This document shows positions 1 through 64,000 of a stretch of DNA of 64,000 nucleotides, piece after piece (position 1 is the first letter of the stretch; the number at the start of each line of letters is the position of its first letter). The notes under the pieces were generated by a model that worked only from the letters and a program-made list of their open reading frames with translations, searched no databases and was not told where the DNA came from. The position numbers and the translations under genes were made by a program. The DNA is from Oceanicoccus sp. KOV_DT_Chl (lineage in GTDB: Bacteria; Pseudomonadota; Gammaproteobacteria; Pseudomonadales; Dasaniaceae), in contig NZ_FQLF01000002.1 in assembly GCF_900120175.1 (NCBI RefSeq), positions 124,001 to 188,000 of the forward strand, in the 5' to 3' direction.

Positions 1-320
1 GCCACGAGCCATTAACCGTCACCTGCCCCTCTACACCCATTGGGTCACCCTGAATGAAAATTTCCCCCACTGACATAAAGTTAACATATCGAGGGTATGG
101 ATCTCCCTCCGGTGGATAAACGACCTGTTCAGGAGTATAGACATAACCATCTGCTGTAATAATTGAGCCCTCGGGATATCCCTCTGGAGCGGGTTCACCC
201 GCTGGCAAGAGCGGTTCAGGGACCCCATACAATTCCATATATGTCGTCTCCGCGGAGGTAGCGACGCCACTGGTTAGCGATATCGCAGTAATCAGAAACA
301 AAAAAAGTATATGATGCATA
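1..320 (-). CDS. Secreted protein of unknown function, 3' end outside window
   Basis: The reading frame starts at an ATG preceded by an AAGGAG ribosome site about ten bases upstream and stays open to the left edge, so the C-terminus is missing. The first residues (MHHILFLFLITAISLTSGVA) form a signal peptide with a hydrophobic core and a small-residue cleavage region. The visible mature part is rich in Pro, Glu, Gly and Tyr and has no motif I recognise. Export to the periplasm or beyond is inferred from the signal peptide; nothing shows the function. Confidence 0.7.
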
Positions 321-421
321 GTAATGATCAGCTCCTTAAAGCAAAGGAAGGCTCCGGTCCTTATTCCCGAGAATATCTCTTAGTCTTCACGGCAGGGTTT
401 TGAGAAAAAGTAATAGACTAT

Positions 422-832
422 CTATTTAGAAAAGCTTGTAGTGATTACTTCTTTACACGTTTTTCCATCCAAACGAGCCACCAGCTTTTCTTTTTCTTCT
501 TTAGACGAATAGAGCAGAGTGTGATGGCACATTTTGATTAGCCCCTCAACATTTGAATGGGGCCTTAAAGCTTGAGCCTCTTTCTCTGCAGCTGATAATA
601 CTCTTTTAGGTTTTTCTGCAAGCTCCGCACCATCCGCAAGCTCCACACCAATAGCATCTAGAGAGAAGACCCCTAGAATGGTAAGCGCAATTGAAAATGT
701 TAGTGGCCTAGTGGTAAAAGACTTGTCACCACAGGCAAAACTAAAGACATGAGTTCTCCCTTCATCTTGCCCTGATGAGTGACCACTTCTTTTTGATAGT
801 TTATTAAAAAATGAATATTTCAAGATATGCAT
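422..832 (-). CDS. Hypothetical protein with one hydrophobic segment
   Basis: A 136-residue open frame with a polar N-terminal stretch, one hydrophobic segment near residues 44-60 that could be a late signal peptide or membrane anchor, and a charged C-terminal half with two cysteines. The start is uncertain: only a weak GG-rich site precedes the ATG, and a downstream start just before the hydrophobic segment would give a conventional signal peptide. I do not recognise the family. It stands alone between the secreted protein on its left and the divergent sulfotransferase. Confidence 0.5.
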   Translation of the reverse strand: MHILKYSFFNKLSKRSGHSSGQDEGRTHVFSFACGDKSFTTRPLTFSIALTILGVFSLDAIGVELADGAELAEKPKRVLSAAEKEAQALRPHSNVEGLIKMCHHTLLYSSKEEKEKLVARLDGKTCKEVITTSFSK

Positions 833-1033
833 CCCTGGCCATTATTATTTTTATCTCGTCCGAAACCTAGGACATAGACAGCTGTGTCCCACAATATATA
901 TCATTAAATAATAATATACAATCGCGTCATTCCAATTGGACATGACTCCCTCCTCCCCTTCATAATAGCCCCCCCAACCGCCAAAGATTGAACAACCACC
1001 TCAAAGTAAGCAAAAACGCCTGCTTTAAATATT

Positions 1034-2194
1034 ATGCTATTTAACTTCACTAACTTTTTAGGCTTCTTGCAGGCCATCATTCAGGCGGATGGAACTATAC
1101 GCGGAAAATTAACCATATTTACTGGCGGCATCCTTCTGCTGTCAGCACATATTCTCAATGTCCTATTCATAACGTTAGACTGCGTGCTATTTCCCCATTA
1201 TAAGAAAACAACCATCCATAGTCCCATTTTCATTATCGGAAATGCCCGCAGCGGCACAACACTATTAGAACAACTGCTCTTTCAGCATTCTAGCCAGCTC
1301 AGCTATCAAAAATCGTACGAGATGAACTTCCCTGTCATCAGCCTCCGCATGGTTCTACGTTTTTTAGGCCATACCGACCGCAAAATATTTAATGGCAATA
1401 TCGCTTCATTTTTTGAGAAACTCCAGCAATCGAACCTAGGCGCCATCGCTTCAGTCCACCCGTCGTCGCTCTATTCAGCCAATGAAGATGAAGCCCTATT
1501 CAACCATACCTTTCACTCCCCTGCTTACCTGCTAGGTGCCGCACCCGCAGAGACCCAGGGTGAAAAATTGCGTCCATTTGGCAACCTTACAAAGAAAACC
1601 CAGTCTCGGTTGATGAAATATTATTTTCGGTGCGTGCAAAAGCACCTCTTCTTAGAGCCTGGCAATAAACGCTATTGCAGCAAGCACGTCACGCTGCTAA
1701 AAAAAATAACGCTATTGGGTCTATGGGAAAATGACTATCTAAAGGAATATTTCCCCGATGCCACCGTCATTTATTTGATTAGGGACCCGCTGAAGGTTAT
1801 TCCAAGCGCCATGAATTTGATGAAAATATCGTGGCAGCAGTTTGGTTATAAAACAGGCGAATCAACACACTGGTTAAACCAACAAATTCTCGATGAAATT
1901 TGTGAGAGCTGTGAATGGTCGGCTAATGCAGCCATCAATAACTGGCATGGAATGAATGTCATCCCCTTGTCGTATAATGATTTAATCAACGAACCAGAAA
2001 AAACAGTTAGATCACTCTACAAATCGTTACACATAGAGCTTACACCAGAAGAAGAGAGTAATTTCAAAAAAGACTGCTTTAAGGCCAGCGATTACCAGTC
2101 CGCAGAATATAGCATTCAGGATTTCGGCTTTAGTGAATCCGACATACTAAGTCGCACTCAAAATTATCGCCAGCATTTTAAAGAATCAATTTAA
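1034..2194 (+). CDS. Sulfotransferase family protein, membrane-anchored
   Basis: The 386-residue product has a hydrophobic segment near residues 30-55, then IFIIGNARSGTTLLEQLL (about 65-82), the 5'-phosphosulfate-binding loop of PAPS-dependent sulfotransferases. Near residue 245 comes VIYLIRDPLKVIPSAMNLM, the 3'-phosphate-binding Arg/Ser region. The family moves sulfate from PAPS to hydroxyls or amines of sugars, lipids or proteins; the acceptor is unknown here. The anchor suggests a membrane-proximal enzyme. A gene for an Lgt-like membrane protein follows after 27 bases on the same strand, so co-transcription is likely. Confidence 0.8.
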   Translation: MLFNFTNFLGFLQAIIQADGTIRGKLTIFTGGILLLSAHILNVLFITLDCVLFPHYKKTTIHSPIFIIGNARSGTTLLEQLLFQHSSQLSYQKSYEMNFPVISLRMVLRFLGHTDRKIFNGNIASFFEKLQQSNLGAIASVHPSSLYSANEDEALFNHTFHSPAYLLGAAPAETQGEKLRPFGNLTKKTQSRLMKYYFRCVQKHLFLEPGNKRYCSKHVTLLKKITLLGLWENDYLKEYFPDATVIYLIRDPLKVIPSAMNLMKISWQQFGYKTGESTHWLNQQILDEICESCEWSANAAINNWHGMNVIPLSYNDLINEPEKTVRSLYKSLHIELTPEEESNFKKDCFKASDYQSAEYSIQDFGFSESDILSRTQNYRQHFKESI

Positions 2195-2221
2195 TCGTAT
2201 AATATAATTAAGGAACGCACC

Positions 2222-3007
2222 GTGAACCCCGAAGGAATTTTTGGACTTTCAAACAACCTAGTCGTTATATCTACGGCGCTAGTACTGCATATCGTTATTT
2301 TTTACCAGCTATTAAAAGCTGATAGTGTTTCTGTGCGCCCTGTTCTCGCTTTTTTCCTTCTCATGAGCATTGTCAATTTCATGGGGGCCAAGGTTTTTTC
2401 GTTGTATTTTCGAGACTGGCAGCTTATGACCCCTCTTAGCCGCGAGTTCATAAGCGGATGGCGCCACCCCGGAGCTTTAATAACTACAGTGATCTTCGGA
2501 CCACTTTTATTAAAGAAGTGCTTTCCCGCAATCCCCATACTTAAAGGCGTTGACGCTTTCGCTTTTTCTTTTTGCTTCTTTATCGCCCTGACTCGCTTTA
2601 GCTGTTTTCTGAACGGTTGTTGCACCGGTGAAATATGTAGCGAATGGTATTGCCTCACATACCCGCGTGAAAGTGCGGTTTGGTTCCACCAGGTTAATCA
2701 CCACACCATATTTTTCAGCGCGCCGTCCAGCTTAGCAGTATTTCCCGCTCACCTGCTGCTGGGAGCACTGGAACTGGCTGCGTCAGGAGCGTTATTGTGG
2801 CTGTATTTCAACAAGCGTTTTGATGGGCAGGTCGGTATCGCATTCTTAGTTATCCAGGGAGTCTGTAAAGCAATAGCAGAACAGTATAAATCGCCCTATG
2901 CAAATGAACTCTTTATCGCAGCTATACTAACTACCACCTTGGGGCTTGCCCTTATAGCCGGGACAAGGCGGCACTGGGGCCTGACTTCGCAGAGCCAAGA
3001 TTCTTAA
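2222..3007 (+). CDS. Prolipoprotein diacylglyceryl transferase-like (Lgt-like) membrane protein
   Basis: A polytopic membrane protein of 261 residues with about seven hydrophobic segments. RFSCFLNGCC (residues 125-134) followed by a Pro/Arg-rich loop and a later FPAHLLLGALELA segment resembles the Arg/Asn/Gly signature and following helix of the Lgt family, which adds diacylglycerol to lipobox cysteines. The GTG start follows an AAGGA site. It is divergent and paired with a sulfotransferase, so it may be an Lgt paralogue with another substrate rather than the housekeeping enzyme; that is inference. Confidence 0.6.
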   Translation: MNPEGIFGLSNNLVVISTALVLHIVIFYQLLKADSVSVRPVLAFFLLMSIVNFMGAKVFSLYFRDWQLMTPLSREFISGWRHPGALITTVIFGPLLLKKCFPAIPILKGVDAFAFSFCFFIALTRFSCFLNGCCTGEICSEWYCLTYPRESAVWFHQVNHHTIFFSAPSSLAVFPAHLLLGALELAASGALLWLYFNKRFDGQVGIAFLVIQGVCKAIAEQYKSPYANELFIAAILTTTLGLALIAGTRRHWGLTSQSQDS

Positions 3008-3534
3008 CACCGCGATACTTGCCTGCAGTCAGTTAAATTTGCACAGTATTCCCCTAAGCAATAAAACATAGGTAGAGGAAAAAGAGCTCTGCGACTTACC
3101 CTTCTTTCTCTTCTACTTATTCTACGTAGTGCAAAGTGTCTAATCGATCCGGTCAGGTTTGTTTCTGTGCTTTTTTCGTTGACTGTTCTGAGCAGCAGTG
3201 CGCCGGTTGGAACAGACGGATGACCGTTCAGAACGGTGATAACAATCAAAGTACAAGGGTGTTAGAGTTTTGATTAGTGTTAATGACTATCCAGCTACCG
3301 CAGTAGATGGATAAGCAATCGATAGATTGATTGCTAACGTCACGGGACACCACTCCCACAAACCTGAATAGCGGCATAACCAACAGTGGCAATCCCCTGA
3401 TGGGTACGACACGGTTTTGTTTTCACGCTTTAGACAGTCTTACTTTTCTTTGCCAGGCATTTCTCCTTTGTTAAATATGATAAGCCGCTCATTGCGGTTG
3501 CATGAGTTAACTTGAAAAGCTCTTTCGAGCTGGT

Positions 3535-3559
3535 TTGCTATTGAGGGTGCAATAGCCAC
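3535..3559 (+). repeat. Dispersed 25-bp hairpin repeat, copy 1
   Basis: A TTGCTATTGAG...GCAATAGCCAC element that can fold on itself. Near-identical copies occur near 20.6 kb and 59.1 kb, all on the plus strand. It lies in the gene-poor stretch between the Lgt-like gene and csrA. Confidence 0.5.
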
Positions 3560-3662
3560 ACATGGAAATTGTATGGTCGGGGAAGCCGGCTGAAAATACC
3601 CTGATAATGCTTTCGTCATGTTAGGAATCTTTCTGGCGGTCAGTGCTCATGAGGCTCAAGCT

Positions 3663-3693
3663 GCGCGTCACTGCATTTTTTGCAGTGACGCGC
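3663..3693. repeat. Perfect 13-bp inverted repeat with T-rich loop
   Basis: GCGCGTCACTGCA is followed by a five-T loop and its exact complement, giving a very stable GC-rich hairpin. There is no T-tract after it on either strand, so it is not a typical intrinsic terminator. It lies in a roughly 1-kb region (3.0-4.1 kb) in which I see no credible intact gene. Confidence 0.65.
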
Positions 3694-3865
3694 GGCAAGA
3701 AGTTCTAGTGAATTAAAGGCATTTTTATTTACACTTACGATCAACACACATTGTTAGCTGCGTCCAAAGAACGCCACCATGCAGTGAAATGGTATGGCAG
3801 CTAGCGAGAACACCGATACCGGATGTTGTGCGGAATTGAACCCCCTCCCCTCGCACCTAATTATG

Positions 3866-3909
3866 TCCCGTCTTTCAGGGTTGAATGAATTCAATCCTGA
3901 AAGACGGGA
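3866..3909. repeat. 21-bp inverted repeat, nearly perfect
   Basis: Arms beginning TCCCGTCTTTCAGG face each other across a two-base centre with a single G.T mismatch. It lies 28 bp from the end of a decayed LuxR-regulator fragment. It may be the remains of a small non-autonomous transposable element or a structured RNA; nothing in the sequence decides between these. Confidence 0.65.
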
Positions 3910-3937
3910 TGGATTTATAACCCAAAAGTGCAAACAG

Positions 3938-4054
3938 CTACACGATAATTTTTGGGCTATTATCGTTTTGATAAAGTGCCGTATCAATTGAACGTATCAA
4001 CAACCCTTGCGCTTCAAAACCTGTAGATAACCTAAAAGGTTGAATAGAGGAAAA
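3938..4054 (-). pseudogene. Fragment of a LuxR-family regulator gene
   Basis: Read on the minus strand, this segment gives IQPFRLSTGFEAQGLLIRSI, continuing DTALYQNDNSPKIIV before a TAG stop. That is nearly the same peptide as an internal stretch of the intact LuxR-type regulator near 62.5 kb (IQPVRLSAGFEELGLLIRSI, then DTALYQSDKSPKVIV). The DNA is also clearly alignable. The N-terminal and HTH parts are absent, so this is a relic of a paralogue or of a duplication. It has the same orientation as the intact copy, 58 kb away. Confidence 0.8.
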
Positions 4055-4090
4055 CGAGTGTTCAGTTAGTAAGATAACAAACGTCATTTT

Positions 4091-4285
4091 TTAGTCAGTA
4101 ACGTTGCCACTCACCTGATCATTTTCAGCTTTAATCCGTTTATAGATTTCTTCGCGGTGAACTTGAATGCTTCGAGGCGCATCAATACCGATACGCACCT
4201 GGTGGCCTTGAACGCCCAAAACTGAAATGGTGACATCGTCACCGATGATGAGGTTTTGGCCAATACAACGAGTAAGAATAAGCAT
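4091..4285 (-). CDS. csrA: CsrA/RsmA carbon storage regulator
   Basis: The 64-residue product [20 protein letters not shown]... with [20 protein letters not shown] is a full-length CsrA. This dimeric RNA-binding protein recognises GGA motifs near ribosome sites and represses or activates translation. An AAGGAAG ribosome site precedes the ATG. The first ten residues and the HREEIY RNA-binding strand are intact; a Cys replaces the usual second Arg of LTRR. A second, stop-interrupted csrA with an almost identical leader sits inside the conjugative element near 29.8 kb. The gene stands alone and is divergent from the esterase. Confidence 0.93.
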
Positions 4286-4404
4286 AAATCTTCCTTGATT
4301 TGTGTAGGATGAACTAAAAAAAACTATCCTAGCATACTGCCTTGTTTTCGTTCAACCCACGCGATTGAAAGCCTGCAATCCTACGAATTCCGCCAATAAA
4401 TGAA

Positions 4405-6417
4405 GTGCTCAACCAACCCTTCAACGAAAAGGTACCCAAATGGATATTGTTGTTAGCGAGTGAGAATTTTTACACTGGTGACTCTTATGAATTGTGTAGA
4501 GAAACATCAATGTTTTTATTCAAGGACGTCCAGGGCTGTACCTATAATCAAGATGATGACCCTACACATCTAAAATCTTGCAACTCGGTAAGCGGTTGCG
4601 TGATATCCCCTGTGCGTTTTATTGTCAGCCTCCTATTTTGTTTCCTCATCAGTCAAACCGCTGATGCCAGCGAACCGACGCTACGGTTAACACCGCAAGG
4701 CAAATTGCTCGGCGTGCGCAATTCAGATCACGATGTCTGGCTAGGCATCCCTTATGCCGAGCCACCAACGGGTTCGAGACGCTGGAAACGCCCTGCCCCA
4801 CCCTCACCTTGGCAAGGGACTCGTGCGGCACACTCAATAGCAAACCCCTGTAGCCAGTATAATTACTACAACAGAAATAACCCATTGGAGGGTGATGAAG
4901 ATTGTTTGTATCTGAATGTATGGACGCCTCAATACACAGCTGACAAAGTACCAACCGGTAATGCACGTCTGCCGGTCATGGTCTGGATTCACGGTGGCAG
5001 CAATGTGCTTGGGCATGGGGGGTCTTATGATGGAGGGACGTTAGCAGCCTCTCAACAAGCTCTTGTCATTACAGTGAACTACCGTTTGGGCGTGTTTGGC
5101 TGGTTTAGCCACCCAGCACTCTCTGAGGAGACCGATAGCCCTGCAGATGCCTCAGGTAACTATGCAGTATTAGATATTATTCAAGCGCTTCACTGGGTAA
5201 AAACCAATGTGAGTGCTTTCGGCGGCGACCCCACCCGCGTCACGGTTTTTGGAGAGTCAGCAGGTGGAGCCAACGTTTATTCCTTACTGGTATCGCCGCT
5301 AGCAAAGGACCTCTTTCAGCGCGCCATCATTCAAAGCGGAGGCACTGCCAGTATCAGCACAGCTGAAGCGAGCCACTATATCGATGATGGCGAACCCGGA
5401 TCATCGCAAAGCTCTGGTGAGGTGCTTTTACAACTTCTCATCAATGAAGGATTAGCATCGAATCGAGATTCAGCTAAGCGATGGGTCGGGCACCATAATA
5501 AATCAGAAGTCGCCGATTATTTACGCCGAAAGTCCATGGCTGAATTTCATCTAGCTTACCAACAGCTCTATCAACATTCAGTTGCCAACGATCGACCTTC
5601 CAGTTTTCCCCAACAGTTCCGTGACGGATCGGTCATTCCTATCGGCGGTATTCATGAAGCACTGCAACAGGGAATGTATCACCACATGCCGATGATCCTC
5701 GGCAGCACACGAGACGAGTTCAGTCTATTGCTCAGCTTAAACCCACGGTATGTAAAACCTATTAAAAACGGGGTGGGCATAGAGATACGCTCTCTACCCC
5801 ATTACCAACTCGCGGCTGAATACCTCAGCAAAATGTTAAAGGCCCACAACGTTGATGAGCCTGCTGATAGTATTAGCCGTCAACAGCAAGCTGATGTGTT
5901 TGTTTACCGTTTTGACTGGGATCAATTATCACCAGCCCCTTGGTTAAATAATCTATCGCTGGGAGCAACGCATGGCTTGGATGTGCCGTTCGTCTTCGGA
6001 CACCGCAACTTAGGGCCGGAGTTTTTTCAGTTATCGCTGATGCACGACAGGAGTCTGCCAAGCTACCGCGCGCTCTCTCAGGCCATGATGTCTTATTGGG
6101 TTCAGTTTGCAGCAACCGGTGATCCTGGAACTGGGCAGCAATCACAGCTACTCCAGTGGAATGCTTGGAGCCCCAATGCCAAACACCAGGCTAGGACAAT
6201 GCACTTTGATTCAGCGGCTGATAATTATTTGCATATGTCTCCTTTGAGACTAGACACAGCCCGTGTGCTGAAACAACTGGAACGTGACAGCCGCGTTAAA
6301 GCACTCCCGAATAAAGAGCAGTTTCTGCATGATCTATTCTCAACCATGAAGTCACTTAGGCTACTCACATCGGACACGGTACAGCATCCCAATACAAAAA
6401 CGAGCTCCCCCCCATGA
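4405..6417 (+). CDS. Type B carboxylesterase, exported
   Basis: A carboxylesterase/cholinesterase-family alpha/beta hydrolase. It has LGIPYAEPPTG near the N-terminus, EDCLYLNVWTP, the oxyanion loop WIHGGSN, the nucleophile elbow FGESAGGANVY and a downstream ATHGLDVPFVFG histidine region. Such enzymes hydrolyse carboxylic esters. The open frame starts at a GTG, but about 70 residues precede a clear signal peptide (RFIVSLLFCFLISQTADA). The real start is probably the ATG at 4510 or the GTG at 4612. It ends eight bases before the convergent luxR and may belong to the quorum-sensing neighbourhood. Confidence 0.85.
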   Translation: MLNQPFNEKVPKWILLLASENFYTGDSYELCRETSMFLFKDVQGCTYNQDDDPTHLKSCNSVSGCVISPVRFIVSLLFCFLISQTADASEPTLRLTPQGKLLGVRNSDHDVWLGIPYAEPPTGSRRWKRPAPPSPWQGTRAAHSIANPCSQYNYYNRNNPLEGDEDCLYLNVWTPQYTADKVPTGNARLPVMVWIHGGSNVLGHGGSYDGGTLAASQQALVITVNYRLGVFGWFSHPALSEETDSPADASGNYAVLDIIQALHWVKTNVSAFGGDPTRVTVFGESAGGANVYSLLVSPLAKDLFQRAIIQSGGTASISTAEASHYIDDGEPGSSQSSGEVLLQLLINEGLASNRDSAKRWVGHHNKSEVADYLRRKSMAEFHLAYQQLYQHSVANDRPSSFPQQFRDGSVIPIGGIHEALQQGMYHHMPMILGSTRDEFSLLLSLNPRYVKPIKNGVGIEIRSLPHYQLAAEYLSKMLKAHNVDEPADSISRQQQADVFVYRFDWDQLSPAPWLNNLSLGATHGLDVPFVFGHRNLGPEFFQLSLMHDRSLPSYRALSQAMMSYWVQFAATGDPGTGQQSQLLQWNAWSPNAKHQARTMHFDSAADNYLHMSPLRLDTARVLKQLERDSRVKALPNKEQFLHDLFSTMKSLRLLTSDTVQHPNTKTSSPP

Positions 6418-6425
6418 AAAACGCA

Positions 6426-7136
6426 CTAAATACAATCCAACTGAAAGGCTCTAAGTACCGCAGCCGTTTTATTGGTGACATCCAATTTTTCAAGTGCATT
6501 GGCCATATGAAAATTTACGGTACGTTCTGAGATAGATAAAATGACACCAATCTCATAGGAGGTTTTACCTTCTGCGCACCACTTGAGAATTTCTTTTTGT
6601 CGCGGGGTCAACGGCACCTGAATAGCAGGCTGTGGATTGGGTAAGAGAATTTTTTGAAATCCAGCTTGCGCCGTTTGATTTAGCCAAACCATATTATGCG
6701 TTTTTTGAGCTAACTCTACCGGTGTGAGCTTATCGTGCGAGCGGGAGAGTGTCAGCATTCCTTTAGTAAATCGATTCACTTGTAAGGACTGAGCCCAACC
6801 CCATCGAATACCATGAGCATGCGCATCTTCCCAAAAGTCCCGCGCATGTGTAAAAAGCGAGTCATGCCAGACAATCGGTGTAGTCGACTTCAAACAATGC
6901 TGTACTGTTGGGTCGATGCCTAAATAATCGTTGTCTCCATACAGAACTTGCCAATTTTTCGGATAATTATTGAGTAAATGATACTTGGGCTGAGTGACAT
7001 GGACGCTGACACACACGCCATAGGCAAAATACTCAAATTCTAGACGCTCCGTAAATGCAGTAATGGCTCGTATAAAATCCGGCTGATGCTTAAAGGTTAA
7101 CAATGTATGAAATAAATCCTCTAGCCATCCATTCAT
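6426..7136 (-). CDS. luxR: LuxR-type acyl-homoserine-lactone receptor/regulator
   Basis: A 236-residue protein with an N-terminal autoinducer-binding domain and a C-terminal GerE-type HTH. The ligand pocket signature is present: NYPKNWQVLYGDNDYLGIDP supplies Trp, Tyr and Asp-Pro, then PIVWHDS and the GWAQSL glycine. The HTH (LTPRQKEILKWCAEGKTSYE, then VNFHMANALEKL) is intact. It should bind an acyl-HSL and activate or repress lux-box promoters. It is divergently placed about 440 bp from the luxI synthase, the usual cognate arrangement. Confidence 0.93.
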   Translation of the reverse strand: MNGWLEDLFHTLLTFKHQPDFIRAITAFTERLEFEYFAYGVCVSVHVTQPKYHLLNNYPKNWQVLYGDNDYLGIDPTVQHCLKSTTPIVWHDSLFTHARDFWEDAHAHGIRWGWAQSLQVNRFTKGMLTLSRSHDKLTPVELAQKTHNMVWLNQTAQAGFQKILLPNPQPAIQVPLTPRQKEILKWCAEGKTSYEIGVILSISERTVNFHMANALEKLDVTNKTAAVLRAFQLDCI

Positions 7137-7470
7137 TGGCCATGCCTCTTTGATACTTCCATTCTGGACAGATAGCGCATCCTATACCCTACCGATTCAA
7201 GCCTATCACCCAAGAGCGAATGAGACACCCGTCTCAATGCTGTCTATTTATAGCATGACTGCTGCTCATCGTGAAGGTGTCAACCGCAAATGAGCGTAAT
7301 CAATACCTGCCATTCGAATAAAAACCACTAGCTGATGTATGAGAATGGAGCGTGGTGAGTCATGAATATTTCATATCCATCACCATGTGGTCATGTCACT
7401 ACAGGCACCTACCTGCCGAGTAATGCCCCTTAACGGCTCGAGGCAATCGTGCCACTAACCACCTACCGTC

Positions 7471-7486
7471 TATTCCCTAGGGAATA
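7471..7486. promoter_or_regulatory. 16-bp perfect palindrome upstream of luxI
   Basis: TATTCCCTAGGGAATA reads the same on both strands and lies 91 bases before the luxI start, about where a LuxR dimer would overlap a -35 element. It differs from the classical ACCTGT...ACAGGT lux box, so it is a candidate operator only. Confidence 0.4.
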
Positions 7487-7576
7487 ATCTTGATGAAATC
7501 AACGGTTATTTCTACCAGCTATTCGACAAGTACTCAGCAGAATTAAATGCCCTCTTCTAACTAGGAGGGTAGAGCG

Positions 7577-8206
7577 ATGTTGAACTTTATTGAAGGCCGA
7601 TCAAAACACTTATCAGATCATCTCAAAGACACTATGTACCATTATCGATATCAAGTTTTCGTTGAAAGGCTAGGCTGGGAATTAGACACGGCACACAACC
7701 GAGAGGTCGATGAATTTGACCATGACGGCACACGCTATCTTATCGCACAAGACAAACATGAGGATATCATTGGGTTTGCTAGAATGCTGCCAACGACACA
7801 ACCCTATTTACTGGAACATATTTTCCCCGAATTACTGAACGGCATGCCGCCGCCCAAAGAAAATACCGTGTGGGAGTTATCACGCTTCACCAGTATGGAT
7901 TTAAAAAAGACACACCCTAGCCATACTGGCCAGTTTTCAAGTGAGACCACAAAAACAATATTGATGAAGACATTATTCTTTGCCTACCAAAACGGTGCGA
8001 AACACCTTATTAGTGTGTCCCCTGTCGGCATTGAGCGTTTATTAAAAAACGTCGGCATTCAGGTTCATCGCGCAGGCCCACCCCTGACGATCAATGGTCA
8101 CCGGCTCATAGCCTGCTGGATTAATATTAAAGAAAACTTAGCGCTCTATTCTAAATGCGTAGACGATAGCGATGTAATATTGATGTTTAGTGCGGGTGCA
8201 ACATAG
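7577..8206 (+). CDS. luxI: Acyl-homoserine-lactone synthase
   Basis: The 209-residue product is a full-length LuxI-family synthase that makes acyl-HSL from SAM and an acyl carrier. All the near-invariant residues fall at their canonical positions: Arg24, Phe28, Trp34, Asp45, Asp48, Arg69, Glu100 and Arg103 (in WELSRF). A strong AGGAGGG ribosome site precedes the ATG. The upstream intergenic space is shared with divergent luxR and carries a palindrome that could be the autoinduction operator. The acyl chain length cannot be read from the sequence. Confidence 0.96.
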   Translation: MLNFIEGRSKHLSDHLKDTMYHYRYQVFVERLGWELDTAHNREVDEFDHDGTRYLIAQDKHEDIIGFARMLPTTQPYLLEHIFPELLNGMPPPKENTVWELSRFTSMDLKKTHPSHTGQFSSETTKTILMKTLFFAYQNGAKHLISVSPVGIERLLKNVGIQVHRAGPPLTINGHRLIACWINIKENLALYSKCVDDSDVILMFSAGAT

Positions 8207-8225
8207 CAATTATTACGCATACATT

Positions 8226-8262
8226 GTGACGAACTCGTGCTCTAACGCCAGGGGTTCGTCAC
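8226..8262. terminator. Hairpin between convergent luxI and acyltransferase
   Basis: GTGACGAAC and its exact complement are 19 bases apart across the 3' ends of the two converging genes. There is no long T-tract, so terminator function is plausible but weakly supported. Confidence 0.35.
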
Positions 8263-9609
8263 TAATGGAGCGGATACTATATCAGTCAATTCTGCGCCAT
8301 CTAGCAGTTCGGTTATCGCAGTTGAAAAAGGCAGGACTGTCGGTTTATCGCCCACGTACCTGATCACTAATGTGTCGTTATTATCCCGATAAATACCCAT
8401 AAAATTAAAACCCAGCGCTATCACGGTTTCAAACCATAAAGGCTTGCCTTCAAAAACAATAGTGGGGGTTTTTAAAAACCGCATATCATTCACAAACAAC
8501 CCTGTTCCATCCAGACAATCAACCACACTGGCGCGAATAAAATGAGAGAAACGGCCATATTCATCATCCACAAATCCGCCATCATATTCTCTTTGTAAAT
8601 ACGCAATATCCGCCTCTATCTCAGCACGATTGAGTGGTTTGGTGTTCTCTCTAAAAAAAAGGGCAATGTCATCGATGTCTCGGGTTCTAAGCTCACCAAA
8701 ACTCATCGTTGCATGGCGCTCAATCACCGCATTCCCACGATAGTGTCGCGGTATGGCTAACCCCTGAACATGACGAAGATCAAAAACAGTGTAAAGGGTA
8801 CAAAACTCTTTATTGCTTTTGCCAGAAGTCAGCGCAAACGCTTTCCAGCCCAGAGCATGCATCACATCAGATGTCGTTAGCGTCGTCCCTACTCGAGTAC
8901 AGCAGTCCTGAGCCAGGTTTTTTAATGCAGTCTGAGCTATAGACACTTGCGAATACCCTTGCTGTTGTTTTTGAAAGTAGACCCGTTCAGCCAAATCAAA
9001 ATTTAGCGCAGGAAAAACACGAAACTTATGACTGGGTTTATAACCCGTGCCTTTCGCCAATGACGAAATAAACGCTCGCGGAAAATCAACGGCTGCGCGA
9101 GGCGTTTTCTCGCAATACAACGCAGACCACGTTTGTAAAAAATCACAATACGCTGAGCCATCGGCTTGACTGTGGATATTACGAACAGCCAATGTCCAAT
9201 AGCCATCATCAAACAGCGTTATTCTAAAAGCATTTAACGGTTCATTTCCCGCAAACACATCCTGCGGCATTAATTGGTTATCGATCAATGGGCTATCTTC
9301 AGTCACGGGTAATAAGTGCGGTGTATCGCACCAACGCTGAGGGCTTCGATACACTGAAAATCCGACACCGCGATCATCGAGTTTTAAAAAGAAACGATTT
9401 CCCTCCCTCAGCATAGAGGCACTGTATTCAGGGTATAACGTCAGTGATTGAGCCAGCATCGTTTTTAAGCGGAGGATATTGGGTGGTTCTTTAAAAACAT
9501 AAACACCCCGTACCGAGAAATGCCCGGTCAGAACATCCAGTGGCGATAACTCGATGAGCTCACCTTTACCCTGTCCGCTTTTTATAACTGATTTGTCGAC
9601 GACATCCAT
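8242..9609 (-). CDS. BAHD-like (HXXXDG) acyltransferase
   Basis: The 455-residue protein carries the BAHD catalytic motif NIHSQADG (His146, Asp150). Further on it has VFDLRHVQGLAIPRHYRGN, matching the D-x-R/Y-x-GN region of plant-type BAHD/transferase-family enzymes. Those enzymes acylate alcohols or amines from acyl-CoA. The canonical C-terminal DFGWG motif is not obvious. It is convergent with luxI, with an MFS exporter-like gene upstream on the same strand, so it may acylate a small molecule made or moved under quorum control (inference). A condensation-domain relative is the main alternative. Confidence 0.7.
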   Translation of the reverse strand: MDVVDKSVIKSGQGKGELIELSPLDVLTGHFSVRGVYVFKEPPNILRLKTMLAQSLTLYPEYSASMLREGNRFFLKLDDRGVGFSVYRSPQRWCDTPHLLPVTEDSPLIDNQLMPQDVFAGNEPLNAFRITLFDDGYWTLAVRNIHSQADGSAYCDFLQTWSALYCEKTPRAAVDFPRAFISSLAKGTGYKPSHKFRVFPALNFDLAERVYFQKQQQGYSQVSIAQTALKNLAQDCCTRVGTTLTTSDVMHALGWKAFALTSGKSNKEFCTLYTVFDLRHVQGLAIPRHYRGNAVIERHATMSFGELRTRDIDDIALFFRENTKPLNRAEIEADIAYLQREYDGGFVDDEYGRFSHFIRASVVDCLDGTGLFVNDMRFLKTPTIVFEGKPLWFETVIALGFNFMGIYRDNNDTLVIRYVGDKPTVLPFSTAITELLDGAELTDIVSAPLVTNPWR

Positions 9610-9766
9610 TTAGCTGCTCCGTTTTGCCTCCGCTAGAGCGCTTACGCCCCTAACTGAGACAAATAATAGTGTGTTAACCCCTTTACCTTCGTTGGTAAAA
9701 AGAACAGCATCTATTGAGCCTGATGGTGATTCACATGAGAACTGACAGAAATACTAGTTTTGTGTA

Positions 9767-11143
9767 CTAAGGTATCCTTCGAGAAACAGTATTAGTGAAC
9801 GCCGTTTCATGTTTCGACGACGCACTGTCATAAAGGGTCCGGAGAGCCGTTCGGTAATAGTGCAAGCTACCCCCTATAACAACGGCCGCCAATGGATATA
9901 CAACCCCCGCAACCCAAGACAGTGAATATCGTAGTGCTTGATCATAACCAAATACAAAATCTGTGACGAAGGCGATGACGGTGCCGCCTAACGCTAAGCC
10001 AAATAAATTCGTCATAAACAACATTAGCGCTGATGTCAGTGCGCGCATACGCGACGGTGTAATCAACTGCAAGGCCGCCATCGCTACACCGAAGTGCGTG
10101 TAATGTAAGAAGACCACACACCAGGCAATCATCAGGGCAGTATCGGCGCTCTCGACCTGAGGCATCACGGTAGCAGGAACAACCAGCACAGCCGCAACCA
10201 ACATCACCCAACGAACATTGGCATCGTCGTACCCCAGCCGCTGTAATAAACACGCAAAACCTGCCCCAGCCAATGAGCCCGCTGTTCCCGCTAGCAGGAA
10301 AATATTACCTAAGGCTCGGCTAGCCTCAGCACGTTCAAGACCATAGCTTCTCATCAAAAACTCAGGAAACCAGGTCATGGTGCCATACCCAATCACAGAC
10401 ATCATACTGACCCCAAAAAACAACGCGCCATAGGCTTGCCACTGCCGGTATAGGTGGGCAAACGTTTCTGTTACAGGGACCGCGCCTGACGGTACATTAT
10501 TCGCTTCAAAACGCGTCGGCTCTCTCATAAAAGCGAGCAGCCCAACGATAAAAAAACCTGGGACAGCCACAACCATAAACGTCATTTGCCATGGCATAAA
10601 CTCACGGATAATAGAGTCTTCGCTGACATTGATGTTACTAAACCAATCATACACAAACCCACCCAATTTATAGGACAAGCCAGTTCCTATGGTAATTCCC
10701 ATCGAGAAAATGGCCGTAGCCCATCGTAACTTCTGAGGGGTAAAGTAATCCCCAAATAAAGAATACGCGGGTGGCGACAAGGCCGCCTCTCCCACCCCAA
10801 CGCCAATCCGAATCAGGAATAGCATTAAAAAACTATCAGCCAAACCACACAGAAAAGTCATCACACTCCAGAAAAAAACACCGACCATAATGATGTATTT
10901 TCGACTGACACGATCCGCCAACCAACCAATGGGTAAGCCAAGAAAAATATAAAACAGGGTAAAAGCAGCGCCATGTAATAGGCTGAATTGAAAATCGGAA
11001 ATGGCAAAACTCTCACGAACAGGGCCAACCAATACCGCCATGATATTACGATCAATAAAAGACAAAATGTACGCCAACAGTAATACCATCAGCGCATAAT
11101 AGCCTTGGCGTGAATAATGTGATTTTTCATTTGTATGACGCAT
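9767..11143 (-). CDS. MFS transporter, spinster-like
   Basis: A twelve-helix major facilitator of 458 residues. The N-terminal half has LSFIDRNIMAVLVGP, the motif A loop GWLADRVSRKYIIM and RIGVGVGEAALSPPAYSL, all typical of the spinster-like MFS branch. The substrate is unknown. It lies 132 bases downstream of a TonB-dependent receptor gene on the same strand and upstream of the acyltransferase, suggesting a shared uptake or export role for one compound class. Confidence 0.88.
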   Translation of the reverse strand: MRHTNEKSHYSRQGYYALMVLLLAYILSFIDRNIMAVLVGPVRESFAISDFQFSLLHGAAFTLFYIFLGLPIGWLADRVSRKYIIMVGVFFWSVMTFLCGLADSFLMLFLIRIGVGVGEAALSPPAYSLFGDYFTPQKLRWATAIFSMGITIGTGLSYKLGGFVYDWFSNINVSEDSIIREFMPWQMTFMVVAVPGFFIVGLLAFMREPTRFEANNVPSGAVPVTETFAHLYRQWQAYGALFFGVSMMSVIGYGTMTWFPEFLMRSYGLERAEASRALGNIFLLAGTAGSLAGAGFACLLQRLGYDDANVRWVMLVAAVLVVPATVMPQVESADTALMIAWCVVFLHYTHFGVAMAALQLITPSRMRALTSALMLFMTNLFGLALGGTVIAFVTDFVFGYDQALRYSLSWVAGVVYPLAAVVIGGSLHYYRTALRTLYDSASSKHETAFTNTVSRRIP

Positions 11144-11275
11144 AGCCAGTACCTGCTGCCCATATAAAAGCAGCTAAAAATAATTTCAGGGATTGAGATT
11201 GGAATCGAAAAGAGTCGATGCTTCCCGCACAGTGTTGCTGAACAGACTGTGAGCCCCGCTCAAGGGCTCAACCGG

Positions 11276-13498
11276 CTAATCCATCTTATAGATAACATCG
11301 ACACCATAACTACGAAGTTCGCCATAGACATCAGCACCCGCCAGTGCGAACAGCTGATACTCAGCATTTTCCAGATTTTTTCCCCAAAGCGAGACGCTTA
11401 AGTCCCCGTTGCCGGTTGGAATTTGGTAGAGCGATAAGCGGGCACCCAGTAAACCAAAATCCTCACGCGGCCGATCCGCACTACCTGGCCCGCCGTTCGA
11501 GGTTTGCTCATCATGCCAACTGTAATTAATTTCTGCGGTTAACATGCCAATGGGTAAGGCTGCCAGGGTATAACGACTATAAGTGTTATATTTATGGCGG
11601 GGCGTGTGTGGCAGGCTTGTGCCTTCTAGCGACTGTTGAGTAAAAGGGTCGATGACCGCATCCTTCTGATCAGCATCGAGATAAGCATAATCTACCCCGA
11701 GTTCTAATCCATCAGTCGGCAATACAGTCAGTTCGAACTCTACGCCCTCAATCGTAGCGTCACTGGCGTTAATCGTACTAATGGTGAAATCCATAGGGTT
11801 AACAAAATCTAATTGAATATCATCATACTCTGACCGAAAAATCGCGGCATTCAATCGCAAACGTTGGTCCCACAATGTCGATTTAAAACCCAATTCATAA
11901 GCTAACAATTCTTCCTGATCAAAGGGATCCGACGTTCCGGCACGTAAATTAAACCCGCCGGAACGGTACGCCGTGGCTAACCGAATATAAGCATGCACAT
12001 TATCAGACCATTGATAATCGACCGTAAGAGATGGATCAAAGCTCGTATAGTCTTTGCTAAGCTCTCCGCCCGTGTCGATAGCAACACCCGAGATTGTTCG
12101 CTCCATTTCACGCTCATCGCGCGAATAGCGCCCACCCAAACTAACACTCAATTGATCACCTGCAATCGGTGGCACCCACGTCACATGGCCAAAAACAGCG
12201 CTGGATGCATTGACAACATCAGCCTCAAGCGGCGCAGCCAAATCAGTTAACTGCGGCGGCCGAAAGGCATTAAAGGGATCAAATGGGTTCTCAATCAAGG
12301 CAAAAGCATTCGTCAGGCCTGCCGTTTTCTGGTCTGCGGTCTCCTTGAAATAGTAGAGTCCAACAATATAGTCAACGCGCTTCTCTTCTAGCGAGCCGTT
12401 AAGTAAAAATTCTTGGGAAAACTGTGACTGATCTAAGGTACCGGCATTCACTACCGGCAAACCAAATGCCTCAACCGAGTCATTTAATCGCTCGCTCTCC
12501 ACATTTCGATAGGCAGTGATGGATTTGAATGTCATGGTGGGTGTTGCGTCCCACGTCATACGCAGTGCATGACCATTGTGTTCAAAATTATCTTTTATCG
12601 GCAGATCAACAGGCCGGAACGACTGTCCGAGTCGACGGGTATACAAGGGGGTTGCTAAGCCAGGAGTCGCTGATGGTCCTCCGCGTTGGGCATATAGGCT
12701 AGTTCCCTCCTGTTCTGAATGGTCATAGGCATATTGAAAAAGTAACGTATCCGCCAAATCACTTTTTAACGAAACACGATAACCTTCGCGGTCTTGCTCT
12801 CCAAAATCGTCACCACTCCCTGCGTTCGCCACCAACCCCTCTTTTTCCGATGTCAGGTAACTGACCCGAGCATCAACACCGAGCCATGTTGGTACATCGA
12901 TGCTGGTTAATGATCGCAAATAACCCCGGTTCCCCATATTCAATGTCTGCTTAAACCCCAATGTTCCTGACGGATCAGCAGTGACATATTTAATGGCCCC
13001 ACCAATGGTATTCCTGCCATACAAAGCACCTTGAGGTCCGCGTAAGACTTCAATGCGCTTAATATCCGCCATATCAGCGGCTAATCCATTCGCTCGTCCC
13101 AAGTACACATCATCCAGATAAATCCCTACGCCAGCATCCCGGCTAGCTTGTTCCGCATCAATGGTGCCAACCCCACGCATAAACGCCACTAATGTAGAGC
13201 TACTCGTCGGGAATGGCTCAATCGATAGCGAGGGAACCTTTTCAGCAAGGTCACTCAAATCAGCGAAACCAATTTTTTCAAGAAACCCCTCATCCAAGGT
13301 TGTAATGGCTAACGGAATATCTTGTGCCGATTCTTCACGCTTGCGCGCTGTCACGAGAATTTCTTCAAGAACATGTTTCCGGCTACCTTTTATTCCCGGA
13401 TCGTTTCTTTCCGTTTGTGCCCAAACACATTGTGATGCACACAGCATCGCTAGCAATAATCCAGTGCTTAGTAATCGCTTATTATTCCAGACCTGCAT
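11276..13498 (-). CDS. TonB-dependent outer-membrane receptor
   Basis: A 740-residue receptor with a signal peptide (LLLAMLCASQCVWAQ) and a TonB box-like ILVTARKREESAQDIPLA. The plug domain includes FMRGVGTI, GVGIYLDDVYLGR and RIEVLRGPQGALYGRNTIGG, and is followed by a 22-strand-type barrel. It belongs to the broad group common in marine and sphingomonad-like bacteria that import hydrophobic or carbohydrate ligands; the ligand is not readable. The C-terminus ends VDVIYKMD rather than in a terminal aromatic. A GAGGGGG site precedes the ATG, and a lux-box-like dyad lies 217 bases upstream. Confidence 0.95.
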   Translation of the reverse strand: MQVWNNKRLLSTGLLLAMLCASQCVWAQTERNDPGIKGSRKHVLEEILVTARKREESAQDIPLAITTLDEGFLEKIGFADLSDLAEKVPSLSIEPFPTSSSTLVAFMRGVGTIDAEQASRDAGVGIYLDDVYLGRANGLAADMADIKRIEVLRGPQGALYGRNTIGGAIKYVTADPSGTLGFKQTLNMGNRGYLRSLTSIDVPTWLGVDARVSYLTSEKEGLVANAGSGDDFGEQDREGYRVSLKSDLADTLLFQYAYDHSEQEGTSLYAQRGGPSATPGLATPLYTRRLGQSFRPVDLPIKDNFEHNGHALRMTWDATPTMTFKSITAYRNVESERLNDSVEAFGLPVVNAGTLDQSQFSQEFLLNGSLEEKRVDYIVGLYYFKETADQKTAGLTNAFALIENPFDPFNAFRPPQLTDLAAPLEADVVNASSAVFGHVTWVPPIAGDQLSVSLGGRYSRDEREMERTISGVAIDTGGELSKDYTSFDPSLTVDYQWSDNVHAYIRLATAYRSGGFNLRAGTSDPFDQEELLAYELGFKSTLWDQRLRLNAAIFRSEYDDIQLDFVNPMDFTISTINASDATIEGVEFELTVLPTDGLELGVDYAYLDADQKDAVIDPFTQQSLEGTSLPHTPRHKYNTYSRYTLAALPIGMLTAEINYSWHDEQTSNGGPGSADRPREDFGLLGARLSLYQIPTGNGDLSVSLWGKNLENAEYQLFALAGADVYGELRSYGVDVIYKMD

Positions 13499-13714
13499 TT
13501 AAAACCCCCTCATATTCATTTTTATAACGAGCTATTTTTTCAACCCAATGTCAGACAAGGCATCGACATACCTCATCTGGGGTATAACGGTAATTTACCG
13601 CTGGTCTAGGTAGCCGTCTGTGCCCAAATGGATACAGTCTGATTAAAATCATCAGCATGAAGGGGAGTGATGCGTGGTATTACGGCATCGACCATTCTTC
13701 TTAAAAAGAGGGAG

Positions 13715-13734
13715 ACCTGATATTTCTATCAGGT
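13715..13734. promoter_or_regulatory. Lux-box-like dyad
   Basis: ACCTGATATTTCTATCAGGT is a 20-bp element with 8-bp perfect arms and the ACCTG...CAGGT ends of classical lux/las boxes. It lies between the TonB receptor gene and the divergent DUF2857 gene, 117 bases before the latter. Binding by the local LuxR is inferred. Confidence 0.55.
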
Positions 13735-13850
13735 AGTAAGGTTATTTAAAGAGCTATTTTACAATTAACGGTAAATTTTTCGGGTAGCCATCTCTATTTC
13801 AAGACTTGATGGAAAGTACGGGTTAAACCACTAAGAATAAAGGATGATCT

Positions 13851-14387
13851 ATGAGAAACGTATCAGAAGAAATGTCACGTGCTGCAGCCACCACGTTTGT
13901 GCATGCTTTAGGCTCACCTCAGTTAATACAAGACGATAATAGGCAGATACCGGACGAACTCATTTTAGCGCTCTCGAAATTAAACCTGACAGAACAGTAC
14001 TCGCTAATTAACCGTGCAAAGTACTTTCTCGCCGTTGATCTCAATACCCAGGCCCTACAACGCCAACTATACGAGCTAGAAATACACAGAGAGAACCATG
14101 AAAACGAAGATGCCTTCCTCTTACTAGGCGCGCCTTTAGTATTAATGCGTAGATTGTTTGGCATGCATGCCTCCGAATTTTCACGAAGAAGGCACGCACT
14201 GAACCTAAAAGGCGAACGCACTGGTCGTCCCAATCATTGTGATGAAAAAACTACACATTTAATTTGGGAGCAATGGGAAAAACATCAACACCTAGACGAG
14301 CGCGAGCGATTTATGCTCATTGCAGAGCATCTAAATCTAAGCCTTCAGACATTATGGAGTGCGCTTCGATCACATATCCAAAAATAG
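13851..14387 (+). CDS. DUF2857 family protein (ICE-associated), copy 1
   Basis: The 178-residue protein matches the DUF2857 pattern. An alpha-helical N-terminal half is followed by LVLMRRLFGMHASEFSRRR, GRPNHCDEKTTHLIWEQW and a C-terminal helix ending TLWSALRSHI. DUF2857 genes usually sit in the regulatory/partition end of SPI-7/PFGI-1-type conjugative elements; the HTH-like core suggests DNA binding, but its biochemistry is not known to me. A paralogue with an almost identical core lies near 18.4 kb on the same strand. The upstream lux-box-like dyad raises the possibility of quorum control. Confidence 0.75.
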   Translation: MRNVSEEMSRAAATTFVHALGSPQLIQDDNRQIPDELILALSKLNLTEQYSLINRAKYFLAVDLNTQALQRQLYELEIHRENHENEDAFLLLGAPLVLMRRLFGMHASEFSRRRHALNLKGERTGRPNHCDEKTTHLIWEQWEKHQHLDERERFMLIAEHLNLSLQTLWSALRSHIQK

Positions 14388-14837
14388 AAGCAAGTATTTA
14401 ACGATAGGTTTTATAAAGACGAAAAAAAGTTTTCAACCATTGATCAAATTTTATCGAACAGCAGTAACAGAGACGCAAACGCAGTTAAAAATAAAATTCT
14501 GTTTAGAATGAAAGATTTGAGCACGGCATACTTTAGCTTTTATGTGCGGATCTTGTACCATTTCTACAATTAAAGCGCTGATGTCAGGCATGCATCTCAA
14601 CAACAAACATTGAGCAATTTAACAATTTCACTTTTTTGGCAGTTCTTACTTAAACAACAGACATAAAAAACCCGAAATAATCGAGGCTTTAGGGTAGTTG
14701 CGGGTTGTGTGCCAAAAAATTACCTATTGGCTATCATGCTTGAGATAAAAGCAGACATAAATCCGTGTCCGTTTTATCGGGTCAAGCTCCTCCTGCGGTC
14801 CGTATATTAATTTTTTAAAGCGCACTTGGCACCATAG
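14388..14837. other. Non-coding stretch, no gene seen
   Basis: AT-rich sequence between the DUF2857 gene and a convergent small gene. Apart from a weak AACCCG...CGGGTT pair near 14.67-14.71 kb, I see no structure, repeat or credible open frame. Confidence 0.5.
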
Positions 14838-15053
14838 CTATTTCTCCTTTAATGGGTCTAGTTCTGGGTATTGAGATAAGACTAATGGATATAGATTCAT
14901 ATCAATGCCATTGGCAACCCTAGCAATATCTCGCTTCAACTTTTCTAATTCGTCAGCCTCACACAACTCTGCTAGCTGAGGCAATAATGAAAACAACCTC
15001 TTGTTATTTTCTTCCAAGACTTCGACTATGAGTTTTGCTGCTTCGATATCCAT
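14838..15053 (-). CDS. Small hypothetical protein
   Basis: A 71-residue acidic, helical product (MDIEAAKLIVEVLEENNKRL at its start) with regular Leu spacing. It is not recognised. An AAAAGG site lies about 12 bases before the ATG and the composition is protein-like, so the gene is probably real. It is on the same strand as the membrane protein that precedes it, about 100 bases away. Confidence 0.5.
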   Translation of the reverse strand: MDIEAAKLIVEVLEENNKRLFSLLPQLAELCEADELEKLKRDIARVANGIDMNLYPLVLSQYPELDPLKEK

Positions 15054-15160
15054 ATTTCGATACTGCCTTTTAACGCCCGCCTCAACGGCAGGAGAAATTG
15101 GCGCTAAAATTGCGCAAGAAATTTGAGTGATAGTTTAAACTGTCTGATTTCAGGCCCTTG

Positions 15161-15619
15161 TTAAGCATTTGCTCCATCTGGATCTGATTCAACGTCTTCA
15201 GACGATAGGTCGTAGAATCTCATGCCTTTTCGCTCCATAGCTTGTCTTTCTTTTAAAAGAGGATCATTTTCGGAAAGCAGCCCCCAATACTCTTTACCTT
15301 TTATTACCTTGAAACATATACAGCCTGACTTTACTAATAATTGTTTCAACTCGTCATCTTCGAAACCTCGAATATGGTGTCTAATAAGACTAAACGATCT
15401 TAACGCAAAACCTTTGCTCATTAATGTCTGTATTGCATTCTCCAAAGAGTGCTCCAATGCAAATTCGCTTCGTAATTTTCTTTCCGCTTGTTCCAGTTCA
15501 GTTTTAAACCGATTCTCAGCTGCATCTGAATTTCTTCGAGAAACAATAAGCGCTATAAGAGCGGAAATCAGTGCAGAAATAAAAACACCCATGAATTTTA
15601 TCCAGTCTCCATCTTCCAT
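15161..15619 (-). CDS. Membrane-anchored coiled-coil protein
   Basis: The ATG at residue 15 of the longer open frame is preferred because AAGGAAG lies just upstream. The product then has an N-terminal transmembrane helix (FMGVFISALISALIALIVSR), a charged heptad-like region to about residue 65, and a C-terminal domain with two Cys and CFKVIKGKEYWGLLSENDPL. This layout recalls small membrane-anchored phage or defence accessory proteins, but no family is recognised. Confidence 0.6.
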   Translation of the reverse strand: MEDGDWIKFMGVFISALISALIALIVSRRNSDAAENRFKTELEQAERKLRSEFALEHSLENAIQTLMSKGFALRSFSLIRHHIRGFEDDELKQLLVKSGCICFKVIKGKEYWGLLSENDPLLKERQAMERKGMRFYDLSSEDVESDPDGANA

Positions 15620-15910
15620 CCAAGCTTCCTTTTTATGCTTAACGAGACTGTAGAAAAACAAGTCTATAACACCCCATCACTACAGCCCTTTTATTATTTA
15701 TTATCACTGATCATAAACCATCCACTTTATTTTACATAATCCTTTCTTATAAGATTTCGGGCTCACCACTTGTGGATATTTTCAGCTAGCTAGGTCCGCT
15801 TTCAGGTGCTAAAAATGAGTAATTGATTAAGCCTGCTTTGGGTCACTATTACGCCTATCACGATAAAAAGGATCAAAAGTCGCTGCCGTACCATGGGCGG
15901 TCATTAGCAA

Positions 15911-15936
15911 AATAAAAAAAGGCTACCGAAGTAGCC
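15911..15936 (-). terminator. Intrinsic terminator after rsgA
   Basis: On the minus strand GGCTACTTCGGTAGCC forms a six-pair stem with a UUCG-type loop, followed by a T-rich run. It lies 16 bases past the rsgA stop. Confidence 0.85.
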
Positions 15937-15951
15937 AACTATAAGATCTGG

Positions 15952-17010
15952 CTAACCGCGTTTTATTCGCTTAGCTTGTTGTTGAGTTCTAGCGTAATAG
16001 CGGCTTAACTCTTTGTCGTTGGCACGGCGTTCCGCCAAGCTTGCACTGTTGATTTCCTGCTCTCGGAGTAGCTTGCGGTAGCTGTATAGTCTGCGCTCCT
16101 CCAGCTCGCCTGATTCTATAGCGTCTTTAACCGCACACTCAGGCTCGCTATCGTGTTGGCAATTGCCATATCGGCATTGCCTGGCGACGGCTTCGATGTC
16201 AGCAAAGGTTACAGCCACGCCCTGCTCACAATCTGTCAATTGCAGCTCACGCATACCGGGCGTATCTAAAATCATGGCATCATTAGGCATTACCAGTAAT
16301 GAGCGACGGGTGGTGGTATGCCTACCCTTGCTATCATCTTCACGAATTCCAGATGTGCTCTGCAATGGTGTTCCCAGTAGTGTATTGGTGAGCGTTGATT
16401 TGCCCGCACCAGATGAGCCTAACATAACCACCGTTTTGCCCGGTGTGCACCAATTTAATAAAACACCACTGCTTTCGTGGTCTAACCCATTGAGCGCTTC
16501 GACACAAAGAAGCGAATCCAATTGCTGCACCTGATTGCGTAAATCATCAGCGCCAGGGCAAAGATCGGCTTTGGTGAGTACGATAACCGGCTCTACCTGC
16601 GCCTCGTGGGTAAGGCTTAAGTAGCGCTCAATGCGATTTAAATTAAAGTCGTCATTCAGCGAGCAAACTATAAAAGCGGTATCAACATTAGCGGCAATTA
16701 GTTGCACTGAGACTTTGCTACCAGAAGCCTTGCGTCGAAAACAACTCTTGCGTTCTAACACCCGAGTAATACGTTTCTCTCCATCCAGTAATATCCAGTC
16801 ACCAACGGTTAAAGACGGGCACAAGTGGGTGAGTTGAATGGACTGCCTGCCTGCTTCTGACGCGACTTCAATTTCAGATTTGTGGTGTTCTAATACCCTC
16901 GCCGGGATAGCATTATCCCACTCATCGAGGTGCAGTTGTTGTTGAAAAAAAGGCTGCCAACCAAGGCTGGCTAAAGATAATAAATTATTCACGGTAAACC
17001 CCTGGCGCAT
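15952..17010 (-). CDS. rsgA: Small ribosomal subunit biogenesis GTPase RsgA
   Basis: A 352-residue circularly permuted GTPase that helps mature the 30S subunit. An N-terminal OB fold is followed by VLTKADLC (G4), LGSSGAGKSTLTN (G1), TTTRRS (G2) and LDTPGMREL (G3). The C-terminal zinc site is CRYGNCQHDSEPEC. Everything needed appears intact. Its place between two ICE-type DUF2857 genes is unusual for a housekeeping gene and could mean a paralogue. A short leader ORF and a GC-rich hairpin precede it. Confidence 0.93.
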   Translation of the reverse strand: MRQGFTVNNLLSLASLGWQPFFQQQLHLDEWDNAIPARVLEHHKSEIEVASEAGRQSIQLTHLCPSLTVGDWILLDGEKRITRVLERKSCFRRKASGSKVSVQLIAANVDTAFIVCSLNDDFNLNRIERYLSLTHEAQVEPVIVLTKADLCPGADDLRNQVQQLDSLLCVEALNGLDHESSGVLLNWCTPGKTVVMLGSSGAGKSTLTNTLLGTPLQSTSGIREDDSKGRHTTTRRSLLVMPNDAMILDTPGMRELQLTDCEQGVAVTFADIEAVARQCRYGNCQHDSEPECAVKDAIESGELEERRLYSYRKLLREQEINSASLAERRANDKELSRYYARTQQQAKRIKRG

Positions 17011-17039
17011 TGCACCAATAGAAAAAATTCAGGGCTGAG

Positions 17040-17060
17040 AGCCCGGCTAATAACCGGGCT
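17040..17060. promoter_or_regulatory. GC-rich hairpin upstream of rsgA
   Basis: AGCCCGG and CCGGGCT flank a seven-base loop, 30 bases before the rsgA start. No T-tract follows. It could regulate translation or transcription of rsgA, or belong to the end of a lost upstream gene. Confidence 0.4.
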
Positions 17061-17095
17061 AAAACTGGTAGGCTAAGTCGAGGTTGACTTTAAAC

Positions 17096-17131
17096 CTATG
17101 CGATTGCCCAGTTAGGCATGAATACAATCAT
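17096..17131 (-). CDS. Possible 11-residue leader peptide before rsgA
   Basis: MIVFMPNWAIA is preceded by a strong TAGGAG ribosome site with eight-base spacing and is followed by the hairpin in front of rsgA. The leader-ORF, hairpin, gene order is what attenuation would need, but such a short frame can arise by chance. Confidence 0.3.
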   Translation of the reverse strand: MIVFMPNWAIA

Positions 17132-17238
17132 CTTTCGATCTCCTAACCGTTTGTGAAGTTTTAACTATAGCATACTGCATTAGTGCTATAGGAATATTAA
17201 CACAGGGCTCCTATTCGCTACGAAGTAACAAACACCGT

Positions 17239-18210
17239 TTAAATACAATTCTGAAAATAGCCTGCTAATTTATAACTATTACGCTTATCGGCTTCGAGTA
17301 CCCCTGCTGTATACAGCCCCTTTAATACCTGCCTGACAGCATCAATATCCAAACCATAATTGGCCGATTTTATTCTACGCAGTACTGGTGAAATATTGCC
17401 CTTTATTATGTCATCCGTTAGCTGGGCTTTCATTTGCTCTGACCCCAAAGCCTGCTTTTCGCTATCGAATGCCTGCGACTCACCCTCAGCACCGTCTAAA
17501 CATTGGTCATTAACCAGTGCCCCCAATTTAATCGCCTGCACCAAGCTGATCATGCCTAAGGTGCTGACTTCAAGTAATACGCTAAGCACGCCATAGCCTA
17601 TAGCCCGAATAAGTTCACTCTTGATATGTAATGCCTTGCTGATCTCATTAAACAACCGAGTAGTGGCGACCTGTTGCTTAGCTTCGTCCAACCCCACGTC
17701 AGTTGCACTGTCAGCCAATTTCGATAATTCGAGCCTAAGGGCTGCTATCTGCTTTACAGCCGCTTCACCCTGATTCCACTGGGTGTGATAGGAGCTACTC
17801 AGTCGCTTTTCAAGTAAACGTTCATGAAAGCCAATTTCCTGTCTCACACCCTCCACTCTCAATTGTAATGCCCTATACGGATCAGACCGTAACTGTGACT
17901 CACGCAAGAGGCTTTGTTCGGACGATACCAAAAACGCACAGCTCGCCAGCCACGAAAAAGCCATAAGTACCACACTGAGTATGCCGTAATAATGGCTTCG
18001 ATGGCGGTTAGACCAAAAGAGAAATTTCCCGATATCAATGCAGCAGCCAATCAGAAAAAAAAGAGTCGCTAAGAATACCATGCCGTGCCAAGTAGCATGA
18101 CCCGATAGGTGCTCCATCGTCACACCAGAAAGAGACAAAGCAAACATACTCGTCAACATCATGCTAACGAGGCAGAAAATAACTTGCGTACTTTGAATAA
18201 CAAGAAGCAT
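17239..18210 (-). CDS. Multi-pass membrane protein with C-terminal winged-helix-like segment
   Basis: The 323-residue product has three or four transmembrane segments in the first 120 residues, a charged helical middle and another hydrophobic stretch near 205-230. Its soluble C-terminus (VLRRIKSANYGLDIDAVRQV, then a Tyr/Leu-rich hairpin) resembles a small winged helix. I do not recognise the family. The start has no clear ribosome site. Its neighbours are rsgA downstream and the divergent second DUF2857 gene. It might belong to the mobile element, as membrane proteins of this layout are common on phages and ICEs. Confidence 0.6.
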   Translation of the reverse strand: MLLVIQSTQVIFCLVSMMLTSMFALSLSGVTMEHLSGHATWHGMVFLATLFFLIGCCIDIGKFLFWSNRHRSHYYGILSVVLMAFSWLASCAFLVSSEQSLLRESQLRSDPYRALQLRVEGVRQEIGFHERLLEKRLSSSYHTQWNQGEAAVKQIAALRLELSKLADSATDVGLDEAKQQVATTRLFNEISKALHIKSELIRAIGYGVLSVLLEVSTLGMISLVQAIKLGALVNDQCLDGAEGESQAFDSEKQALGSEQMKAQLTDDIIKGNISPVLRRIKSANYGLDIDAVRQVLKGLYTAGVLEADKRNSYKLAGYFQNCI

Positions 18211-18438
18211 AGATCAGACACCACAACACAACACAACAATGCGACGTCCAATGTTGCTGCCAGCCACTGATAGCAGCAATGCTAAAGTTATCGGGTCAAC
18301 AATAAACTTTTCAGCTAGCAACGCTAACTGGAATCCATTACTGCCAATACTTTCTTTAGATTACGAAAAGTTTCCCAGCGTTTTTTCCTTGATTCTAAAT
18401 AGTATGTCATTACGATCAAAAACAAAGGAAGACTGATT

Positions 18439-18975
18439 ATGAGTAACGTTGAGGAAGCCATGAGCCGTTCGGTGGCCAGAACATTGATGTCATCTCTTGA
18501 GACGCTCCAATCGATTCATTTCAACAAAAATAGCCTGCCAGATAACCTAATTACTTTCATGTCGAAGCTCAATCTTACTGAGCAGACATCGCTAATACAA
18601 AGCGCTCGGCATTATGTCGCTATCAACATCAACATACCTGCACTCGAACGACAGATCCAAGCATTAGAAAATAAACGGGAAGAAAAAGAACTCGAAGATA
18701 TCTATCTATTACAGGGCGCCCCACTTATTCTTATGCGCCGATTATTTGGTATGCATGCATCCGAATTCTCACGACGCCGAAACATTCTTAATATTCGTGG
18801 TGTAGGCAGCGGTCGACCGCCACTATGCAATGAAGAATCTGAACACCAGGTATGGAAACTTTGGCAACACAATAACCCGCTAAATGAACGGGAACGTTTT
18901 CTAAAAATAGCCGACGAAACTAACCTAGACCTTCACCTTATTTGGGGTGCCTTACGCGCCCATATTGATAGCTGA
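18439..18975 (+). CDS. DUF2857 family protein (ICE-associated), copy 2
   Basis: A paralogue of the DUF2857 protein at 13.85 kb, with the same 178-residue length. The core LILMRRLFGMHASEFSRRR is almost identical, then GRPPLCNEESEHQVWKLWQ and a matching C-terminal helix (LIWGALRAHI). A well-placed AAAGGAAG site precedes the ATG. The N-terminal halves have diverged more than the core, which fits an old duplication or two separate acquisitions rather than a recent copy. The role is likely regulatory within the mobile element (inference). Confidence 0.75.
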   Translation: MSNVEEAMSRSVARTLMSSLETLQSIHFNKNSLPDNLITFMSKLNLTEQTSLIQSARHYVAININIPALERQIQALENKREEKELEDIYLLQGAPLILMRRLFGMHASEFSRRRNILNIRGVGSGRPPLCNEESEHQVWKLWQHNNPLNERERFLKIADETNLDLHLIWGALRAHIDS

Positions 18976-19130
18976 TTAAAAATTACTTTTTTAAAGTAAT
19001 TATAATTAACTGACTACGCTTTTGAATAAGCGAAGCAAAGAACAATGAGAATTGCTTAATTGTACTGAGGGCTGAGGGCGAAGTGCAATTGACCTGTATT
19101 TTTAAACGCCAGATAACGTATAATTACAAC

Positions 19131-19337
19131 ATGAAAGACTTAACGCTATTTTCACTGATGATGTTTACGTTGACTACCAGTCTGTTGAGTGCGTGCTGGA
19201 AAACCTTGCTATTTTTGGTTGACTTAATTGATGGTGGTGACGATGATCTTACTGAGAATACACTCCACTATAACTATCGCACCGGCGATGTTGAACCCGT
19301 AAAACACCTCGACGGACTGTATGACAACAAGCCATAA
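19131..19337 (+). CDS. Small putative lipoprotein
   Basis: The ATG at 19131 is chosen over an upstream GTG because it places LFSLMMFTLTTSLLSAC at the N-terminus, a signal peptide ending in a lipobox with Cys22. The mature part is short and acidic (LIDGGDDDLTENTLHYNY). The family is unknown. It ends against a terminator shared with the convergent radC. Confidence 0.55.
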   Translation: MKDLTLFSLMMFTLTTSLLSACWKTLLFLVDLIDGGDDDLTENTLHYNYRTGDVEPVKHLDGLYDNKP

Positions 19338-19373
19338 AAAAAACGCCTAAAGAACCGACGTTCTAAAGGCGTT
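19336..19373 (-). terminator. Intrinsic terminator after radC
   Basis: On the minus strand a long stem (AAACGCCTTTAGAAC pairing with its near-complement) is followed by eight T. It lies between radC and the convergent lipoprotein gene and may act both ways. Confidence 0.8.
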
Positions 19374-19385
19374 TAGTGTGATCAA

Positions 19386-19877
19386 CTAAAGCAATCCACG
19401 TTCAGCAAATGAAACCGTGGTGTTATCACCGATAACAAAGTGATCCAATACCCGAATATCCAACAGTCCTAAAGCGCTCGTCAGCCGTTCAGTAATACGC
19501 TGATCGGCCTCGCTCGGTTCTGCCACACCCGATGGGTGGTTATGGGCAAAAATAACAGCGGCAGCATTAACTTTCAACGCGGCCTTAACGACCTCGCGAG
19601 GATAAACACAGCAGCCGTCTATCGTGCCCACAAACAATTCCTGATATTCAATCAATCGGTGCTGACTATCTAAAAACAAACAACAAAATACTTCTTGTTG
19701 TCGCTCTGATAACTGCAAACACAAATAGTCCCGTGTTGCCTGTGGTGAAGTAAACACCTGATCGCGCGTTTGCAATCGTGTATATAACAGGTGTTTGGCT
19801 TCAGCAATCAACTGGTTTTCCTGCTCGAATGTCGATTCGGTGGTATACATTTCATTCGACGGTTTAACGGTTTTCAT
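19386..19877 (-). CDS. radC: RadC/YeeS-like JAB-domain protein
   Basis: A 163-residue MPN/JAB metalloprotease-fold protein of the RadC family. The metal motif [14 protein letters not shown] is intact and is followed by [15 protein letters not shown]. The ATG used here follows GGGAG; the longer open frame has no ribosome site. Stand-alone RadC genes are frequent on SPI-7-type ICEs and in plasmid regions; the function is unsettled. A 12-bp-arm inverted repeat lies 39 bases upstream of the start. Confidence 0.9.
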
Positions 19878-19915
19878 AATGTGCTCCCATAACACTAACA
19901 GGGAACACACCAAGC

Positions 19916-19943
19916 CCTTATGGGAACGGTAGTTCCCATAAGG
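19916..19943. promoter_or_regulatory. Inverted repeat upstream of radC (operator or leader hairpin)
   Basis: CCTTATGGGAAC and its exact complement flank a GGTA loop. A similar repeat (CCCTACGGGA...TCCCGTAGGG) lies at the same distance, about 40 bases, before the 58.9-kb gene near the other end of the element. Confidence 0.6.
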
Positions 19944-19994
19944 ATGAAATGGACAATAGGCTAGTACAACAAACACTACTGCCCGGGTGGTGTG

Positions 19995-20467
19995 TTATCC
20001 ATTTGCAACTTGAGGCGCGTCCTCTTGATCATCAACAGTGCGATGATCTTCATAGACCAATTCACCATTGATTTTCATAGAGTGAATCCGCGTCAAGAAT
20101 CCACCTATCGCAGCCCCAACTCACCAGCGCGCTCACCTTGTTTATAGATGAACGCCTTGGCACGAGGGTTAGCCATATTGAAGCGAATCAGCACATTAGC
20201 CTCCTCAGCCTCGATGGCATCCCGATGCTCAAGCACAACACCGAGTACGGTTTCAGACGAAATAATGAGATCGTGATACTCATAATGCACATTGTCCGCC
20301 GGTCCCTGGATAACCGACACTTGAGCCGCGTAGCGTTCAGGTTTACCGTCAGCACCGAATTCACGAATGCTGTTTAGGTAGCCGATGCCATTGGCATACT
20401 CGTTAAAGTAACGGTTGTTCTCTGCGGAGGCAGAGGTTTTTTTGGTATTTTCAGTGGGTTTACTCAT
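19995..20467 (-). pseudogene. STY4534-family ICE protein (DUF3577), frameshifted
   Basis: The family is found in SPI-7-like elements and is annotated as an ICE replication protein. YFNEYANGIGYLNSIREFG, DNVHYEYHDLIIS and RAKAFIYKQGERAGELG match it. The open frame stops after 120 residues at 20105. With one extra base in the C4 run at 20114-20117 the frame continues GAAIGGFLTRIHSMKINGEL to a stop at 19995, giving the usual length of about 157. An AGGAG site precedes the ATG. The loss is either a base-call error or recent decay. Confidence 0.85.
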
Positions 20468-20685
20468 AGCAATGCTCCTGATTCAATGAGTTGATTTAAT
20501 AAGAGGAACAGCTGGCCCAAACGGGACAACAAGATCCCCGGTTGGGTGAGTGAACTCAGATCATTCAGTATTTCGGTTGAAACAACTGCATACCACGCCA
20601 AGGCGTTGATCCGGGTATGAGGGGTGCTATTGAGACAGCAATAGCCACTGTTAGTAATCTTCAAACAGGTTCGTTGAAGGATCAT
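20464..20685 (-). CDS. Small ORF between traG and STY4534
   Basis: A 73-residue frame that overlaps both neighbours by four bases (ATGA junctions), the translational coupling typical of this operon. The product is Leu/Asn-rich with no recognised motif. One copy of the dispersed 25-bp repeat lies inside the coding region, which argues against strong conservation. The gene is plausible because of its placement only. Confidence 0.4.
   Translation of the reverse strand: MILQRTCLKITNSGYCCLNSTPHTRINALAWYAVVSTEILNDLSSLTQPGILLSRLGQLFLLLNQLIESGALL
20624..20648 (+). repeat. Dispersed 25-bp hairpin repeat, copy 2
   Basis: GTGCTATTGAGACAGCAATAGCCAC, matching copies near 3.5 kb and 59.1 kb. Confidence 0.5.
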
Positions 20686-22238
20686 TGCCTAGCACCTTTT
20701 TTCCCTTTGATTCCTCCGGGTAATCTTGGGTTAATTCGCCCAGCCCCTGCTGTACCCCGCGTAATCGCCTGGGTAGCGCCGTCTAACTGCGAAGCAGCGC
20801 GAATGCCTGCCAGTCCAAGATAAACCGAGAGTAATAACGGAAAGACTAAATACAGTCCGCCCGTCAGAAAATTAAGAATGATTCGCTTGAGCGTTAAATC
20901 AGTACTAAACAATGTGGTGACACTGCCCGGATCTGGGTAAAACGCCTGAATTAAATTTTGATCCACCCACCAGGCAAAGAACCACAAAACCGTCCAAAAT
21001 TTTACGGTGAACAAAATCAATGCGCCGATTATCAATAACGAGAATTTGTAACGACTAATAAGAATAAAGAACGGCAATAGCGAGTACAGTCCCATTAAAA
21101 TAAGCGACTGCACCATCGGCGCTGCTTCCAGAAATACTCTTAGGTAGGCAGCAAAAGACACGCTGGTTTTTCCGAGGCCATAAGCGGCCAAGCCTTGTTG
21201 CGCTGCATTTTGCACCGAAACCATAATGCCCGGATCACCGACACTGAAATCCACCATATTGCCGTAAGCGAAGTCATACCCTCGTGTTGTCCAACGCGGC
21301 GGTGAGTTAATCAACGCAATCTGAATCACCGCATCACGACGCGGTGCAGGGTCCCAGCCGGGTTCAGCGGCAGCAGACAGTAAATCAAGATCACCCAATT
21401 CACTGAGAATGGACTGTTGAATGCCTTGCCACCACTCGGTGCAAAAGGGTTTTCCATAGAGTGGGTTATTCGTAGCGTCCCATTCGACATCTCTTAACGC
21501 CGACCAGGGATACCCTTCCCTCACGGTGTCAGCACGGATGGAATCATAGTACCCTGGCGTTTCCAGATAGACATGGGAGCCAATCCAATCCGGGTCAGTA
21601 TCACCATAACGATTCAATAGATTGGTAATCGCTGCACTGGTTGGACGCTCGGCTAGATATTTTGAGCGAGCTTCAATAAAACAATCCCGAAAGAAATCGT
21701 TAATCTCATGCTGCAATTTTGGGTCTTCTATCGAGGCATCACTCAATTCATCGACATAACCTCGAAAATCAAGCGCTGGAGGCACAGCACCCATCACCGC
21801 GCGATTAAACCCCGAACTAAAACTCATCACCGCAAACCAAAATACGGGGACGTTTACTGATACCGGTGCCGCGCTAAAGGAAATACCCCCTCCATAGGTG
21901 GTACGTGAATTATTCACTGTTGCTACCGGCTGGGCAGGCGTGCCGATTACCGCACGAGGCGTAAAGGAAAGATCAACGGCATTCAGCGGAGTCGCAGGTA
22001 CAGCGGCGATCAAAATCACAAAGAAAGCGACAAAATATTCAACCTCGACAATTCGCAGTGTTGTATTGCCCGCTTCCTCAGCATCTTCACCGGCATAGGA
22101 GCGAATAATCGTATCAAGCAGAATGCCAAGAAACGGTAAAAACACAATACCTGTTGCCACCAGCACGTCCCAAATACTGTTATAAAACAACCAGCCAAAT
22201 AATGTTGTATAAAGTTCGAGTGTACTATCAACAGCCAT
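20682..22238 (-). CDS. traG: Conjugal transfer protein TraG, N-terminal-domain type
   Basis: An inner-membrane mating-pair protein of about 518 residues, the last large T4SS gene of PFGI-1-type elements. Several transmembrane helices lie at the start (SIWDVLVATGIVFLPFLGIL) and in the last third, around a periplasmic domain with WWQGIQQSILSELGD. The ATG is placed after GGGAGGGAT, 16 codons inside the longer frame. The C-terminus is basic and Gly/Pro-rich. The frame looks intact. Confidence 0.85.
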   Translation of the reverse strand: MAVDSTLELYTTLFGWLFYNSIWDVLVATGIVFLPFLGILLDTIIRSYAGEDAEEAGNTTLRIVEVEYFVAFFVILIAAVPATPLNAVDLSFTPRAVIGTPAQPVATVNNSRTTYGGGISFSAAPVSVNVPVFWFAVMSFSSGFNRAVMGAVPPALDFRGYVDELSDASIEDPKLQHEINDFFRDCFIEARSKYLAERPTSAAITNLLNRYGDTDPDWIGSHVYLETPGYYDSIRADTVREGYPWSALRDVEWDATNNPLYGKPFCTEWWQGIQQSILSELGDLDLLSAAAEPGWDPAPRRDAVIQIALINSPPRWTTRGYDFAYGNMVDFSVGDPGIMVSVQNAAQQGLAAYGLGKTSVSFAAYLRVFLEAAPMVQSLILMGLYSLLPFFILISRYKFSLLIIGALILFTVKFWTVLWFFAWWVDQNLIQAFYPDPGSVTTLFSTDLTLKRIILNFLTGGLYLVFPLLLSVYLGLAGIRAASQLDGATQAITRGTAGAGRINPRLPGGIKGKKGARQ

Positions 22239-22242
22239 AACG

Positions 22243-22581
22243 CTATCCCTCCCACGCCAGTAGGACGGACAACGGATTGTGAACAATCAGACATTCATAA
22301 AGAATGATTAGAATAATTAGCGGTCTACGGTTTGGCCGATAGTGCTGCGATGGTTGACGATGTCGAACAGCCCCTGAAACGAGTCTTGGCCAGAACAGCA
22401 ATAACACGCTGTAGTTAACAGCGCGCCACCAACCAAACTGCATTCCATCCATCACCTCCCCAATATCCAGGGGAGGATTATTTCCAATCAATAAACTGAG
22501 CAACAACCCGGCCATAAGCAGCAAACCTACACCCGTAAAAGTAAATCCCCAAAGTAAAAACTGACGTTTCAAGAAAGCCAT
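22243..22581 (-). CDS. Conserved ICE membrane protein between TIGR03755 and TraG
   Basis: A small protein with hydrophobic segments at about residues 10-33 and in its last third, with FGWWRAVNYSVLLLFWPRL between. A gene of this size and topology is normal at this position in PFGI-1/SPI-7-type T4SS operons; its role is unknown. The ATG at residue 3 follows GGAG at good spacing, and the gene starts three bases from the end of its upstream neighbour. Confidence 0.7.
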   Translation of the reverse strand: MAFLKRQFLLWGFTFTGVGLLLMAGLLLSLLIGNNPPLDIGEVMDGMQFGWWRAVNYSVLLLFWPRLVSGAVRHRQPSQHYRPNRRPLIILIILYECLIVHNPLSVLLAWEG

Positions 22582-22583
22582 TG

Positions 22584-23933
22584 TCATTGCTCCACACCGC
22601 CATTTTTAAGTGGGCGTGGATCGTTCGGTACAGATGCCGGTGTATTCACCGACGACTGCCGAATGGCATTGTCTCGTAACAATAATTCCACCACAGTGGA
22701 GGTCACAAACTTGTTTCTGGCATCCTTTTCAAAAATCACATTGTTAATTTCACTGTCTAATTCTTCCAGAGCCTGTACCACCTCACGCTGTGCAATCCGG
22801 TTGGCCGATACATAGCCCTCTTTACGCCCCGCAAGCAGCAAACGACGAATAATCATTGCCTCTTCCATGACTCTCGCTTCAGCAATTTCCTGTCCAAGCT
22901 TATTAATAACGATAGACACTTCGTCGGGGGACTGATTACGTAAGGCTTGAATGACCTGCACAGTTACTGCGATTCCAGGCGCTTCAACTTCCTCAAGATT
23001 GGCTCGTGTAGGTGTTGTGACTCCGGTTACAAGGTTTACCAATAATTGCACCACCTCCTCAGTGGTCTGTTCAATATAGGGAATCAACCCTTTGCCTGAA
23101 CGCGCACCTTTATTGCATCCATCACACAAACCCACTTCGACCTCTCCTAACACATTGGTCACCCAAACATCCACGGCATTAGGCCCCGTGAAATGCTGAG
23201 CAAGCGGTGCACTGCCGGGCAGGTCAGTACTGGTTTCAGGTGGACGCTGCGAGAGAATGTTCAAGCCAGCCGCTGCAACATCTGACAGCACACGGATCGG
23301 AGGCTGATTGGTACCACCAGCCCTTATACCGCCGACCCATTCGATACCAGCATTCGGGGCATCTTCAGCATCATCAACAGCATCGTAAATATTGGCACCT
23401 CCGATACCCACCGAACGTTTCCAAGAATCACCCCAGCTGACCGACGCCCACTCATCAAAAGGGTTAGTATTTTTTGCAATTTCGTACTGAATGCGTTCAC
23501 AGCTTTTAGTGGCCAAAGAAAAAGATTCATTGGCACGCAGTAAAGCATTTTGAAAAAGGTCATACAGACCAGGGTTAGCTTTTTGAAGAATATAGCCGGG
23601 CAAATTGGCTATCGCAGCAGTCGCGGCCAACTCAATGGCATTAACCGCGTTATCAACGCCATTTCGTAAATTGTCTAGTGAGCTTTCAATTGCGACCATC
23701 GGGTCAAAACCACTGCAACTGAGGGCAGAAGCCTGTCCATTGAACGATAGATCAATGGTGGTGATGTTAAGACTGGGAGGAATGGCGATATCACGACCGC
23801 CACCGATTTTGTAATAGAACAAGCTATCGTTGGTTGGCGCTTCTAGAGCGCATATTGGAAAACAAACTATAAAACCAATGATCGGAATCACCAGTTTACA
23901 ATACCTGTGTACAAAATTATGGCCATTAGTCAT
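22584..23933 (-). CDS. ICE protein TIGR03755 (PFL_4711 family), periplasmic T4SS component
   Basis: An exported protein of about 449 residues with an N-terminal hydrophobic segment (LVIPIIGFIVCFPICALEAP). FYYKIGGGRDIAIPPS and a pair of Cys in GLCDGCNKG are typical of the family. It is probably a periplasmic partner of TraU in the mating-pair complex. Start and upstream stop overlap as ATGA. The frame is intact. Confidence 0.85.
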   Translation of the reverse strand: MTNGHNFVHRYCKLVIPIIGFIVCFPICALEAPTNDSLFYYKIGGGRDIAIPPSLNITTIDLSFNGQASALSCSGFDPMVAIESSLDNLRNGVDNAVNAIELAATAAIANLPGYILQKANPGLYDLFQNALLRANESFSLATKSCERIQYEIAKNTNPFDEWASVSWGDSWKRSVGIGGANIYDAVDDAEDAPNAGIEWVGGIRAGGTNQPPIRVLSDVAAAGLNILSQRPPETSTDLPGSAPLAQHFTGPNAVDVWVTNVLGEVEVGLCDGCNKGARSGKGLIPYIEQTTEEVVQLLVNLVTGVTTPTRANLEEVEAPGIAVTVQVIQALRNQSPDEVSIVINKLGQEIAEARVMEEAMIIRRLLLAGRKEGYVSANRIAQREVVQALEELDSEINNVIFEKDARNKFVTSTVVELLLRDNAIRQSSVNTPASVPNDPRPLKNGGVEQ

Positions 23934-24942
23934 AGACAAACCCTCACCGGTACCGTGAACAAATAGGCACCTTGTGCCTCACAGCATTCATAAGGGCGCC
24001 ATAAGGTAAATGCGTATCGGTTATCTTCTGAATGACGGCCTTCTGACCAGGAGGTACTCAACACATCGTTTTCACCAAAGGCATAGCATTGCTCATCGAC
24101 TTTAGGAGCCAACATTTGCCAGACTCCAGTACCAGGATCATTCTCGATTAATTCACCCGGTAACCAAGTGCGGTTATAACCGTTACCGTCAAGAGCGTTA
24201 TAAATATGAGGCTGGCGAGTCTGAGTCACGATATTGCCAGCCCGCTGGGCAATAACCGCCGCTGCTTTAGTATCATCTTTCTGATTAATAAAGCCTGTAC
24301 GCGGCCAAACCGGCCCCATTGTTGTTGAATGCCATCTCCCACGACACGTCGACCGGGTAACAGGTTTTGCAAATACAACATCTCCGGTAAACCAAGACGC
24401 CAGGTTAATGCATCCAGTGAAGACAGCAGGTACGGATTAAATGACTCGGCTTCGGATGGGCAGTAATAGCCGCTGTCGCCGATGAAATCAGAAACAGAGG
24501 AAAAAGGATGGCCAATCGCGGTCACTTCTTTATAACGGAGGCTTTGGTCGGCAGCTGGATTCCCGCCCTCAGTACGATGCCCTCCACCAACCAAAGCATC
24601 ATGGAAGGTACTGACAACACCGTTAACTATGCTGTTGTCTAATGAACCAAATAACGACACCATTTCTTCCCACGGATTATCGCCAGGCTCGTCGTAAACA
24701 CTCACGACCAAATCCGGATTGTAGTGCGCTACACGGATACTGGTTTCAATTGAGCATTCAAAAATACTGCATCTGAGCCAAACACAAACACCCGTAATGC
24801 AATAGTTCAAGCAAGAACGGTCCAGCGTTATTGCACCGACAATATCAGCCGTCGTAATGGTTGTGGGCTCAGCTTCAAATGCATGAATGTTGTATCCCTG
24901 TAACACCGCAAGGAGAACCAATATTTGAAAAACGCTATTCAT
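23930..24942 (-). pseudogene. traU: TraU-like ICE protein TIGR03756 (PFL_4710 family), frameshifted
   Basis: A periplasmic TraU homologue needed for mating-pair assembly, cysteine-rich as expected (LNYCITGVCVWLRCSIFECS). The frame reads ...GDGIQQQWG and then leaves register. The continuation GPVWPRTGFINQKDDTKAAA...VRVCL is in the -1 frame. Adding one base to the C4 run at 24314-24317 restores a 337-residue protein with the family's C-terminus (WRPYECCEAQGAYLFTVPVR). Both halves are well conserved, so the break is very recent or an assembly error. Confidence 0.88.
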
Positions 24943-25420
24943 TAGCAGTTCCTCCTTGTTTATCCTCTACCCACTGTCGATATTTATTGATTGCCTGTGC
25001 TAAATCGGTCACGCCGTAAATAACCGCTTGTCGATCAAAAATAATTACAGGGTAACGATTAAGGGCATATGCCATCATCGTCCCAAGGGGTAAATACGCT
25101 GTTCGTAATTCAGCATCCAATTGCGAGCGGCCAATCTGGGCAATACGTTGGTCAACCATTGCCCGAGCCTGCACTGGATCAACAGGTAATCCATGACTGA
25201 GACGATGCTCTATATTGGTAACTGCATCCAGATTGAGAATTTGAATAATCAGTTTAACGTCATCTAATTTTTTCGAGATGCTGTTTATATTGGAGACTGG
25301 CCGTTGATTTGAAGTGACAACAATGACAGATTTTGGTGATAGATCAGCATCCGCCCATGCAAGCTGGAAGATACCGATACAGCAACAAACAATTAGTGCC
25401 AAGTGATAAATTAGATTCAA
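24935..25420 (-). CDS. ICE protein TIGR03757 (PFL_4709 family), TrbC-like
   Basis: A small exported protein with a thioredoxin-like/TrbC-like layout. A signal peptide is followed by SVIVVTSNQRPVSN, AMVDQRIAQIGRSQL and NRYPVIIFDRQAVIYGVTDL, matching the family. The TTG at codon 4 of the long frame sits nine bases after AAGGAGGT and is the likely start; the GTG overlapping that site is too close. It begins the distal T4SS block after the second cargo hot spot and overlaps traU by eight bases. Confidence 0.82.
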   Translation of the reverse strand: MNLIYHLALIVCCCIGIFQLAWADADLSPKSVIVVTSNQRPVSNINSISKKLDDVKLIIQILNLDAVTNIEHRLSHGLPVDPVQARAMVDQRIAQIGRSQLDAELRTAYLPLGTMMAYALNRYPVIIFDRQAVIYGVTDLAQAINKYRQWVEDKQGGTANE

Positions 25421-25681
25421 CGCTGCCACACCTCCTTGATTAATCCATGAGAGGCATGATTAATGATTTGGCTTTAAAACAGCTATGAAAAATGTTTCAC
25501 AGAAGGAAGAAAATTTTTGGAAACAAGGGATAGCCGGATTGAAATGTTATCTAAATTTAAAAGGAATATTATTTCTGTTATCTGTTTTAACTACCAGATC
25601 TAACACGTCACGAGTAATTTAACGTCAATATTTAACCAAAACGTATTGTCTGATAGCAACTAAGAACCACGTTATTTTCAG

Positions 25682-26005
25682 TTGGATCTGGTTAATCAAG
25701 GTCCTTCCAGCAGCACGATCAATGGACTACTTAGCGGCCTGCATTTCTTATTTGACGTAACTCTTAATAATCCCGATGCACTCAAAAACATGAGCACGAT
25801 TTATCAACCGCGTAAAATCCCTATCGTGTTGAGCCAGCAGGAAGTAAAACAATTACTGGACGATGCTGTGAGCCTAAAATATAAAGCGGCCCTATCAACC
25901 GCTTACGGTGCAGGCCTTCGCGCCAGCGAAGTCACGCATTTTAAGGTCAGTGACGTTGATAGCCAGTGGATGCTGCTCCACATCGAGCAAGGCAAAGGGG
26001 GGACG
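25682..26005 (+). pseudogene. Tyrosine recombinase fragment (XerC/IS91-accessory type)
   Basis: The peptide STINGLLSGLHFLFDVTLNN, then IPIVLSQQEVKQLLDDA and AALSTAYGAGLRASEVTHFK, is the N-terminal domain and first catalytic Arg block of phage-integrase-like recombinases that accompany IS91-type transposases. It breaks off after the EQGKGG motif, where it joins IS256-like sequence. Both ends are missing, so it is inactive debris. Confidence 0.75.
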
Positions 26006-26029
26006 GAATCGACAGGCGATGCTGTCGCT

Positions 26030-26345
26030 AGCACAGCTTCGGTTACTTGGCATAACCTGATACGTTTTTTAATTACCCAGCTGATATCAGGAAAGTTATC
26101 TACACCACCAACGCCATCGAATCGCTTTACAGCGTTATCCATAAGGCCATTAACAAGCGTAAGCTGTTTCCTACTGATGATGCGGCGAAGAAAGTAATTT
26201 ACCTAGCAATACAGAACGCCTCAAAAAATGGACTATGCCTATCAGGAACTGGAAGCCTGCACTCAATCGATTTATGATTGATTTTGAAGACCGCTTAGCA
26301 GATTATATTTGAACTTGGCAGTTAGACAGAATTATTTACAGGGTC
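26030..26345 (+). mobile_element. 3' remnant of an IS256-family insertion sequence with terminal repeat
   Basis: Read across two single-base shifts, the sequence gives NYPADIRKVIYTTNAIESLY, FPTDDAAKKVIYLAIQNASK and WTMPIRNWKPALNRFMIDFE, the C-terminal third of an IS256 transposase. The breaks are at the T6 run (26065-26070) and the A6 run (26223-26228), each one base short. After the stop, GGCAGTTAGACAGAATTATT followed by TACAGGGTC is a typical IS256-type right end. The 5' part of the element has been replaced by the recombinase fragment. Confidence 0.82.
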
Positions 26346-26379
26346 TAAGCATGCTCTAGAGACTGAGTTTTTAGCTCAT

Positions 26380-26496
26380 TTATCCGCGTCTTTTTTTCAG
26401 CTCTTCAATCACACCATCTAAATCATCCATATGCACTCCTACTTGATACCCGCACTTCTCTAACGTCTGACACTTATAGAACTGGTAATCGAGCAA
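26380..26496 (-). CDS. Possible 38-residue ORF
   Basis: A TTG-initiated frame (LDYQFYKCQTLEKCGYQVGV, then DDLDGVIEELKKRRG) directly downstream of the last gene of the nuclease-lipoprotein cassette. The acidic-then-basic end looks protein-like, but there is no strong ribosome site, and it may be the tail of a damaged gene. Confidence 0.25.
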   Translation of the reverse strand: MLDYQFYKCQTLEKCGYQVGVHMDDLDGVIEELKKRRG

Positions 26497-26516
26497 TATT
26501 CATTCCAGCCCTACGG

Positions 26517-26735
26517 TCAGTCGCCCTCAAATACTAAAATAATTTTATATTTATCTGCCGGAGTACAAGCACTTCGACCATACGCCCCAGCCCCTGAAGA
26601 TTGAAAATGAGCAGCTTCGTATTCCGCTTCAGCCTTCAGTCTAAGGGTGTACCCCTTCACGTTTACCCATGTGTGTACTGCTTGATTTACTTCACTCTGG
26701 CCAGCACAAAAAACAGTTACTATATTATTTCTCAT
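26517..26735 (-). CDS. Small hypothetical protein, last gene of the nuclease-lipoprotein cassette
   Basis: The start is placed at the ATG seven bases after AGGAG. The 72-residue product (MRNNIVTVFCAGQSEVNQAV...) has a Gly/Ala/Tyr-rich middle and ends in KYKIILVFEGD. The alternating hydrophobic pattern suggests a small beta-rich domain. It is not recognised. It lies 10 bases after the lipoprotein gene, so it is probably co-transcribed. Confidence 0.55.
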   Translation of the reverse strand: MRNNIVTVFCAGQSEVNQAVHTWVNVKGYTLRLKAEAEYEAAHFQSSGAGAYGRSACTPADKYKIILVFEGD

Positions 26736-26745
26736 GACTATACTC

Positions 26746-27666
26746 CTATGCTCTGCACGCTTTGAGAATTTCTGCCCTTGCCGCATCATCTTTCTTGAGA
26801 TCAGAGACTAGCCGCTTTTCATTATTGTGATACCCGCTAATTCTCTTAGCTTCTGCGTCTATTAAGTTTGCAGGCGTGGTGCCTTTCCATGCGAAAACAC
26901 AGCCTTTGGCTTCAATGATTTCCTTGTTCAAGCTACTAATCTGATCCTTAGTCCCGTTTGCAAGGGTGGTAGCTTCTTCAGGAGTCGCACCTGCATCCAA
27001 TAGTGCTTGAACTTCTTTGGATTTCTCTTGATCGGCTTTGGATTTTTCCTGCTCGGCCTCGGCCTTTTTTCCCTGTGCCTCTGGTGCCTCGGCGTTCAAT
27101 GCCATTCCTACAGACTGATTAGCCCCCAACCTCTGGGCAGCAACGCCTGTTGCAAAAAATTGAGCAAGATTACCTGAAGCCGAGTTAAACCCTAAAGTTC
27201 CTTTTGCGCCCAAACTGGCAAAGACCGAGTAAGTATCAATTTCGAGCTCATTGCCGCCTTTTGTTTCTTCAATGCCCGATGACAGGGACACATATTTACC
27301 CGCAGGTAGTACAGCAGTTAAACAGAAGCTAGCCCTTTGTTTCTGGTCAGTTATCGTATCTTTTAAGCTATCATCACACTTCTTGATATTAGTTATTAAT
27401 TTTGACACGTCATCATCCGGATTATAATCAACCTTTCCATTAGGCTTCAACGGCATCCATACAGCCTCTAGACGTTTATACCCAAGTGTAAATTCAGGGA
27501 TACCTCCATTTTGTATCGGCGCAGATACATCAAGAGCAAATTTAGTTGTCGTCCCAAAAACGAGGACATCATTGTGAGGGTTTTCATCGCCGTTTAAAAC
27601 GCACCCCTGGACAATAAATAAGCAGATTAACAGGGAGCAAGCTCTCATTACTCTAATTCTATACAC
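26746..27666 (-). CDS. Putative lipoprotein, 306 residues
   Basis: The signal peptide ends in a lipobox (LLICLFIVQGC, Cys about residue 22), so outer-membrane or periplasmic anchoring is likely. An N-terminal beta-rich domain (DVLVFGTTTKFALDVSAP, TLGYKRLEAVWMPL) with two internal Cys is followed by a Lys/Glu/Ala-rich low-complexity segment near 200-225 and a helical C-terminus. I do not recognise the family. It overlaps the upstream lipoprotein gene by 19 bases. Confidence 0.65.
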   Translation of the reverse strand: MYRIRVMRACSLLICLFIVQGCVLNGDENPHNDVLVFGTTTKFALDVSAPIQNGGIPEFTLGYKRLEAVWMPLKPNGKVDYNPDDDVSKLITNIKKCDDSLKDTITDQKQRASFCLTAVLPAGKYVSLSSGIEETKGGNELEIDTYSVFASLGAKGTLGFNSASGNLAQFFATGVAAQRLGANQSVGMALNAEAPEAQGKKAEAEQEKSKADQEKSKEVQALLDAGATPEEATTLANGTKDQISSLNKEIIEAKGCVFAWKGTTPANLIDAEAKRISGYHNNEKRLVSDLKKDDAARAEILKACRA

Positions 27667-28004
27667 AGTCCGTCTCCATTCAGAATATCATTGTTTTTAA
27701 AGAATATTTTTAGATTTTCTAGCTGTTCTTCATTTTTAACTATCACGACTATACGACATGAATCATTAAGGGATATTTTTTTAGTGCTGTTGTAACCAAT
27801 ACCGGAACTTGACTCATCAACCCAAAAGCCAAGTGTCGTTATATCACTTTTTTCCGTTTCATTTTTCTCTCTACTAATATCAATTTTTACGACCCCAAAT
27901 CGCCATATAGGATTATTTTTTACTGTTTCATTTGTAACTGTTGAGCATGCTTGAACCAGCAAGGTCGTGACCAATAGAATATGCTTTCTGCTCAATATGC
28001 TCAC
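27648..28004 (-). CDS. Putative small lipoprotein
   Basis: A 118-residue product with a lipobox (LLVTTLLVQAC) and a Ser/Thr-rich mature start. DISREKNETEKSDITTLGFW resembles the start of the domain in the following lipoprotein (both have a TLG motif after a charged run), so the two may share a fold. Either the GTG start or a TTG three codons later is possible; AAGGA lies just upstream. Confidence 0.6.
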   Translation of the reverse strand: MSILSRKHILLVTTLLVQACSTVTNETVKNNPIWRFGVVKIDISREKNETEKSDITTLGFWVDESSSGIGYNSTKKISLNDSCRIVVIVKNEEQLENLKIFFKNNDILNGDGLCIELE

Positions 28005-28034
28005 GTTCCTTACTCTCCGCCTGGCTTCTTTCTT

Positions 28035-28400
28035 TCATTTCGTATCATCTCCTTTTGCATCTTTACCAAGTAAATAGCCTGCAATTGCACCGAACAGCCC
28101 GACTATTGGTGTAAGCTGGTCATTATCGTATCCCACAATGAGAAGCAGGCTGGACAAACCAAGGATAGAAATAACACCAAATATCCTTAGTATTTGCTGG
28201 GCAGGTGAAGCACTTCGCCAGAGCAGAACTGTTGCCAGCAGCAAAGCCAAACAACAAAAACCCAAAACACTTAGCGAAAGGAATTGTATTAAATCTGTTG
28301 ACCATGGTTGATGAACTTGGTTCTGAACAGTCGTCGTTCTTTCAAACGCACTTTGTGCCTCTGTCAATTTTGATAACGCTTCCTGCATATCGCCAGCCAT
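28035..28400 (-). CDS. Small membrane protein with two transmembrane segments and glycine-rich end
   Basis: A helical N-terminus (MQEALSKLTEAQSAFERTTT), two strongly hydrophobic segments near 38-60 and 68-85, then LTPIVGLFGAIAGYLLGKDA, which resembles a third short glycine-zipper helix. The stop overlaps nothing, but the start shares its first base with the end of the upstream gene (TAATG type junction), showing tight operon structure. Function unknown. Confidence 0.6.
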   Translation of the reverse strand: MAGDMQEALSKLTEAQSAFERTTTVQNQVHQPWSTDLIQFLSLSVLGFCCLALLLATVLLWRSASPAQQILRIFGVISILGLSSLLLIVGYDNDQLTPIVGLFGAIAGYLLGKDAKGDDTK

Positions 28401-28681
28401 TATTCATTTCCTGCTTCTAATTTGCTTACGCGCTCTTCCAGAGTTTTTATCTTTGAGGAAAGCAATTGTATTACGCCGGTCTGTGCTCTAATCAAATTCT
28501 GCATCTGATTAAATCCAGCTTCACTTGCTCCTGGAACTTGTGCTGTGCCCAAAGAAGGCTTTTGCTTATTATGCTCAGGCACTTGCATTGAATCGTAAGC
28601 CAGTGTTGAAGCTGCTGCCGGGACTTGTTGCGCCAAAGTATCAATTGACAGAAGCATTAGCAGTAATATTAGAAACCTCAT
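28400..28681 (-). CDS. Exported coiled-coil protein
   Basis: A 93-residue product with a signal peptide (LILLLMLLSIDTLAQ), a Pro/Gln-rich linker and a C-terminal heptad coil (VIQLLSSKIKTLEERVSKLE). It may trimerise or bind the neighbouring lipoproteins. Not recognised. It lies 28 bases after the nuclease gene. Confidence 0.6.
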   Translation of the reverse strand: MRFLILLLMLLSIDTLAQQVPAAASTLAYDSMQVPEHNKQKPSLGTAQVPGASEAGFNQMQNLIRAQTGVIQLLSSKIKTLEERVSKLEAGNE

Positions 28682-28709
28682 CTATAAACCCCTCCTTGTT
28701 CACTCTCTA

Positions 28710-29561
28710 TCAATCATGATCCACGCCCGTCTCAAATAGCCCAACGAGCGGCAGGTGGTCGGTTACATTGTTGCGGTAATTGGATAGCGATAGCCCCATC
28801 TTTTCATGCATGGGAATAATTTTTAGCATAGTTGCATTAAACTCAATGGAATCAAGGATGGTAAATCCGAAACCATCGAGCAGATTACCGATATGGGTGC
28901 CGCCAGAGGTGCTGATATGGGAGCCGCCCTCAAGACCGGAAGAGGGAAACATAAAGGGCAGTCCTTGTGCTTCCAGAACTGCAAAATCTTCCTCGTCTTC
29001 ATCGGGGATCATGTTGTAATCACCAACAATAAGAATATCCTTTTCGCCCATGGCGATGATGCCTTGTGCAAAGGCTTCAATCTTTTCTAGCTGTTCTGCC
29101 CGCAGCTTTCTGTTTGTGGTGCCCCGCCCTGCTTTTAAATGAACACCGATCAGCATGAAGTCATAATTTTCTATGCGGGCATGGACGAAGGCGGCATTAC
29201 GGTAGCCTTGCTTGCCAAGATCGCTTCCGATAATCATGCCTGATCCCAGTACTTCAACATCGCATTTCATAAGAAAGCCGATTTCCTGCCTTGCGCGTGG
29301 CTGGTCAGGCACGATAGCTTTATGGCAGGGATCAAGATCGTGACTTAGGGTAGTTGCTAGCCATTCACCGCTGGAGAGCGGATTAAGTTCAGGCAGAACG
29401 ATAATATCGGCATCAAGGAGTTTGAGGCCTAGTGCGATCATATTAAGATTGGATTGGGGGATCTGGTGAAAACCACCCAGATTCCAGGTGGCTATGCGCG
29501 CGGTATCTGCCAGCAGATACGGGGCATAGATAAGCAGTAGGAGGGAAAGTAAGGGTTTCAT
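28710..29561 (-). CDS. Exported endonuclease/exonuclease/phosphatase (EEP) family protein
   Basis: A 283-residue product with a signal peptide (LLSLLLLIYAPYLLADT) followed directly by the EEP fold. ATWNLGG, IVLPELNPL (metal Glu), IGVHLKAGRG (catalytic His), VGDYNMIPD (Asp/Asn) and TDHLPLVG (final Asp-His pair) are all present, so the enzyme should be active as a metal-dependent nuclease or phosphodiesterase outside the cytoplasm. It is the first gene of a six-gene cassette inserted between the transfer ATPase and TIGR03757. An AAGGAAGCAAGG site precedes the ATG. Confidence 0.85.
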   Translation of the reverse strand: MKPLLSLLLLIYAPYLLADTARIATWNLGGFHQIPQSNLNMIALGLKLLDADIIVLPELNPLSSGEWLATTLSHDLDPCHKAIVPDQPRARQEIGFLMKCDVEVLGSGMIIGSDLGKQGYRNAAFVHARIENYDFMLIGVHLKAGRGTTNRKLRAEQLEKIEAFAQGIIAMGEKDILIVGDYNMIPDEDEEDFAVLEAQGLPFMFPSSGLEGGSHISTSGGTHIGNLLDGFGFTILDSIEFNATMLKIIPMHEKMGLSLSNYRNNVTDHLPLVGLFETGVDHD

Positions 29562-29702
29562 CCTTGCTTCCTTGAGTCGTCATCGGTTTTGGTTGTTGTT
29601 TTAAACGACGACTACTGCACCATTCCCTGCCGCTGTTAGGCCGAGTCTAACACCCCTTTCCCGAAATGTGAATGGGCCACAGAAATGGTCAAATACGGGA
29701 CA

Positions 29703-29900
29703 TTACGCCCCGTTATCGCTCTTTATCGCGTTTGATGCGGGAGCATCGTTTCGAGCGATAAGCTCGTCCCGCAGGATGGGCACATCCTGCGGCGCGGTGA
29801 TGCCGATACGAGCCTGGTTGCCATTTTGAGACAGAATGGTGATTTAAATATCATCACCGATAAAAAGAGAGCTACCTTCCGTGCGGGTGAGAACTAACAT
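29703..29900 (-). pseudogene. csrA-like gene with in-frame stop
   Basis: Read through, the frame gives MLVLTRTEGSSLFIGDDI, a TAA stop, then ITILSQNGNQARIGITAPQD and further: a CsrA homologue of 65 codons with stop codon 19 where Lys is expected (AAA to TAA). The C-terminal half departs from the HREEIY pattern. Its leader (AAATCAAGGACGGATTTATG) nearly matches that of the chromosomal csrA at 4.1 kb. CsrA paralogues are known cargo and regulators of conjugative elements, for example in Legionella. Confidence 0.8.
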
Positions 29901-29963
29901 AAATCCGTCCTTGATTTATCTGGTAAGTGGAAGGGCAAGCCTACCAGCTTGCCCCTGTTCTTT

Positions 29964-30259
29964 CTAGAGACTCCAGAATAAATGCACTTCCTTGTAGCCC
30001 CAGTCTCGATGGCGAATACATCCCCGCCAAGCTTCATATCGCGCCCAATGCGCTCATAGTCGATATAGAAGGCTAGATTCTACGAAATCTCGCTAGTTTG
30101 TTCCGTTAGCTCCTGAGCGTAATCGGCCAGGCATTCATAACAGCCGGAATAACTCTCTTCTAGTGCCTTTATGACCTCAACAAGATCGCCGCAAAAATGG
30201 TTTAACACTTCCCCAGAAAATTCGCCGTGCTCATCGATAAAACAGTCAATGTCATGGGC
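29964..30259 (-). pseudogene. ardA antirestriction gene remnant
   Basis: The frame encodes the C-terminal half of ArdA, the DNA-mimic that blocks type I restriction during conjugative entry: YSGCYECLADYAQELTEQTS and FYIDYERIGRDMKLGGDVFA. It lacks the N-terminal domain, has a TAG stop in place of the expected Glu after EIS, and leaves frame at the C4 run 29998-30001. One added base there restores the family ending GGYKEVHLFWSL. It is inactive as it stands. Confidence 0.85.
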
Positions 30260-30312
30260 AGACTATAATCTATTCCGATTATTCTGATCGATTTTTCAAT
30301 CATGTTGACGTC

Positions 30313-30459
30313 ATGGCAGGTCAGACAGTAAAAACAACGATAAAGATAACACCTCGACAAACTTACGGCATGTGTAGTGCAATGCCAAAGATAAGTGTCA
30401 GTGTTAATATTGATGAAAAGGACATTCTGATTAACAAACTCTTAGCAGAAGGCTGCTAA
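30313..30459 (+). CDS. Possible 48-residue ORF
   Basis: MAGQTVKTTIKITPRQTYGM, then PKISVSVNIDEKDILINKLL: a protein-like frame on the opposite strand to the T4SS, upstream of the ardA relic. No ribosome site is apparent before the ATG. It could be the remains of a small regulatory or antitoxin gene. Confidence 0.25.
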   Translation: MAGQTVKTTIKITPRQTYGMCSAMPKISVSVNIDEKDILINKLLAEGC

Positions 30460-30612
30460 TAAGAAGACAACAATGATCATGCTTCATTAGTTATTCACCC
30501 ATCCAACAAGTCCATAGAGGTTCTTTCTGTATTGGATTGTGAATCTGACTATTTTATATACTAAATATTTTATAAACAGATTCAACTATTAATACCGACA
30601 GTCACTCATTAG

Positions 30613-33320
30613 CTAACCTAACTCCTCATCCATACGGTCAGCAATAACAAACACCGCCTCCAATTCAGAACAATGTTGAGATTTCATAATCTCAGCGCGC
30701 TGTTGTTTTTCATGCTTTTCCGTCATCGCCAGCGCCAACGCTAAGGGTGGAGGCACATTTCTGAAAAGGCATTGAAGATTATCTGATAAAACCACACCCT
30801 CGGTGTAATTCCCCGGTTCTTTTCTGGCTGCGCGAAGCATGCCTTTTTGCTCTTCCGTCAGGTCTTTGAAGCGAGAGATTTGTTCAATTTCTTCTTTGGG
30901 GCAAACCATCGCGATCCACCACTCAAACATGCTGAGCAGCTTTTTTGCAGCGTCAGGAAAATCTTCCAGATTTTGTGTCGCCAACCACAACCAGGCACCG
31001 AGTTTGCGCCACATTTTTACAATTTTGACCAGAAAAATGGAGAGTAACGGATTTGTGGTAATCAAATGTGCCTCATCCCCCAACACAAAGGTGGGACGAT
31101 GATCGTACTGCTCCCTTTCTACGACGCCATTGATTTGATTCATCAACCCCATAAAACCTAAAGCGAGCTGGTCTTCATAGCCTTCATTAGCCAACAACCC
31201 CATTTCCATAATGGTGACATCGGCCTCTGGCCAGGCCTTACCCACGCGATTAAAAAAGTGCCCAGCAGTGCCTGAACAATACAGAGCCATCGCATCCCCC
31301 ATGTCTTTGGCTCGCTCTCGGCGCTTGGGCGTGCTGGATTCGTCCAGTGCCAATTTATTCAATGCGCTAACCACATCCTCAGTTAATACGATTTCCTGAC
31401 TGCCAGCCGCTTGCTTGTCTTCTGCAGCGATGATGATTGCTTTTCGAATCGTCAGCCTATCGGCCCGTGTCATGAGTGCTTCTTCCTTGCTGTCACCACC
31501 GGTTATCATTATCCGGGCTTTCAACTCCATCTCACCCAACAGGTCGCGCACCTCAAGATCATCACTGCTATCAGAAGCTTCTAATGATGCGTCTTCATCA
31601 AAGGAAGCTTGCTGAGCAATTTCTCGCTTCAGCATTTCATAGGCATCCGCAAAAGGCGGCAAACTCACATCTTCTTTGGGGTGAAGCGTGATTTGGTTGA
31701 CGCTCAAGCCAAAGTATTTGCAATAGTCACCAAACAGCTTAAATGATCCCCTTTTTCAATAATGTAAATGCGCGCACCGTAAATGGCGACGACCTGCAAG
31801 AGGACGTACACCATCAAAGCAGATTTGCCCGAACCCGGAGGCCCTAACACCAAACCAAATGCGTTTTTGGCTCTATCCAATTTATTCAGTGGATCGAACG
31901 TTAGCGGCTCGCCACCGCGATTGAAAAACACCATGCCGGGATGTCCCGTGCCCCGACTGCGGCCATAGAAGGGTAGTAATCTAGCCAGATCACTGGAAAA
32001 CACGAGACGGCTTTTGCGGTTAATCTTTTCCCGCATCGGTTCATAGTTCATCGGCAGCTGTCGAATATAGGTATCCAACGGCAACAGTTCATCTTTTTCT
32101 CGAATGGGGTGCAAGCCATTAGCCAATAACAACGCATTGGCTTCATTGGTTTTCTTTTGCAGATCAGCCAGTGAATCACCACGAGTGAAAAGCGTTATGA
32201 CTGTAGGCAGCAGATAGTCACCATGGGACATCCATTTCAGTGCTTCTTTAGCATCCTGCTCAGCGGCCATCGCCTCGGCGGTTTCGCCCTTTGCAGCATT
32301 GAGCACTTGCACCACATGGTTTTCTACCAAGTCCTGTGGTTGCAGAGTCAGGCATATGGAAAGAATGCTGCCTTCAGGCAGCTTATCGAATAGCGCATAT
32401 AAATTATCACCAACCTGTCGTTCGCCAGTAAAGTGACCGGGTAAGGGTTTACGCCTCAACGCATCAACGGTAATGGCTCGGTGTGGCAACTCGTCAAACC
32501 ACCAAACACCGTGTTGCTTATCAGACTCTGGTTGTGTCAGAAATAATAATTCCGATAGGTCGTGGCTAAATACCTGATCCTTTTTTTTGGGTAAGGGAAG
32601 TAACTCGATCAAGGCATCGAGATCACCTTGAACCACGTCCGCCGTGGGGTTAAACCATCGCAATAACCAAGTGTAGAGATCACCGTCGTCACAACGTCGA
32701 GTACCGATTCCGCTTGCTACCATCTGTGTAACAAAACGTTCAGCAACCTGATTTATTTCAATAACGGGATCAGCATGCTCGTTATCATTAACCTCTCGCC
32801 GACGATAAAGAAACACTCGCACGCGACGCACTTTACCTCGCCAATTACCACCAGTAACCGTGGTATCTTCAAACAGCCCTGAGCTCCGTGTCATTCGCTT
32901 AAAATGCCGTTGCATACGGGCTACAAAATTCTTTGCCAGAAGGCGATGTTCTTCTGTTTGCCTGCAATGTGTTTCTACATAAGCATCAAGGGACCGAGAC
33001 AATACTGACAGTGAATCTTCATCCGACACAAAGCATTGCAGCACAAAGGGGTTGTCATGTGCAGGGATGGTATGATTGATACAAGTTTGAATATTAGCCT
33101 GAACCTCATGCAGAAAACTGTCAGAACGCGCCTCGGTAGATACACCGGTAATTTCAAACATCGCTGCAGCGCTATATCCATCTTCGAGCGTGAAAGTTTC
33201 GGAAGCCTCGTCGTAATCCACCCAAGGCAACCAATCGCCCAAGGTGACCGGGCGACGATAGAGCTGATCGACATCATTATCAGTAACCACTGATGTGTTT
33301 TTTGATGGTTTAAATAGCAT
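30613..33320 (-). pseudogene. Conjugative transfer ATPase (TIGR03744, TraC/VirB4-like), frameshifted
   Basis: The motor ATPase of the T4SS. The first half (residues 1-538) ends ...FGLVLGPPGSGKSALMVYVL (Walker A), ARIYIIEKG, then leaves frame. The second half resumes with SFKLFGDYCKYFGLSVNQIT and contains FVLGDEAHLI (Walker B). One base added to the C4 run at 31748-31751 joins them into a 902-residue protein, close to the family's length. The ATG after the AGGAGGG site is preferred over an upstream GTG. Without repair, transfer would be lost, so the break matters for whether the element is mobile. Confidence 0.9.
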
Positions 33321-33322
33321 GG

Positions 33323-33679
33323 CTATTCCCACCCTCCTTGTTCACTCGGTATGGCAATATGGTCTTGCGTATACATCCGGAAAAATGTGCTGTAGCCAGG
33401 CACTGGATGACCTGCTGGTGTTAGATGTTTGAAGACATACATACTCAAAGTTGGATTTGGCAACCACATAAAATCACCCTGCATCGATTCTTCTTTATCA
33501 CTGTCCAGTCGATCAGGTTTTTTCAGTTTTACATCGTTAGTTTTATGAAATTTATTATCGTGAATGGTCTTCATCGATGGCATGTCCGTGCCAAAGACTT
33601 TTGCCTTGGACGTTGTACAAGCCGACAACAATCCGCCGCTAATCCAAATTACGGTTACTATGAGCATCATCTTTCGCAT
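33323..33679 (-). CDS. ICE lipoprotein TIGR03751
   Basis: A conjugative-transfer-region lipoprotein of 118 residues. The signal peptide ends LLSAC (Cys21), followed by TTSKAKVFGTDMPSMKTIHD and a conserved FMWLPNPTLSMYVFKHL block, as in the family. It probably anchors the outer-membrane core of the T4SS, as VirB7-like proteins do. AAGGAGGG precedes the ATG. It overlaps its upstream neighbour by 41 bases. Confidence 0.85.
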   Translation of the reverse strand: MRKMMLIVTVIWISGGLLSACTTSKAKVFGTDMPSMKTIHDNKFHKTNDVKLKKPDRLDSDKEESMQGDFMWLPNPTLSMYVFKHLTPAGHPVPGYSTFFRMYTQDHIAIPSEQGGWE

Positions 33680-34997
33680 AACGCACCCTCCTTGAAATTG
33701 AACTTTTATCCAGCGATAAACTACGATCCAAATGGACCGATATTGCCGCGCCAGGATTAACGACTACCGCATCAAAACTTTGTTTTTGTCGCGCCAACAA
33801 CCAACGGCTTACTTCATCGGTGGCTGACTCCACCGCTTCACCGGCTACCAATTTATTAATATCACCGACGACTGTGCTTGTGGTTGAACCCGTTAGGGAT
33901 GATGTTTGGCGTTGCTGTTGTGCTTCGGCATAAGCAGAGCCAGCCGCACCTAATCCAGCCAAGCCAATACGTTGAGAAATAAATGACGGCGCATTGGTAA
34001 CAAAACGCCCGGCGACGCAGGGCACACCACTGGGGTCAGAGATATAACCCAAAGGTTTACCTTGGCTGCTGTGGTTGACGATAGAACCATCTTCAAAGAT
34101 AAAGGTGGCCGATGTTAAGCGAGCGCTGACACAAGAAAGATTCCAGTCACCAAACCCCAGACCACTGAAAATCATGCCTTCGACCTCTGGCATGTCATGG
34201 CCATTCGCTAACAGATTGTCTTTGCCAATATAGATTTTTACCGGATAGGGATCGGGCGTCTGACCTTCTACGGGGATGCGGCCAATCAAGGCCGTCAGAG
34301 CCAACCCATCCGTCAACGTGGCGTCTTTGGGTAAGGTATAAATCGGCTCTACACTAATTTGTTTTTCTATCTCTGCACCCTTGGCCTTATTATTCACTTG
34401 AGCCGTATCAGGCGAGCGAGGCAGCAGGCCTGTGAATCGTGCATTCTTGCCAGCGTTATTTTCAGGATCAACATAATCAATAGGGTTATACCAAGCGCCT
34501 TGATCAGGATTAACGGGAATGACGTTTTTACCGTCAAAACCAAAACCGATTGGAAGCCCTTCCTGATTTAATTGACCCACACCATTAGGCGCTTTCTCTT
34601 TTTGCCAATCGGCTAATTCGCGTTTTAGCTCGCTAATATTTTGTTGCAATACGTTTATGGTCAGCTTGGTTTCGTTCAATGTTTCCTGTGCTTGTTTATT
34701 CGCGGCTTCCAGCTTTGAAACTTTTTGCTGATTTTCAAACACCTTACCCATATTTTCTTTGGTCGATGCATTTAGCGTATCGGCTTTTTGTACCGCCTCG
34801 CGAGCATAGGCCTGCAATGCTTTGATGGTATCGGTTTGGGTATCACCGTCCTGCGGTTTGACTTCAGGATCGTACCCCGGCATTTGATCAATCGGCTGGA
34901 AACTTTCTCGCTGCTCAGAACACATCACTAATGACAAGAGTCCAATAGCCATTGCAACGCCAGCTATAAGCAAGGGGTTCATACGCTTTTCAGCCAT
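33639..34997 (-). CDS. ICE protein TIGR03752 (PFL_4705 family), TraB/VirB10-like
   Basis: The scaffold protein linking inner and outer membranes. It has an N-terminal anchor (MNPLLIAGVAMAIGLLSLVM), a long coiled coil near 60-145, then GFGFDGKNVIPVNPDQGAWY and a C-terminal barrel-forming domain (PYPVKIYIGKDNLLANGHDM, CVAGRFVTNAPSFISQR). The ATG five codons into the long frame has the better ribosome site (GGGGAGTAGGG). The frame is complete at about 452 residues. Confidence 0.88.
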   Translation of the reverse strand: MAEKRMNPLLIAGVAMAIGLLSLVMCSEQRESFQPIDQMPGYDPEVKPQDGDTQTDTIKALQAYAREAVQKADTLNASTKENMGKVFENQQKVSKLEAANKQAQETLNETKLTINVLQQNISELKRELADWQKEKAPNGVGQLNQEGLPIGFGFDGKNVIPVNPDQGAWYNPIDYVDPENNAGKNARFTGLLPRSPDTAQVNNKAKGAEIEKQISVEPIYTLPKDATLTDGLALTALIGRIPVEGQTPDPYPVKIYIGKDNLLANGHDMPEVEGMIFSGLGFGDWNLSCVSARLTSATFIFEDGSIVNHSSQGKPLGYISDPSGVPCVAGRFVTNAPSFISQRIGLAGLGAAGSAYAEAQQQRQTSSLTGSTTSTVVGDINKLVAGEAVESATDEVSRWLLARQKQSFDAVVVNPGAAISVHLDRSLSLDKSSISRRVRYAKDDAHSNRNLD

Positions 34998-35001
34998 CAC
35001 C

Positions 35002-35859
35002 CTACTCCCCACTACTTTGTTTTGAGTTTAAGGGCGTCAGTTTCAAGCTTTCGAGAAAGGATTGATCTGAAACCAGATACAAGGTCGTGGTATCAGTTTC
35101 ACTGCCAGCCAAACCCAAATCGCTATGCTGTAGTGTCGCCGTCAACCAATCTCCTCTAAGGCGGTCATTGAGATTTAGAAAAGGTAGCGCGCTGGATTGG
35201 TCAAACCCCAACTGTAGTGATTGCATAGAAAGGTTACGCATTTTGACGGCTGTCACCGTCAACCCATTCCCCTGCCATGACGTTATCGGCATTGTTTCCA
35301 CCAGCCCGCCGCGAATCAATGGAACAGGGGTCGATAATTCAAGCGCAATACGTTTAATGGCACTATCGCCACCCGCTAAGCGCTCCGGCGCATACAGTTG
35401 CTGCGCCGCATAACGCGTTAGCCGAATGCGCCAGTCTTCCGTGGATTTGTGCGAAGTACTTTCCTTACTAAGATTCCTAACGCTTTTCTGTGTTATCACT
35501 ATCAGTTCATCACCAACGGTGTCGACCTCCCCTGCCATTACATCCAGCAAGAAAATCTGCTGATTGCTTAATCCCTGCACACGGATACGGCTACGCGTAA
35601 AAGGCTCTTTCGCATTGATATATAAAACACCGTTAGCCGCGAGCACCGAAACTTTGTGCTTAATACTATCGGGTAGCCAATAACGTATCTCATCGGGAAA
35701 ATGAATAAGTCGTTCATGGCCAATTTGCAGCTGAACATTGATGGGGCGTTTTTCCCACAGTACGCGTTCCGGTGTATCCGCTGTTGCCGTAACAACGACC
35801 AAGCCTAACGCAACACTAAACAGCCATCGACCAAACGACCAATGAGCATAGCCTTTCAT
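35002..35859 (-). CDS. ICE protein TIGR03749 (PFL_4704 family), TraK/VirB9-like
   Basis: A 285-residue exported protein with a signal peptide (LFSVALGLVVVTATADT). ERVLWEKRPINVQLQIGHER and a beta-rich fold with VQGLSNQQIFLLDVMAGEV match the family. It is probably the VirB9/TraK-like layer of the core complex. Its start overlaps the upstream stop by four bases. Confidence 0.87.
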   Translation of the reverse strand: MKGYAHWSFGRWLFSVALGLVVVTATADTPERVLWEKRPINVQLQIGHERLIHFPDEIRYWLPDSIKHKVSVLAANGVLYINAKEPFTRSRIRVQGLSNQQIFLLDVMAGEVDTVGDELIVITQKSVRNLSKESTSHKSTEDWRIRLTRYAAQQLYAPERLAGGDSAIKRIALELSTPVPLIRGGLVETMPITSWQGNGLTVTAVKMRNLSMQSLQLGFDQSSALPFLNLNDRLRGDWLTATLQHSDLGLAGSETDTTTLYLVSDQSFLESLKLTPLNSKQSSGE

Positions 35860-36542
35860 AATTCACCTCTTGGTCGCTGGAAGGGCTTTCCAAGCTCATC
35901 CTTTTGTAGAAGCACTGGACGCATCGCTTCATTGCAAGCCAATGCCAAACCCCAGGGATTGATTTCTTTGTCAACGTCAAAACGAACGATACGCAAGGGA
36001 TAACGCAGCAAGACATCCTTAACCGGGTGGCCACCAATCGACTCCACGAGATTGACATCCAGCCAGGTTTTCCAGGCACTACCCGTTTCAATCTCAACAC
36101 GTTGACGGGTATAAGACTGCCCCAGAATTTCCTGCACAGAGCGAACCCGCTGGCGCAGTTCACCCAAGCCCTGTTTGGCATTCATATCCGCTTGCAATGC
36201 TGACCGGCATCCTGGCGTCAAAAAACCTTGCAGTGCATATATCTGTTTGGGGTAATCTTTTTCGCCGTCACTTGGCCAGCGGTTTAACTGCTGGAAAATG
36301 TAATACGCAAAGGTATAAACCAGTGGTGCAGGCACTTCATCAAAATGGGTAACCATGCCCTGAGTCATGTCGGGCGGAATATAAAGTCGCCGCGTATCCT
36401 GTAAGACGCCATTACGCCACCAGAGAGCAACCACCGAAATGACCAGGCATATCACCGCGATACGTAAGGTACGAATATGATCACAGGTGGCTAATAGCCG
36501 TTGGCGCGCCTGATTGTTTCTAAAAAGTGGGGAGATTTTCAT
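35856..36542 (-). CDS. ICE protein TIGR03746 (PFL_4703 family), TraE/VirB8-like
   Basis: The ATG at residue 56 of the open frame gives MKISPLFRNNQARQRLLATC, a single membrane helix (IAVICLVISVVALWW) and a periplasmic domain with YIPPDMTQGMVTHFDEVPAP, the usual layout and length (228 residues). The extra N-terminal residues of the longer frame are the shadow of the end of TIGR03750. It probably acts as the VirB8-like assembly factor. Confidence 0.87.
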   Translation of the reverse strand: MKISPLFRNNQARQRLLATCDHIRTLRIAVICLVISVVALWWRNGVLQDTRRLYIPPDMTQGMVTHFDEVPAPLVYTFAYYIFQQLNRWPSDGEKDYPKQIYALQGFLTPGCRSALQADMNAKQGLGELRQRVRSVQEILGQSYTRQRVEIETGSAWKTWLDVNLVESIGGHPVKDVLLRYPLRIVRFDVDKEINPWGLALACNEAMRPVLLQKDELGKPFQRPRGEL

Positions 36543-36906
36543 CGCTTTACTCTCCGGCCAAGATCCCAAATCTGGCTTTGTCGTATAAACGGAGAACGCA
36601 ACAGATGGAGGTCTTCGAGCCATAGACGCAATCGCAACTGATAAAAACCCAGCGGCCTGCCCGCTTGAGCTTTTGCAAGGCTGTTGCACCAATAACAACC
36701 CAGGCAATCACCAACAGCAAGCCGATGCCGACACCCATCATCAGATAACCAAATAGTCCGCACACAATCACACTGCCAGGCACTAGGACGATACCGCCCA
36801 CCGTGACCAGCAGCATCAACTCCGAAAGCGAGCAACCCCTGAAAATTGAAGGTTCCGCATTCAACCTCAGGGGCAACAGCTCATTGATTTCCTGCTGAAA
36901 ATCCAT
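36539..36906 (-). pseudogene. ICE protein TIGR03750 (DUF3487), frameshifted
   Basis: A small membrane protein of the T4SS inner complex, VirB3/TraL-like. LRLNAEPSIFRGCSLSELML and two transmembrane helices are followed in the family by KRGRPxGYYQ. Here the frame drifts after LQKLKR, while the true tail GRPLGFYQLRLRLWLEDLHL and LRSPFIRQSQIWDLGRRVKR continues one register away. Adding a base at the C3 run 36660-36662 repairs it to 122 residues with an ATGA overlap to the next gene. Confidence 0.87.
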
Positions 36907-36909
36907 GTC

Positions 36910-37284
36910 TTAAATGATTCCTACAGCTTCGTTCAGGAAGAAGGACACGATAGCCAGCAGCACACCAGCGATCACAGCGGTCAAACCTACAGAGCCCCAA
37001 TCAGGATCATTTGAACTACGTGCTTCGTTGAATTTGGATAACAAAATCCAACCAACCCATAGAAAACCCGCCCCTGAAATTACCAGAGCTATGTAGTCGA
37101 TGGCGTCACCGGACCATCCCTGCATAAACGCTAAATAGTTACCGTTTGGTGCGCCGCTCGTCGGATCGACCGGGGTAGGTAATTGTGCCTGGGCGGATAT
37201 TGAAACCAGCCATAGCCAGAATATTGAAAAAGAAGTGATGTATCGCTTCTGCTTAGAAGTAGATTCGTGCATTGTAGGGTTCAT
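36910..37284 (-). CDS. ICE membrane protein TIGR03745 (PFL_4702 family)
   Basis: A 124-residue protein with a cleavable N-terminus (FSIFWLWLVSISAQAQLPTP), then DYIALVISGAGFLWVGWILL and a second helix (LTAVIAGVLLAIVSFFLNEA). The family resembles VirB2/TraA pilin-like subunits and may be the pilus or inner-membrane ring component. GAGGAAG precedes the ATG. It is intact. Confidence 0.85.
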   Translation of the reverse strand: MNPTMHESTSKQKRYITSFSIFWLWLVSISAQAQLPTPVDPTSGAPNGNYLAFMQGWSGDAIDYIALVISGAGFLWVGWILLSKFNEARSSNDPDWGSVGLTAVIAGVLLAIVSFFLNEAVGII

Positions 37285-37339
37285 AGTCTTCCTCGCTTTT
37301 TTGCGTTAAAAGTTTTGCGTAGTATGTTTTTCGTCAGCG

Positions 37340-37579
37340 CTATCGCAGTAGGAAGCCAAGAACGAGGGTTAGTAAAATTGAGCGGACTGATCGAATCAGA
37401 AAGTCATAGAAATTTATTTTTCGGTGTGACCAGGCCTTCCATTGAGTCACGATGACCCAAGCGACCCAGATATAAAGCACCGAATAAAAAATCAGTAAAA
37501 TAGTTAAGCTGAAGCTACCCATGGGTACGCCCAGCGTCGCCCCAATGAATGCAGCCTCTTGAGAAGCAGAGACCGCCAT
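37340..37579 (-). CDS. ICE protein TIGR03758 (DUF3262)
   Basis: A 79-residue two-helix membrane protein (FSLTILLIFYSVLYIWVAWV and SILLTLVLGFLLR) of the standard size for its family, located between RAQPRD and TIGR03745 genes as in other PFGI-1-like systems. Its start shares one base with the upstream stop. Confidence 0.83.
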   Translation of the reverse strand: MAVSASQEAAFIGATLGVPMGSFSLTILLIFYSVLYIWVAWVIVTQWKAWSHRKINFYDFLIRSVRSILLTLVLGFLLR

Positions 37580-37869
37580 TAGCGGTAATTTCCGTCTACG
37601 GGTGGTAATGACCGTGGCTCACGTCGCTCACTGTTAATAGCATCCAAAATACCTTGTTGGATTTTTTGCAGGTCGTCGCTCAAACGTTGGTAATCGATCT
37701 GTCTGCGATCGCGCTGATTGGCGGCCTGCTGGGCTTCATCAATAATTTTGGTGACGGTTCCCAGCTCAGTATTCAGGCGCTGTAGAACGGAACGCTCTTG
37801 ATCCGTGATGGCGTATGTGGGCGCTGACAGTAGCGCAAGGATTAAGGAGGAAATTACTGGGGTTCGCAT
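37579..37869 (-). CDS. RAQPRD-family ICE protein
   Basis: An exported helical protein of about 96 residues with a signal peptide (VISSLILALLSAPTYA). RRQIDYQRLSDDLQKIQQGI is followed by the variant end-motif RREPRSLPPVDGNYR in place of RAQPRD. The ATG at codon 3 is best spaced from AAAGGAT. This is the first T4SS gene after the 38-52.8 kb cargo island. Confidence 0.85.
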   Translation of the reverse strand: MRTPVISSLILALLSAPTYAITDQERSVLQRLNTELGTVTKIIDEAQQAANQRDRRQIDYQRLSDDLQKIQQGILDAINSERREPRSLPPVDGNYR

Positions 37870-38138
37870 AATCATTATCCTTTGTTGAGGTAATGATCAT
37901 GGAAATTTTAATCTTGGGGTATGGGAAAGCTTTCTAAGGGGAAGGAAATTAATTATATGGATTTTATGAATAGGTATTAGCCAATTACTTCTGGCAGCCA
38001 CAGTGCACCAAATGTAATTTTCTGGAAATTCACTTTGGCAGAAGACGGCCAAGCGGACATTCAATTCTTCGACTCTGTCCACATCATATTTTGGTGAGAT
38101 CGGGGCAATTATTCGCCTCTAACCTAAACTTCAATCGT

Positions 38139-39398
38139 TTATTGTTCGTCCAGCCAATCACCGTCAACCAGCCATTCTTTTGGAACTTCTCTTAGGTCTA
38201 AAGATTTGTGCTCAACCTCCAAGCCAAGACTGGATGAGCAGTGTGCAGAAAACCATTTTAGTGATTGAAACTCGAAAGCTACACGCGTAAAAAGGTGATT
38301 GGAGACAAGCCAAAACCCTGAAGATAGATCATGCTTATTTTTGCTTATTCTGGCGAAAACTTCATCGTTATTAAGTATGGTTGCATGGGCTCCAGAGTCA
38401 GCGCAGTATTTTTTGAAATGCTTTAGGTCAATAACAACAACCAAGTAAATACCCCCCTCTATGAAGGAATATAAATATTCTGGGTTTATCGAAAGGGTAA
38501 ATGGGTAGTAAGGAATCCAAGCATTTTCTGTTTTTGCAGGATTTAAAAGCCAAACAATTGTTGTACATGTAACAATTTCATTCATGAAGCTTTCGTAGTC
38601 TATGTTGCTCCCTGAAATAGCAATGTAATGTAACCCTTCTTCGGGCGAAACAATACCAAGCTTGTCTTTTTGTGATTTTTTTATAGCTTCGTTCAATTCA
38701 TCAAAATAATTTACTTCTACTTCGCCAAACGAAGCACGAATTACATTCTTTACCCCTCTAAACTCCTCAGCCCCATCATTTTCAAAAAAGGCACCTATAG
38801 ACTTCAGGCTTTGAATCTGCCTGTCCTTTCTGGAACTACTGGCCTTGCTACTTTTAATCTCAACGGGAAAGGGGGTTCCATCGATAGGAGCACATACATC
38901 TCCATGACGAATAACGTTTGTAATATCGCACAGAACACAAGGCATACCCACCTTTATGGATTTCTTAACAACACTCCATTCAAGCTTGAAACCTTCTTTT
39001 CCTGATAAAAATCCAGCTGATTCTTTAGGTGAATAATCTTCGGTGTTGTAGAAGAGGTTTTTCAAGTCGTATTTGGAGAAATATATATTGGCTATCCCAT
39101 CACCGAAACACTGCCAGATAAAGATAAGGTGCTTATATTCATTTATCGTTTTTTTTAATTTTTTAGATAACGCTTTAAGTCTTATAGATTCGGACTTTTC
39201 AACTCGATTGTATTTCCTAACCTTCTCTGATTCTGATAATGTTTGTTTGTTAATTCGAATACGTTTTTCGCATTGCCTAATTTTGGATATTAGAAAACGC
39301 TGCAAATCTAATAACAAATCAAGATTGTCAGGGCTTTGCATGAGGTCATGCAGCATGTAAGAAGCTTTATTTATTGATTTTTTGTAGCGTCTAATCAT
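38139..39398 (-). CDS. Putative PD-(D/E)XK-type nuclease, cargo island
   Basis: A 419-residue protein whose first 90 residues are basic and helical (KKSINKASYMLHDLMQSPDN, many Lys/Arg). The middle has RHGDVCAPIDGTPFPVEIKS followed by SKASSSRKDRQIQSLKSIGA. The Asp...Glu-x-Lys arrangement with a following Gln/Lys helix is the restriction-endonuclease fold pattern (D about 168, E and K about 180). The C-terminal half is unrecognised. It is AT-rich relative to the T4SS genes. Defence or DNA-processing activity is inferred from motif and location. Confidence 0.6.
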   Translation of the reverse strand: MIRRYKKSINKASYMLHDLMQSPDNLDLLLDLQRFLISKIRQCEKRIRINKQTLSESEKVRKYNRVEKSESIRLKALSKKLKKTINEYKHLIFIWQCFGDGIANIYFSKYDLKNLFYNTEDYSPKESAGFLSGKEGFKLEWSVVKKSIKVGMPCVLCDITNVIRHGDVCAPIDGTPFPVEIKSSKASSSRKDRQIQSLKSIGAFFENDGAEEFRGVKNVIRASFGEVEVNYFDELNEAIKKSQKDKLGIVSPEEGLHYIAISGSNIDYESFMNEIVTCTTIVWLLNPAKTENAWIPYYPFTLSINPEYLYSFIEGGIYLVVVIDLKHFKKYCADSGAHATILNNDEVFARISKNKHDLSSGFWLVSNHLFTRVAFEFQSLKWFSAHCSSSLGLEVEHKSLDLREVPKEWLVDGDWLDEQ

Positions 39399-39672
39399 TT
39401 CAGATATTTTTCAGACTTAGTATGAACCACTTTTAAACCTCTAATTCCTATAGGGTTAACTGGTAGTATTGCAATGTATTTCACCGAAGACTATCAACCA
39501 CTTTGTTGCCTCCATAGTCGCTCCGGTTTCTCCCGATTGGAGCGGTTAGTTTTCACCTACGGGGAAAACGCCTCTGTATCACGGCAAACGGCGAAAATCG
39601 GACATTTTTGGCAAGTATAACAATGAAAAATAATGCACCTAAGTTCAGGGAGCATTTCGGCAATACCCCCTT

Positions 39673-40992
39673 CTATTTCTCAGTACTAACTTCAAAACGA
39701 AGGCTATACCCATTACCTGAAGGCCACTCCTCACGAGAAACCTCAATATTTCTACTTTTAATATCTCCAAATTTTGTATCACCAGCAATAACCGCTTTCT
39801 CGTACTCCTCAGGTAGCTCTGACCCGACGGCCTCCTTGTATAGTCGACGAGCTAGCCAAGCAAGTTCATTATGAGCAGAGCTTGCTGACGTAGGCTCATT
39901 CATATTAAGGCACAATTTTAAACATTTTGCCGCATGGCTATTACCATCTATATAGTAGGCGATATTATTCGGCATTATGCCACCTTCAAGTTCTACTAAA
40001 TTAGAAGATGCAAACCATTCATCATTTCCTAAATCGGTGTAATAACCAGTTTTAAGCCCATCCGATACAAGAAAGTCTTTGGCTTCATAAGGAGACCAGC
40101 CGACAGCAAAATTAACTCTATCAGGGTTCATTTCATATTTGGCTAACTTTTTCATCCCAAATAATGAAAAGTGAAGCTCTTTAATCGATTTGGTATCGCA
40201 ACGAATAACTGAATTTTTCCATCGATCTAATAAATCCACATCAAACCTAAAGAATAACATTGCTAAGGTTTTGGCATACCATCGTAGCCATGTTTTTGAA
40301 ATGGTCGTCTTTAGGCCAATAAAAGCTCGCTGATAGCGAATATACAACCTCAATACAAAAACAAAGGGCAAGAACAGTGTAGAAAGCGCAATGGGCAATA
40401 TAACATCCGCCAGTGTGGCCGCACTAAAGAACTCTCCTGTATCAAAGATCAGTTGATAAAAAGCATATGCAGTAACTAATAAGCCCATAAAGCCCATAAG
40501 ATAAAGAATAAAGCTCACAGCAGCCTTGTTCTTCTCATCACCCTCAGCCATTGCCAACATGGCCCCCAAAAGGGCAGTAACTGGCACAAAGATAAATTCC
40601 ATATAGAGCGGTAGGCCATAAAAATTAATAACGATCTCTATGAAGAAGATTATCTTCACGTTAACTTTCAGTGCGTCAGAAAAATAATTTTTCTGATCAG
40701 CAATTTTATTCATACGAAATAAAGTAGACAGACCAACAAAGAAAAACCAAAACAACGTGTTTTTTAAATAATTAGATTCCCAAACCCCCATCTCCCACAA
40801 GGCAAAAATCATAGAGCAGAAATACAACACCATTAGGAAAAACGGCACCAATATTTGAGGTGATAGAAAAATATTGGCACTAGAAGATAGAATTGATGAG
40901 GCGCTTTCGAACGCGTTTTTTCTATAGAGGAATCCAATTAAAACGATCAACCAAAAAATAATGGCAATTTCTCGGTTTGACAATAAATCCAT
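39673..40992 (-). CDS. Multi-pass membrane protein of unknown function, cargo island
   Basis: The first 220 residues contain six to seven hydrophobic helices (IAIIFWLIVLIGFLYR, ILVPFFLMVLYFCSMIFALW, LPIALSTLFLPFVFVLRLYI). The last 200 residues are soluble, with DRVNFAVGWSPYEAKDFLVS and a helical Ala/Glu-rich end. No family is recognised. A membrane-plus-cytoplasmic-sensor layout is common among abortive-infection effectors, but nothing here proves it. It starts 63 bases after the helicase stop, so the two may be co-transcribed. Confidence 0.6.
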   Translation of the reverse strand: MDLLSNREIAIIFWLIVLIGFLYRKNAFESASSILSSSANIFLSPQILVPFFLMVLYFCSMIFALWEMGVWESNYLKNTLFWFFFVGLSTLFRMNKIADQKNYFSDALKVNVKIIFFIEIVINFYGLPLYMEFIFVPVTALLGAMLAMAEGDEKNKAAVSFILYLMGFMGLLVTAYAFYQLIFDTGEFFSAATLADVILPIALSTLFLPFVFVLRLYIRYQRAFIGLKTTISKTWLRWYAKTLAMLFFRFDVDLLDRWKNSVIRCDTKSIKELHFSLFGMKKLAKYEMNPDRVNFAVGWSPYEAKDFLVSDGLKTGYYTDLGNDEWFASSNLVELEGGIMPNNIAYYIDGNSHAAKCLKLCLNMNEPTSASSAHNELAWLARRLYKEAVGSELPEEYEKAVIAGDTKFGDIKSRNIEVSREEWPSGNGYSLRFEVSTEK

Positions 40993-41055
40993 ATTCGATG
41001 CGAATCTCCGTTATTTAAATCCGGCCATAAGCGGACATTAGATGGGCAACTTTTT

Positions 41056-44000
41056 TCATGCAATGCTCTGAGAAACCAGCTTCATATTACCAAGGCCGCC
41101 CCATAGTTCTTTGTTGCCGACAACGTAAAAATTCTGTTTAGCTCTGGACACTGCTACGTTGAGCAAATTGACATTACTTGTTGCCCAGTTTCTGGCTCCA
41201 TTCTGCATCGGGCTAGGCGCACCTAACAAAAGAATAACAGCTTTTGCCTCTTTTCCCTGAAATGTGTGCACGGTCCCTATATTATTACCAATCCATTTAT
41301 CGGGATCGATAATTCCGAAGCTCAACAGCCGTCCTTTTTCCTGCTCCATGCGTCGTCTCATTCGTTCGGCTACAATCCGGAACGGGGTAATCACAAATAT
41401 ATCGGGGTCACCCGAAAAATACTCGCTGGCTTTGAGGAGCATGCCGCATACACGCTCTCCTTCTTCGGGACACCATTTTTCTTCCGCACTACCCCGCACA
41501 TCTATCCATGACGTTTGACTGCCGAACAACTTCGTAATTTCTGAATCCTTAAAAGCCGTCGCATGAACCATTAAACCGGAATAAGCGAGTTTATTAGATA
41601 TCGAAAACATGGGATCTTCACAGCGTCGATGCACTAGAAGCGGCGTTCCGATCCTGATTTCACTTAAATCTCTTGGGATAGTCGTGCCGTAAATATTACT
41701 GTTATCAGAAAGTGTTTGAACGGAAGCATCAGGAGCCGCCCATTCGTCTGGATTAACCCCTAAATGCTTTGAAATACCTTCAACAATAGAAGAGGGCAGT
41801 GTCACAATAGGCTCAATTTGCAATGGATCTCCCACGCTAATGACGCGTTTGGCTCTATAGATTGCACCTACAGCTTCTTGGGGTGAGGCCTGTCCAGCCT
41901 CATCAATGAGTAACCATCCAAGACTTTCTTTCGGTAAACCTTTCATCATTCGCCCCACTGACGCAAATGTCGTTGACATGACAGGGACCACCATAAATGC
42001 GCTCGACCATAGGTGCGGAAGTAAATGCTGTTTATCCTGAGGTAAGGGTCTTCCCCCCAAGCATGCAAAATAGGCAGCCATGTTTTGGCGAAGTTTTTTA
42101 CCGGATGCATCAATAAAGGCTTTATGCAGCTTTATAGCTGAAATAAATACATCATCTCTTAAGCGCTGTGCTTTATCGGTAAAATTAGGCGTGAATATCT
42201 GCTGCTCTTCATGATTCAATAGCCATAAATCAGGCGTTACAAGCTTTCCATCACATACGGCTGAAGCCTTTTTCAGCTCGCCAAGAGAGGCTTTCAACTC
42301 TTCTTCAAGCACTTTCTCCTGAGATTTACGCTTGATAATTTCTGTTTCCAGATTTTTGATCTTATGATCAGACACATTCAAGCTCTTGACCCCATTATCA
42401 TATTCTTGTCGAAACTCAACAAGTTTCGACAAGATGAGTTGGTGATCGGATTTCCACGAATGCCATTGAGATCGAGCGAAAAGGCGCTTAAAGAATCCAG
42501 GCTTTTTGGACAAAGAGAGACTTTCCTTATCCTGTTGTGTTTTTAGTTCCGCATCCTTTTTCAGAAAAACGGTTTTAAGCTGATCACTTTCCGACTTAGC
42601 TAGACTGATACTTTTTTCTAATTCTGATTGCTTTGATCGATTGCCAATAATTTGTATTTTGAGTTCGCTAGCGACATGATAATTCTCGTATGCATTTTGT
42701 GCTAAGCCGGTCACATTTTCAGCAGCCTCTAGCGCCAAACTAAATTCTTGTCGCGCTTTGTCCCATCGAGCCTTAGCTTCATTCAAGCTTTTAGGCGGGT
42801 CACACTCCTCGATAATTCTAGGAATGATGTCTTCACCATCTTCATCCACTTCGAAGTTCAGCTGTCCCGTGATGTATTTAAAGTACTTTTGCAACGCAGA
42901 GTTATCATCCCACCATGCCTTATTGATGAAGGCACTCCGGTTTTTTGAATTTCCTAAAACCGCCGCAATAATCCCCCATGTCTCTGTATCTTCTCCGTCA
43001 CCTGCTAATTCATCACTAAGGGTTTTAAAATAATTCAGCTCTTCAATGTCTTCAGCTATCTGTGATTTGCGTGGCAGCTCTTTGCTGACATTTTCAACAG
43101 CCTTATTGTTAGACGAGGCCACAAGAACTTCATGACCACGAAGCGAGCCATCAAGCTTATAGAGATGAACAAAGCTGTTCCCGAGCTTCATTTTTCCGGC
43201 ATGCTCAAAGGCATCTTCTGCATCTTTGAACTCGAATAAAGCTCTGGCTCTCTTAACAAGAACAGCAGCAATTATGTCGCGCAAAAGAGTTGTTTTACCC
43301 GTACCCGGTGGCCCATTCACCGAAAATAACCCATCGCTCCATAATTCTTTCACTGCCAGATTAACCGCTGCTTGCTGAAGCAATACAAGTGAATGACGCC
43401 CCTTACTCGGCCAGCGGGATAACGGCATATTTCGGGGCTCTAGAGCTTTTTCAATATGTGCTTTATCTTGAAGCACATCATATTTAACTTCAGGTTTTTT
43501 AATTCCAAGATAGCAAGAAAGCGCTTCACCGCTTTTTCCCGTACCAACCGCCTGCTTGGCACGCTGTAAATCATCCAGAAAGAAGCTGTTCAGAAGCGGC
43601 GCATCAGGTTCACCTCTACTGAAAGGTTGATATAGACGAATAGCAAATGAAGGCGCTACGCTTTCGTCTATGGGAAGCTCATAATTACTAGAAAGCCAGT
43701 CAAAGGCCTGCCTAGCTTTTTGTAACGTAAAAGGTAAAACCTGACCCTCTTCATTTTGCCGATAAATTATTTTATCCAGCCCTTCGGTAAGGGCCTTTTC
43801 TGCAACCTCCCAGTATTTAAGCTCGCTCAGCTTGCCTTTCATAGCCATCATATAAGCCCAGCCAAAGCTTGAAATTGCCAACCCAGTATCGGGAACGGGA
43901 ACGCCATGCTTATCAAGCAATATGACGCCGAGCGCGGCCAACCCCTTAACTTGTGGACGCTCGATGCGCTTATCCTGATAAATGCTCAGTAACTGAGTTG

Positions 44001-44583
44001 TCGCTTTTTCAAGATCAACTGCGCCCAGGTAAACAAGATAATAAAGATTGTTTTTAGGAATAGATTTTTCGTCATTAAGCCACGGCTCCTGGCCTGCTTT
44101 TAAATAGGCTACTGAACCTTTTCCTACAACAAGGTCTTTGGGATTTTTATAGGATTGAGGAGAAAGTGCTTCAAGAGCCGTCCATGTGTCTAGTATATCG
44201 CCAGGCTGATCATCAAGGTGTTTTTCCTTTAGCGCCTCACCCCCGAAATTGGATAACACATCTGCGCTCGTTGATAGCAGCTCATCCCAATTAATAGCTT
44301 CATCGCTATTGATACCATTAGAAGGGGCTTTAACTGCAATAGAGGCAGATGACCGAGAAATCAGTTCAGCTCCTTCGGAGGCCGAATTTTCTCCATCTTC
44401 TAACTGGCAGTCATCTCTATTCAAGCTATTTTGAACATTTATCAGTAACTTTTTTGCGCGCTGCGTTGATCGATGCGCCAGCTCTTCCTCAAGCTCCTCA
44501 AGGGTAGCGCAATCGCCTCCGGCCTTTGCGTAAACGTCTTCGAGTTCGGTGATCTTGTGCTTGAAATATTTTCGGTTTTCCAT
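41056..44583 (-). CDS. Large SF1 (Upf1-like) helicase, cargo island
   Basis: An 1175-residue protein. The first 400 residues are unrecognised. Walker A VNGPPGTGKTTLLRD (424-432) follows, then a long coiled-coil insertion with KKPGFFKRLFARSQWHSWKS, then motif II LLIDEAGQASPQE, motif III VGDPLQIEPI, an RR pair in LLVHRRCEDPMF, VITPFRIVAERMRRRM, and motifs V/VI GTVHTFQGKEAKAV and LLNVAVSRAKQN. The core is complete, so it should be an ATP-driven nucleic-acid translocase. Similar COG1112-type helicases occur in several antiphage systems; which one this represents is unclear. Confidence 0.85.
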   Translation of the reverse strand: MENRKYFKHKITELEDVYAKAGGDCATLEELEEELAHRSTQRAKKLLINVQNSLNRDDCQLEDGENSASEGAELISRSSASIAVKAPSNGINSDEAINWDELLSTSADVLSNFGGEALKEKHLDDQPGDILDTWTALEALSPQSYKNPKDLVVGKGSVAYLKAGQEPWLNDEKSIPKNNLYYLVYLGAVDLEKATTQLLSIYQDKRIERPQVKGLAALGVILLDKHGVPVPDTGLAISSFGWAYMMAMKGKLSELKYWEVAEKALTEGLDKIIYRQNEEGQVLPFTLQKARQAFDWLSSNYELPIDESVAPSFAIRLYQPFSRGEPDAPLLNSFFLDDLQRAKQAVGTGKSGEALSCYLGIKKPEVKYDVLQDKAHIEKALEPRNMPLSRWPSKGRHSLVLLQQAAVNLAVKELWSDGLFSVNGPPGTGKTTLLRDIIAAVLVKRARALFEFKDAEDAFEHAGKMKLGNSFVHLYKLDGSLRGHEVLVASSNNKAVENVSKELPRKSQIAEDIEELNYFKTLSDELAGDGEDTETWGIIAAVLGNSKNRSAFINKAWWDDNSALQKYFKYITGQLNFEVDEDGEDIIPRIIEECDPPKSLNEAKARWDKARQEFSLALEAAENVTGLAQNAYENYHVASELKIQIIGNRSKQSELEKSISLAKSESDQLKTVFLKKDAELKTQQDKESLSLSKKPGFFKRLFARSQWHSWKSDHQLILSKLVEFRQEYDNGVKSLNVSDHKIKNLETEIIKRKSQEKVLEEELKASLGELKKASAVCDGKLVTPDLWLLNHEEQQIFTPNFTDKAQRLRDDVFISAIKLHKAFIDASGKKLRQNMAAYFACLGGRPLPQDKQHLLPHLWSSAFMVVPVMSTTFASVGRMMKGLPKESLGWLLIDEAGQASPQEAVGAIYRAKRVISVGDPLQIEPIVTLPSSIVEGISKHLGVNPDEWAAPDASVQTLSDNSNIYGTTIPRDLSEIRIGTPLLVHRRCEDPMFSISNKLAYSGLMVHATAFKDSEITKLFGSQTSWIDVRGSAEEKWCPEEGERVCGMLLKASEYFSGDPDIFVITPFRIVAERMRRRMEQEKGRLLSFGIIDPDKWIGNNIGTVHTFQGKEAKAVILLLGAPSPMQNGARNWATSNVNLLNVAVSRAKQNFYVVGNKELWGGLGNMKLVSQSIA

Positions 44584-44631
44584 ATGGATCTACCCAAGTA
44601 CGCTGATCTATCTACACCACATGATGGGGAA

Positions 44632-44680
44632 GCGGAGCCAGTCTTCATATACGCTAAACGTATATACGAAGCTGCTCCGC
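44632..44680. promoter_or_regulatory. Long hairpin between kinase-like and helicase genes
   Basis: Three nested complementary blocks (GCGGAGC/GCTCCGC, CTTC/GAAG and TATACG/CGTATA) fold into a stem of about 49 bases, ending 49 bases before the helicase start. There is no T-tract after it in the direction of transcription, so an operator or attenuating leader fits better than a terminator. Confidence 0.45.
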
Positions 44681-44706
44681 AAGATCCTCATCTCCGAGTA
44701 ATCGGA

Positions 44707-45282
44707 TTATATCTCCTTCTTAGCGCAAATCTTCTCAAAGATTCTTTGAATGCGATTTTGAGTGATATTTGCATTCGGGTCTAGATACGGAACGTCAAGA
44801 TGATTGAATACATGATCTATCTCTAGACTGGCATCGCGTCGAAACACCATGTTGGCGTCACGTCCTCCTCCGACAGGAATTGATTCGTCTAATGTGGTTT
44901 TTAGTAGTAACGCATAGCGCTTCGAGTGATTTTTTACTAAATCATATAAATAACTCCGCTCTTCGCTAGTAAGGCTTCGCTCAGTAGCCTTTAGAGCAGC
45001 CTCTAAATATCCGAGGGCATCGAGCACGGGCCGATCAACCAGAACCAGATCTGCGCTCAGCTCTGCTTCTAACTCAGCCTTGATTACGGAGACAATAATC
45101 CACAAGGTGCTCTCGAAGGTATGGTTCTCCAAAATAGGAAATCCAGCCGCTTGGCATTTGGTCGCTGTATCGCTAATTCGAATGACTGATATTCCTATAG
45201 CCTTCGCTTGGTTTTCGACCGTTTCAATGAAGGTTGATTTACCAGTTGAGTGAGTACCGGCAATTCCTAAAAAATAAGCCAT
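44707..45282 (-). CDS. P-loop kinase/AAA_28-like NTPase, third gene of the radical-SAM operon
   Basis: A 191-residue P-loop protein. Walker A is GIAGTHSTGKSTFIET at residues 6-20. DLVLVDRPVLDALGYLEAAL provides a Walker-B-like Asp followed by an Asp-Arg-Pro, as in thymidylate-kinase-like and NadR-like nucleotide kinases. An Arg-rich lid (GGGRDANMVFRRDAS) follows. It probably phosphorylates a nucleoside or small molecule, or acts as a GTP/ATP switch. Its start shares one base with the exonuclease stop, so the two are translationally coupled. Confidence 0.7.
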   Translation of the reverse strand: MAYFLGIAGTHSTGKSTFIETVENQAKAIGISVIRISDTATKCQAAGFPILENHTFESTLWIIVSVIKAELEAELSADLVLVDRPVLDALGYLEAALKATERSLTSEERSYLYDLVKNHSKRYALLLKTTLDESIPVGGGRDANMVFRRDASLEIDHVFNHLDVPYLDPNANITQNRIQRIFEKICAKKEI

Positions 45283-45887
45283 CAGAAGAGGCTCCCTTGT
45301 TGAGATTTAATAAAGGGATCGTCTGAACTCCCTGCGATTTGAGACAAAGCGAGCAGATCAAGCTGAGAGTCTTTGTCCATCTCCGAAACTAACACCAGAA
45401 AAAGCGCCGCCGTAATCTGCGCATCGCCACTTGCTCGATGGCGATTTGATGGATCTATTTTTAGGTTATACGCACTTATCAGTGCGTCTAGCGAATAGCT
45501 GCCCAGCCCAGGCCGGACATACTTTGCAAGCCTCAATGTATCGAGAATTGCTATTGGAGACCACTCACCGAACTGATTTCTCATTAGTTGAGTATCTACA
45601 CTCACGTTATGCCCCACCACAACACTTTTACCTAGAACTATTCTTATTTCGTTCGCCACCTCCTTGTGAGAGGGACATCCCACTAGATCGCTATTAGAAA
45701 TACCATGAATCTGAATAGCACGCTCAGTCACCGATCTCTTGGGCCGTATAAGCCAAGAGCATGGGCGACCTATTTTCCCGTCAGAGACAGGCACGATGGC
45801 GAGTTCAATGATCTCCTGAGGAACCTGTCCATTGCCCTCCACGTCTACTACAACAAAACGGCAGTCGGTCCAAGACGCGTTACTCAC
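45282..45887 (-). CDS. DEDDh 3'-5' exonuclease, second gene of the radical-SAM operon
   Basis: A 201-residue DnaQ/RNase T-type exonuclease. Exo I is VVVDVEGNGQ (Asp, Glu), Exo II VVGHNVSVDTQLM (Asp) and Exo III RHRASGDAQIT (His, Asp), so the DEDDh set is complete. It lacks polymerase or UvrC-type fusions. The GTG start overlaps the radical SAM stop (GTGA), so production is coupled to that enzyme. The substrate could be DNA or RNA; the partnership with a MiaB-like enzyme makes tRNA or modified RNA worth testing. Confidence 0.87.
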   Translation of the reverse strand: MSNASWTDCRFVVVDVEGNGQVPQEIIELAIVPVSDGKIGRPCSWLIRPKRSVTERAIQIHGISNSDLVGCPSHKEVANEIRIVLGKSVVVGHNVSVDTQLMRNQFGEWSPIAILDTLRLAKYVRPGLGSYSLDALISAYNLKIDPSNRHRASGDAQITAALFLVLVSEMDKDSQLDLLALSQIAGSSDDPFIKSQQGSLF

Positions 45888-47266
45888 AGCTGCCGAACCT
45901 CGATCAGGTGAGAAGATGCTCGGCGCGGCTCAGATACTTGCTGGTCGTCCACGTACTGCTCACATTCGGCTCGCCTGATTCGATCGATAATCAGTTCTTG
46001 CGATGTTGTATCGAGGAAACTCAAAAACGACTCCATAGCTGAAGCCTTCATATTCGCAATTATATTGGTCAACGCACTAACACGCTCATTCATAGTGCGC
46101 TCGTCCAGTTGGCTAGGCATTTCAAACGCGGGGGTGTTTTCGCGCGGTGAGAAGGGAATAGCAACGTTAATGTGAAATTCGAGCTCCTTCACAAGCGATA
46201 AAGTTTCCAGAAAATCACCGCGCTCTTCGCCCGGAAAGCCAATAAGCCAGTTTCCGTACAAAACGACAGGAGAGTTTTGACGGAGATCTTTCAATACATT
46301 GGTTAGTCGAGCTAAGTCATAGCCACGGTTCATCGCTTTAAGAATGCGCTCAGAACCGCTCTGAATTGATATATATAGAAGCCGGATTCTGCCATCTATG
46401 CTCCACTGAAGAATCCTTTTGGAGAACCTCAGGAAGGGCTTAGGCTCTATGTACCTAACCGAGATTGTTAAAGCAGGATCGAGGGCGAGCAGACTCTCTA
46501 CAAGCTCGGGAAAACGTGCCAGGGAATCTGGCGCGTGATAGTTACCGATCTCGTCGCCAATCAAAACAATGTGGTGTTTTCCCTGTTCTACCGCTTTTCT
46601 AGCCTTTTCAACAATGTTAGATAATGGGACCGACTCAAACTTGCCACGTCCCTGAGGAATACTGCAGAAGGTGCATTTGTAGAGACAGCTCCGCGTAACC
46701 GTGATCATTTCGCACGGGTCTTGTTCATCGTAAAACACAAACCCTTTGGTTGTCTGTCGATAGAAACGCTCTGCATGGCTCCCATGGAGACGATCAACTT
46801 CTTGCAGATCGGCAACGATAGATGCCTTAGAGGCTCCTACGCGTTGACGAAGATTCTGGAGACCATCAGAGTCGTTGTTTTCAAATCTGACGCTTGAGTT
46901 TTGAGATAGCAGCTGATCGACCTCAGAAAACTGGAGGTGGGTGTAACTGCTGAGAATCTCGGGCATCGTGCTGAAGGTCAGGCCTGGAATTGAAGTTTTG
47001 CTGAGTACCATGGCTGCGCTTGTATTTGCGATGCAGCCGGTGACATGAATTTTCGCTTGAGGAGCGCGCTTGCTAGCCTCATTAATTTGAATAATGGCGT
47101 CGTCCACCCAGCGGCTACGTACAGAGCAACCGGAATAAATTATTTCGTCCGCGTCCTCTGGCCGCGAGACTATTTCAAGACCTTCTTGATCTAGGCCAGT
47201 CCGTAGAACATTGAGATCGTAGGAGGAATTGAGGCATGTGTTATGAGCGAAATAAATTTTTTTCAT
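45884..47266 (-). CDS. MiaB/RimO-like radical SAM methylthiotransferase
   Basis: A 460-residue protein with both iron-sulfur domains of methylthiotransferases. The N-terminal UPF0004 domain has Cys11 (NTC), Cys47 (SGCSVR) and Cys78 (VTGCIA). The radical SAM site is TRSCLYKCTFCSIPQGRGK (CX3CX2C), with SGSERILKAMNRGY and NWLIGFPGEE downstream. The C-terminus is short and no clear TRAM domain is seen, unlike MiaB, so substrate recognition probably differs. The family methylthiolates tRNA adenosines or ribosomal protein S12. It leads a tight three-gene operon with an exonuclease and a P-loop protein. Confidence 0.82.
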   Translation of the reverse strand: MKKIYFAHNTCLNSSYDLNVLRTGLDQEGLEIVSRPEDADEIIYSGCSVRSRWVDDAIIQINEASKRAPQAKIHVTGCIANTSAAMVLSKTSIPGLTFSTMPEILSSYTHLQFSEVDQLLSQNSSVRFENNDSDGLQNLRQRVGASKASIVADLQEVDRLHGSHAERFYRQTTKGFVFYDEQDPCEMITVTRSCLYKCTFCSIPQGRGKFESVPLSNIVEKARKAVEQGKHHIVLIGDEIGNYHAPDSLARFPELVESLLALDPALTISVRYIEPKPFLRFSKRILQWSIDGRIRLLYISIQSGSERILKAMNRGYDLARLTNVLKDLRQNSPVVLYGNWLIGFPGEERGDFLETLSLVKELEFHINVAIPFSPRENTPAFEMPSQLDERTMNERVSALTNIIANMKASAMESFLSFLDTTSQELIIDRIRRAECEQYVDDQQVSEPRRASSHLIEVRQL

Positions 47267-47884
47267 GGTAGCATCGATTCCATAGAAAGCTGAGAGAATG
47301 TCGCTCTACCTCCCAGCTTGATGTTAAATTCCATTAGTGAGCAGCTACTTCACTCAACACTAAAATGGCGGTATATCTTCACGCAGCCTAACACCCAAAA
47401 ACTGGATTTCGGGAAGCTAGTTAAACTTTACCTCATTGAGACTAAAAGGCACAGGACGCGTGGGTGTCTTTTAACGCCAATAGCGGATATTCATTCAACG
47501 TATCAAATTTCAGTTTGCTATAGAAAAATCCTTAACTTGAATCAGCTTAATATCTTTTTCGCTGAGCCGAAGTGCTACTAAAGTGGTTTTGTGTGATTTC
47601 CTTTCATCAGCGTCAAAAGTAAGGAGCTGAGCCTAGATTGGCTAAATAATCACTGGAAGCATCCAAGAGGAATAGATTATTTTCAATAATCCGGCCATAA
47701 AAAATCTCGTTTGACGCTAGGGGGCCCGTAATATTCGACCAACTGATCATATATACCTTGGTAATTCTTTCTGATAAACGAATCAAAATGATCATGTCCT
47801 GCTTCCAAATTGTAATAGAGATCGAACTCTTAACCAATTACGTATAGTCTTCTCATTCTTACCATTCAGAAAATTTAAAAATTT
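47267..47884. other. Non-coding gap between cargo operons
   Basis: About 620 bases separating the ASCH-ended operon from the radical-SAM operon, both on the minus strand. The promoter for the latter should lie at the left end. I find no repeat. The only protein-like trace is a stop-interrupted short frame near 47.7-47.86 kb. Confidence 0.5.
47683..47856 (-). pseudogene. Possible degraded small gene
   Basis: MRRLYVIG, a TAA stop, then EFDLYYNLEAGHDHFDSFIR and KNYQGIYDQLVEYYGPPSVK to a stop: a coherent frame of 57 residues except for codon 9. The second part looks like a real acidic-aromatic small protein. It could also be chance. Confidence 0.3.
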
Positions 47885-48313
47885 TCACCCAGCTCCCTGA
47901 GTAAGTAGCTGTCCAGTTATAGCTTGGCATAAATATCGATAGCTTTGAGGTGGTTCAATCTTGTTTTTGGATCTTAATTGCTTCAATGGAACTTGCTGAT
48001 CCAAGTTCCAGTATTGTGAAATCTCTATAGCTGATGCCATATCACACCCATTAAAGTACTCTAAAAACTCCTGCCGACTAACGCCTGACTGTGCTCCGAC
48101 TTTCCTCCAAAGTGATGCTGGCTTTCCTTGAATAATATCACCAATAACAAAAGCTCCAACTAAACACATGGTAGGACTCGATTCATAAACCAAAGCTAAA
48201 TCTCCGGCACTAACCTTAGGACATTTCCTTCTTAACTCATATTTTTTTTCTCCTGCTGAAATAAGAGATACATATTTTGGTTTAATCGAAAAAAGTACAG
48301 CTTTATTATCCAC
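47885..48313 (-). CDS. ASCH-domain protein
   Basis: A 142-residue PUA-like ASCH domain protein. SIKPKYVSLISAGEKKYELR carries the G-x-K-x-x-E-x-R signature, followed by VSAGDLALVYESSP and CLVGAFVIGDII. ASCH domains are thought to bind RNA and some act as nucleases (established for the superfamily). The gene overlaps the GNAT-PIN gene by eight bases, indicating coupled translation. The C-terminal half of GNAT-PIN looks like a second domain of this fold. Confidence 0.82.
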   Translation of the reverse strand: MDNKAVLFSIKPKYVSLISAGEKKYELRRKCPKVSAGDLALVYESSPTMCLVGAFVIGDIIQGKPASLWRKVGAQSGVSRQEFLEYFNGCDMASAIEISQYWNLDQQVPLKQLRSKNKIEPPQSYRYLCQAITGQLLTQGAG

Positions 48314-50410
48314 TTTTATTCATTCCGTCAGTGTAAAGATTTATAAATTGCTCATTCGTAGTATTCTTGGGACTTATAGGTGCGCCGTTGATGCCATATT
48401 TTTGGAAATCTTCTAGCTCAACGGGGTTCTTAAAGTACTCCGTTTGGTAAAACCTCATAGCCATCACCTCTCCATCTGGATCATTTTTAGTGATTTCCAT
48501 TAAGTTACTCCATTCATAGATACCAAGTCTTTTATATTTTCTGAATAACCTTTTAGCAGTATCAGTTTCAGAAGATATAAGCCTTGAGCAAGCACGAATT
48601 TCGCTCACTTTATTTGCGCCATGGCTACTTACGTACCATAGAATTCTAGCTCCTGAAACCATACTAAACCGCTTGGGGGATCTATAATACACGTTTTCAA
48701 TATTAAAATGCTTGGTGGGATCAGCACCCCAGAGTTCTTTTTCAGCAAGCCCCTCATCAAACAGGTGGAGAGCCCAAACAGGCCTGATCGGTATCAAGTA
48801 AGTTGGAACATTACCGTCAGTAACTTTCAAAGGCCAAAAAGCTTCTTCATAGAGGGCTGCGTTATCCTCTGCTTGCAAAAAGGAGGATAAACTATTTCTA
48901 GCATGGTCATTTATTTCGGCCAAACCAGAGGAGAACTGGCTAACCTTATCTTTTGCCGTTGCTAAATTACATATGATATTAGCTGAAAACCTAACCCAAC
49001 CATTGTCCGATTTAATAAAACCGTTAGTCTGAAAAAGATCATCATTTTGGAAAGAGGAATAGTCATCGGTATATTTAATCAAAGACACTCCCCCATCAGC
49101 ATGAGAAAATATTTCTGCCCATGCAAAATTTTGAGCTATAGTCTTCGATGTTACATCACCAGCATGCCGCATAACATCTATTGAAAGTTCACCGCCTGCC
49201 TTTTTAAAGCATAAAAAGACTGCCTTTTGATCATCATCACTAGATACCAATAATGCTTTATATTGATTAGGGTTTGCTATCGCAGTTCGTATTTTTGCTT
49301 CTAGAACCTTCCTCTTTTCCCCGTGAGAAGGAAGGCAAAAATGCTCCGCAATGGAAGTGACCTCTTCACTTGAGGGGCAATGAACATGATACCTTGTACG
49401 AGAAATTGAACGGGGGGTATATTTTTCTAGATTTTCGATTTGATCCAATTGAGTGATGAACTCTACAGGACGAAGAGCTGAAATATTACAAACCTCATAG
49501 ATTTCATCTGCTCTAGCTAAAATGCCAGTATCCAGAGTTATAAAGTATTGAAATCCAGCTGCCGCTGAATAGGCAATATGATGCAGATCAGATCGATCTC
49601 TATCCTTTAAATTATCACCCCATAAAGGAAAAAGCTTGTTGCGATAGTTCTCAAAAGCAGTTCTTTTTATTTCAATTTTTTCAAACTTTTTTGCCTGAGA
49701 ATTACTGACTTTTTTTCTTTGGGGTTCTTTTTTCTTTCTGTTTCAACAAATATTTCAGGTGTGACAAAATACCTTACATATGGTGTCATCGCGTCCGATA
49801 TTAATGCTAAAGCCTCTTCATTTTCAGCCTTTTCTGGATCACTCATCTTAAACACAATATTGGCATCAATGACCGCCCAAGTAAGGCTGTCATCATCATG
49901 TCTAGGCATCATTTCATAAAAGAAATCTGGTATATCAAATTTAAAATACCAAATAGTTAGCTCTGATCCCCCTTTGGCCTTACCTTGCATGTGCCCAGCA
50001 TGCTCAAAACCAAGGCTAGGCCACATTCTACTGATCTCATAATCACTCCTGCAACGAACCTCAATACCTTTACAGTGTCCATCATCGGCATGCTGCCTAA
50101 GAGCCTCGAATAGAATTCGCGCACCACCTTTTCCTCGAATTTCACCTGAAACACAAAGGTGGGAAATTGCTACACGCTGCCGAGCCACCCTGTATAAAAG
50201 GTACCCCTTAACTTCACTCCTATCTAAGAGGTATAAAATTAGGTTTTTTCGTGCATGATCTTCAAATGCACCGCGAGGAAATAGCCCTAGAGTTGCTCTA
50301 TTTACCTTCCATAAATCAATAGCAGCCTCAAAATGCTCCTCAATAGATGAGTCTGCACTTACACTAAAGCTACAGGGTGCTAACGAGTTATCTACTAATT
50401 CTTTTGGCAT
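48306..50410 (-). CDS. GNAT acetyltransferase-PIN nuclease fusion, split by a -1 frameshift
   Basis: The first half (starting about 50410; a start at 50497 is possible) has a GNAT domain (YLLDRSEVKGYLLYRVAR, VSGEIRGKGGARILFEALRQ) and the beginning of a PIN domain (WAVIDANIVFKM, VTPEIFVETERKKN), stopping at 49667. The -1 frame continues with the remaining PIN acidic residues (DLHHIAYSAAAGFQYFITLD) and a PUA/ASCH-like C-terminus (RPVWALHLFDEGLAEKELWG, NVYYRSPKRFSMVSGARILW). The switch is at an A7 run (49710-49716) reading GAA AAA AAG, which contains the dnaX-type slippery heptamer A_AAA_AAG; a second such heptamer lies 15 bases earlier. It is either programmed frameshifting, a one-base assembly error, or decay. 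The full product would have about 700 residues. Confidence 0.75.
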
Positions 50411-50456
50411 ACTGCGTGAGCTAACCCCTAATATATGATGTATAACTATATTCCAT

Positions 50457-52022
50457 TTACTTCCCTTTGGACTTAACTTTATAGTTATTTGAAACATCTA
50501 TTTTACAAATAGCCATCTGATATCCCAGCAAGTTATTCACATGGTAATAGGCGTTTTTCAACCTTACCTTCGAGAAGAAAGGTAAGGTCAGCACTCCGGC
50601 CTTCTCTGAGACAATTGCATATACTATTTTATAATCGCCAGTATCAGGCCGCGCGTTAACATCCTTAATTTTAAGCTCAGTAGGAAGCTTTTTATTTAAC
50701 GCTGCACGGAACTTCGAATCACTGCTAAATAGCTCGGCTGAAACCTCACCCTGAGCAAAAAGGTGACTTAAACTGCTTGATGCTGTTCCGCGTTTCACAT
50801 GAATTAAATCCGCTCCATCTTTAATAAGATCGCAATATTCGATACTGCTTCTTCCTCCGCCATGCACAACATTTTTTCTATCCATTAAAACATAGGAATT
50901 ATGAGTAGCAACAAAATCATTGTATGCGCCCTCACCATCGTGGTCATAAATGGGGAGCTTATGTGTGTAATTATCAATTTTTGATATTGCAGAATTTACT
51001 TTATTTACAAAGTCATCTTCAACATTAAACCAGCTTCCATTTTGAAGGATATATAAACTGCCACTGTCATTTATTTCAGCGTATAGGCAGTTATATGCCG
51101 ACCATGACTTGATAACATTATAGTTATCATCTGTTGAAGATATTGTGTGCTTTCGAATATCTTCAATAAAATATGAATTATTTTTACTATTAATAACCTC
51201 TATTAGCTTATTTAGCCTTAGCTCTGGATAATAATTCGTCCTTTTTCCTTTTTTCTCTAAGACGTAAAATGAAGTAGCTTCCCAGTCAATAATTTCTGGT
51301 TCAGCCAACCAGCAGTTAGCAGGTATAGGACTTGTTTTTAACAGCTTTAACAACTTCAAGTCCAAATTATCTAGAAGCGCATCATCTTTTATTCGGCGGA
51401 AATTATCGACCCAACCAAATGATTTTTTATAGTCGCCTTTTTTATAAAACTTATGCGTTTCTTTAAGTATTCCACAAAACCCATCCAGTCCCTCTTTAAC
51501 ATTTAGAGTTAATGCATCTCTTCCAGTAACCTGCGCACCAAACTTTTCAACCTTTGAGCTGCCTGTTATCGCAGTTAAAAGGTCAACTTCCGTATTCAGA
51601 GCTAATTCGAATATATCTACGCCTTTGCTGGCTTGGGTTCTTGAGTTAAGGGGGGTTCTTTCGTGAGATGCTTTATCGATACTTCTGAGCTTATCTTCAC
51701 CAATACTATTGAGCGCTACCTTTAAACCATAATCTCGTTGAATTAAGCTTTCCTGTATTAAATGCCTCCCCAATCCAAAAGTTATCATAAATTTAGCTTG
51801 CTTGAGTTCGATGACTAAAACAGCGCCTGGGGAACTACTATTTCCAATTTCCTTCTTGTCGACATGGCCCGCGAATAAGGTTGCCCATGATGGTGGATGC
51901 GGCTCCGCTTTTCTAATATATAAATTAGCTTCCTCAGCACCATCTAAGTTTATTGAGAAACAAGAAAGAGCATCAATATCCTTAATGATTTCCTTATCTG
52001 CCTTACTCTTATTCTTTGCCAA
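50457..52022 (-). CDS. TIGR04141 family (DUF6119) sporadically distributed protein
   Basis: A 521-residue protein matching the TIGR04141/DUF6119 layout. An N-terminal domain has FSINLDGAEEANLYIRKAEP and VLVIELKQAKFMITFGLGRH, a middle region CWLAEPEIIDWEATSFYVLE, and a C-terminal domain YVLMDRKNVVHGGGRSSIEY, CDLIKDGADLIHVKRGTASS, SLSHLFAQGEVSAELF. Genes of this family occur patchily on mobile islands and their biochemistry is unknown to me; a nuclease-like role has been suspected because of the conserved Lys/His-rich C-terminus (inference). It heads the operon with GNAT-PIN and ASCH. The start is a TTG without a strong ribosome site. Confidence 0.75.
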   Translation of the reverse strand: MAKNKSKADKEIIKDIDALSCFSINLDGAEEANLYIRKAEPHPPSWATLFAGHVDKKEIGNSSSPGAVLVIELKQAKFMITFGLGRHLIQESLIQRDYGLKVALNSIGEDKLRSIDKASHERTPLNSRTQASKGVDIFELALNTEVDLLTAITGSSKVEKFGAQVTGRDALTLNVKEGLDGFCGILKETHKFYKKGDYKKSFGWVDNFRRIKDDALLDNLDLKLLKLLKTSPIPANCWLAEPEIIDWEATSFYVLEKKGKRTNYYPELRLNKLIEVINSKNNSYFIEDIRKHTISSTDDNYNVIKSWSAYNCLYAEINDSGSLYILQNGSWFNVEDDFVNKVNSAISKIDNYTHKLPIYDHDGEGAYNDFVATHNSYVLMDRKNVVHGGGRSSIEYCDLIKDGADLIHVKRGTASSSLSHLFAQGEVSAELFSSDSKFRAALNKKLPTELKIKDVNARPDTGDYKIVYAIVSEKAGVLTLPFFSKVRLKNAYYHVNNLLGYQMAICKIDVSNNYKVKSKGK

Positions 52023-52159
52023 ATAAATGGTTAGGCGATTAGATTTTTCGCTTGAGATAAGTGCCTCCTTGGGAGCCCTTGCACATCAATCCATTGTATC
52101 ATTATAAAATTTCATGTCCGCTTTGGGCACACAACAGTCATTAGAATATTTTTATTAAT

Positions 52160-52450
52160 TTATGCACTCAACGCTTGCAAAGCATGCTCTGGATCAGCCT
52201 CAACAATCCGTAATAAAGAGCGAGCAGCACCAGTCGGGTGACGACGACCTTGCTCCCAATTTTCAACGGTACGTTTGCTAACCCCTAAAATCATTGCAAA
52301 TTTATCTTGGGATACGCCTAAGCGTTCACGAATCACTTTTACTTCTGGCTCAGGAAAGTCAAAGCTGCGAGACGCCTTTTTCTTACCTTTGACGATACCA
52401 TCCATTTCCTGGACACTGGTCATCAGTTCATCGAACATATCTTTTTTCAT
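52160..52450 (-). CDS. XRE-family antitoxin (HigA2/NadS-like)
   Basis: A 96-residue HTH protein. The linker GKKKASRSFDFPEPEVKVIR is followed by an XRE domain (LGVSQDKFAMILGVSKRTVE, NWEQGRRHPTGAARSLLRIV). The family neutralises RelE/HigB-type toxins and represses its own operon. The ATG at the third Met-like codon is eight bases after GAGGAG and two bases after the toxin stop, the toxin-first order normal for this group. Confidence 0.88.
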   Translation of the reverse strand: MKKDMFDELMTSVQEMDGIVKGKKKASRSFDFPEPEVKVIRERLGVSQDKFAMILGVSKRTVENWEQGRRHPTGAARSLLRIVEADPEHALQALSA

Positions 52451-52452
52451 AG

Positions 52453-52719
52453 TCACCACTCCTCAACAATGGCTTTTAACTGCGCAACCTGAGCCTGCGT
52501 CAAGTTGGCCTGCTTACCCTTTGGGTAAACATACAACATGCGAATATGATCATCGTTCACCACCCAGTAATAGATAGCGCGAACACCACCGCTTTTACCT
52601 GTGCCTTCCAAGTTCCAACGAACTTTTCGAATACCGCCTGAGCCTTTAATGAGATCGCCTAAGTCCGGTCGATTCACCAAAGCTTCCTGCAACTCCTTAT
52701 ATTCATCATCACTCATCAA
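52453..52719 (-). CDS. RelE/HigB-type toxin, N-terminus lost by a frameshift
   Basis: SDDEYKELQEALVNRPDLGD, GGIRKVRWNLEGTGKSGGVR and MLYVYPKGKQANLTQAQVAQ are the core of a ribosome-dependent mRNA interferase of the HigB2 type. The family starts with a segment ending in VFT-R; here VVETTVFTRFIQELM is encoded just upstream in the same frame but has no start codon. An ATG at 52765 would be in frame if one T were removed from its GGTT. As read, translation must begin internally (TTG or ATG near 52716-52719), so the toxin may be inactive. Confidence 0.8.
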   Translation of the reverse strand: MMSDDEYKELQEALVNRPDLGDLIKGSGGIRKVRWNLEGTGKSGGVRAIYYWVVNDDHIRMLYVYPKGKQANLTQAQVAQLKAIVEEW

Positions 52720-52985
52720 TTCCTGAATGAATCTGGTAAATACAGTGGTTTCTACTACTAACCATTATTATCAGCTATATGCCGTTGGCGCACCCTGTCC
52801 AGGAGTATATAAAAAAGCAGAATATATTAAGAATAAGGTTAAACCCAATAAAAACCAAATAAACTCAAAGACTTTAGTTCCCTAAGCACGCTATTCAAAG
52901 ACCAGCCCCGCCACAAAAAGCATTGCTTACGAGCAAAAGCCGCTGAGTGCTTAGAATTTCCCCTATTCAGATCGAGTCGCCCACA

Positions 52986-53714
52986 TTAGAAATACTTCTT
53001 TAATCGCTCAAATGTAATACGGACAGCCAAACCAAGCAGAATGGCAAAGGGCAGAATGACAATTACTGGACTAACACCAATTGGTAGGCTGATGTAGACC
53101 ACACAGGCCGCGATAAAGGCAGGCACAATTGATCTTCTCGCCAGATTGAAAACATTGCTACTTTCACGCCCACCGCCCCAGCGCCTGAGGTCTCGCTCGA
53201 CTAATCCATCAACACCGCCCACAAGTGCTGCTAGCAAGAAGATCGGTAGTGAAAATACTATGAGCACTAAACGGATGACAAAAGTTTGTGTGACATAGGT
53301 GGATGCTTGTAGGTAGTCACGGTATTGCTGATAGAGGTCATGCGCCCATTCCTGAAATACTGCGAAGGTACCCGCCGAAGCACTCGGTACCATTTGAATA
53401 ATAGTTTCGAACCAGGATTGATGGGCTATCCACGTTACTGCTTGATGAGTAGTGGCAACAACATCATTTTTTATTGGGATGGATTGGTCGTACAGCTGCT
53501 GGTTAAGATAGGTTTGATCAGTGGCTAGTACCGCTTTGGCGTGTTCACTGCCCATCTCTGGCCAGAACCAGATCATACCTATCCACTCGATGATGATCGA
53601 CAGCATCAAACTGATGATTAACCAAACCACCAACTGAACCAGTGCTGAAAATAAGTTACCGAGAAGACCGGGCTCTTTTCTTTTGGGGGGCTGGTACTGT
53701 TGTGGCTTGGCCAT
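52986..53714 (-). CDS. ICE membrane protein TIGR03747 (PFL_4697 family)
   Basis: A membrane protein of about 242 residues encoded next to TraD. The ATG chosen (MAKPQQYQPPKRKEPGLLGN) follows AGGGGTGAT. Helices lie at about 25-45 (ALVQLVVWLIISLMLSIIIE) and in the last 110 residues, with DGLVERDLRRWGGGRESSNV conserved between. It is the last T4SS gene before the 38-52.8 kb cargo insertion. Confidence 0.85.
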   Translation of the reverse strand: MAKPQQYQPPKRKEPGLLGNLFSALVQLVVWLIISLMLSIIIEWIGMIWFWPEMGSEHAKAVLATDQTYLNQQLYDQSIPIKNDVVATTHQAVTWIAHQSWFETIIQMVPSASAGTFAVFQEWAHDLYQQYRDYLQASTYVTQTFVIRLVLIVFSLPIFLLAALVGGVDGLVERDLRRWGGGRESSNVFNLARRSIVPAFIAACVVYISLPIGVSPVIVILPFAILLGLAVRITFERLKKYF

Positions 53715-53731
53715 GGGTTTATCACCCCTGC

Positions 53732-55786
53732 CTATCGGCCATAGTAGCTGGGCCAATCCACTACAGAGGTATAGCTGCGCCGCATATGCTGGAGCATGTC
53801 GCCCAAGTCGTCCGGTAGCTCCTGATCATCCGTTTTGGACGGCATGGGGATACGGATTTTCCACAGTTCACTGCCTCTAAGCAGGACGAAAGCCTGACCT
53901 TTGGGTAAAGCGACAATATCCGCAGGTGAGATCATCGGCACACGACTGATGCTTATCCGGTCTTGATTATTCGAGGTAAAACCGCAAACGGACTCTTCAT
54001 TATCTGTGACACCTGATACTGCCATGATTTCGCTGACGCTCACTTCCGGTAGCTGTTTGGTGAACATTTCACACGTCGCGATTTCTTTCACACCCATGAT
54101 TAGCATGGTGCCGATATTACCAGCCAGCTGCCCCGCTTTGGCCTCACTGCCCAGTTCCGCAATAGGATCGCTCCAGGTTTGGGTGTACAGGTTCAGCTGG
54201 TAGCCAGCACCACCACTTTTGTTGATCAGTGTTTTAAATTGCGGCCCGATCAAATCAGAAAACTCATCACCGTGAATTACTATATCTGGCGGACGTTTGG
54301 CTTGGTGACCCGTATTGCTTGGCTCTATACCGTGCTTATAAATATGGCCCGCTAAGCTGGTTAAATCGCTGAACATGGATGCGCCTACGGCGCTGGCCAC
54401 TTCAGGGTCGGTGAGCGCATCTAAACCCACATAGACCACTGCATTAGAGCGTATCGCTTGCGCCCACTCCAATACTGGCCGCTGATCTTCAGCGTTAGAT
54501 GTATCCGGCGCCAGAATGGAAGCGATATTACCGGTGGTCAGTTTTTCCAAAAACGGTTTGATGGATACGGTGATTTTTAGGAAGTATTCGCGGTCGTAGC
54601 GGAAGGCTGAAATTAGCCCTTCTAACACCTGATCAAAGGTCACATGGGCATTGAGATAACGAACCATCGCCACAGCTTCAAGATCTTTACCCAGATCAAT
54701 ACGCGGCAGTGATTTCAGATTAATGCTGTCCTGTAATTCGCCTAGCTCATCCTGCCAATCGTCGGGGCCATTTTCGGCTAGCCAATGTCGGCCATAAAGA
54801 ATCAACAGTGCATCAATATCGGTGATATAGCGCCGTATTTTAAGGTAATCCGGCGTTTGACCCATGGCCACTAACGCCACCGCAATCACATTGATAAACT
54901 GCCAGGCAAATTCTTTAAATGCACTGGCGTCACCCTCACCAGGTAACTGACTGGCAATTCGGGTGGCGACTTCTGTAATTCGTGAAAAGGAGCCAATAGC
55001 ATTGTAGCGGGCGCTCAGTTCAGGATAACCCAAATGAAAGATGATCAATTGACGCCCTGCTTTTTGGGACTCAACATAGATACGCTTTAAATAGTCGGCG
55101 TCGCCTTTCGGATCTAACACAATCACACAATTGTTACCGCGTCGAATATCCTGAGTGGTTAATACCTCGGCCAATCGGGTTTTTCCATGGCGCGTTCGGG
55201 CAATCACCACCATATGCCCCACCCGATCACTGAGCGGCATGGTGGCATTGGTTTCCCCTCTGATCCCGACGCCGTGAATGACGGCATTGCCCCCGATGGC
55301 AGGCGGCGGACGGACGGGATTCAGAGGGGAATCTGTTGCGGTTAATCGCATGATCATTTTTAGTAGCGGGACATGTTCCCACTCGATCTCCTTGCGACGA
55401 ACCCATTGTTTGATCCTTCCAGACTGCAGATAACGCTCAGCCCGTTTATCGCGGGCGGCATAGAGTCGCTCAGTGTGTGCCTGATTCCAGCGAAAACCTC
55501 GCCCTAAAAACAACACGGATTGACTCACGGGTACTTGTGACGAAGACATGACATAACGTGGACTGCGTCTAAGGTGACGCTGGTACTGAATCACGCGCCA
55601 CGCTTGTCGTCCTCGCCACCAGCCAAGACCACCAAGACAAGCTGCGCTGAACAATGCAACAGACGGCGTCATCATTAAGAGTCGTGGTGCCATCAATACC
55701 GTTGCCGCACAACTCAGCGCCACTATTGCTGACGATAATTCGACAGGAGGACGTAGTAACACCTCGATTTCGTAATGATCTGTCAC
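53732..55786 (-). CDS. traD: Conjugative coupling protein TraD (TIGR03743, SXT/TOL type)
   Basis: A VirD4-type ATPase of 684 residues that delivers relaxase-bound DNA to the T4SS. Two N-terminal membrane helices are followed by the nucleotide loop VVIARTRHGKTRLAEV, VIVLDPKGDADYLKRI, and the later DIVIHGDEFSDLIG (Walker B) and TQTWSDPIAELG. The GTG start overlaps the upstream stop (GTGA). The frame is intact, although its usual partner, a MobH relaxase, is not in the window. Confidence 0.92.
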   Translation of the reverse strand: MTDHYEIEVLLRPPVELSSAIVALSCAATVLMAPRLLMMTPSVALFSAACLGGLGWWRGRQAWRVIQYQRHLRRSPRYVMSSSQVPVSQSVLFLGRGFRWNQAHTERLYAARDKRAERYLQSGRIKQWVRRKEIEWEHVPLLKMIMRLTATDSPLNPVRPPPAIGGNAVIHGVGIRGETNATMPLSDRVGHMVVIARTRHGKTRLAEVLTTQDIRRGNNCVIVLDPKGDADYLKRIYVESQKAGRQLIIFHLGYPELSARYNAIGSFSRITEVATRIASQLPGEGDASAFKEFAWQFINVIAVALVAMGQTPDYLKIRRYITDIDALLILYGRHWLAENGPDDWQDELGELQDSINLKSLPRIDLGKDLEAVAMVRYLNAHVTFDQVLEGLISAFRYDREYFLKITVSIKPFLEKLTTGNIASILAPDTSNAEDQRPVLEWAQAIRSNAVVYVGLDALTDPEVASAVGASMFSDLTSLAGHIYKHGIEPSNTGHQAKRPPDIVIHGDEFSDLIGPQFKTLINKSGGAGYQLNLYTQTWSDPIAELGSEAKAGQLAGNIGTMLIMGVKEIATCEMFTKQLPEVSVSEIMAVSGVTDNEESVCGFTSNNQDRISISRVPMISPADIVALPKGQAFVLLRGSELWKIRIPMPSKTDDQELPDDLGDMLQHMRRSYTSVVDWPSYYGR

Positions 55787-56277
55787 TGCTCCCAACCTTC
55801 TTTTGATAGCAGAATGGGGTAATGGGTTAAACCCAACTTCGCCGCGAAGCCTTCCGCTGAAGCGGGTACCAGCTTTAATCCTTCGGCAATGGCTAAGACA
55901 GATTCAACCTCTTGACGATCCTTTGCCTCAACCAACAGGCCGACAGCACCGAGATGGATAAGCTGTTCGCGTCTTTCGACCAACCAGTCTTTTGATACCT
56001 GATCAGCACCCACCAGAAACAAGGGCCGCTGCAAATAAGGCAATGCTTTAGGAGTGACCGCGGCCTTCCCCGGCTGCATCGAAGGGGTGGTGACAGGTAA
56101 ATTGAAAGGCAACTGGTTTTTCTTTTTCTGGATAAGCGATTTTTCTTGTAACACGGGTTTCGGCAAATAGGGTTCCAGTGGCAAGGTATCCACCGAATCA
56201 TAAATCACCGTCAGTGGTTCTCTGGCATGAGCACCTAAACACAACAACAGGCACAGCAGTCCGACTAGCCCTCGCAT
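55783..56277 (-). CDS. ICE protein TIGR03765 (PFL_4695 family)
   Basis: An exported protein of 164 residues: signal peptide LVGLLCLLLCLGAHARE, then PLTVIYDSVDTLPLEPYLPK and LFLVGADQVSKDWLVERREQ, the family hallmarks. The ATG used overlaps the transglycosylase stop (TAATG) and follows GGGAG. Function in mating-pair formation is unknown. Confidence 0.87.
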   Translation of the reverse strand: MRGLVGLLCLLLCLGAHAREPLTVIYDSVDTLPLEPYLPKPVLQEKSLIQKKKNQLPFNLPVTTPSMQPGKAAVTPKALPYLQRPLFLVGADQVSKDWLVERREQLIHLGAVGLLVEAKDRQEVESVLAIAEGLKLVPASAEGFAAKLGLTHYPILLSKEGWEQ

Positions 56278-56813
56278 TAGAACCACTCCCGCCAATGCTG
56301 TTTTACTCGCTCTCGATAGCGCTGTGCGCTGTTGAGTGATTCCGTATCTTGGCCGGGATCATGGTAACGCCCTACCGCCTCCCACCAATCATTCGTCTGT
56401 TCAAACTGCTCATACAAAATGGTGGCACCGGCGCTAAGATTTTTTATAGGCACCAATGAATCATCGATAGTAGAAAACCGCTGTCGGTGCCATCGCCAAT
56501 TAATCTGCATCAAACCAATATCGACCGACTGCTCTTGCCGGATGGCTTGGGCCACCCGGTGAACTGCCTCTTGCCGGGATTCACAAAAGACACTCCGGCC
56601 ATCGATATTTAGCGCCCATGGCCACGGCATCTGTTCGCCCTGATAGGGCTTACCACTTTCTGTCAACGCTACGGCATAAAGAATATCCACAGGCACTTGT
56701 TGGCTCTTGGCGACAATCCAATAAGCAACGGGCACGTTGTCTAATGCAACCGTAGCGACCGACTGCATCAACGTAACACCCGCAATCAATGGCTTAGCAA
56801 AACCATAATTCAT
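56277..56813 (-). CDS. Lytic transglycosylase of the conjugation system
   Basis: A 178-residue SLT-type peptidoglycan hydrolase that opens the wall for the transfer apparatus. It has LYAVALTESGKPYQGEQMPW (catalytic Glu in the ES pair), then VDIGLMQINWRWH and NLSAGATILYEQFEQTNDWW. A weak signal segment is at the N-terminus. It overlaps both neighbours. Confidence 0.9.
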   Translation of the reverse strand: MNYGFAKPLIAGVTLMQSVATVALDNVPVAYWIVAKSQQVPVDILYAVALTESGKPYQGEQMPWPWALNIDGRSVFCESRQEAVHRVAQAIRQEQSVDIGLMQINWRWHRQRFSTIDDSLVPIKNLSAGATILYEQFEQTNDWWEAVGRYHDPGQDTESLNSAQRYRERVKQHWREWF

Positions 56814-57640
56814 AGCCCTAAACTCTCCCTGTTCAATTGAAAAAAACGTCCATTACGTTTCAAAAAAATCGGCATCGCATCTGCCGCCGAACCTGTAGAT
56901 TGATTCATTAGTCTTTGCAGTAGACCTTCATCCCGGTTCAAACTTAATTGCTCATTATTGAACCATATGGTTTTGATACCGTGTGCCGTCGCCCATACTC
57001 TGACAGCCTCATCGTCCTGAGCATCGCGTACATAGACATCGACGCCACTGTGTTGCGTGCCAGACAACAGGCTTACCAACCGGTTGATTGTAGGCAAGCA
57101 CTGACGGCAGTTCGATGGAACAAATAGCAGCAGGCGATCACTGTCGGCAAAACGCTTTTGAGCTAATCGTTTAGCGTCTCTGGTCGCAGATTTCTGTTGC
57201 TGGTGTGCAAAGTAAGGTGCCAGTAATGGTTGATTTAGCATTGCAGTGTTGGGGTACAAACGTTCGAAGGCGACTCGGTAGGCTTGCTGAAATTGCAATG
57301 CACGCTCGGTTAAATCAAATTCTTGCTGCGCATATAGCTCGGCATAACGTTGCTCTTGCTGTATCGATGTTGCAAACATACCGAGGGCCAACAATGGATC
57401 AAGGTCAGGATTCCACTTGCCTAGCGGACCACGCATTAAACTGAGATAGCGTTGATACTCACTCTGCTCTAGCCCCCAGTGCGTTGCTAAAGTTTTCAAC
57501 TCAAGGGTTTGGCTGACTGGCGTTTCAGTGTCGGGAGTTTGTGAAACACTCGATAAAGCCTCATTCTTATCTGCATTCGCAGTGCAGACGATTGCCACCA
57601 TCGAAATCAATATACTTGGTGTAATCCGAAGACTGTTCAT
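56810..57640 (-). CDS. ICE protein TIGR03759 (PFL_4693 family)
   Basis: A 276-residue exported protein with a signal peptide (ITPSILISMVAIVCTANA). HWGLEQSEYQRYLSLMRGPL and GKWNPDLDPLLALGMFATS are the family block. A thioredoxin-like half carries LLLFVPSNCRQCLPTINRLV (CxxC) and MPIFLKRNGRFFQLNRE. It may handle disulfide bonds for the Cys-rich TraU group (inference). Confidence 0.88.
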   Translation of the reverse strand: MNSLRITPSILISMVAIVCTANADKNEALSSVSQTPDTETPVSQTLELKTLATHWGLEQSEYQRYLSLMRGPLGKWNPDLDPLLALGMFATSIQQEQRYAELYAQQEFDLTERALQFQQAYRVAFERLYPNTAMLNQPLLAPYFAHQQQKSATRDAKRLAQKRFADSDRLLLFVPSNCRQCLPTINRLVSLLSGTQHSGVDVYVRDAQDDEAVRVWATAHGIKTIWFNNEQLSLNRDEGLLQRLMNQSTGSAADAMPIFLKRNGRFFQLNRESLGL

Positions 57641-58458
57641 GGCGCTACCTCACCCTGACGCCAAAAACGTTTCTTCCATAGGCGATAATGTTCATCCACT
57701 AACTGACTGGACTCTACTGCAGTGGGTAACGCCTCAATCTCAACAGGCGGGATCGTTAACATCTCACCTGCCAGTAAATGATTCATATTGTGATTGGCAA
57801 ACGCCTGAGGATTCGCGCGAAAGAGATGAACCAGAGATTGATCCGTTGTCATCCCGTTGAGATCAAGATTGTTTACGATGGAACTTAAACTATCACCCCG
57901 CAGTACGGGGACATAACGTTGCTGCTCGACTGCAATAATCTTCAATTCTTCCGATGACACTGACTCGACTTCCTTCCGTGCTAGCCACTGCTGTTTTGCT
58001 TTCTCCGAATCTGTATCGGTAGCGAATTGAGTAAACCCTTCACGCAATTGGTACCTCACCGTGCGTTTAACAGGATTGATTAAAGCTTGAAAACTGTGTC
58101 CACCTAACGTGGTAACCGCTTCCATTAGCGTCATCGGCCCCAAACCTCGATGTGGTTCCGGGAGCGCTAACATCAACAAGAGGTACTGTTCATCCGAATC
58201 AGGATTTATATCGAGCTGGAATCCATATGGCCTTAACAGGTAGTTCAGCGCTTCCCCTACTGTTGTAATTTTTTCAGGTATGCGTATTTCGATAATGCTT
58301 TGTAACAAATCCGTTTGCGCTTGCTCCGGTCCGACCTGGACGGACAGGTAACGGCTCTCAAAAGTACGGCTTTCTGCTATGCCTGCCAACGCACATGGCG
58401 AAAGAAATAACACTAGCGCTAAGACCACGCCCAATTTGCCAAAGTCTATCTCTCGCAT
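57637..58458 (-). CDS. PilL-like ICE protein (TIGR03748) with LysM/FimV-like end
   Basis: A protein of about 273 residues with a signal peptide (GVVLALVLFLSPCALAG). An N-terminal secretin-like domain (TTVGEALNYLLRPYGFQLDI, LMEAVTTLGGHSFQALINPV) is characteristic of the PilL N-terminal region of these elements, followed by a FimV/LysM-like domain (YVPVLRGDSLSSIVNNLDLN, NHLLAGEMLTIPP). The ATG at residue 13 of the longer frame is preferred (GAGGG nine bases before). Confidence 0.83.
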   Translation of the reverse strand: MREIDFGKLGVVLALVLFLSPCALAGIAESRTFESRYLSVQVGPEQAQTDLLQSIIEIRIPEKITTVGEALNYLLRPYGFQLDINPDSDEQYLLLMLALPEPHRGLGPMTLMEAVTTLGGHSFQALINPVKRTVRYQLREGFTQFATDTDSEKAKQQWLARKEVESVSSEELKIIAVEQQRYVPVLRGDSLSSIVNNLDLNGMTTDQSLVHLFRANPQAFANHNMNHLLAGEMLTIPPVEIEALPTAVESSQLVDEHYRLWKKRFWRQGEVAP

Positions 58459-58643
58459 TAATAACGCCCTCTTCCGTTGATTGAACACGGCCACCAGATT
58501 ATCGATGGCGGTTTGCTATTAGCAGCGAAAAGCATTCACAGGTAAAAGAAAGAATTGAATGGTGATTTTCATGTTGAGGTGAGAGTTAAAATGATAAAGG
58601 TCTGACGGGAGCCAGGCCTTTATCATGGGTGCTATAGAGTACG

Positions 58644-58985
58644 TTAGTTGGCAAAGACCAGTTGATCGGCCGCCTCCAATCGCATAGCCAGTGTTGGCTG
58701 CCAGTGTTTCAGTACCACGAGAGTTTCCCATCTTACGCTTGAAACGCCTATCATCGACGTTTCTGTCAACTGGCCCTGAAGTCGTGCCAACAATCTTCGG
58801 GTACTGTAACTTTCTGAAATTGTACCTTCGGCACTAATACTCAGAATGTTTTCCTCAATGCGTATATCGATATAGCCTGCATCGACAAACTCTGTTTCTC
58901 GTAACTTATCAAGAACAGAATACACGACAGATTTATCGGCATCCGCTTTGAGTTTTACTGCACCACGCATTTCTAAATACTCCAT
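58644..58985 (-). CDS. Hypothetical protein between integrase and PilL
   Basis: A 113-residue alpha/beta protein (MEYLEMRGAVKLKADADKSV, IDIRIEENILSISAEGTISE). The second ATG of an ATGATG pair is best spaced from AGGAG. No family recognised. An inverted repeat closely resembling the one before radC lies at the same distance (40 bases) upstream, hinting that both genes answer to the same ICE regulator. Confidence 0.6.
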   Translation of the reverse strand: MEYLEMRGAVKLKADADKSVVYSVLDKLRETEFVDAGYIDIRIEENILSISAEGTISESYSTRRLLARLQGQLTETSMIGVSSVRWETLVVLKHWQPTLAMRLEAADQLVFAN

Positions 58986-59024
58986 CATCTTTCTCCTCAT
59001 CGTGAATAAAAAAGAGAAAGATGT

Positions 59025-59053
59025 CCCTACGGGAAATCATTTCTCCCGTAGGG
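59025..59053. promoter_or_regulatory. Inverted repeat upstream of the 58.9-kb gene
   Basis: CCCTACGGGA and TCCCGTAGGG separated by nine bases. It shares the CCYTAYGGGA pattern and position with the repeat before radC; a shared operator is inferred. Confidence 0.6.
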
Positions 59054-59132
59054 TGGCATAACTGGCTAACGCAGCAACTGCTGTTGGCAACGCTTTCAAG
59101 TCATGCCGATTTGTTGGCAGCGTAGCTGCTCG

Positions 59133-59157
59133 TTGCTATTGAGACTGCAATAGCCAC
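59133..59157 (+). repeat. Dispersed 25-bp hairpin repeat, copy 3
   Basis: TTGCTATTGAGACTGCAATAGCCAC minus its outer bases matches copies near 3.5 and 20.6 kb. It lies in the 230-base gap between the integrase and the next ICE gene. Confidence 0.5.
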
Positions 59158-59226
59158 AGTGCGATTCGTTATGGAGTTTTAGCGTCAGGGGCAGAGCCCG
59201 CTGAGCGTAACGGCCAGACACTGACT

Positions 59227-60099
59227 TTAACGCCCGAGATACACTGCCGTAATTTGCTCTCGCTCATGACCGAGCTCTTGAGAAATTGCATAACGAGCCA
59301 CCGTATCGCTAGCTCGCTCTTCTTCACTCAACTCACTACGGATTGGACCACCACAGGCCGGTGCGTGTTTGCCAGTTAGCTCCAGATAGCGTTCTTGTGC
59401 ATAGCGATGACGCAATCCATGCAGCTTGGATAAGCCTACTTTTTGCGTCTCACGTTCATAGAGTCGCATTTGCTGCACATACATCAGATGCGACGGAATC
59501 AATGAACCTTTCCCGGCCACCAATCGCGCCCGCCTTAGAACATCGCGTTGTTCGTCCGTACGTATAGGAATTTCACGCGCACGCCCACCTTTACACCAAG
59601 TAGATTTCAATCGAATAAATGTATTTTGGTCTGCGTAGTCCGGACTAAATTTAATCGCCTCTTCCCGGCGGAGGCCAAATACCTTTTGTAGTTCCAGACT
59701 TATTTTTAAATGGGGGTCGCTGATGTTTCCGAGCAGTTCAAGATCCAGATCGCGCGCTTTCGACACATTGGTAACAAAAACACGAGAAGCAATCCCGTAA
59801 AAGGCATTATCTTTAGCAACGACGTTTTGCTTACCGATTTTTTCAGCCCACCAGCGCAAAGCGGCCAGGCGATTCTTGACCGTACCCGGTGCAAGATTCT
59901 CATCGAGGTATTTAGCCACTAATGCATCAACATGTTTTGGCTTGAGTGATTTAGCCTCCATGCGTCGATAACCTAGCTCATTAAGATGACTAGCCATCGT
60001 TTGTAACAACTGGAAACGTTCAGCTTGCGTACTGCGACTGCCATCCTGATTACGTTCGCACAGAGTTTTTAGATGATAGTTTAGTTCTTTCACCAACAC
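59227..60099 (-). CDS. int: Tyrosine integrase of the conjugative element
   Basis: A 290-residue tyrosine recombinase of the Integrase_1/Phage_int_SAM type. The core-binding region is RLAALRWWAEKIGKQNVVAK. Catalytic residues are visible: Arg in VFGLRREEAIKF, His-x-x-Arg in LHGLRHRYAQE, His in SQELGHEREQ and the nucleophile in ITAVYLGR. It is complete and marks the right-hand end of the ICE. Its attachment site was not identified. The 5' region carries a TCGAGAAT/ATTCTCGA inverted repeat, and the divergent WYL regulator starts about 280 bases away. Confidence 0.9.
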   Translation of the reverse strand: MLVKELNYHLKTLCERNQDGSRSTQAERFQLLQTMASHLNELGYRRMEAKSLKPKHVDALVAKYLDENLAPGTVKNRLAALRWWAEKIGKQNVVAKDNAFYGIASRVFVTNVSKARDLDLELLGNISDPHLKISLELQKVFGLRREEAIKFSPDYADQNTFIRLKSTWCKGGRAREIPIRTDEQRDVLRRARLVAGKGSLIPSHLMYVQQMRLYERETQKVGLSKLHGLRHRYAQERYLELTGKHAPACGGPIRSELSEEERASDTVARYAISQELGHEREQITAVYLGR

Positions 60100-60106
60100 C
60101 TCCTCG

Positions 60107-60136
60107 TCGAGAATTAAAACATGCTGTTATTCTCGA
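60107..60136. promoter_or_regulatory. Inverted repeat in the integrase leader
   Basis: TCGAGAAT and ATTCTCGA, exact complements separated by 14 bases, begin eight bases before the integrase start. Spacing suits a dimeric repressor; the divergent WYL protein is one candidate. Confidence 0.45.
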
Positions 60137-60376
60137 TAAAATGGTGGTCTGAGTCGCGGGTTAATCTTCCATCTAGGAAAGAAAGATCTTCAGGTCAATA
60201 TTTATTTTCCTATCAATATAAGCTTCATGATATAACAACCAGCCCCTTGTAAAGCAGTAACAAGTTTACAGTCATGCAAGCGACCAATGAAAGATACTAA
60301 TCAGGTAGTTTTTTCTTCAATAATATCAGTGCGGTTCAATTAGCGGCAATTTCCAGTTTATTTGCCAGAGGGTTTT

Positions 60377-61336
60377 ATGGATAAATTTGATCGAATTCAA
60401 CAATTACACAGAATATTTAAATGTAATAGAAGACCAGTTCCTTTAACTGATCTATCAAAAGAACTTGAATGCTCTGCCCAAACAGTAAAACGCTCTATTG
60501 AGTCGATGAGAGACCATCTGAATGCACCAATTGAATTCAGTAGAGCTGACCATGGCTATCGGTATTTTCCATCAGATCAAGATTACGAACTACCAGGTTT
60601 ATGGATGACCGGCCAAGAATTACAAAGCCTTGTGGTCATTGCACAGGCTATACACTCTATAGATGAAGGGCTACTGACCAAAGAGTTTGATATTTTTGAA
60701 AAGCAAGTTGAGAAACTCATGAGGGCACGAGGAATAGAATTGACCTCCGTCTCATCAAAAATAAAATGGCTTCCATTAGAAAAACATTTTACAAAGGCAG
60801 AGGTATTCACAAAAGCCAGTGAGGCATTGCTTTCTGGAGTACGTATGAATTTAAGTTATACCGACTACAGTCAAAATAAGACTAACCGAGAAATAAGCCC
60901 GCAGCAGCTAATATATTATCGTGAAAACTGGTATCTCGATGCATGGTGTCACCTTAGGAAAGAGCTGAGATCATTTATGTTAGCCCGCATGAGCAAGGTT
61001 GAATTGAATAAAAAAAAATCAAAGGAAGTATTGCATGCTAATCTGATTAATCATTATGCTCAATCTTACGGTATTTTTTCAGGTGAAGCTAAACATGAGG
61101 CCAAACTTATTTTTTCTCCCCCAGTGTCTTATGAAGTAGCTAACCAACAGTGGCACCCAGATCAAAAAAGCTGGTGGGAAGGTGACAAGTATCTATTATC
61201 ATTCCCTTTTAATAAAGATAACGAGTTAGTCAGAGACATCCTCAAGTTCGGCGGATTAGTTGAGGTTCAAGCTCCGCCGGTGTTAAGGGATAAAATCAAA
61301 GAGCTCGCGGGCTCTGTCCTTGCGCTCTACAAATAA
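60377..61336 (+). CDS. WYL-domain HTH transcriptional regulator (YafY type)
   Basis: The start is the ATG after AGAGGG. The 319-residue product has an N-terminal winged HTH (RIQQLHRIFKCNRRPVPLTD, CSAQTVKRSIESMRDHL), a WYL domain (ISPQQLIYYRENWYLDAWCH) and a WCX-like C-terminus (FGGLVEVQAPPVLRDKIKEL). WYL regulators often repress defence genes or mobile-element functions until a nucleotide or DNA signal appears. It is divergent from the ICE integrase and followed immediately by an SOS box. Confidence 0.88.
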   Translation: MDKFDRIQQLHRIFKCNRRPVPLTDLSKELECSAQTVKRSIESMRDHLNAPIEFSRADHGYRYFPSDQDYELPGLWMTGQELQSLVVIAQAIHSIDEGLLTKEFDIFEKQVEKLMRARGIELTSVSSKIKWLPLEKHFTKAEVFTKASEALLSGVRMNLSYTDYSQNKTNREISPQQLIYYRENWYLDAWCHLRKELRSFMLARMSKVELNKKKSKEVLHANLINHYAQSYGIFSGEAKHEAKLIFSPPVSYEVANQQWHPDQKSWWEGDKYLLSFPFNKDNELVRDILKFGGLVEVQAPPVLRDKIKELAGSVLALYK

Positions 61337-61354
61337 CTGTATATACATACAGAT
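61335..61354 (+). promoter_or_regulatory. LexA (SOS) box
   Basis: AACTGTATATACATACAGAT has the CTG-N10-CAG core and 16 of 20 positions of the gammaproteobacterial SOS consensus. It starts inside the WYL stop codon, 78 bases upstream of a small gene, and a GATAAT -10-like hexamer follows. Confidence 0.65.
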
Positions 61355-61431
61355 CATATTTTGATAATCTCTTCAAGTATATTTTGCTCACTGCTAACCA
61401 ATCGGTTGGCACCTATGAGGAGGGATTTATT

Positions 61432-61581
61432 ATGACGGTAAAACACACACCAACTGAAGAGGTACACCAAGGGTCTAAAGGAGGCCAAACAGGATGTGGA
61501 TTTGATACAACTGAAAATCCTAGCCACTGGGTGGCTAGTTCAGAAAAAATCACATGTGACAAGAATGGATGTAAAAACTGA
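61432..61581 (+). CDS. 49-residue cysteine-containing small protein
   Basis: MTVKHTPTEEVHQGSKGGQT, then GCGFDTTENPSHW and ITCDKNGCKN: polar, with three Cys, two of them in CDKNGC at the extreme C-terminus. A strong GAGGAGGGA site sets the start; the longer frame is unsupported. I do not recognise it. It could be a metal-binding protein, a secreted or modified peptide precursor, or an SOS effector. It sits behind a LexA box and before a second small ORF. Confidence 0.65.
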   Translation: MTVKHTPTEEVHQGSKGGQTGCGFDTTENPSHWVASSEKITCDKNGCKN

Positions 61582-61826
61582 ACTTTTTAACTCTACTCTT
61601 TCTCTCATGTACTTGGACCAGACGCTCTTTAAATCATATGTGTTATTTTAAGGTTAAAAGATCTGATTGTCCGAAAAAACGCTTTATTTGTGATTCCTAA
61701 TTTTTATTTAAATAAGATTGAATTTTCAAATAAGCCCCCCAGCTAAATGTGGTAACGCGGACAACGCCTTTTTACTATTATTACAGACCTTACTATAAAC
61801 CAATCATAACAGAAGGAATTATTGAT

Positions 61827-61948
61827 ATGACCATTAAACCCGGCCCAAGCCAATCGCGGACTCAACAGGCAAGAAAGACAAACGTCAACGCGTGACACCT
61901 GAAAACAAACCTAAACATCAAAGCTTAAAAACTCACAAACATAAATAA
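61827..61948 (+). pseudogene. Small basic ORF, frameshifted near the start
   Basis: AAGGAATT precedes ATG. As read, the frame stops after 22 codons. Adding one C to the C3 run at 61839-61841 (or 61844-61846) gives a 40-residue Lys/Arg/Pro-rich protein ending TPENKPKHQSLKTHKHK. A terminator follows directly, which supports a real gene. It may be the partner of the cysteine-containing protein upstream. Confidence 0.5.
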
Positions 61949-61960
61949 TTTTGACAAGGG

Positions 61961-61986
61961 AAAAAGCTCTATAATTAGAGCTTTTT
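61961..61986 (+). terminator. Intrinsic terminator after the small ORFs
   Basis: AAAAAGCTCTA and TAGAGCTTTTT form a stem with a short loop and a T5 tail. Confidence 0.85.
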
Positions 61987-62225
61987 CTATATGTTCACAT
62001 CTCTACATCCTAGCCTCTTAGATCTATTTCAAACATATAGACAGCGTGCTACAAACAGACCTGATCGCTTGGCAAACACAACCTTCGCCGGTAGCTGGGT
62101 GAATGCCCCATGGTCAGGCTATTTCTTTTTATTATTCATTCAAGAACTACTCGCCACCAGTGGCTGCGCTCCACCTTAAGTTAACCTGAATCACTCAATG
62201 AACCATCTGAACTTGCAGTTCTTTT

Positions 62226-63401
62226 TTAGGCTAGCAAGGCTACGCTGCCTAGAACCATTCGGACCAACTCTACTTGGCGCCCTACCCCAAGTTTCGCAAA
62301 AATACGTTTTGAATACACACGCGCCGTATTTTCAGCAACGTCTAGCTTGAGAGCGACTTCACTCAACGTAAAACCATTGCAAAGTAACATCACCACATGG
62401 GCCTCTGTATCAGTAAGCCCAAACAGACATCGGATAAGCTGTGTGGATAAAACGTTATCACGCATTGGGTTACTGAGGTACACGATAACTTTTGGGCTTT
62501 TATCACTTTGATACAGTGCCGTATCAATTGACCGTATTAATAAACCAAGCTCCTCAAATCCCGCTGATAACCTGACAGGTTGAATATAGGGAATCGCTGG
62601 ATGGCTATCACTCGCTGCTATCGCTTCCTGAATTGATTTATCCAAGGCCTCTTTGTCACGCTGAGAAAATAATCGGTTATTGAGTATGGTCAGGCTCTCA
62701 TGCTTTCTCAGCATATTCTTGGCAACCTCATTACAATCTACTACTTCAGCATGACGATCAAGTAGAATCACTCCCAGTCCCAGTTTATCCAACGCTTGCT
62801 CAAACACCGAGCATTCCACTTCGCTGTGTTTGAGTCGAGCCAATACCGCTAGCGATTTTTCGAGGTGCGGCAAGAGCTCTAATAAAATTTCTTTGTCCGT
62901 TGAATTAAATGCAGATCGCTCTCCGCCACGCATCAATCCAATGGTACAAACCCAACCACTCGGTTCGGCAAAACACATACCTATTTGATGCTCAATGCCG
63001 TAGGGCTTCATTAAGCATTGATAGAAATCGCTTGCCTCCAATGCATCACGCTCAATAACCTCTTCAAGAATAAAGATATCACCAGACTGGCGAAGCAATT
63101 GATTGAGTGGGTCATCACCCAATAATCGAGCGTGATCAGCTTGAGCTTGACTGATTTGATTTTGAGTCAGAGGCTGCTCTCGATCCCAAATTATCATTGG
63201 TGACAAGTGCTGACTTCCAGTACGGAGCGTGATTGCCGCCACGTCAGAAGCCATAACTTCGCGCAAAGTCACTAATAGCTGCTGCCAAGGACTCTGTTCA
63301 AGTAAGCCGCTATAAATTAGAGGTATCAGCGATGACGAGGTATAGAGACCGTCTTCTTCCCGCAGATAATATGAGTTACATCGTTGTGTCAGCATAGGCA
63401 C
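62226..63401 (-). CDS. LuxR-family transcriptional regulator (PAS/GAF-like sensor)
   Basis: A 391-residue regulator. About 300 residues of sensor (GLGVILLDRHAEVVDCNEVA looks PAS-like) are followed by a GerE HTH: LFGLTDTEAHVVMLLCNGFT, LSEVALKLDVAENTARVYSK, RIFAKLGVGRQVELVRMVL. It lacks the acyl-HSL pocket signature of the 6.4-kb LuxR. A stop-bearing fragment of a close paralogue lies near 3.9 kb in the same orientation. Its promoter region shares a perfect 20-bp palindrome with the divergent XRE gene. Confidence 0.88.
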   Translation of the reverse strand: MPMLTQRCNSYYLREEDGLYTSSSLIPLIYSGLLEQSPWQQLLVTLREVMASDVAAITLRTGSQHLSPMIIWDREQPLTQNQISQAQADHARLLGDDPLNQLLRQSGDIFILEEVIERDALEASDFYQCLMKPYGIEHQIGMCFAEPSGWVCTIGLMRGGERSAFNSTDKEILLELLPHLEKSLAVLARLKHSEVECSVFEQALDKLGLGVILLDRHAEVVDCNEVAKNMLRKHESLTILNNRLFSQRDKEALDKSIQEAIAASDSHPAIPYIQPVRLSAGFEELGLLIRSIDTALYQSDKSPKVIVYLSNPMRDNVLSTQLIRCLFGLTDTEAHVVMLLCNGFTLSEVALKLDVAENTARVYSKRIFAKLGVGRQVELVRMVLGSVALLA

Positions 63402-63418
63402 ATCCTTGAATCTATAAA

Positions 63419-63438
63419 ATGATACTTATAAGTATCAT
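63419..63438. promoter_or_regulatory. 20-bp perfect palindrome
   Basis: ATGATACTTATAAGTATCAT, 18 bases upstream of the LuxR-family gene. Its ACTTATA core recurs in the C-box-like element beside it, so one protein may bind both. Confidence 0.6.
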
Positions 63439-63457
63439 AATAACAAAATCACCTCAA

Positions 63458-63491
63458 TATGCTACTTATAGTCGGTGTACCCATAGTCATC
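63458..63491 (+). promoter_or_regulatory. Tandem C-box-like operator of the XRE gene
   Basis: GCTACTTATAGTC and ACCCATAGTCATC are separated by GGTGT. From memory, this closely resembles the paired operators of restriction-modification controller genes (ACTTATAGTC, GTGT spacer, ATAGTC). It lies 37 bases before the XRE start. Confidence 0.55.
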
Positions 63492-63527
63492 ACCACAAGA
63501 TCATGTAGATCACTTGTGGGAGGCGCA

Positions 63528-63746
63528 ATGACAGATGAGGTTTTAGTAAAATTTGGAGAGTCCGTGAGAGCGCAAAGAAAACTCTGCGACCTAAATCAGG
63601 AACAGCTTGCCCATTTAGCGGAGTTGGATCGCACCTATATTGGCGGAGTTGAACGGGGTGAAAGAAATATTAGTTTGAGGAATATTGCTAGAGTCGCAAA
63701 AGCCCTTGGCGTACACCCTCGTGAACTATTCAATTTTGATATTTAA
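63528..63746 (+). CDS. XRE-family regulator, controller (C) protein-like
   Basis: A 72-residue HTH protein started at the ATG after GGGAGG. LNQEQLAHLAELDRTYIGGV, ERGERNISLRNIARVAKALG has the Leu-Asp-Arg-Thr-Tyr-Ile segment typical of C proteins that time restriction-enzyme expression. The size and the adjacent C-box-like operators support this. No restriction or modification gene follows within the window, so it may be an orphan, or its partners may lie to the right. Confidence 0.75.
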   Translation: MTDEVLVKFGESVRAQRKLCDLNQEQLAHLAELDRTYIGGVERGERNISLRNIARVAKALGVHPRELFNFDI

Positions 63747-63865
63747 CACCAAATAAGCTGTAAAATAAGCTGTATTGGTGTCATTACCAAGGGATACTGT
63801 CGGTCTAATTACCGAGCGACTTTGTCGTAATGAGCATATCAGCCAGTTGCTAAACTGGCTATGAT

Positions 63866-64000
63866 TCATACACTTTTCTGCCGAGCTTGCGCTTTCTCTA
63901 CTCGTAACGCAGTGGTGTTCATATTTTGCCTTAGCCATATACCTCTAACGCCATTGGGGCTGATATCAACACCCAGAGCAATTGTGAGCTTAAGTGCCAC
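63866..64000 (-). pseudogene. IS481-like transposase N-terminal fragment, continues beyond window
   Basis: Entering from the right edge, the frame reads LTIALGVDISPNGVRGIWLR, QNMNTTALRVEKAQARQKSV, then a TGA. The SPxGVRxIWxR-x-x-L/M-x-T pattern is the HTH region found in IS481-type transposases, normally followed by hundreds of residues. The early stop suggests a relic, but most of it lies outside the window. Confidence 0.5.

Follow-up and report, generated by a model that had tools for sequence, protein, structure and literature searches.

ICEs of the GI type (ICEHin1056/PAPI-1/SPI-7 class) are described as combining a conserved core with variable cargo among the core genes (PMC3864950, PMC9437646, PMC2258188; parts of each paper). 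In the same parts, the gap between traC(VirB4) and the TIGR03757 gene is not named as a hotspot, with the qualification that the traC of PMC2258188 may be a different gene. The portions of the literature available to us, which also included PMC5217437, likewise contained no account of the six-gene cassette described here or of this gap as a hotspot.

The window, i.e. the whole 64,000-nt stretch of Oceanicoccus sp. KOV_DT_Chl DNA that was analysed, carries an element that profile matches assign to this GI-type group (PFGI-1 class). TIGR03744 (in the C-terminal ORF of a split gene), TIGR03747, TIGR03748 and TIGR03757 pass their cutoffs within one transfer region, and a TIGR03751 protein in that region falls just under its own (68.6 versus 77.7). 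No match to Rfam at gathering cutoffs or in a tRNA scan was found in the window. The features of the locus are as follows.

30613-33332, minus strand: traC/VirB4 transfer ATPase (TIGR03744), apparently frameshifted into 31704-33332 and 30613-31707
29996-30262, minus strand: ardA (antirestriction) remnant in two pieces (PF07275, E 2.1e-4 and 8.4e-7)
29703-29901, minus strand: csrA-like pseudogene with an in-frame stop (PF02599, E 2.5e-9 past the stop; stop and start by eye)
28710-29561, minus strand: predicted EEP-fold hydrolase, 283 aa, with N-terminal signal peptide (PF03372, family alignment, structure model)
28400-28681, minus strand: 93-aa predicted secreted protein with signal peptide and C-terminal coiled-coil-like region (hydropathy); strong GGAGG box
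28035-28400, minus strand: 121-aa membrane protein with two clear transmembrane segments and a weaker third (by eye, hydropathy window)
27648-28004, minus strand: 118-aa predicted lipoprotein, lipobox LVQAC (by eye), AT-rich (33.6% GC)
26746-27666, minus strand: 306-aa predicted lipoprotein, lipobox IVQGC; C-terminal half charged and probably helical
26517-26735, minus strand: 72-aa protein without signal peptide, restarted from a 90-aa ORF beginning at 26789; GGAG box before the ATG at 26735
26056-26277, plus strand: C-terminal remnant of an IS256-family transposase (NF033543, E 2e-14)
25682-26014, plus strand: tyrosine recombinase fragment (PF00589, E 1.5e-7; TIGR02249, E 1.2e-14, far under cutoff)
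25504-30629, unstranded: insert of about 5.1 kb relative to the near-empty site of a close relative, L038, whose spacer aligns with the window as far as 25503 and again from 30630 onward
24935-25429, minus strand: integrating conjugative element protein TIGR03757, the other flank of the gap (NCBIfam profile)

The initial annotation had described six tightly spaced genes inside the T4SS operon. Six tightly spaced and co-directional minus-strand ORFs are indeed present across 26517-29561, and they exceed what shuffled sequence gives: four ORFs of at least 110 aa were observed (mean 0.33, maximum 2 in 200 mononucleotide shuffles of the span) and two of at least 250 aa (0 in any of the 200 shuffles). 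Their placement within the operon held in part, as the block lies between traC and TIGR03757 but is unfused, with spacers of about 1.05 kb between the traC end (30613) and the nuclease start (29561) and about 1.09 kb between gene six and the TIGR03757 start (25429). Both spacers contain broken mobile-element genes, ardA and csrA on the traC side, recombinase and IS256 remnants on the TIGR03757 side; plasmid copies of IS256 match the window DNA across about 26047-26348. The recombinase fragment is presumably of the IS91-associated type. An integron-cassette reading of it was dropped, as the integron model scores best for this fragment yet stays far under its cutoff.

The 28-nt spacing between the nuclease gene and the second gene, together with the shared direction of all six, fits a single transcription unit; promoter-like and terminator-like sites showed no clear excess over shuffled sequence. 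For the sixth gene the start at 26735, directly past the stop of the fifth, is more likely, because a GGAG box precedes it, whereas the 90-aa start at 26789 overlaps the fifth gene and has no such box (by eye). GC3 is 0.50 in the nuclease gene versus 0.29-0.40 in its five partners. Since the core gene for TIGR03757 has a GC3 of 0.35, this difference is no clear sign of a separate origin.

To place the block in its element, we compared the traC-TIGR03757 gap in relatives traced via traC, with one genome per species; the survey covered 20 of the 37 traC-listed places, the 37 including the window itself. In the closest sampled relative, L038, whose traC halves are 85% and 93% identical to those of the window, the gap is near-empty (191 bp) and aligns with the window at both edges; about 115 nt of its spacer between the matching edges align with neither side. 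The insert has a GC content of 43.6% versus 47.2% and 47.9% in the T4SS blocks on either side, and just short, chance-like repeats bound it. Both flanks were available for 14 relatives, in five of which the gap measures 87-309 bp and in nine 885-11641 bp with other genes; the cargo of the filled gaps includes metal efflux, AbiEii, NERD, HEPN and RadC genes. The initial annotation had proposed a look for the cassette at this spot in other ICEs, and none of the six cassette genes was found in the 20 relative ICE stretches (E 1e-3). Cargo insertion in an ICE has two marks, a spot that is empty in some close relative and contents there that vary, and both are present here.

The first gene is, judged from its sequence and structure model, a divergent EEP-fold hydrolase with a predicted signal peptide and intact catalytic motifs. 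Its protein scores below the curated cutoff of PF03372 (E 2.3e-4, 21.4 versus 24.5 bits), as does that of one relative (L064, 20.9 bits), whereas another passes (L068, 30.7 bits). Because both the fold and the motifs of the EEP superfamily are present, we read the sub-cutoff score as divergence. Conserved in the window protein are WN26-27, E58, H141, GDxN180-183, D229 and TDH267-269, motifs that we take to have metal-binding and catalytic roles. These residues (N, E, H, GDxN, D, S/TDH) are kept in all 17 rows of the alignment, the sole departure being the TDH of the window protein, where T replaces S. Structural neighbours of the model (pLDDT 74, pTM 0.77) at Z of about 19-22 include TDP2, DNase I, EEPD1, bacterial EEP hydrolases and an ExoIII homologue. 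TDP2 is the top family-profile match among PDB sequences (E 5e-7) and the top structural match (Z 22.3). DNase I follows within about 1.3 Z, and thus no TDP2 specificity can be claimed. NCBIfam NF033681 (ExeM/NucH extracellular DNase) gave no match to the window protein at E 0.1 and about 20 bits, against a cutoff of 300, for each of L064 and L068. Of the exported EEP nuclease proposed for this conjugative element, the fold, the intact motifs and the predicted export thus stood, with export and nuclease activity both probable.

Relatives of this enzyme occur in several phyla; most have no signal peptide, and they lack the partners and any consistent neighbours. While a single-sequence scan of genome contigs with the window protein gave no relatives, a scan with an alignment (A1), which detects solely relatives keeping a short conserved motif, gave 20 EEP loci out of 71 candidate stretches. 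Sixteen of the 20 entered a second alignment (A2), L079, L081, L082 and L083 being excluded as partial or frame-broken; within A2, identity to L069 is 61-81% for 14 rows and 44% for L068. Five of 293 same-order genomes besides its own match the window protein, weakly and mostly partially (24-28% identity), and 369 genomes of the class contain two clear and two weak relatives. Neither plasmids nor viral contigs gave a relative of the window protein, nor did plasmids when the L062 protein was the query. These lone enzymes (L062-L081) belong to the same subfamily as the window protein, with 35-39% identity over most of its length, but differ from it in that partner genes are absent and, L068 excepted, no signal peptide is obvious.

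The neighbourhoods of 18 loci were compared with up to five ORFs per side (16 of the 20 A1 loci plus L062 and L063, excluding L072, which lies on the contig of L063, and L079, L082 and L083; the rows for L078, where an opposite-strand ORF was taken as centre, and the frame-broken L081 are rough). None of the 18 has a partner of the window cassette. At E 1e-8 neighbours are common to just the two Nitrosomonas marina loci, and at E 1e-3 three further single pairs appear, including the glyoxalase-fold proteins of L062 and L064. A glyoxalase-fold protein (Pfam) adjoins the nuclease in L062 and L064 and lies two ORFs off in L071 (3 of 18), and is absent from the window block; glyoxalase-fold proteins are a very common family.

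The five partners remain as unrecognised as initially reported. Their best Pfam, NCBIfam and PHROGs matches (E 0.0025-0.17) are far below curated cutoffs where such exist, the 93-aa protein has only weak coiled-coil matches in Pfam, and with PADLOC, whose library holds described systems only, all six proteins stayed unmatched at E 0.1. Consistent with the initial annotation, five products of the block bear envelope signals; the export signals, lipoboxes, coiled coil and two transmembrane segments were called by eye and with a simple hydropathy window. For the 306-aa lipoprotein, the own genome was the sole match among 37, 369 and 293 genomes, and plasmids, phages and viral contigs gave no relatives; its structure model (pLDDT 46) is unusable. 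The 121-aa membrane protein has no relatives in 36 other genomes, plasmids or viral contigs. The 93-aa, 118-aa and 72-aa proteins have only their own-genome copies among 37 genomes and none in plasmids, the 93-aa protein also none in viral contigs.

Taken together, the best explanation, to which we give about an even chance, is that the block is passenger cargo which entered the traC-TIGR03757 gap of this GI-type (PFGI-1 class) ICE, a site with other contents in related elements, and that it combines an exported EEP phosphodiesterase with separate or loose partners. As EEP relatives occur alone elsewhere, the enzyme seems to be passenger cargo of an ordinary kind, as opposed to an established defence machine. 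The lead gene would encode a presumably metal-dependent phosphodiesterase, exported by its signal peptide, which would most likely hydrolyse nucleic acid, either periplasmically or extracellularly. This may serve nucleotide and phosphate scavenging or a general breakdown of free DNA. Genes two to six probably constitute an envelope operon of their own, or else loose partners of the nuclease, and the block would have no functional link to conjugation.

The initial annotation had suggested that the six proteins might be a surface or periplasmic nuclease complex that cuts incoming DNA or phage genomes, excludes competing elements or scavenges nucleotides, and had named the nuclease alone elsewhere with unrelated neighbours as the observation that would speak against it, which is what the 18 loci display. 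Together with the missing cassette genes in the 20 relative ICE stretches and the near-empty site of L038, this leaves a complex of the six, and its action on incoming DNA, unsupported. One envelope machine cutting phage or plasmid DNA, with the lipoproteins and the membrane protein anchoring or localising the enzyme, would suit the tight, co-directional gene order, the envelope signals and the defence-type cargo (AbiEii, NERD, HEPN) in the same gap of some relatives. We nevertheless consider it quite unlikely, given the partnerless relatives, the lack of PADLOC matches and the lack of relatives of the partners in the genomes, plasmids and viral sequences searched. Least probable of all is a reading in which a TDP2-like exported phosphodiesterase and a five-protein envelope scaffold would destroy relaxase-linked ssDNA (5'-phosphotyrosyl-DNA) or phage DNA in the periplasm as an extracytoplasmic barrier against competing elements. 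An entry-exclusion module of the ICE is suggested by the lipoproteins and membrane protein adjoining T4SS genes, as in known exclusion systems, where a lipoprotein and a membrane protein are encoded beside such genes. As a rule, however, exclusion genes are carried along with the transfer system they belong to, and the absence of the block from all 20 relative stretches, including the closely related L038, makes this role very improbable.

It is also unlikely, though less so, that the exported enzyme is a lipid, sugar-phosphate or nucleotide phosphohydrolase like other EEP proteins. Substrate is not set by fold alone, the protein has weak sphingomyelinase matches, and the structural search also brought up a neutral sphingomyelinase and a mannosyl-6-phosphatase. 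On the other side, TDP2 leads the family-profile matches, and the DNA enzymes TDP2, EEPD1 and DNase I rank among the best structural ones, although all 50 listed matches span only about 3.3 Z. Decay, i.e. a functionless block on its way out of an inactive ICE segment, we judge similarly doubtful. Four apparent frameshifts in transfer-region genes (traC, a TraU-family gene, near 20117 and at 36545-36721) and the broken csrA and ardA point in this direction, and with a completeness rating of 99.96% for the genome, errors of assembly in general are less likely to explain the breaks. However, three of them lie at or near short homopolymers (by eye), so that sequencing error is a possible cause, and the cassette itself has six of six ORFs intact, good ribosome-binding boxes before most of them and all EEP catalytic residues.

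With passenger cargo as the preferred reading, the locus offers a lesson for annotation, in that what had seemed a nuclease complex within a transfer operon became cargo in a variable gap of a GI-type ICE once relatives were aligned. Lying next to the gene for the transfer ATPase, the traC-TIGR03757 gap is a convenient place to search for further ICE cargo. Should the five orphan envelope proteins turn out to cooperate with the exported enzyme, the result would be an unusual periplasmic nucleic-acid barrier.

Compared with known enzymes, the window protein resembles DNase I, which is secreted, and the bacterial EEP hydrolases 3mpr and 3g6s in predicted fold and catalytic motifs, but shares just 13-15% identity with them in the structural alignment, and its function is proposed here from sequence and model. 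With TDP2, a cellular DNA-repair enzyme that is not known to be exported, it shares a similar H-L-x-S-x-R stretch in the alignment; its identity to TDP2 is 15-18%. At the level of the element, the window resembles the ICEHin1056/PAPI-1/SPI-7 class in carrying variable cargo between core genes.

Within the window (C2:124001-188000 of a 4.8 Mb genome with a completeness rating of 99.96%), the transfer operon of a PFGI-1 class ICE lies on the minus strand, with genes for PilL2 (TIGR03748), TIGR03747, TIGR03751, the TIGR03744 ATPase (traC), TIGR03757, a TraU-family protein and a TraG_N protein. The initial annotation had placed six genes between the transfer ATPase and TIGR03757, and this observation is right: six ORFs, exceeding in content the yield of shuffled sequence, sit between traC (end 30613) and TIGR03757 (start 25429). 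The last is better read as 72 aa with its start at 26735, preceded by a GGAG box. The same region possibly holds a second insert.

26517-29561, minus strand, six-gene block
28710-29561, minus strand, gene of this block for an EEP-fold protein, probably a nuclease
37842-52986, possible second insert, containing:
41056-44583, SF1 helicase-like protein
45884-47266, MiaB/RimO-like radical SAM protein
50457-52022, TIGR04141 sporadic protein

Related ICEs were sought with the C-terminal half of traC (E 1e-20 or better), which matched 30 of 293 same-order genomes, the own genome counted. From 37 listed places, 20 stretches were fetched: the best ones, leaving aside the window and a further place located at a contig end. 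Both flanks were present in 14 (the L051 TIGR03757 gene being identified by HMM), while in the remaining six the second flank was absent from the fetched DNA, in several owing to a contig end. The gap measured 87-309 bp in five of the 14 and 885-11641 bp in nine. A variable cargo gap adjoining the transfer ATPase gene, filled in nine of 14 stretches, was observed in these GI-type ICEs (L038-L056).

Table. Contents of the traC-TIGR03757 gap in related ICE stretches.
L039: CzcA-type metal efflux system with FTR1 and CDF proteins
L040: CzcA and AbiEii
L042, L045: NERD protein
L051, L052, L054: RadC
L051, L053, L054: thioredoxin-like proteins
L053: HEPN protein
L046: 184-aa ORF without family

The closest relative among the fetched stretches, L038 (traC halves 85% and 93% identical, tblastn), has 191 bp between its traC and TIGR03757 matches. 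Alignment of this spacer with the window runs as far as 25503 and resumes at 30630, which leaves approximately 5.1 kb extra in the window. The suggested search for the cassette at the same spot in other ICEs was negative for all six genes across the 20 stretches (E 1e-3). GC content is 43.6% in the insert, whereas the T4SS blocks flanking it have 47.2% and 47.9%. Upstream of the nuclease gene, at 29703-30262, a broken csrA with an in-frame stop adjoins a broken ardA in two pieces; downstream lies a tyrosine recombinase fragment, adjoined by an IS256 transposase tail. Copies of csrA on ICEs are known from Legionella.

Four apparent frameshift breaks relative to L038 proteins (20114-20120, 24313-24316, 31731-31755, 36545-36721) interrupt two other genes of the transfer region besides traC and the TraU-family gene. 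Three lie at or near short homopolymers, which would fit assembly error as well as decay; with the genome rated 99.96% complete, real decay seems the likelier of the two. If the breaks are real, transfer-linked roles of the cassette would be moot in this strain.

The initial annotation envisaged a nuclease complex that might guard the cell by cutting incoming DNA or phage genomes, exclude competing elements or scavenge nucleotides, and it called five of the six genes unrecognised. The latter was borne out, as none of the five partners matched a family above cutoff in Pfam, NCBIfam or PHROGs, or any PADLOC model. The 306-aa lipoprotein had no relative but itself in 37, 369 and 293 genomes and none in plasmids, phages or viral contigs; the other four found only their own-genome copies in 37 genomes each and none in plasmids, and the 121-aa and 93-aa proteins none in viral contigs. 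Comparison can therefore neither demonstrate nor refute a shared function.

The nuclease itself has relatives, two in 369 class genomes (G612, G334) and 20 from a profile search of genome contigs (L072 apparently being G334 again). Their sources include Nitrosomonas, Paracoccaceae, Desulfobacterales-type and Deltaproteobacteria MAGs, Planctomycetota, Flexithrix, Leptolyngbya, Limisphaerales and Chloroflexi. In a 17-row alignment, the window protein is 34-41% identical to the other rows (global alignment); identity to L069 is 61-81% for 14 rows and 44% for L068. These 14 lone relatives (L064-L080) span six phyla without consistent neighbours, and the lone gene seems to move between phyla as a single gene. 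Up to five ORFs on each side of 18 relatives' loci contained neither the window's partner genes nor a consistent neighbour, although two N. marina strains have several neighbours in common. In substance, this is the outcome that the initial annotation had named as counting against its idea. A glyoxalase-fold protein adjoins the nuclease gene or lies two ORFs off in three of the 18 (L062:8989-9393, L064:7082-7462, L071:7931-8308), which may be chance because the family is common.

Once the cassette is read as cargo, and with the nuclease present at other loci that lack the partners, the guard-complex idea is unproven and loses its main support. A real envelope nuclease system is an unlikely reading. 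In the window protein, a hydrophobic N-terminus (residues 3-21, hydropathy) precedes the EEP core. Among 18 loci whose upstream frame was inspected by eye (some starts being uncertain), a similar, obvious signal peptide was seen only in L068 (5412-6278, Limisphaerales MAG), a protein not nearer to the window protein than other relatives are.

Alone, the window protein matched Pfam and NCBIfam models weakly, below their cutoffs, and ranked EEPD1 first (E 3.8e-4), whereas the family profile against PDB sequences ranked TDP2 first (E 5e-7). These differences, like those between the structural matches given below, are too small for naming a substrate, and a barrier acting on tyrosyl-DNA is highly improbable. 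The catalytic motifs are invariant across the alignment, except T for S in one row. The reading that we settle on is a phosphodiesterase with predicted export, most probably nucleolytic, that travels as cargo of the ICE. Its structure model, built on the 17-row alignment (pLDDT 74, pTM 0.77; low confidence at residues 203-240), resembles TDP2 (Z 22.3), a bacterial EEP protein (21.2), DNase I (21.0), EEPD1 (19.9) and an ExoIII homologue (19.6).

What the first reader, a model, noticed from the sequence alone, without database searches (positions are those of the whole stretch)
44707..47266. Coupled operon of MiaB-like radical SAM enzyme, DEDDh exonuclease and P-loop kinase-like protein
The three genes overlap by one to four bases, so they are translated as a unit. 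A methylthiotransferase without an obvious TRAM domain, an exonuclease with full catalytic set and a nucleotide-kinase-like protein suggest a pathway that modifies, checks and degrades RNA or nucleotides. Its place in an ICE island points to defence or host tRNA manipulation. I do not recognise it as a named system.
Basis: partly seen in the sequence, partly recalled or inferred. Interest (0 to 1): 0.68.

Follow-up and report, generated by a model that had tools for sequence, protein, structure and literature searches.

The report
Radical-SAM, exonuclease and kinase cassette
Three tightly joined genes on a mobile element belong to a widespread but unnamed bacterial gene set that most likely makes an altered nucleotide while protecting its own cell from it; unusually, the chemical 'maker' enzyme has been swapped for an unrelated one in this version.

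Summary
Three minus-strand genes overlap by 4 and 1 bases: a TRAM-less MiaB-like radical SAM (rSAM) protein, a DEDDh exonuclease and a P-loop nucleoside/nucleotide-kinase-like protein. The trio is not a local accident. Of 96 kinase-bearing loci examined, from Proteobacteria, Actinobacteria, Cyanobacteria, Acidobacteria, Myxococcota and Bacteroidota, 95 carry the exonuclease hit and about 90 an rSAM gene, in the same order where checked.

The surprise is that the rSAM slot is exchangeable. Nearly all operons carry a different, spore-photoproduct-lyase-like rSAM ('type A'). The MiaB-like form ('type W') was found only here and in Vibrio, Polaromonas, Luteimonas and an interrupted Herbaspirillum copy. 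Type W is a fully supported clade outside MiaB, RimO and MtaB. Exonuclease and kinase from W loci form one clade, consistent with one swap.

Type-A operons add nucleotide-metabolism genes: aldo/keto reductase, HD hydrolase, and thymidylate-synthase-like plus NDP-kinase genes. The kinase model resembles NadR kinase, thymidylate kinase and deoxynucleoside kinases.

Best reading: a compact nucleotide-analogue cassette, working like thmABC (4'-thiothymidine) or viperin/CMPK2, with the exonuclease as self-protection; a defence role is suggested by neighbours, not shown. tRNA manipulation is not excluded. PADLOC names neither rSAM type nor the kinase; no matching system was found.

The parts
45884..47266 (-). 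MiaB-like radical SAM protein, type W (460 aa), no TRAM domain
46997..47260 (-). UPF0004 (methylthiotransferase N-terminal) domain; C11, C47, C78 invariant in the four full type-W proteins
46664..46687 (-). radical SAM motif CLYKCTFC (C194, C198, C201)
   Evidence: sequence
45282..45887 (-). DEDDh 3'-5' exonuclease (201 aa, GTG start, overlaps the rSAM gene by 4 bases)
44707..45282 (-). P-loop nucleoside/nucleotide-kinase-like protein, AAA_28 (191 aa, overlaps the exonuclease gene by 1 base)
45232..45258 (-). Walker A of the kinase, GTHSTGKST
47885..47904 (-). terminator-like hairpin after the upstream ASCH gene, suggesting that the trio is its own transcription unit (weak evidence)
   Evidence: 4 found, 3.2 expected by chance

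Best explanation
The trio is a compact nucleotide-analogue cassette. The rSAM enzyme chemically alters a nucleoside or nucleotide; the window's methylthiotransferase-like version would add sulfur or a methylthio group. The kinase phosphorylates the substrate or product, so that an active nucleotide builds up and poisons polymerases of an invading phage or of competitors. The DEDDh exonuclease removes the analogue from the cell's own 3' ends and so gives self-immunity. Shown here: gene order, overlaps, recurrence, domain content, conserved catalytic residues, kinase fold, exchange of the rSAM enzyme, nucleotide-metabolism genes in type-A operons. Inferred: free nucleotide as substrate, sulfur chemistry of the product, immunity role of the exonuclease, antiviral or antibacterial purpose.
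For: Kinase model (pLDDT 95) aligns best with NadR ribosylnicotinamide kinase (Z 16.1, 3.7 A over 173) and thymidylate kinases (Z 15.2, 3.1 A over 166), also dCK (Z 13.7); Foldseek's list includes AbmG, the albomycin thionucleoside kinase. Type-W rSAM keeps the cysteines for both iron-sulfur clusters but lacks TRAM. Related operons add aldo/keto reductase (39 of 96 loci, most of them directly downstream), an HD protein with weak dGTPase similarity (7 loci, 6 of them same-strand directly downstream) and thymidylate-synthase-like plus NDK genes (7 Streptomyces-type loci). The 28 positions of the kinase conserved in type-A loci are identical in W loci, so kinase and exonuclease seem to keep their job when the rSAM enzyme changes. 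Precedents: thmABC = rSAM + nucleoside kinase + resistance enzyme is sufficient for 4'-thiothymidine (PMC12691670); oxetanocin uses rSAM OxsB + HD protein OxsA and its aldehyde needs reduction (PMC7074753); viperin/CMPK2 (PMC10058120); nsp14 ExoN excises ddhC (PMC9415739).
Against: No product, substrate or phenotype is known. Two chemically different rSAM enzymes in one slot may make different things. The kinase has no significant full-length sequence match to a solved nucleoside kinase, so its substrate is open. In Nostoc the exonuclease is missing from the operon, so it is not strictly required. In the well-studied methylthiotransferases the substrate is tRNA or protein S12, and one study places substrate recognition outside TRAM (PMC5372745).
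Confidence: 0.42

Rival explanations
1. RNA-directed system: the MiaB-like enzyme modifies tRNA or another RNA, the exonuclease trims or degrades RNA 3' ends, and the kinase handles released nucleotides or RNA ends.
For: Type-W rSAM is a methylthiotransferase homologue, and MiaB and MtaB act on tRNA; substrate recognition may not need TRAM (PMC5372745).
Against: TRAM absent in all four full type-W proteins; the replacing type-A enzyme resembles spore photoproduct lyase or PFL-activase rather than tRNA methylthiotransferases; kinase fold is of nucleoside/nucleotide kinases; exonuclease is nearest to PolC, ExoX and DnaQ DNA exonucleases.
Confidence: 0.2
2. DNA repair or DNA modification module: the rSAM enzyme reverses or makes a modification on DNA, the exonuclease proofreads or processes ends, the kinase recycles the nucleotides.
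For: Type-A rSAM model aligns with spore photoproduct lyase over most of that protein (Z 16.1, 3.3 A over 250); exonuclease is DnaQ/PolC/ExoX-like.
Against: Type A scores equally with PFL-activating enzyme (Z 16.4) and 14-15 with RlmN, NifB and viperin, so the likeness is not specific; type W is of a sulfur-inserting superfamily; sporadic occurrence in mobile elements is unlike housekeeping repair.
Confidence: 0.2
3. Secreted nucleoside antibiotic rather than antiphage defence: same chemistry, aimed at other bacteria.
For: thmABC makes a released nucleoside antibiotic with a three-gene cassette (PMC12691670); plasmid and Streptomyces setting of many copies.
Against: No transporter common to the loci appeared among the recurrent flanking genes; the defence genes named for several loci point to phage.
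Confidence: 0.15

Closest known systems
thmABC, 4'-thiothymidine cluster of Photorhabdus (PMC12691670)
   Same: Three adjacent genes: radical SAM enzyme, nucleoside kinase, self-resistance enzyme; sporadic between species.
   Different: Resistance gene is a nucleoside triphosphatase, not a DEDDh exonuclease; kinase ThmB is AbmG-like by sequence, which ours is not detectably. Homology of ThmA to type A or W was not tested (sequence not at hand).
Viperin / CMPK2 and prokaryotic viperins
   Same: Radical SAM enzyme paired with a nucleotide kinase; antiviral nucleotide analogue.
   Different: Neither rSAM type matches any PADLOC model; type W belongs to the methylthiotransferase superfamily.
MiaB / RimO / MtaB methylthiotransferases
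   Same: UPF0004 + radical SAM domains with all six cluster cysteines.
   Different: No TRAM, below every NCBIfam cut-off, separate clade with long stem, longer linker (roughly 40-50 residues more) before the radical SAM domain.
Oxetanocin A pathway (OxsA/OxsB)
   Same: Radical SAM enzyme with an HD-domain protein acting on deoxynucleotides, followed by reduction of an aldehyde; compare HD and aldo/keto reductase genes of type-A operons.
   Different: OxsB is a B12-dependent enzyme of another family; no kinase or exonuclease named for the two-gene pathway.

Membership tests
Methylthiotransferase MiaB/RimO/MtaB | UPF0004 domain with three cluster cysteines | tested here: met
   UPF0004 above cut-off; C11, C47, C78 invariant
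Methylthiotransferase MiaB/RimO/MtaB | CxxxCxxC radical SAM motif | tested here: met
   C194, C198, C201
Methylthiotransferase MiaB/RimO/MtaB | C-terminal TRAM domain | tested here: not met
   none in four type-W proteins; E. coli MiaB control positive (4.9e-21)
Methylthiotransferase MiaB/RimO/MtaB | Score above the curated NCBIfam cut-off of one of the families | tested here: not met
   TIGR00089 213.7 (cut-off 251); MtaB 184 (357); MiaB 154.5 (355); RimO 152.9 (357)
Methylthiotransferase MiaB/RimO/MtaB | Placement inside one of the three clades | tested here: not met
   separate clade, support 100/100; archaeal and eukaryotic MtaB not sampled
DEDDh exonuclease | RNase_T family and D, E, D, H, D residues | tested here: met
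Nucleoside/nucleotide kinase (NadR/TMPK/dNK fold) | Fold with P-loop and DR motif | tested here: met
Nucleoside/nucleotide kinase (NadR/TMPK/dNK fold) | Phosphorylation of a defined nucleoside or nucleotide | not testable with these tools
   needs enzyme assay
thmABC-type thionucleoside cassette | Adjacent radical SAM and nucleoside-kinase-like genes | tested here: met
   by kind of enzyme only
thmABC-type thionucleoside cassette | Kinase homologous to AbmG/ThmB | tested here: inconclusive
   AbmG in the Foldseek list, no full-length sequence match
thmABC-type thionucleoside cassette | ThmC-like nucleoside triphosphatase as resistance gene | tested here: not met
   no such gene in the trio; an exonuclease instead
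thmABC-type thionucleoside cassette | Radical SAM enzyme homologous to ThmA | not tested
Prokaryotic viperin | Radical SAM protein of the viperin family | tested here: not met
   no PADLOC match for type W or type A; type W scores with methylthiotransferase models
Known defence system (PADLOC) | rSAM and kinase match models of a named system | tested here: not met
   kinase and rSAM none; exonuclease only generic DEDDh and PDC-S48

The most novel reading that the evidence does not exclude
A widespread family of self-immune nucleotide-poison cassettes in which kinase and proofreading exonuclease form a constant chassis and the rSAM 'warhead' is exchangeable; in the window it is a TRAM-less methylthiotransferase that acts on a free nucleotide, a substrate class not known to me for that family, as an antiphage defence.
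Probability: 0.25. Interest if true: 0.85.

Novelty: new variant of a known kind. Interest (0 to 1): 0.6.

Why it matters
If the model holds, this is an unnamed group of more than a hundred loci that make modified nucleotides, with an exonuclease-based immunity, and a rare natural case of an operon whose key catalyst was replaced by an enzyme of another radical SAM family while its partners stayed. It would give a direct test of whether methylthiotransferases can act on small nucleotides, and a source of new nucleoside antibiotics or antivirals.

Tried and rejected
Single-protein scan of 84,980 genomes with the type-W rSAM found nothing, so the kinase alignment was used instead (132 relatives, best 80 kept). 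Type-W rSAM searches of 369 genomes of the class and about 300 of each family of the Polaromonas, Vibrio and Luteimonas hosts gave only the known copies: rare and sporadic. Kinase absent from 95 relatives of the host. No DNA match in E. coli genomes. Phage records: only 26-27% matches to Streptomyces phage thymidylate kinases. Viral contigs: the type-W rSAM only in the Vibrio copy already seen, plus one fragment with a near-identical exonuclease and kinase (L094); kinases there under 70 bits have neither exonuclease nor rSAM hit in the locus, a useful negative control. Solved-structure search with the type-A profile found no relative. Text searches for a description of the trio or an antiphage methylthiotransferase found none. 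Promoter scan uninformative. Considered and dropped: MiaB paralogue inserted by chance (refuted by recurrence); RNA end-healing kinase (not in the fold list, though not excluded). Enrichment of defence genes around the loci was not tested against a matched background, and one search scanned chosen flanking genes and printed only its top 25 families, so it is supportive only.

Full report
Observation. Pfam gives UPF0004 + Radical_SAM, RNase_T and AAA_28. TRAM is absent, with E. coli MiaB as positive control in the same run. All exonuclease catalytic residues are present. The trio is cargo inside a PFGI-1/TOL-type integrative conjugative element, with conjugation genes on both sides, next to other defence candidates: PDC-M11A/B-like genes upstream and a MkoC-like helicase downstream.

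Recurrence. Plasmid neighbourhoods first showed rSAM - exonuclease - kinase with short overlaps in Agrobacterium, Sinorhizobium, Roseibium, Mesorhizobium, Gluconobacter and Streptomyces, a Nocardia copy with a broken rSAM gene, and Nostoc with rSAM + kinase only. A scan of 84,980 genomes with the kinase profile gave 132 relatives; the best 80 were fetched. Together with plasmid and viral loci, 96 loci carry a kinase over 140 bits. A domain search finds the exonuclease in 95 loci; an rSAM gene (whole or in pieces) is in about 90, and gene order is conserved where it was read. More distant kinases in viral contigs (under 70 bits) have neither partner nearby, so the linkage is specific to this kinase family.

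Two rSAM types. In nearly all loci the rSAM protein ('type A') is not MiaB-like. It is about 378 aa, has a CxxxCxxC motif plus four further invariant cysteines (C271, C292, C295, C303 in L006 numbering), is barely seen by Pfam, and its model (pLDDT 92) is a radical SAM barrel nearest to PFL-activating enzyme (Z 16.4) and spore photoproduct lyase (Z 16.1), with RlmN, NifB and viperin at 14-15. The MiaB-like 'type W' occurs in the window, Vibrio sp. MEBiC08052, Polaromonas sp. AER18D-145 and Luteimonas sp. RC10, and in Herbaspirillum sp. RV1423, where the rSAM gene stops early and exonuclease + kinase lie on another contig beside a transposase-like gene. A maximum-likelihood tree puts type W in its own clade (100/100) outside MiaB, RimO and MtaB; curated NCBIfam cut-offs agree. 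All six cluster cysteines are kept in the four full-length proteins.

One swap. In a tree of concatenated exonuclease + kinase, the six W loci (two of them without a readable rSAM gene next to them) form one clade (99/96) against 37 type-A loci. This fits one replacement of the rSAM gene; the root is not known, so the direction is not shown. Kinase positions conserved in at least 90% of type-A loci are the same in W loci (28 positions). Kinase and exonuclease therefore seem to keep their function with either rSAM enzyme.

Kinase. The window kinase model (pLDDT 95) has the nucleoside/nucleotide kinase fold: NadR ribosylnicotinamide kinase Z 16.1, thymidylate kinases 14-15, dCK 13.7; AbmG of albomycin biosynthesis is in Foldseek's list. 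Sequence searches of solved structures give only P-loop-level matches, so the substrate is unknown.

Accessory genes. Type-A operons often continue into an aldo/keto reductase (39 of 96 loci, many with a 4-base overlap) or an HD-domain protein with weak dGTPase similarity (7 loci, one of them on the other strand); Streptomyces-type loci begin with thymidylate-synthase-like and NDP-kinase genes (7 loci). All point to nucleotide chemistry.

Setting. Type-W loci lie near SIR2-HerA and directly behind a CapP-like peptidase (Polaromonas), behind LmuA/LmuB-like genes (Luteimonas), in an ICE (window) and in a contig listed as viral by IMG/VR (Vibrio; its neighbours look like terminase and portal genes to me, not tested). 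Among chosen flanking genes of non-actinobacterial loci, SIR2, HerA and CBASS-type cyclases match in four genes each; CBASS, TIR and dGTPase genes are annotated near some plasmid copies. This suggests defence but was not compared with a matched background.

Mechanism. The closest working precedent is thmABC: rSAM enzyme, nucleoside kinase and a resistance enzyme are enough to make and tolerate 4'-thiothymidine (PMC12691670). Viperin with CMPK2 (PMC10058120) and oxetanocin with its HD protein and aldehyde reduction (PMC7074753) show the same logic, and coronavirus ExoN shows that a proofreading exonuclease can excise an rSAM-made chain terminator (PMC9415739). I therefore propose: the rSAM enzyme alters a nucleotide (sulfur or methylthio addition in type W), the kinase phosphorylates it, and the exonuclease clears it from the cell's own DNA or RNA. 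The last two roles and the biological target are inference. RNA modification and DNA repair or modification remain open rivals.

Verdict. A real, recurrent, unnamed operon family; the window holds its rare MiaB-like variant.

Noticed in passing
window 30613-33332: The conjugative ATPase gene traC (TIGR03744) is split: ORF 31704-33332 matches model positions 3-520 of 892, and the overlapping ORF 30613-31707 appears to continue it in another frame. Either a broken ICE transfer gene or a sequence error.
   Followed up: partly
L132 1088-2481 (host genome G000:C2 about 685,660-687,060): The host's rimO is in two frames: UPF0004 part in one ORF (1088-1573), radical SAM and C-terminal part in another (1480-2481). 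Broken gene or assembly error.
   Followed up: partly
window 47885-49448: ASCH protein and its upstream partner match PADLOC candidate defence families PDC-M11B (2e-34) and PDC-M11A (1e-10) directly upstream of the trio.
   Followed up: no
window 41056-44583: Large AAA_11/AAA_12 helicase with best PADLOC match MkoC (1.6e-64), 123 bases downstream of the trio.
   Followed up: no
window 50457-52022: TIGR04141/DUF6119 'sporadically distributed' protein (1.7e-147) of unknown function in the same cargo region.
   Followed up: no
L011 3058-4218; L030, L032, L033, L034, L045: A DUF3800 gene lies 54-69 bases upstream of type-A operons in six loci, and 9 bases downstream in L027; possible further partner.
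   Followed up: partly
L140 4977-5618; L142 4974-5579: Close relatives of the exonuclease occur without annotated kinase or rSAM genes on Streptomyces plasmids, one beside lanthipeptide genes.
   Followed up: no
exonuclease family alignment, position 98 of the window protein: The motif II aspartate is glutamate in 66 of 95 aligned sequences, while the five intact W-locus exonucleases keep aspartate.
   Followed up: no
L012, L040, L085: Some type-A rSAM genes are broken into two ORFs while exonuclease and kinase stay open.
   Followed up: no
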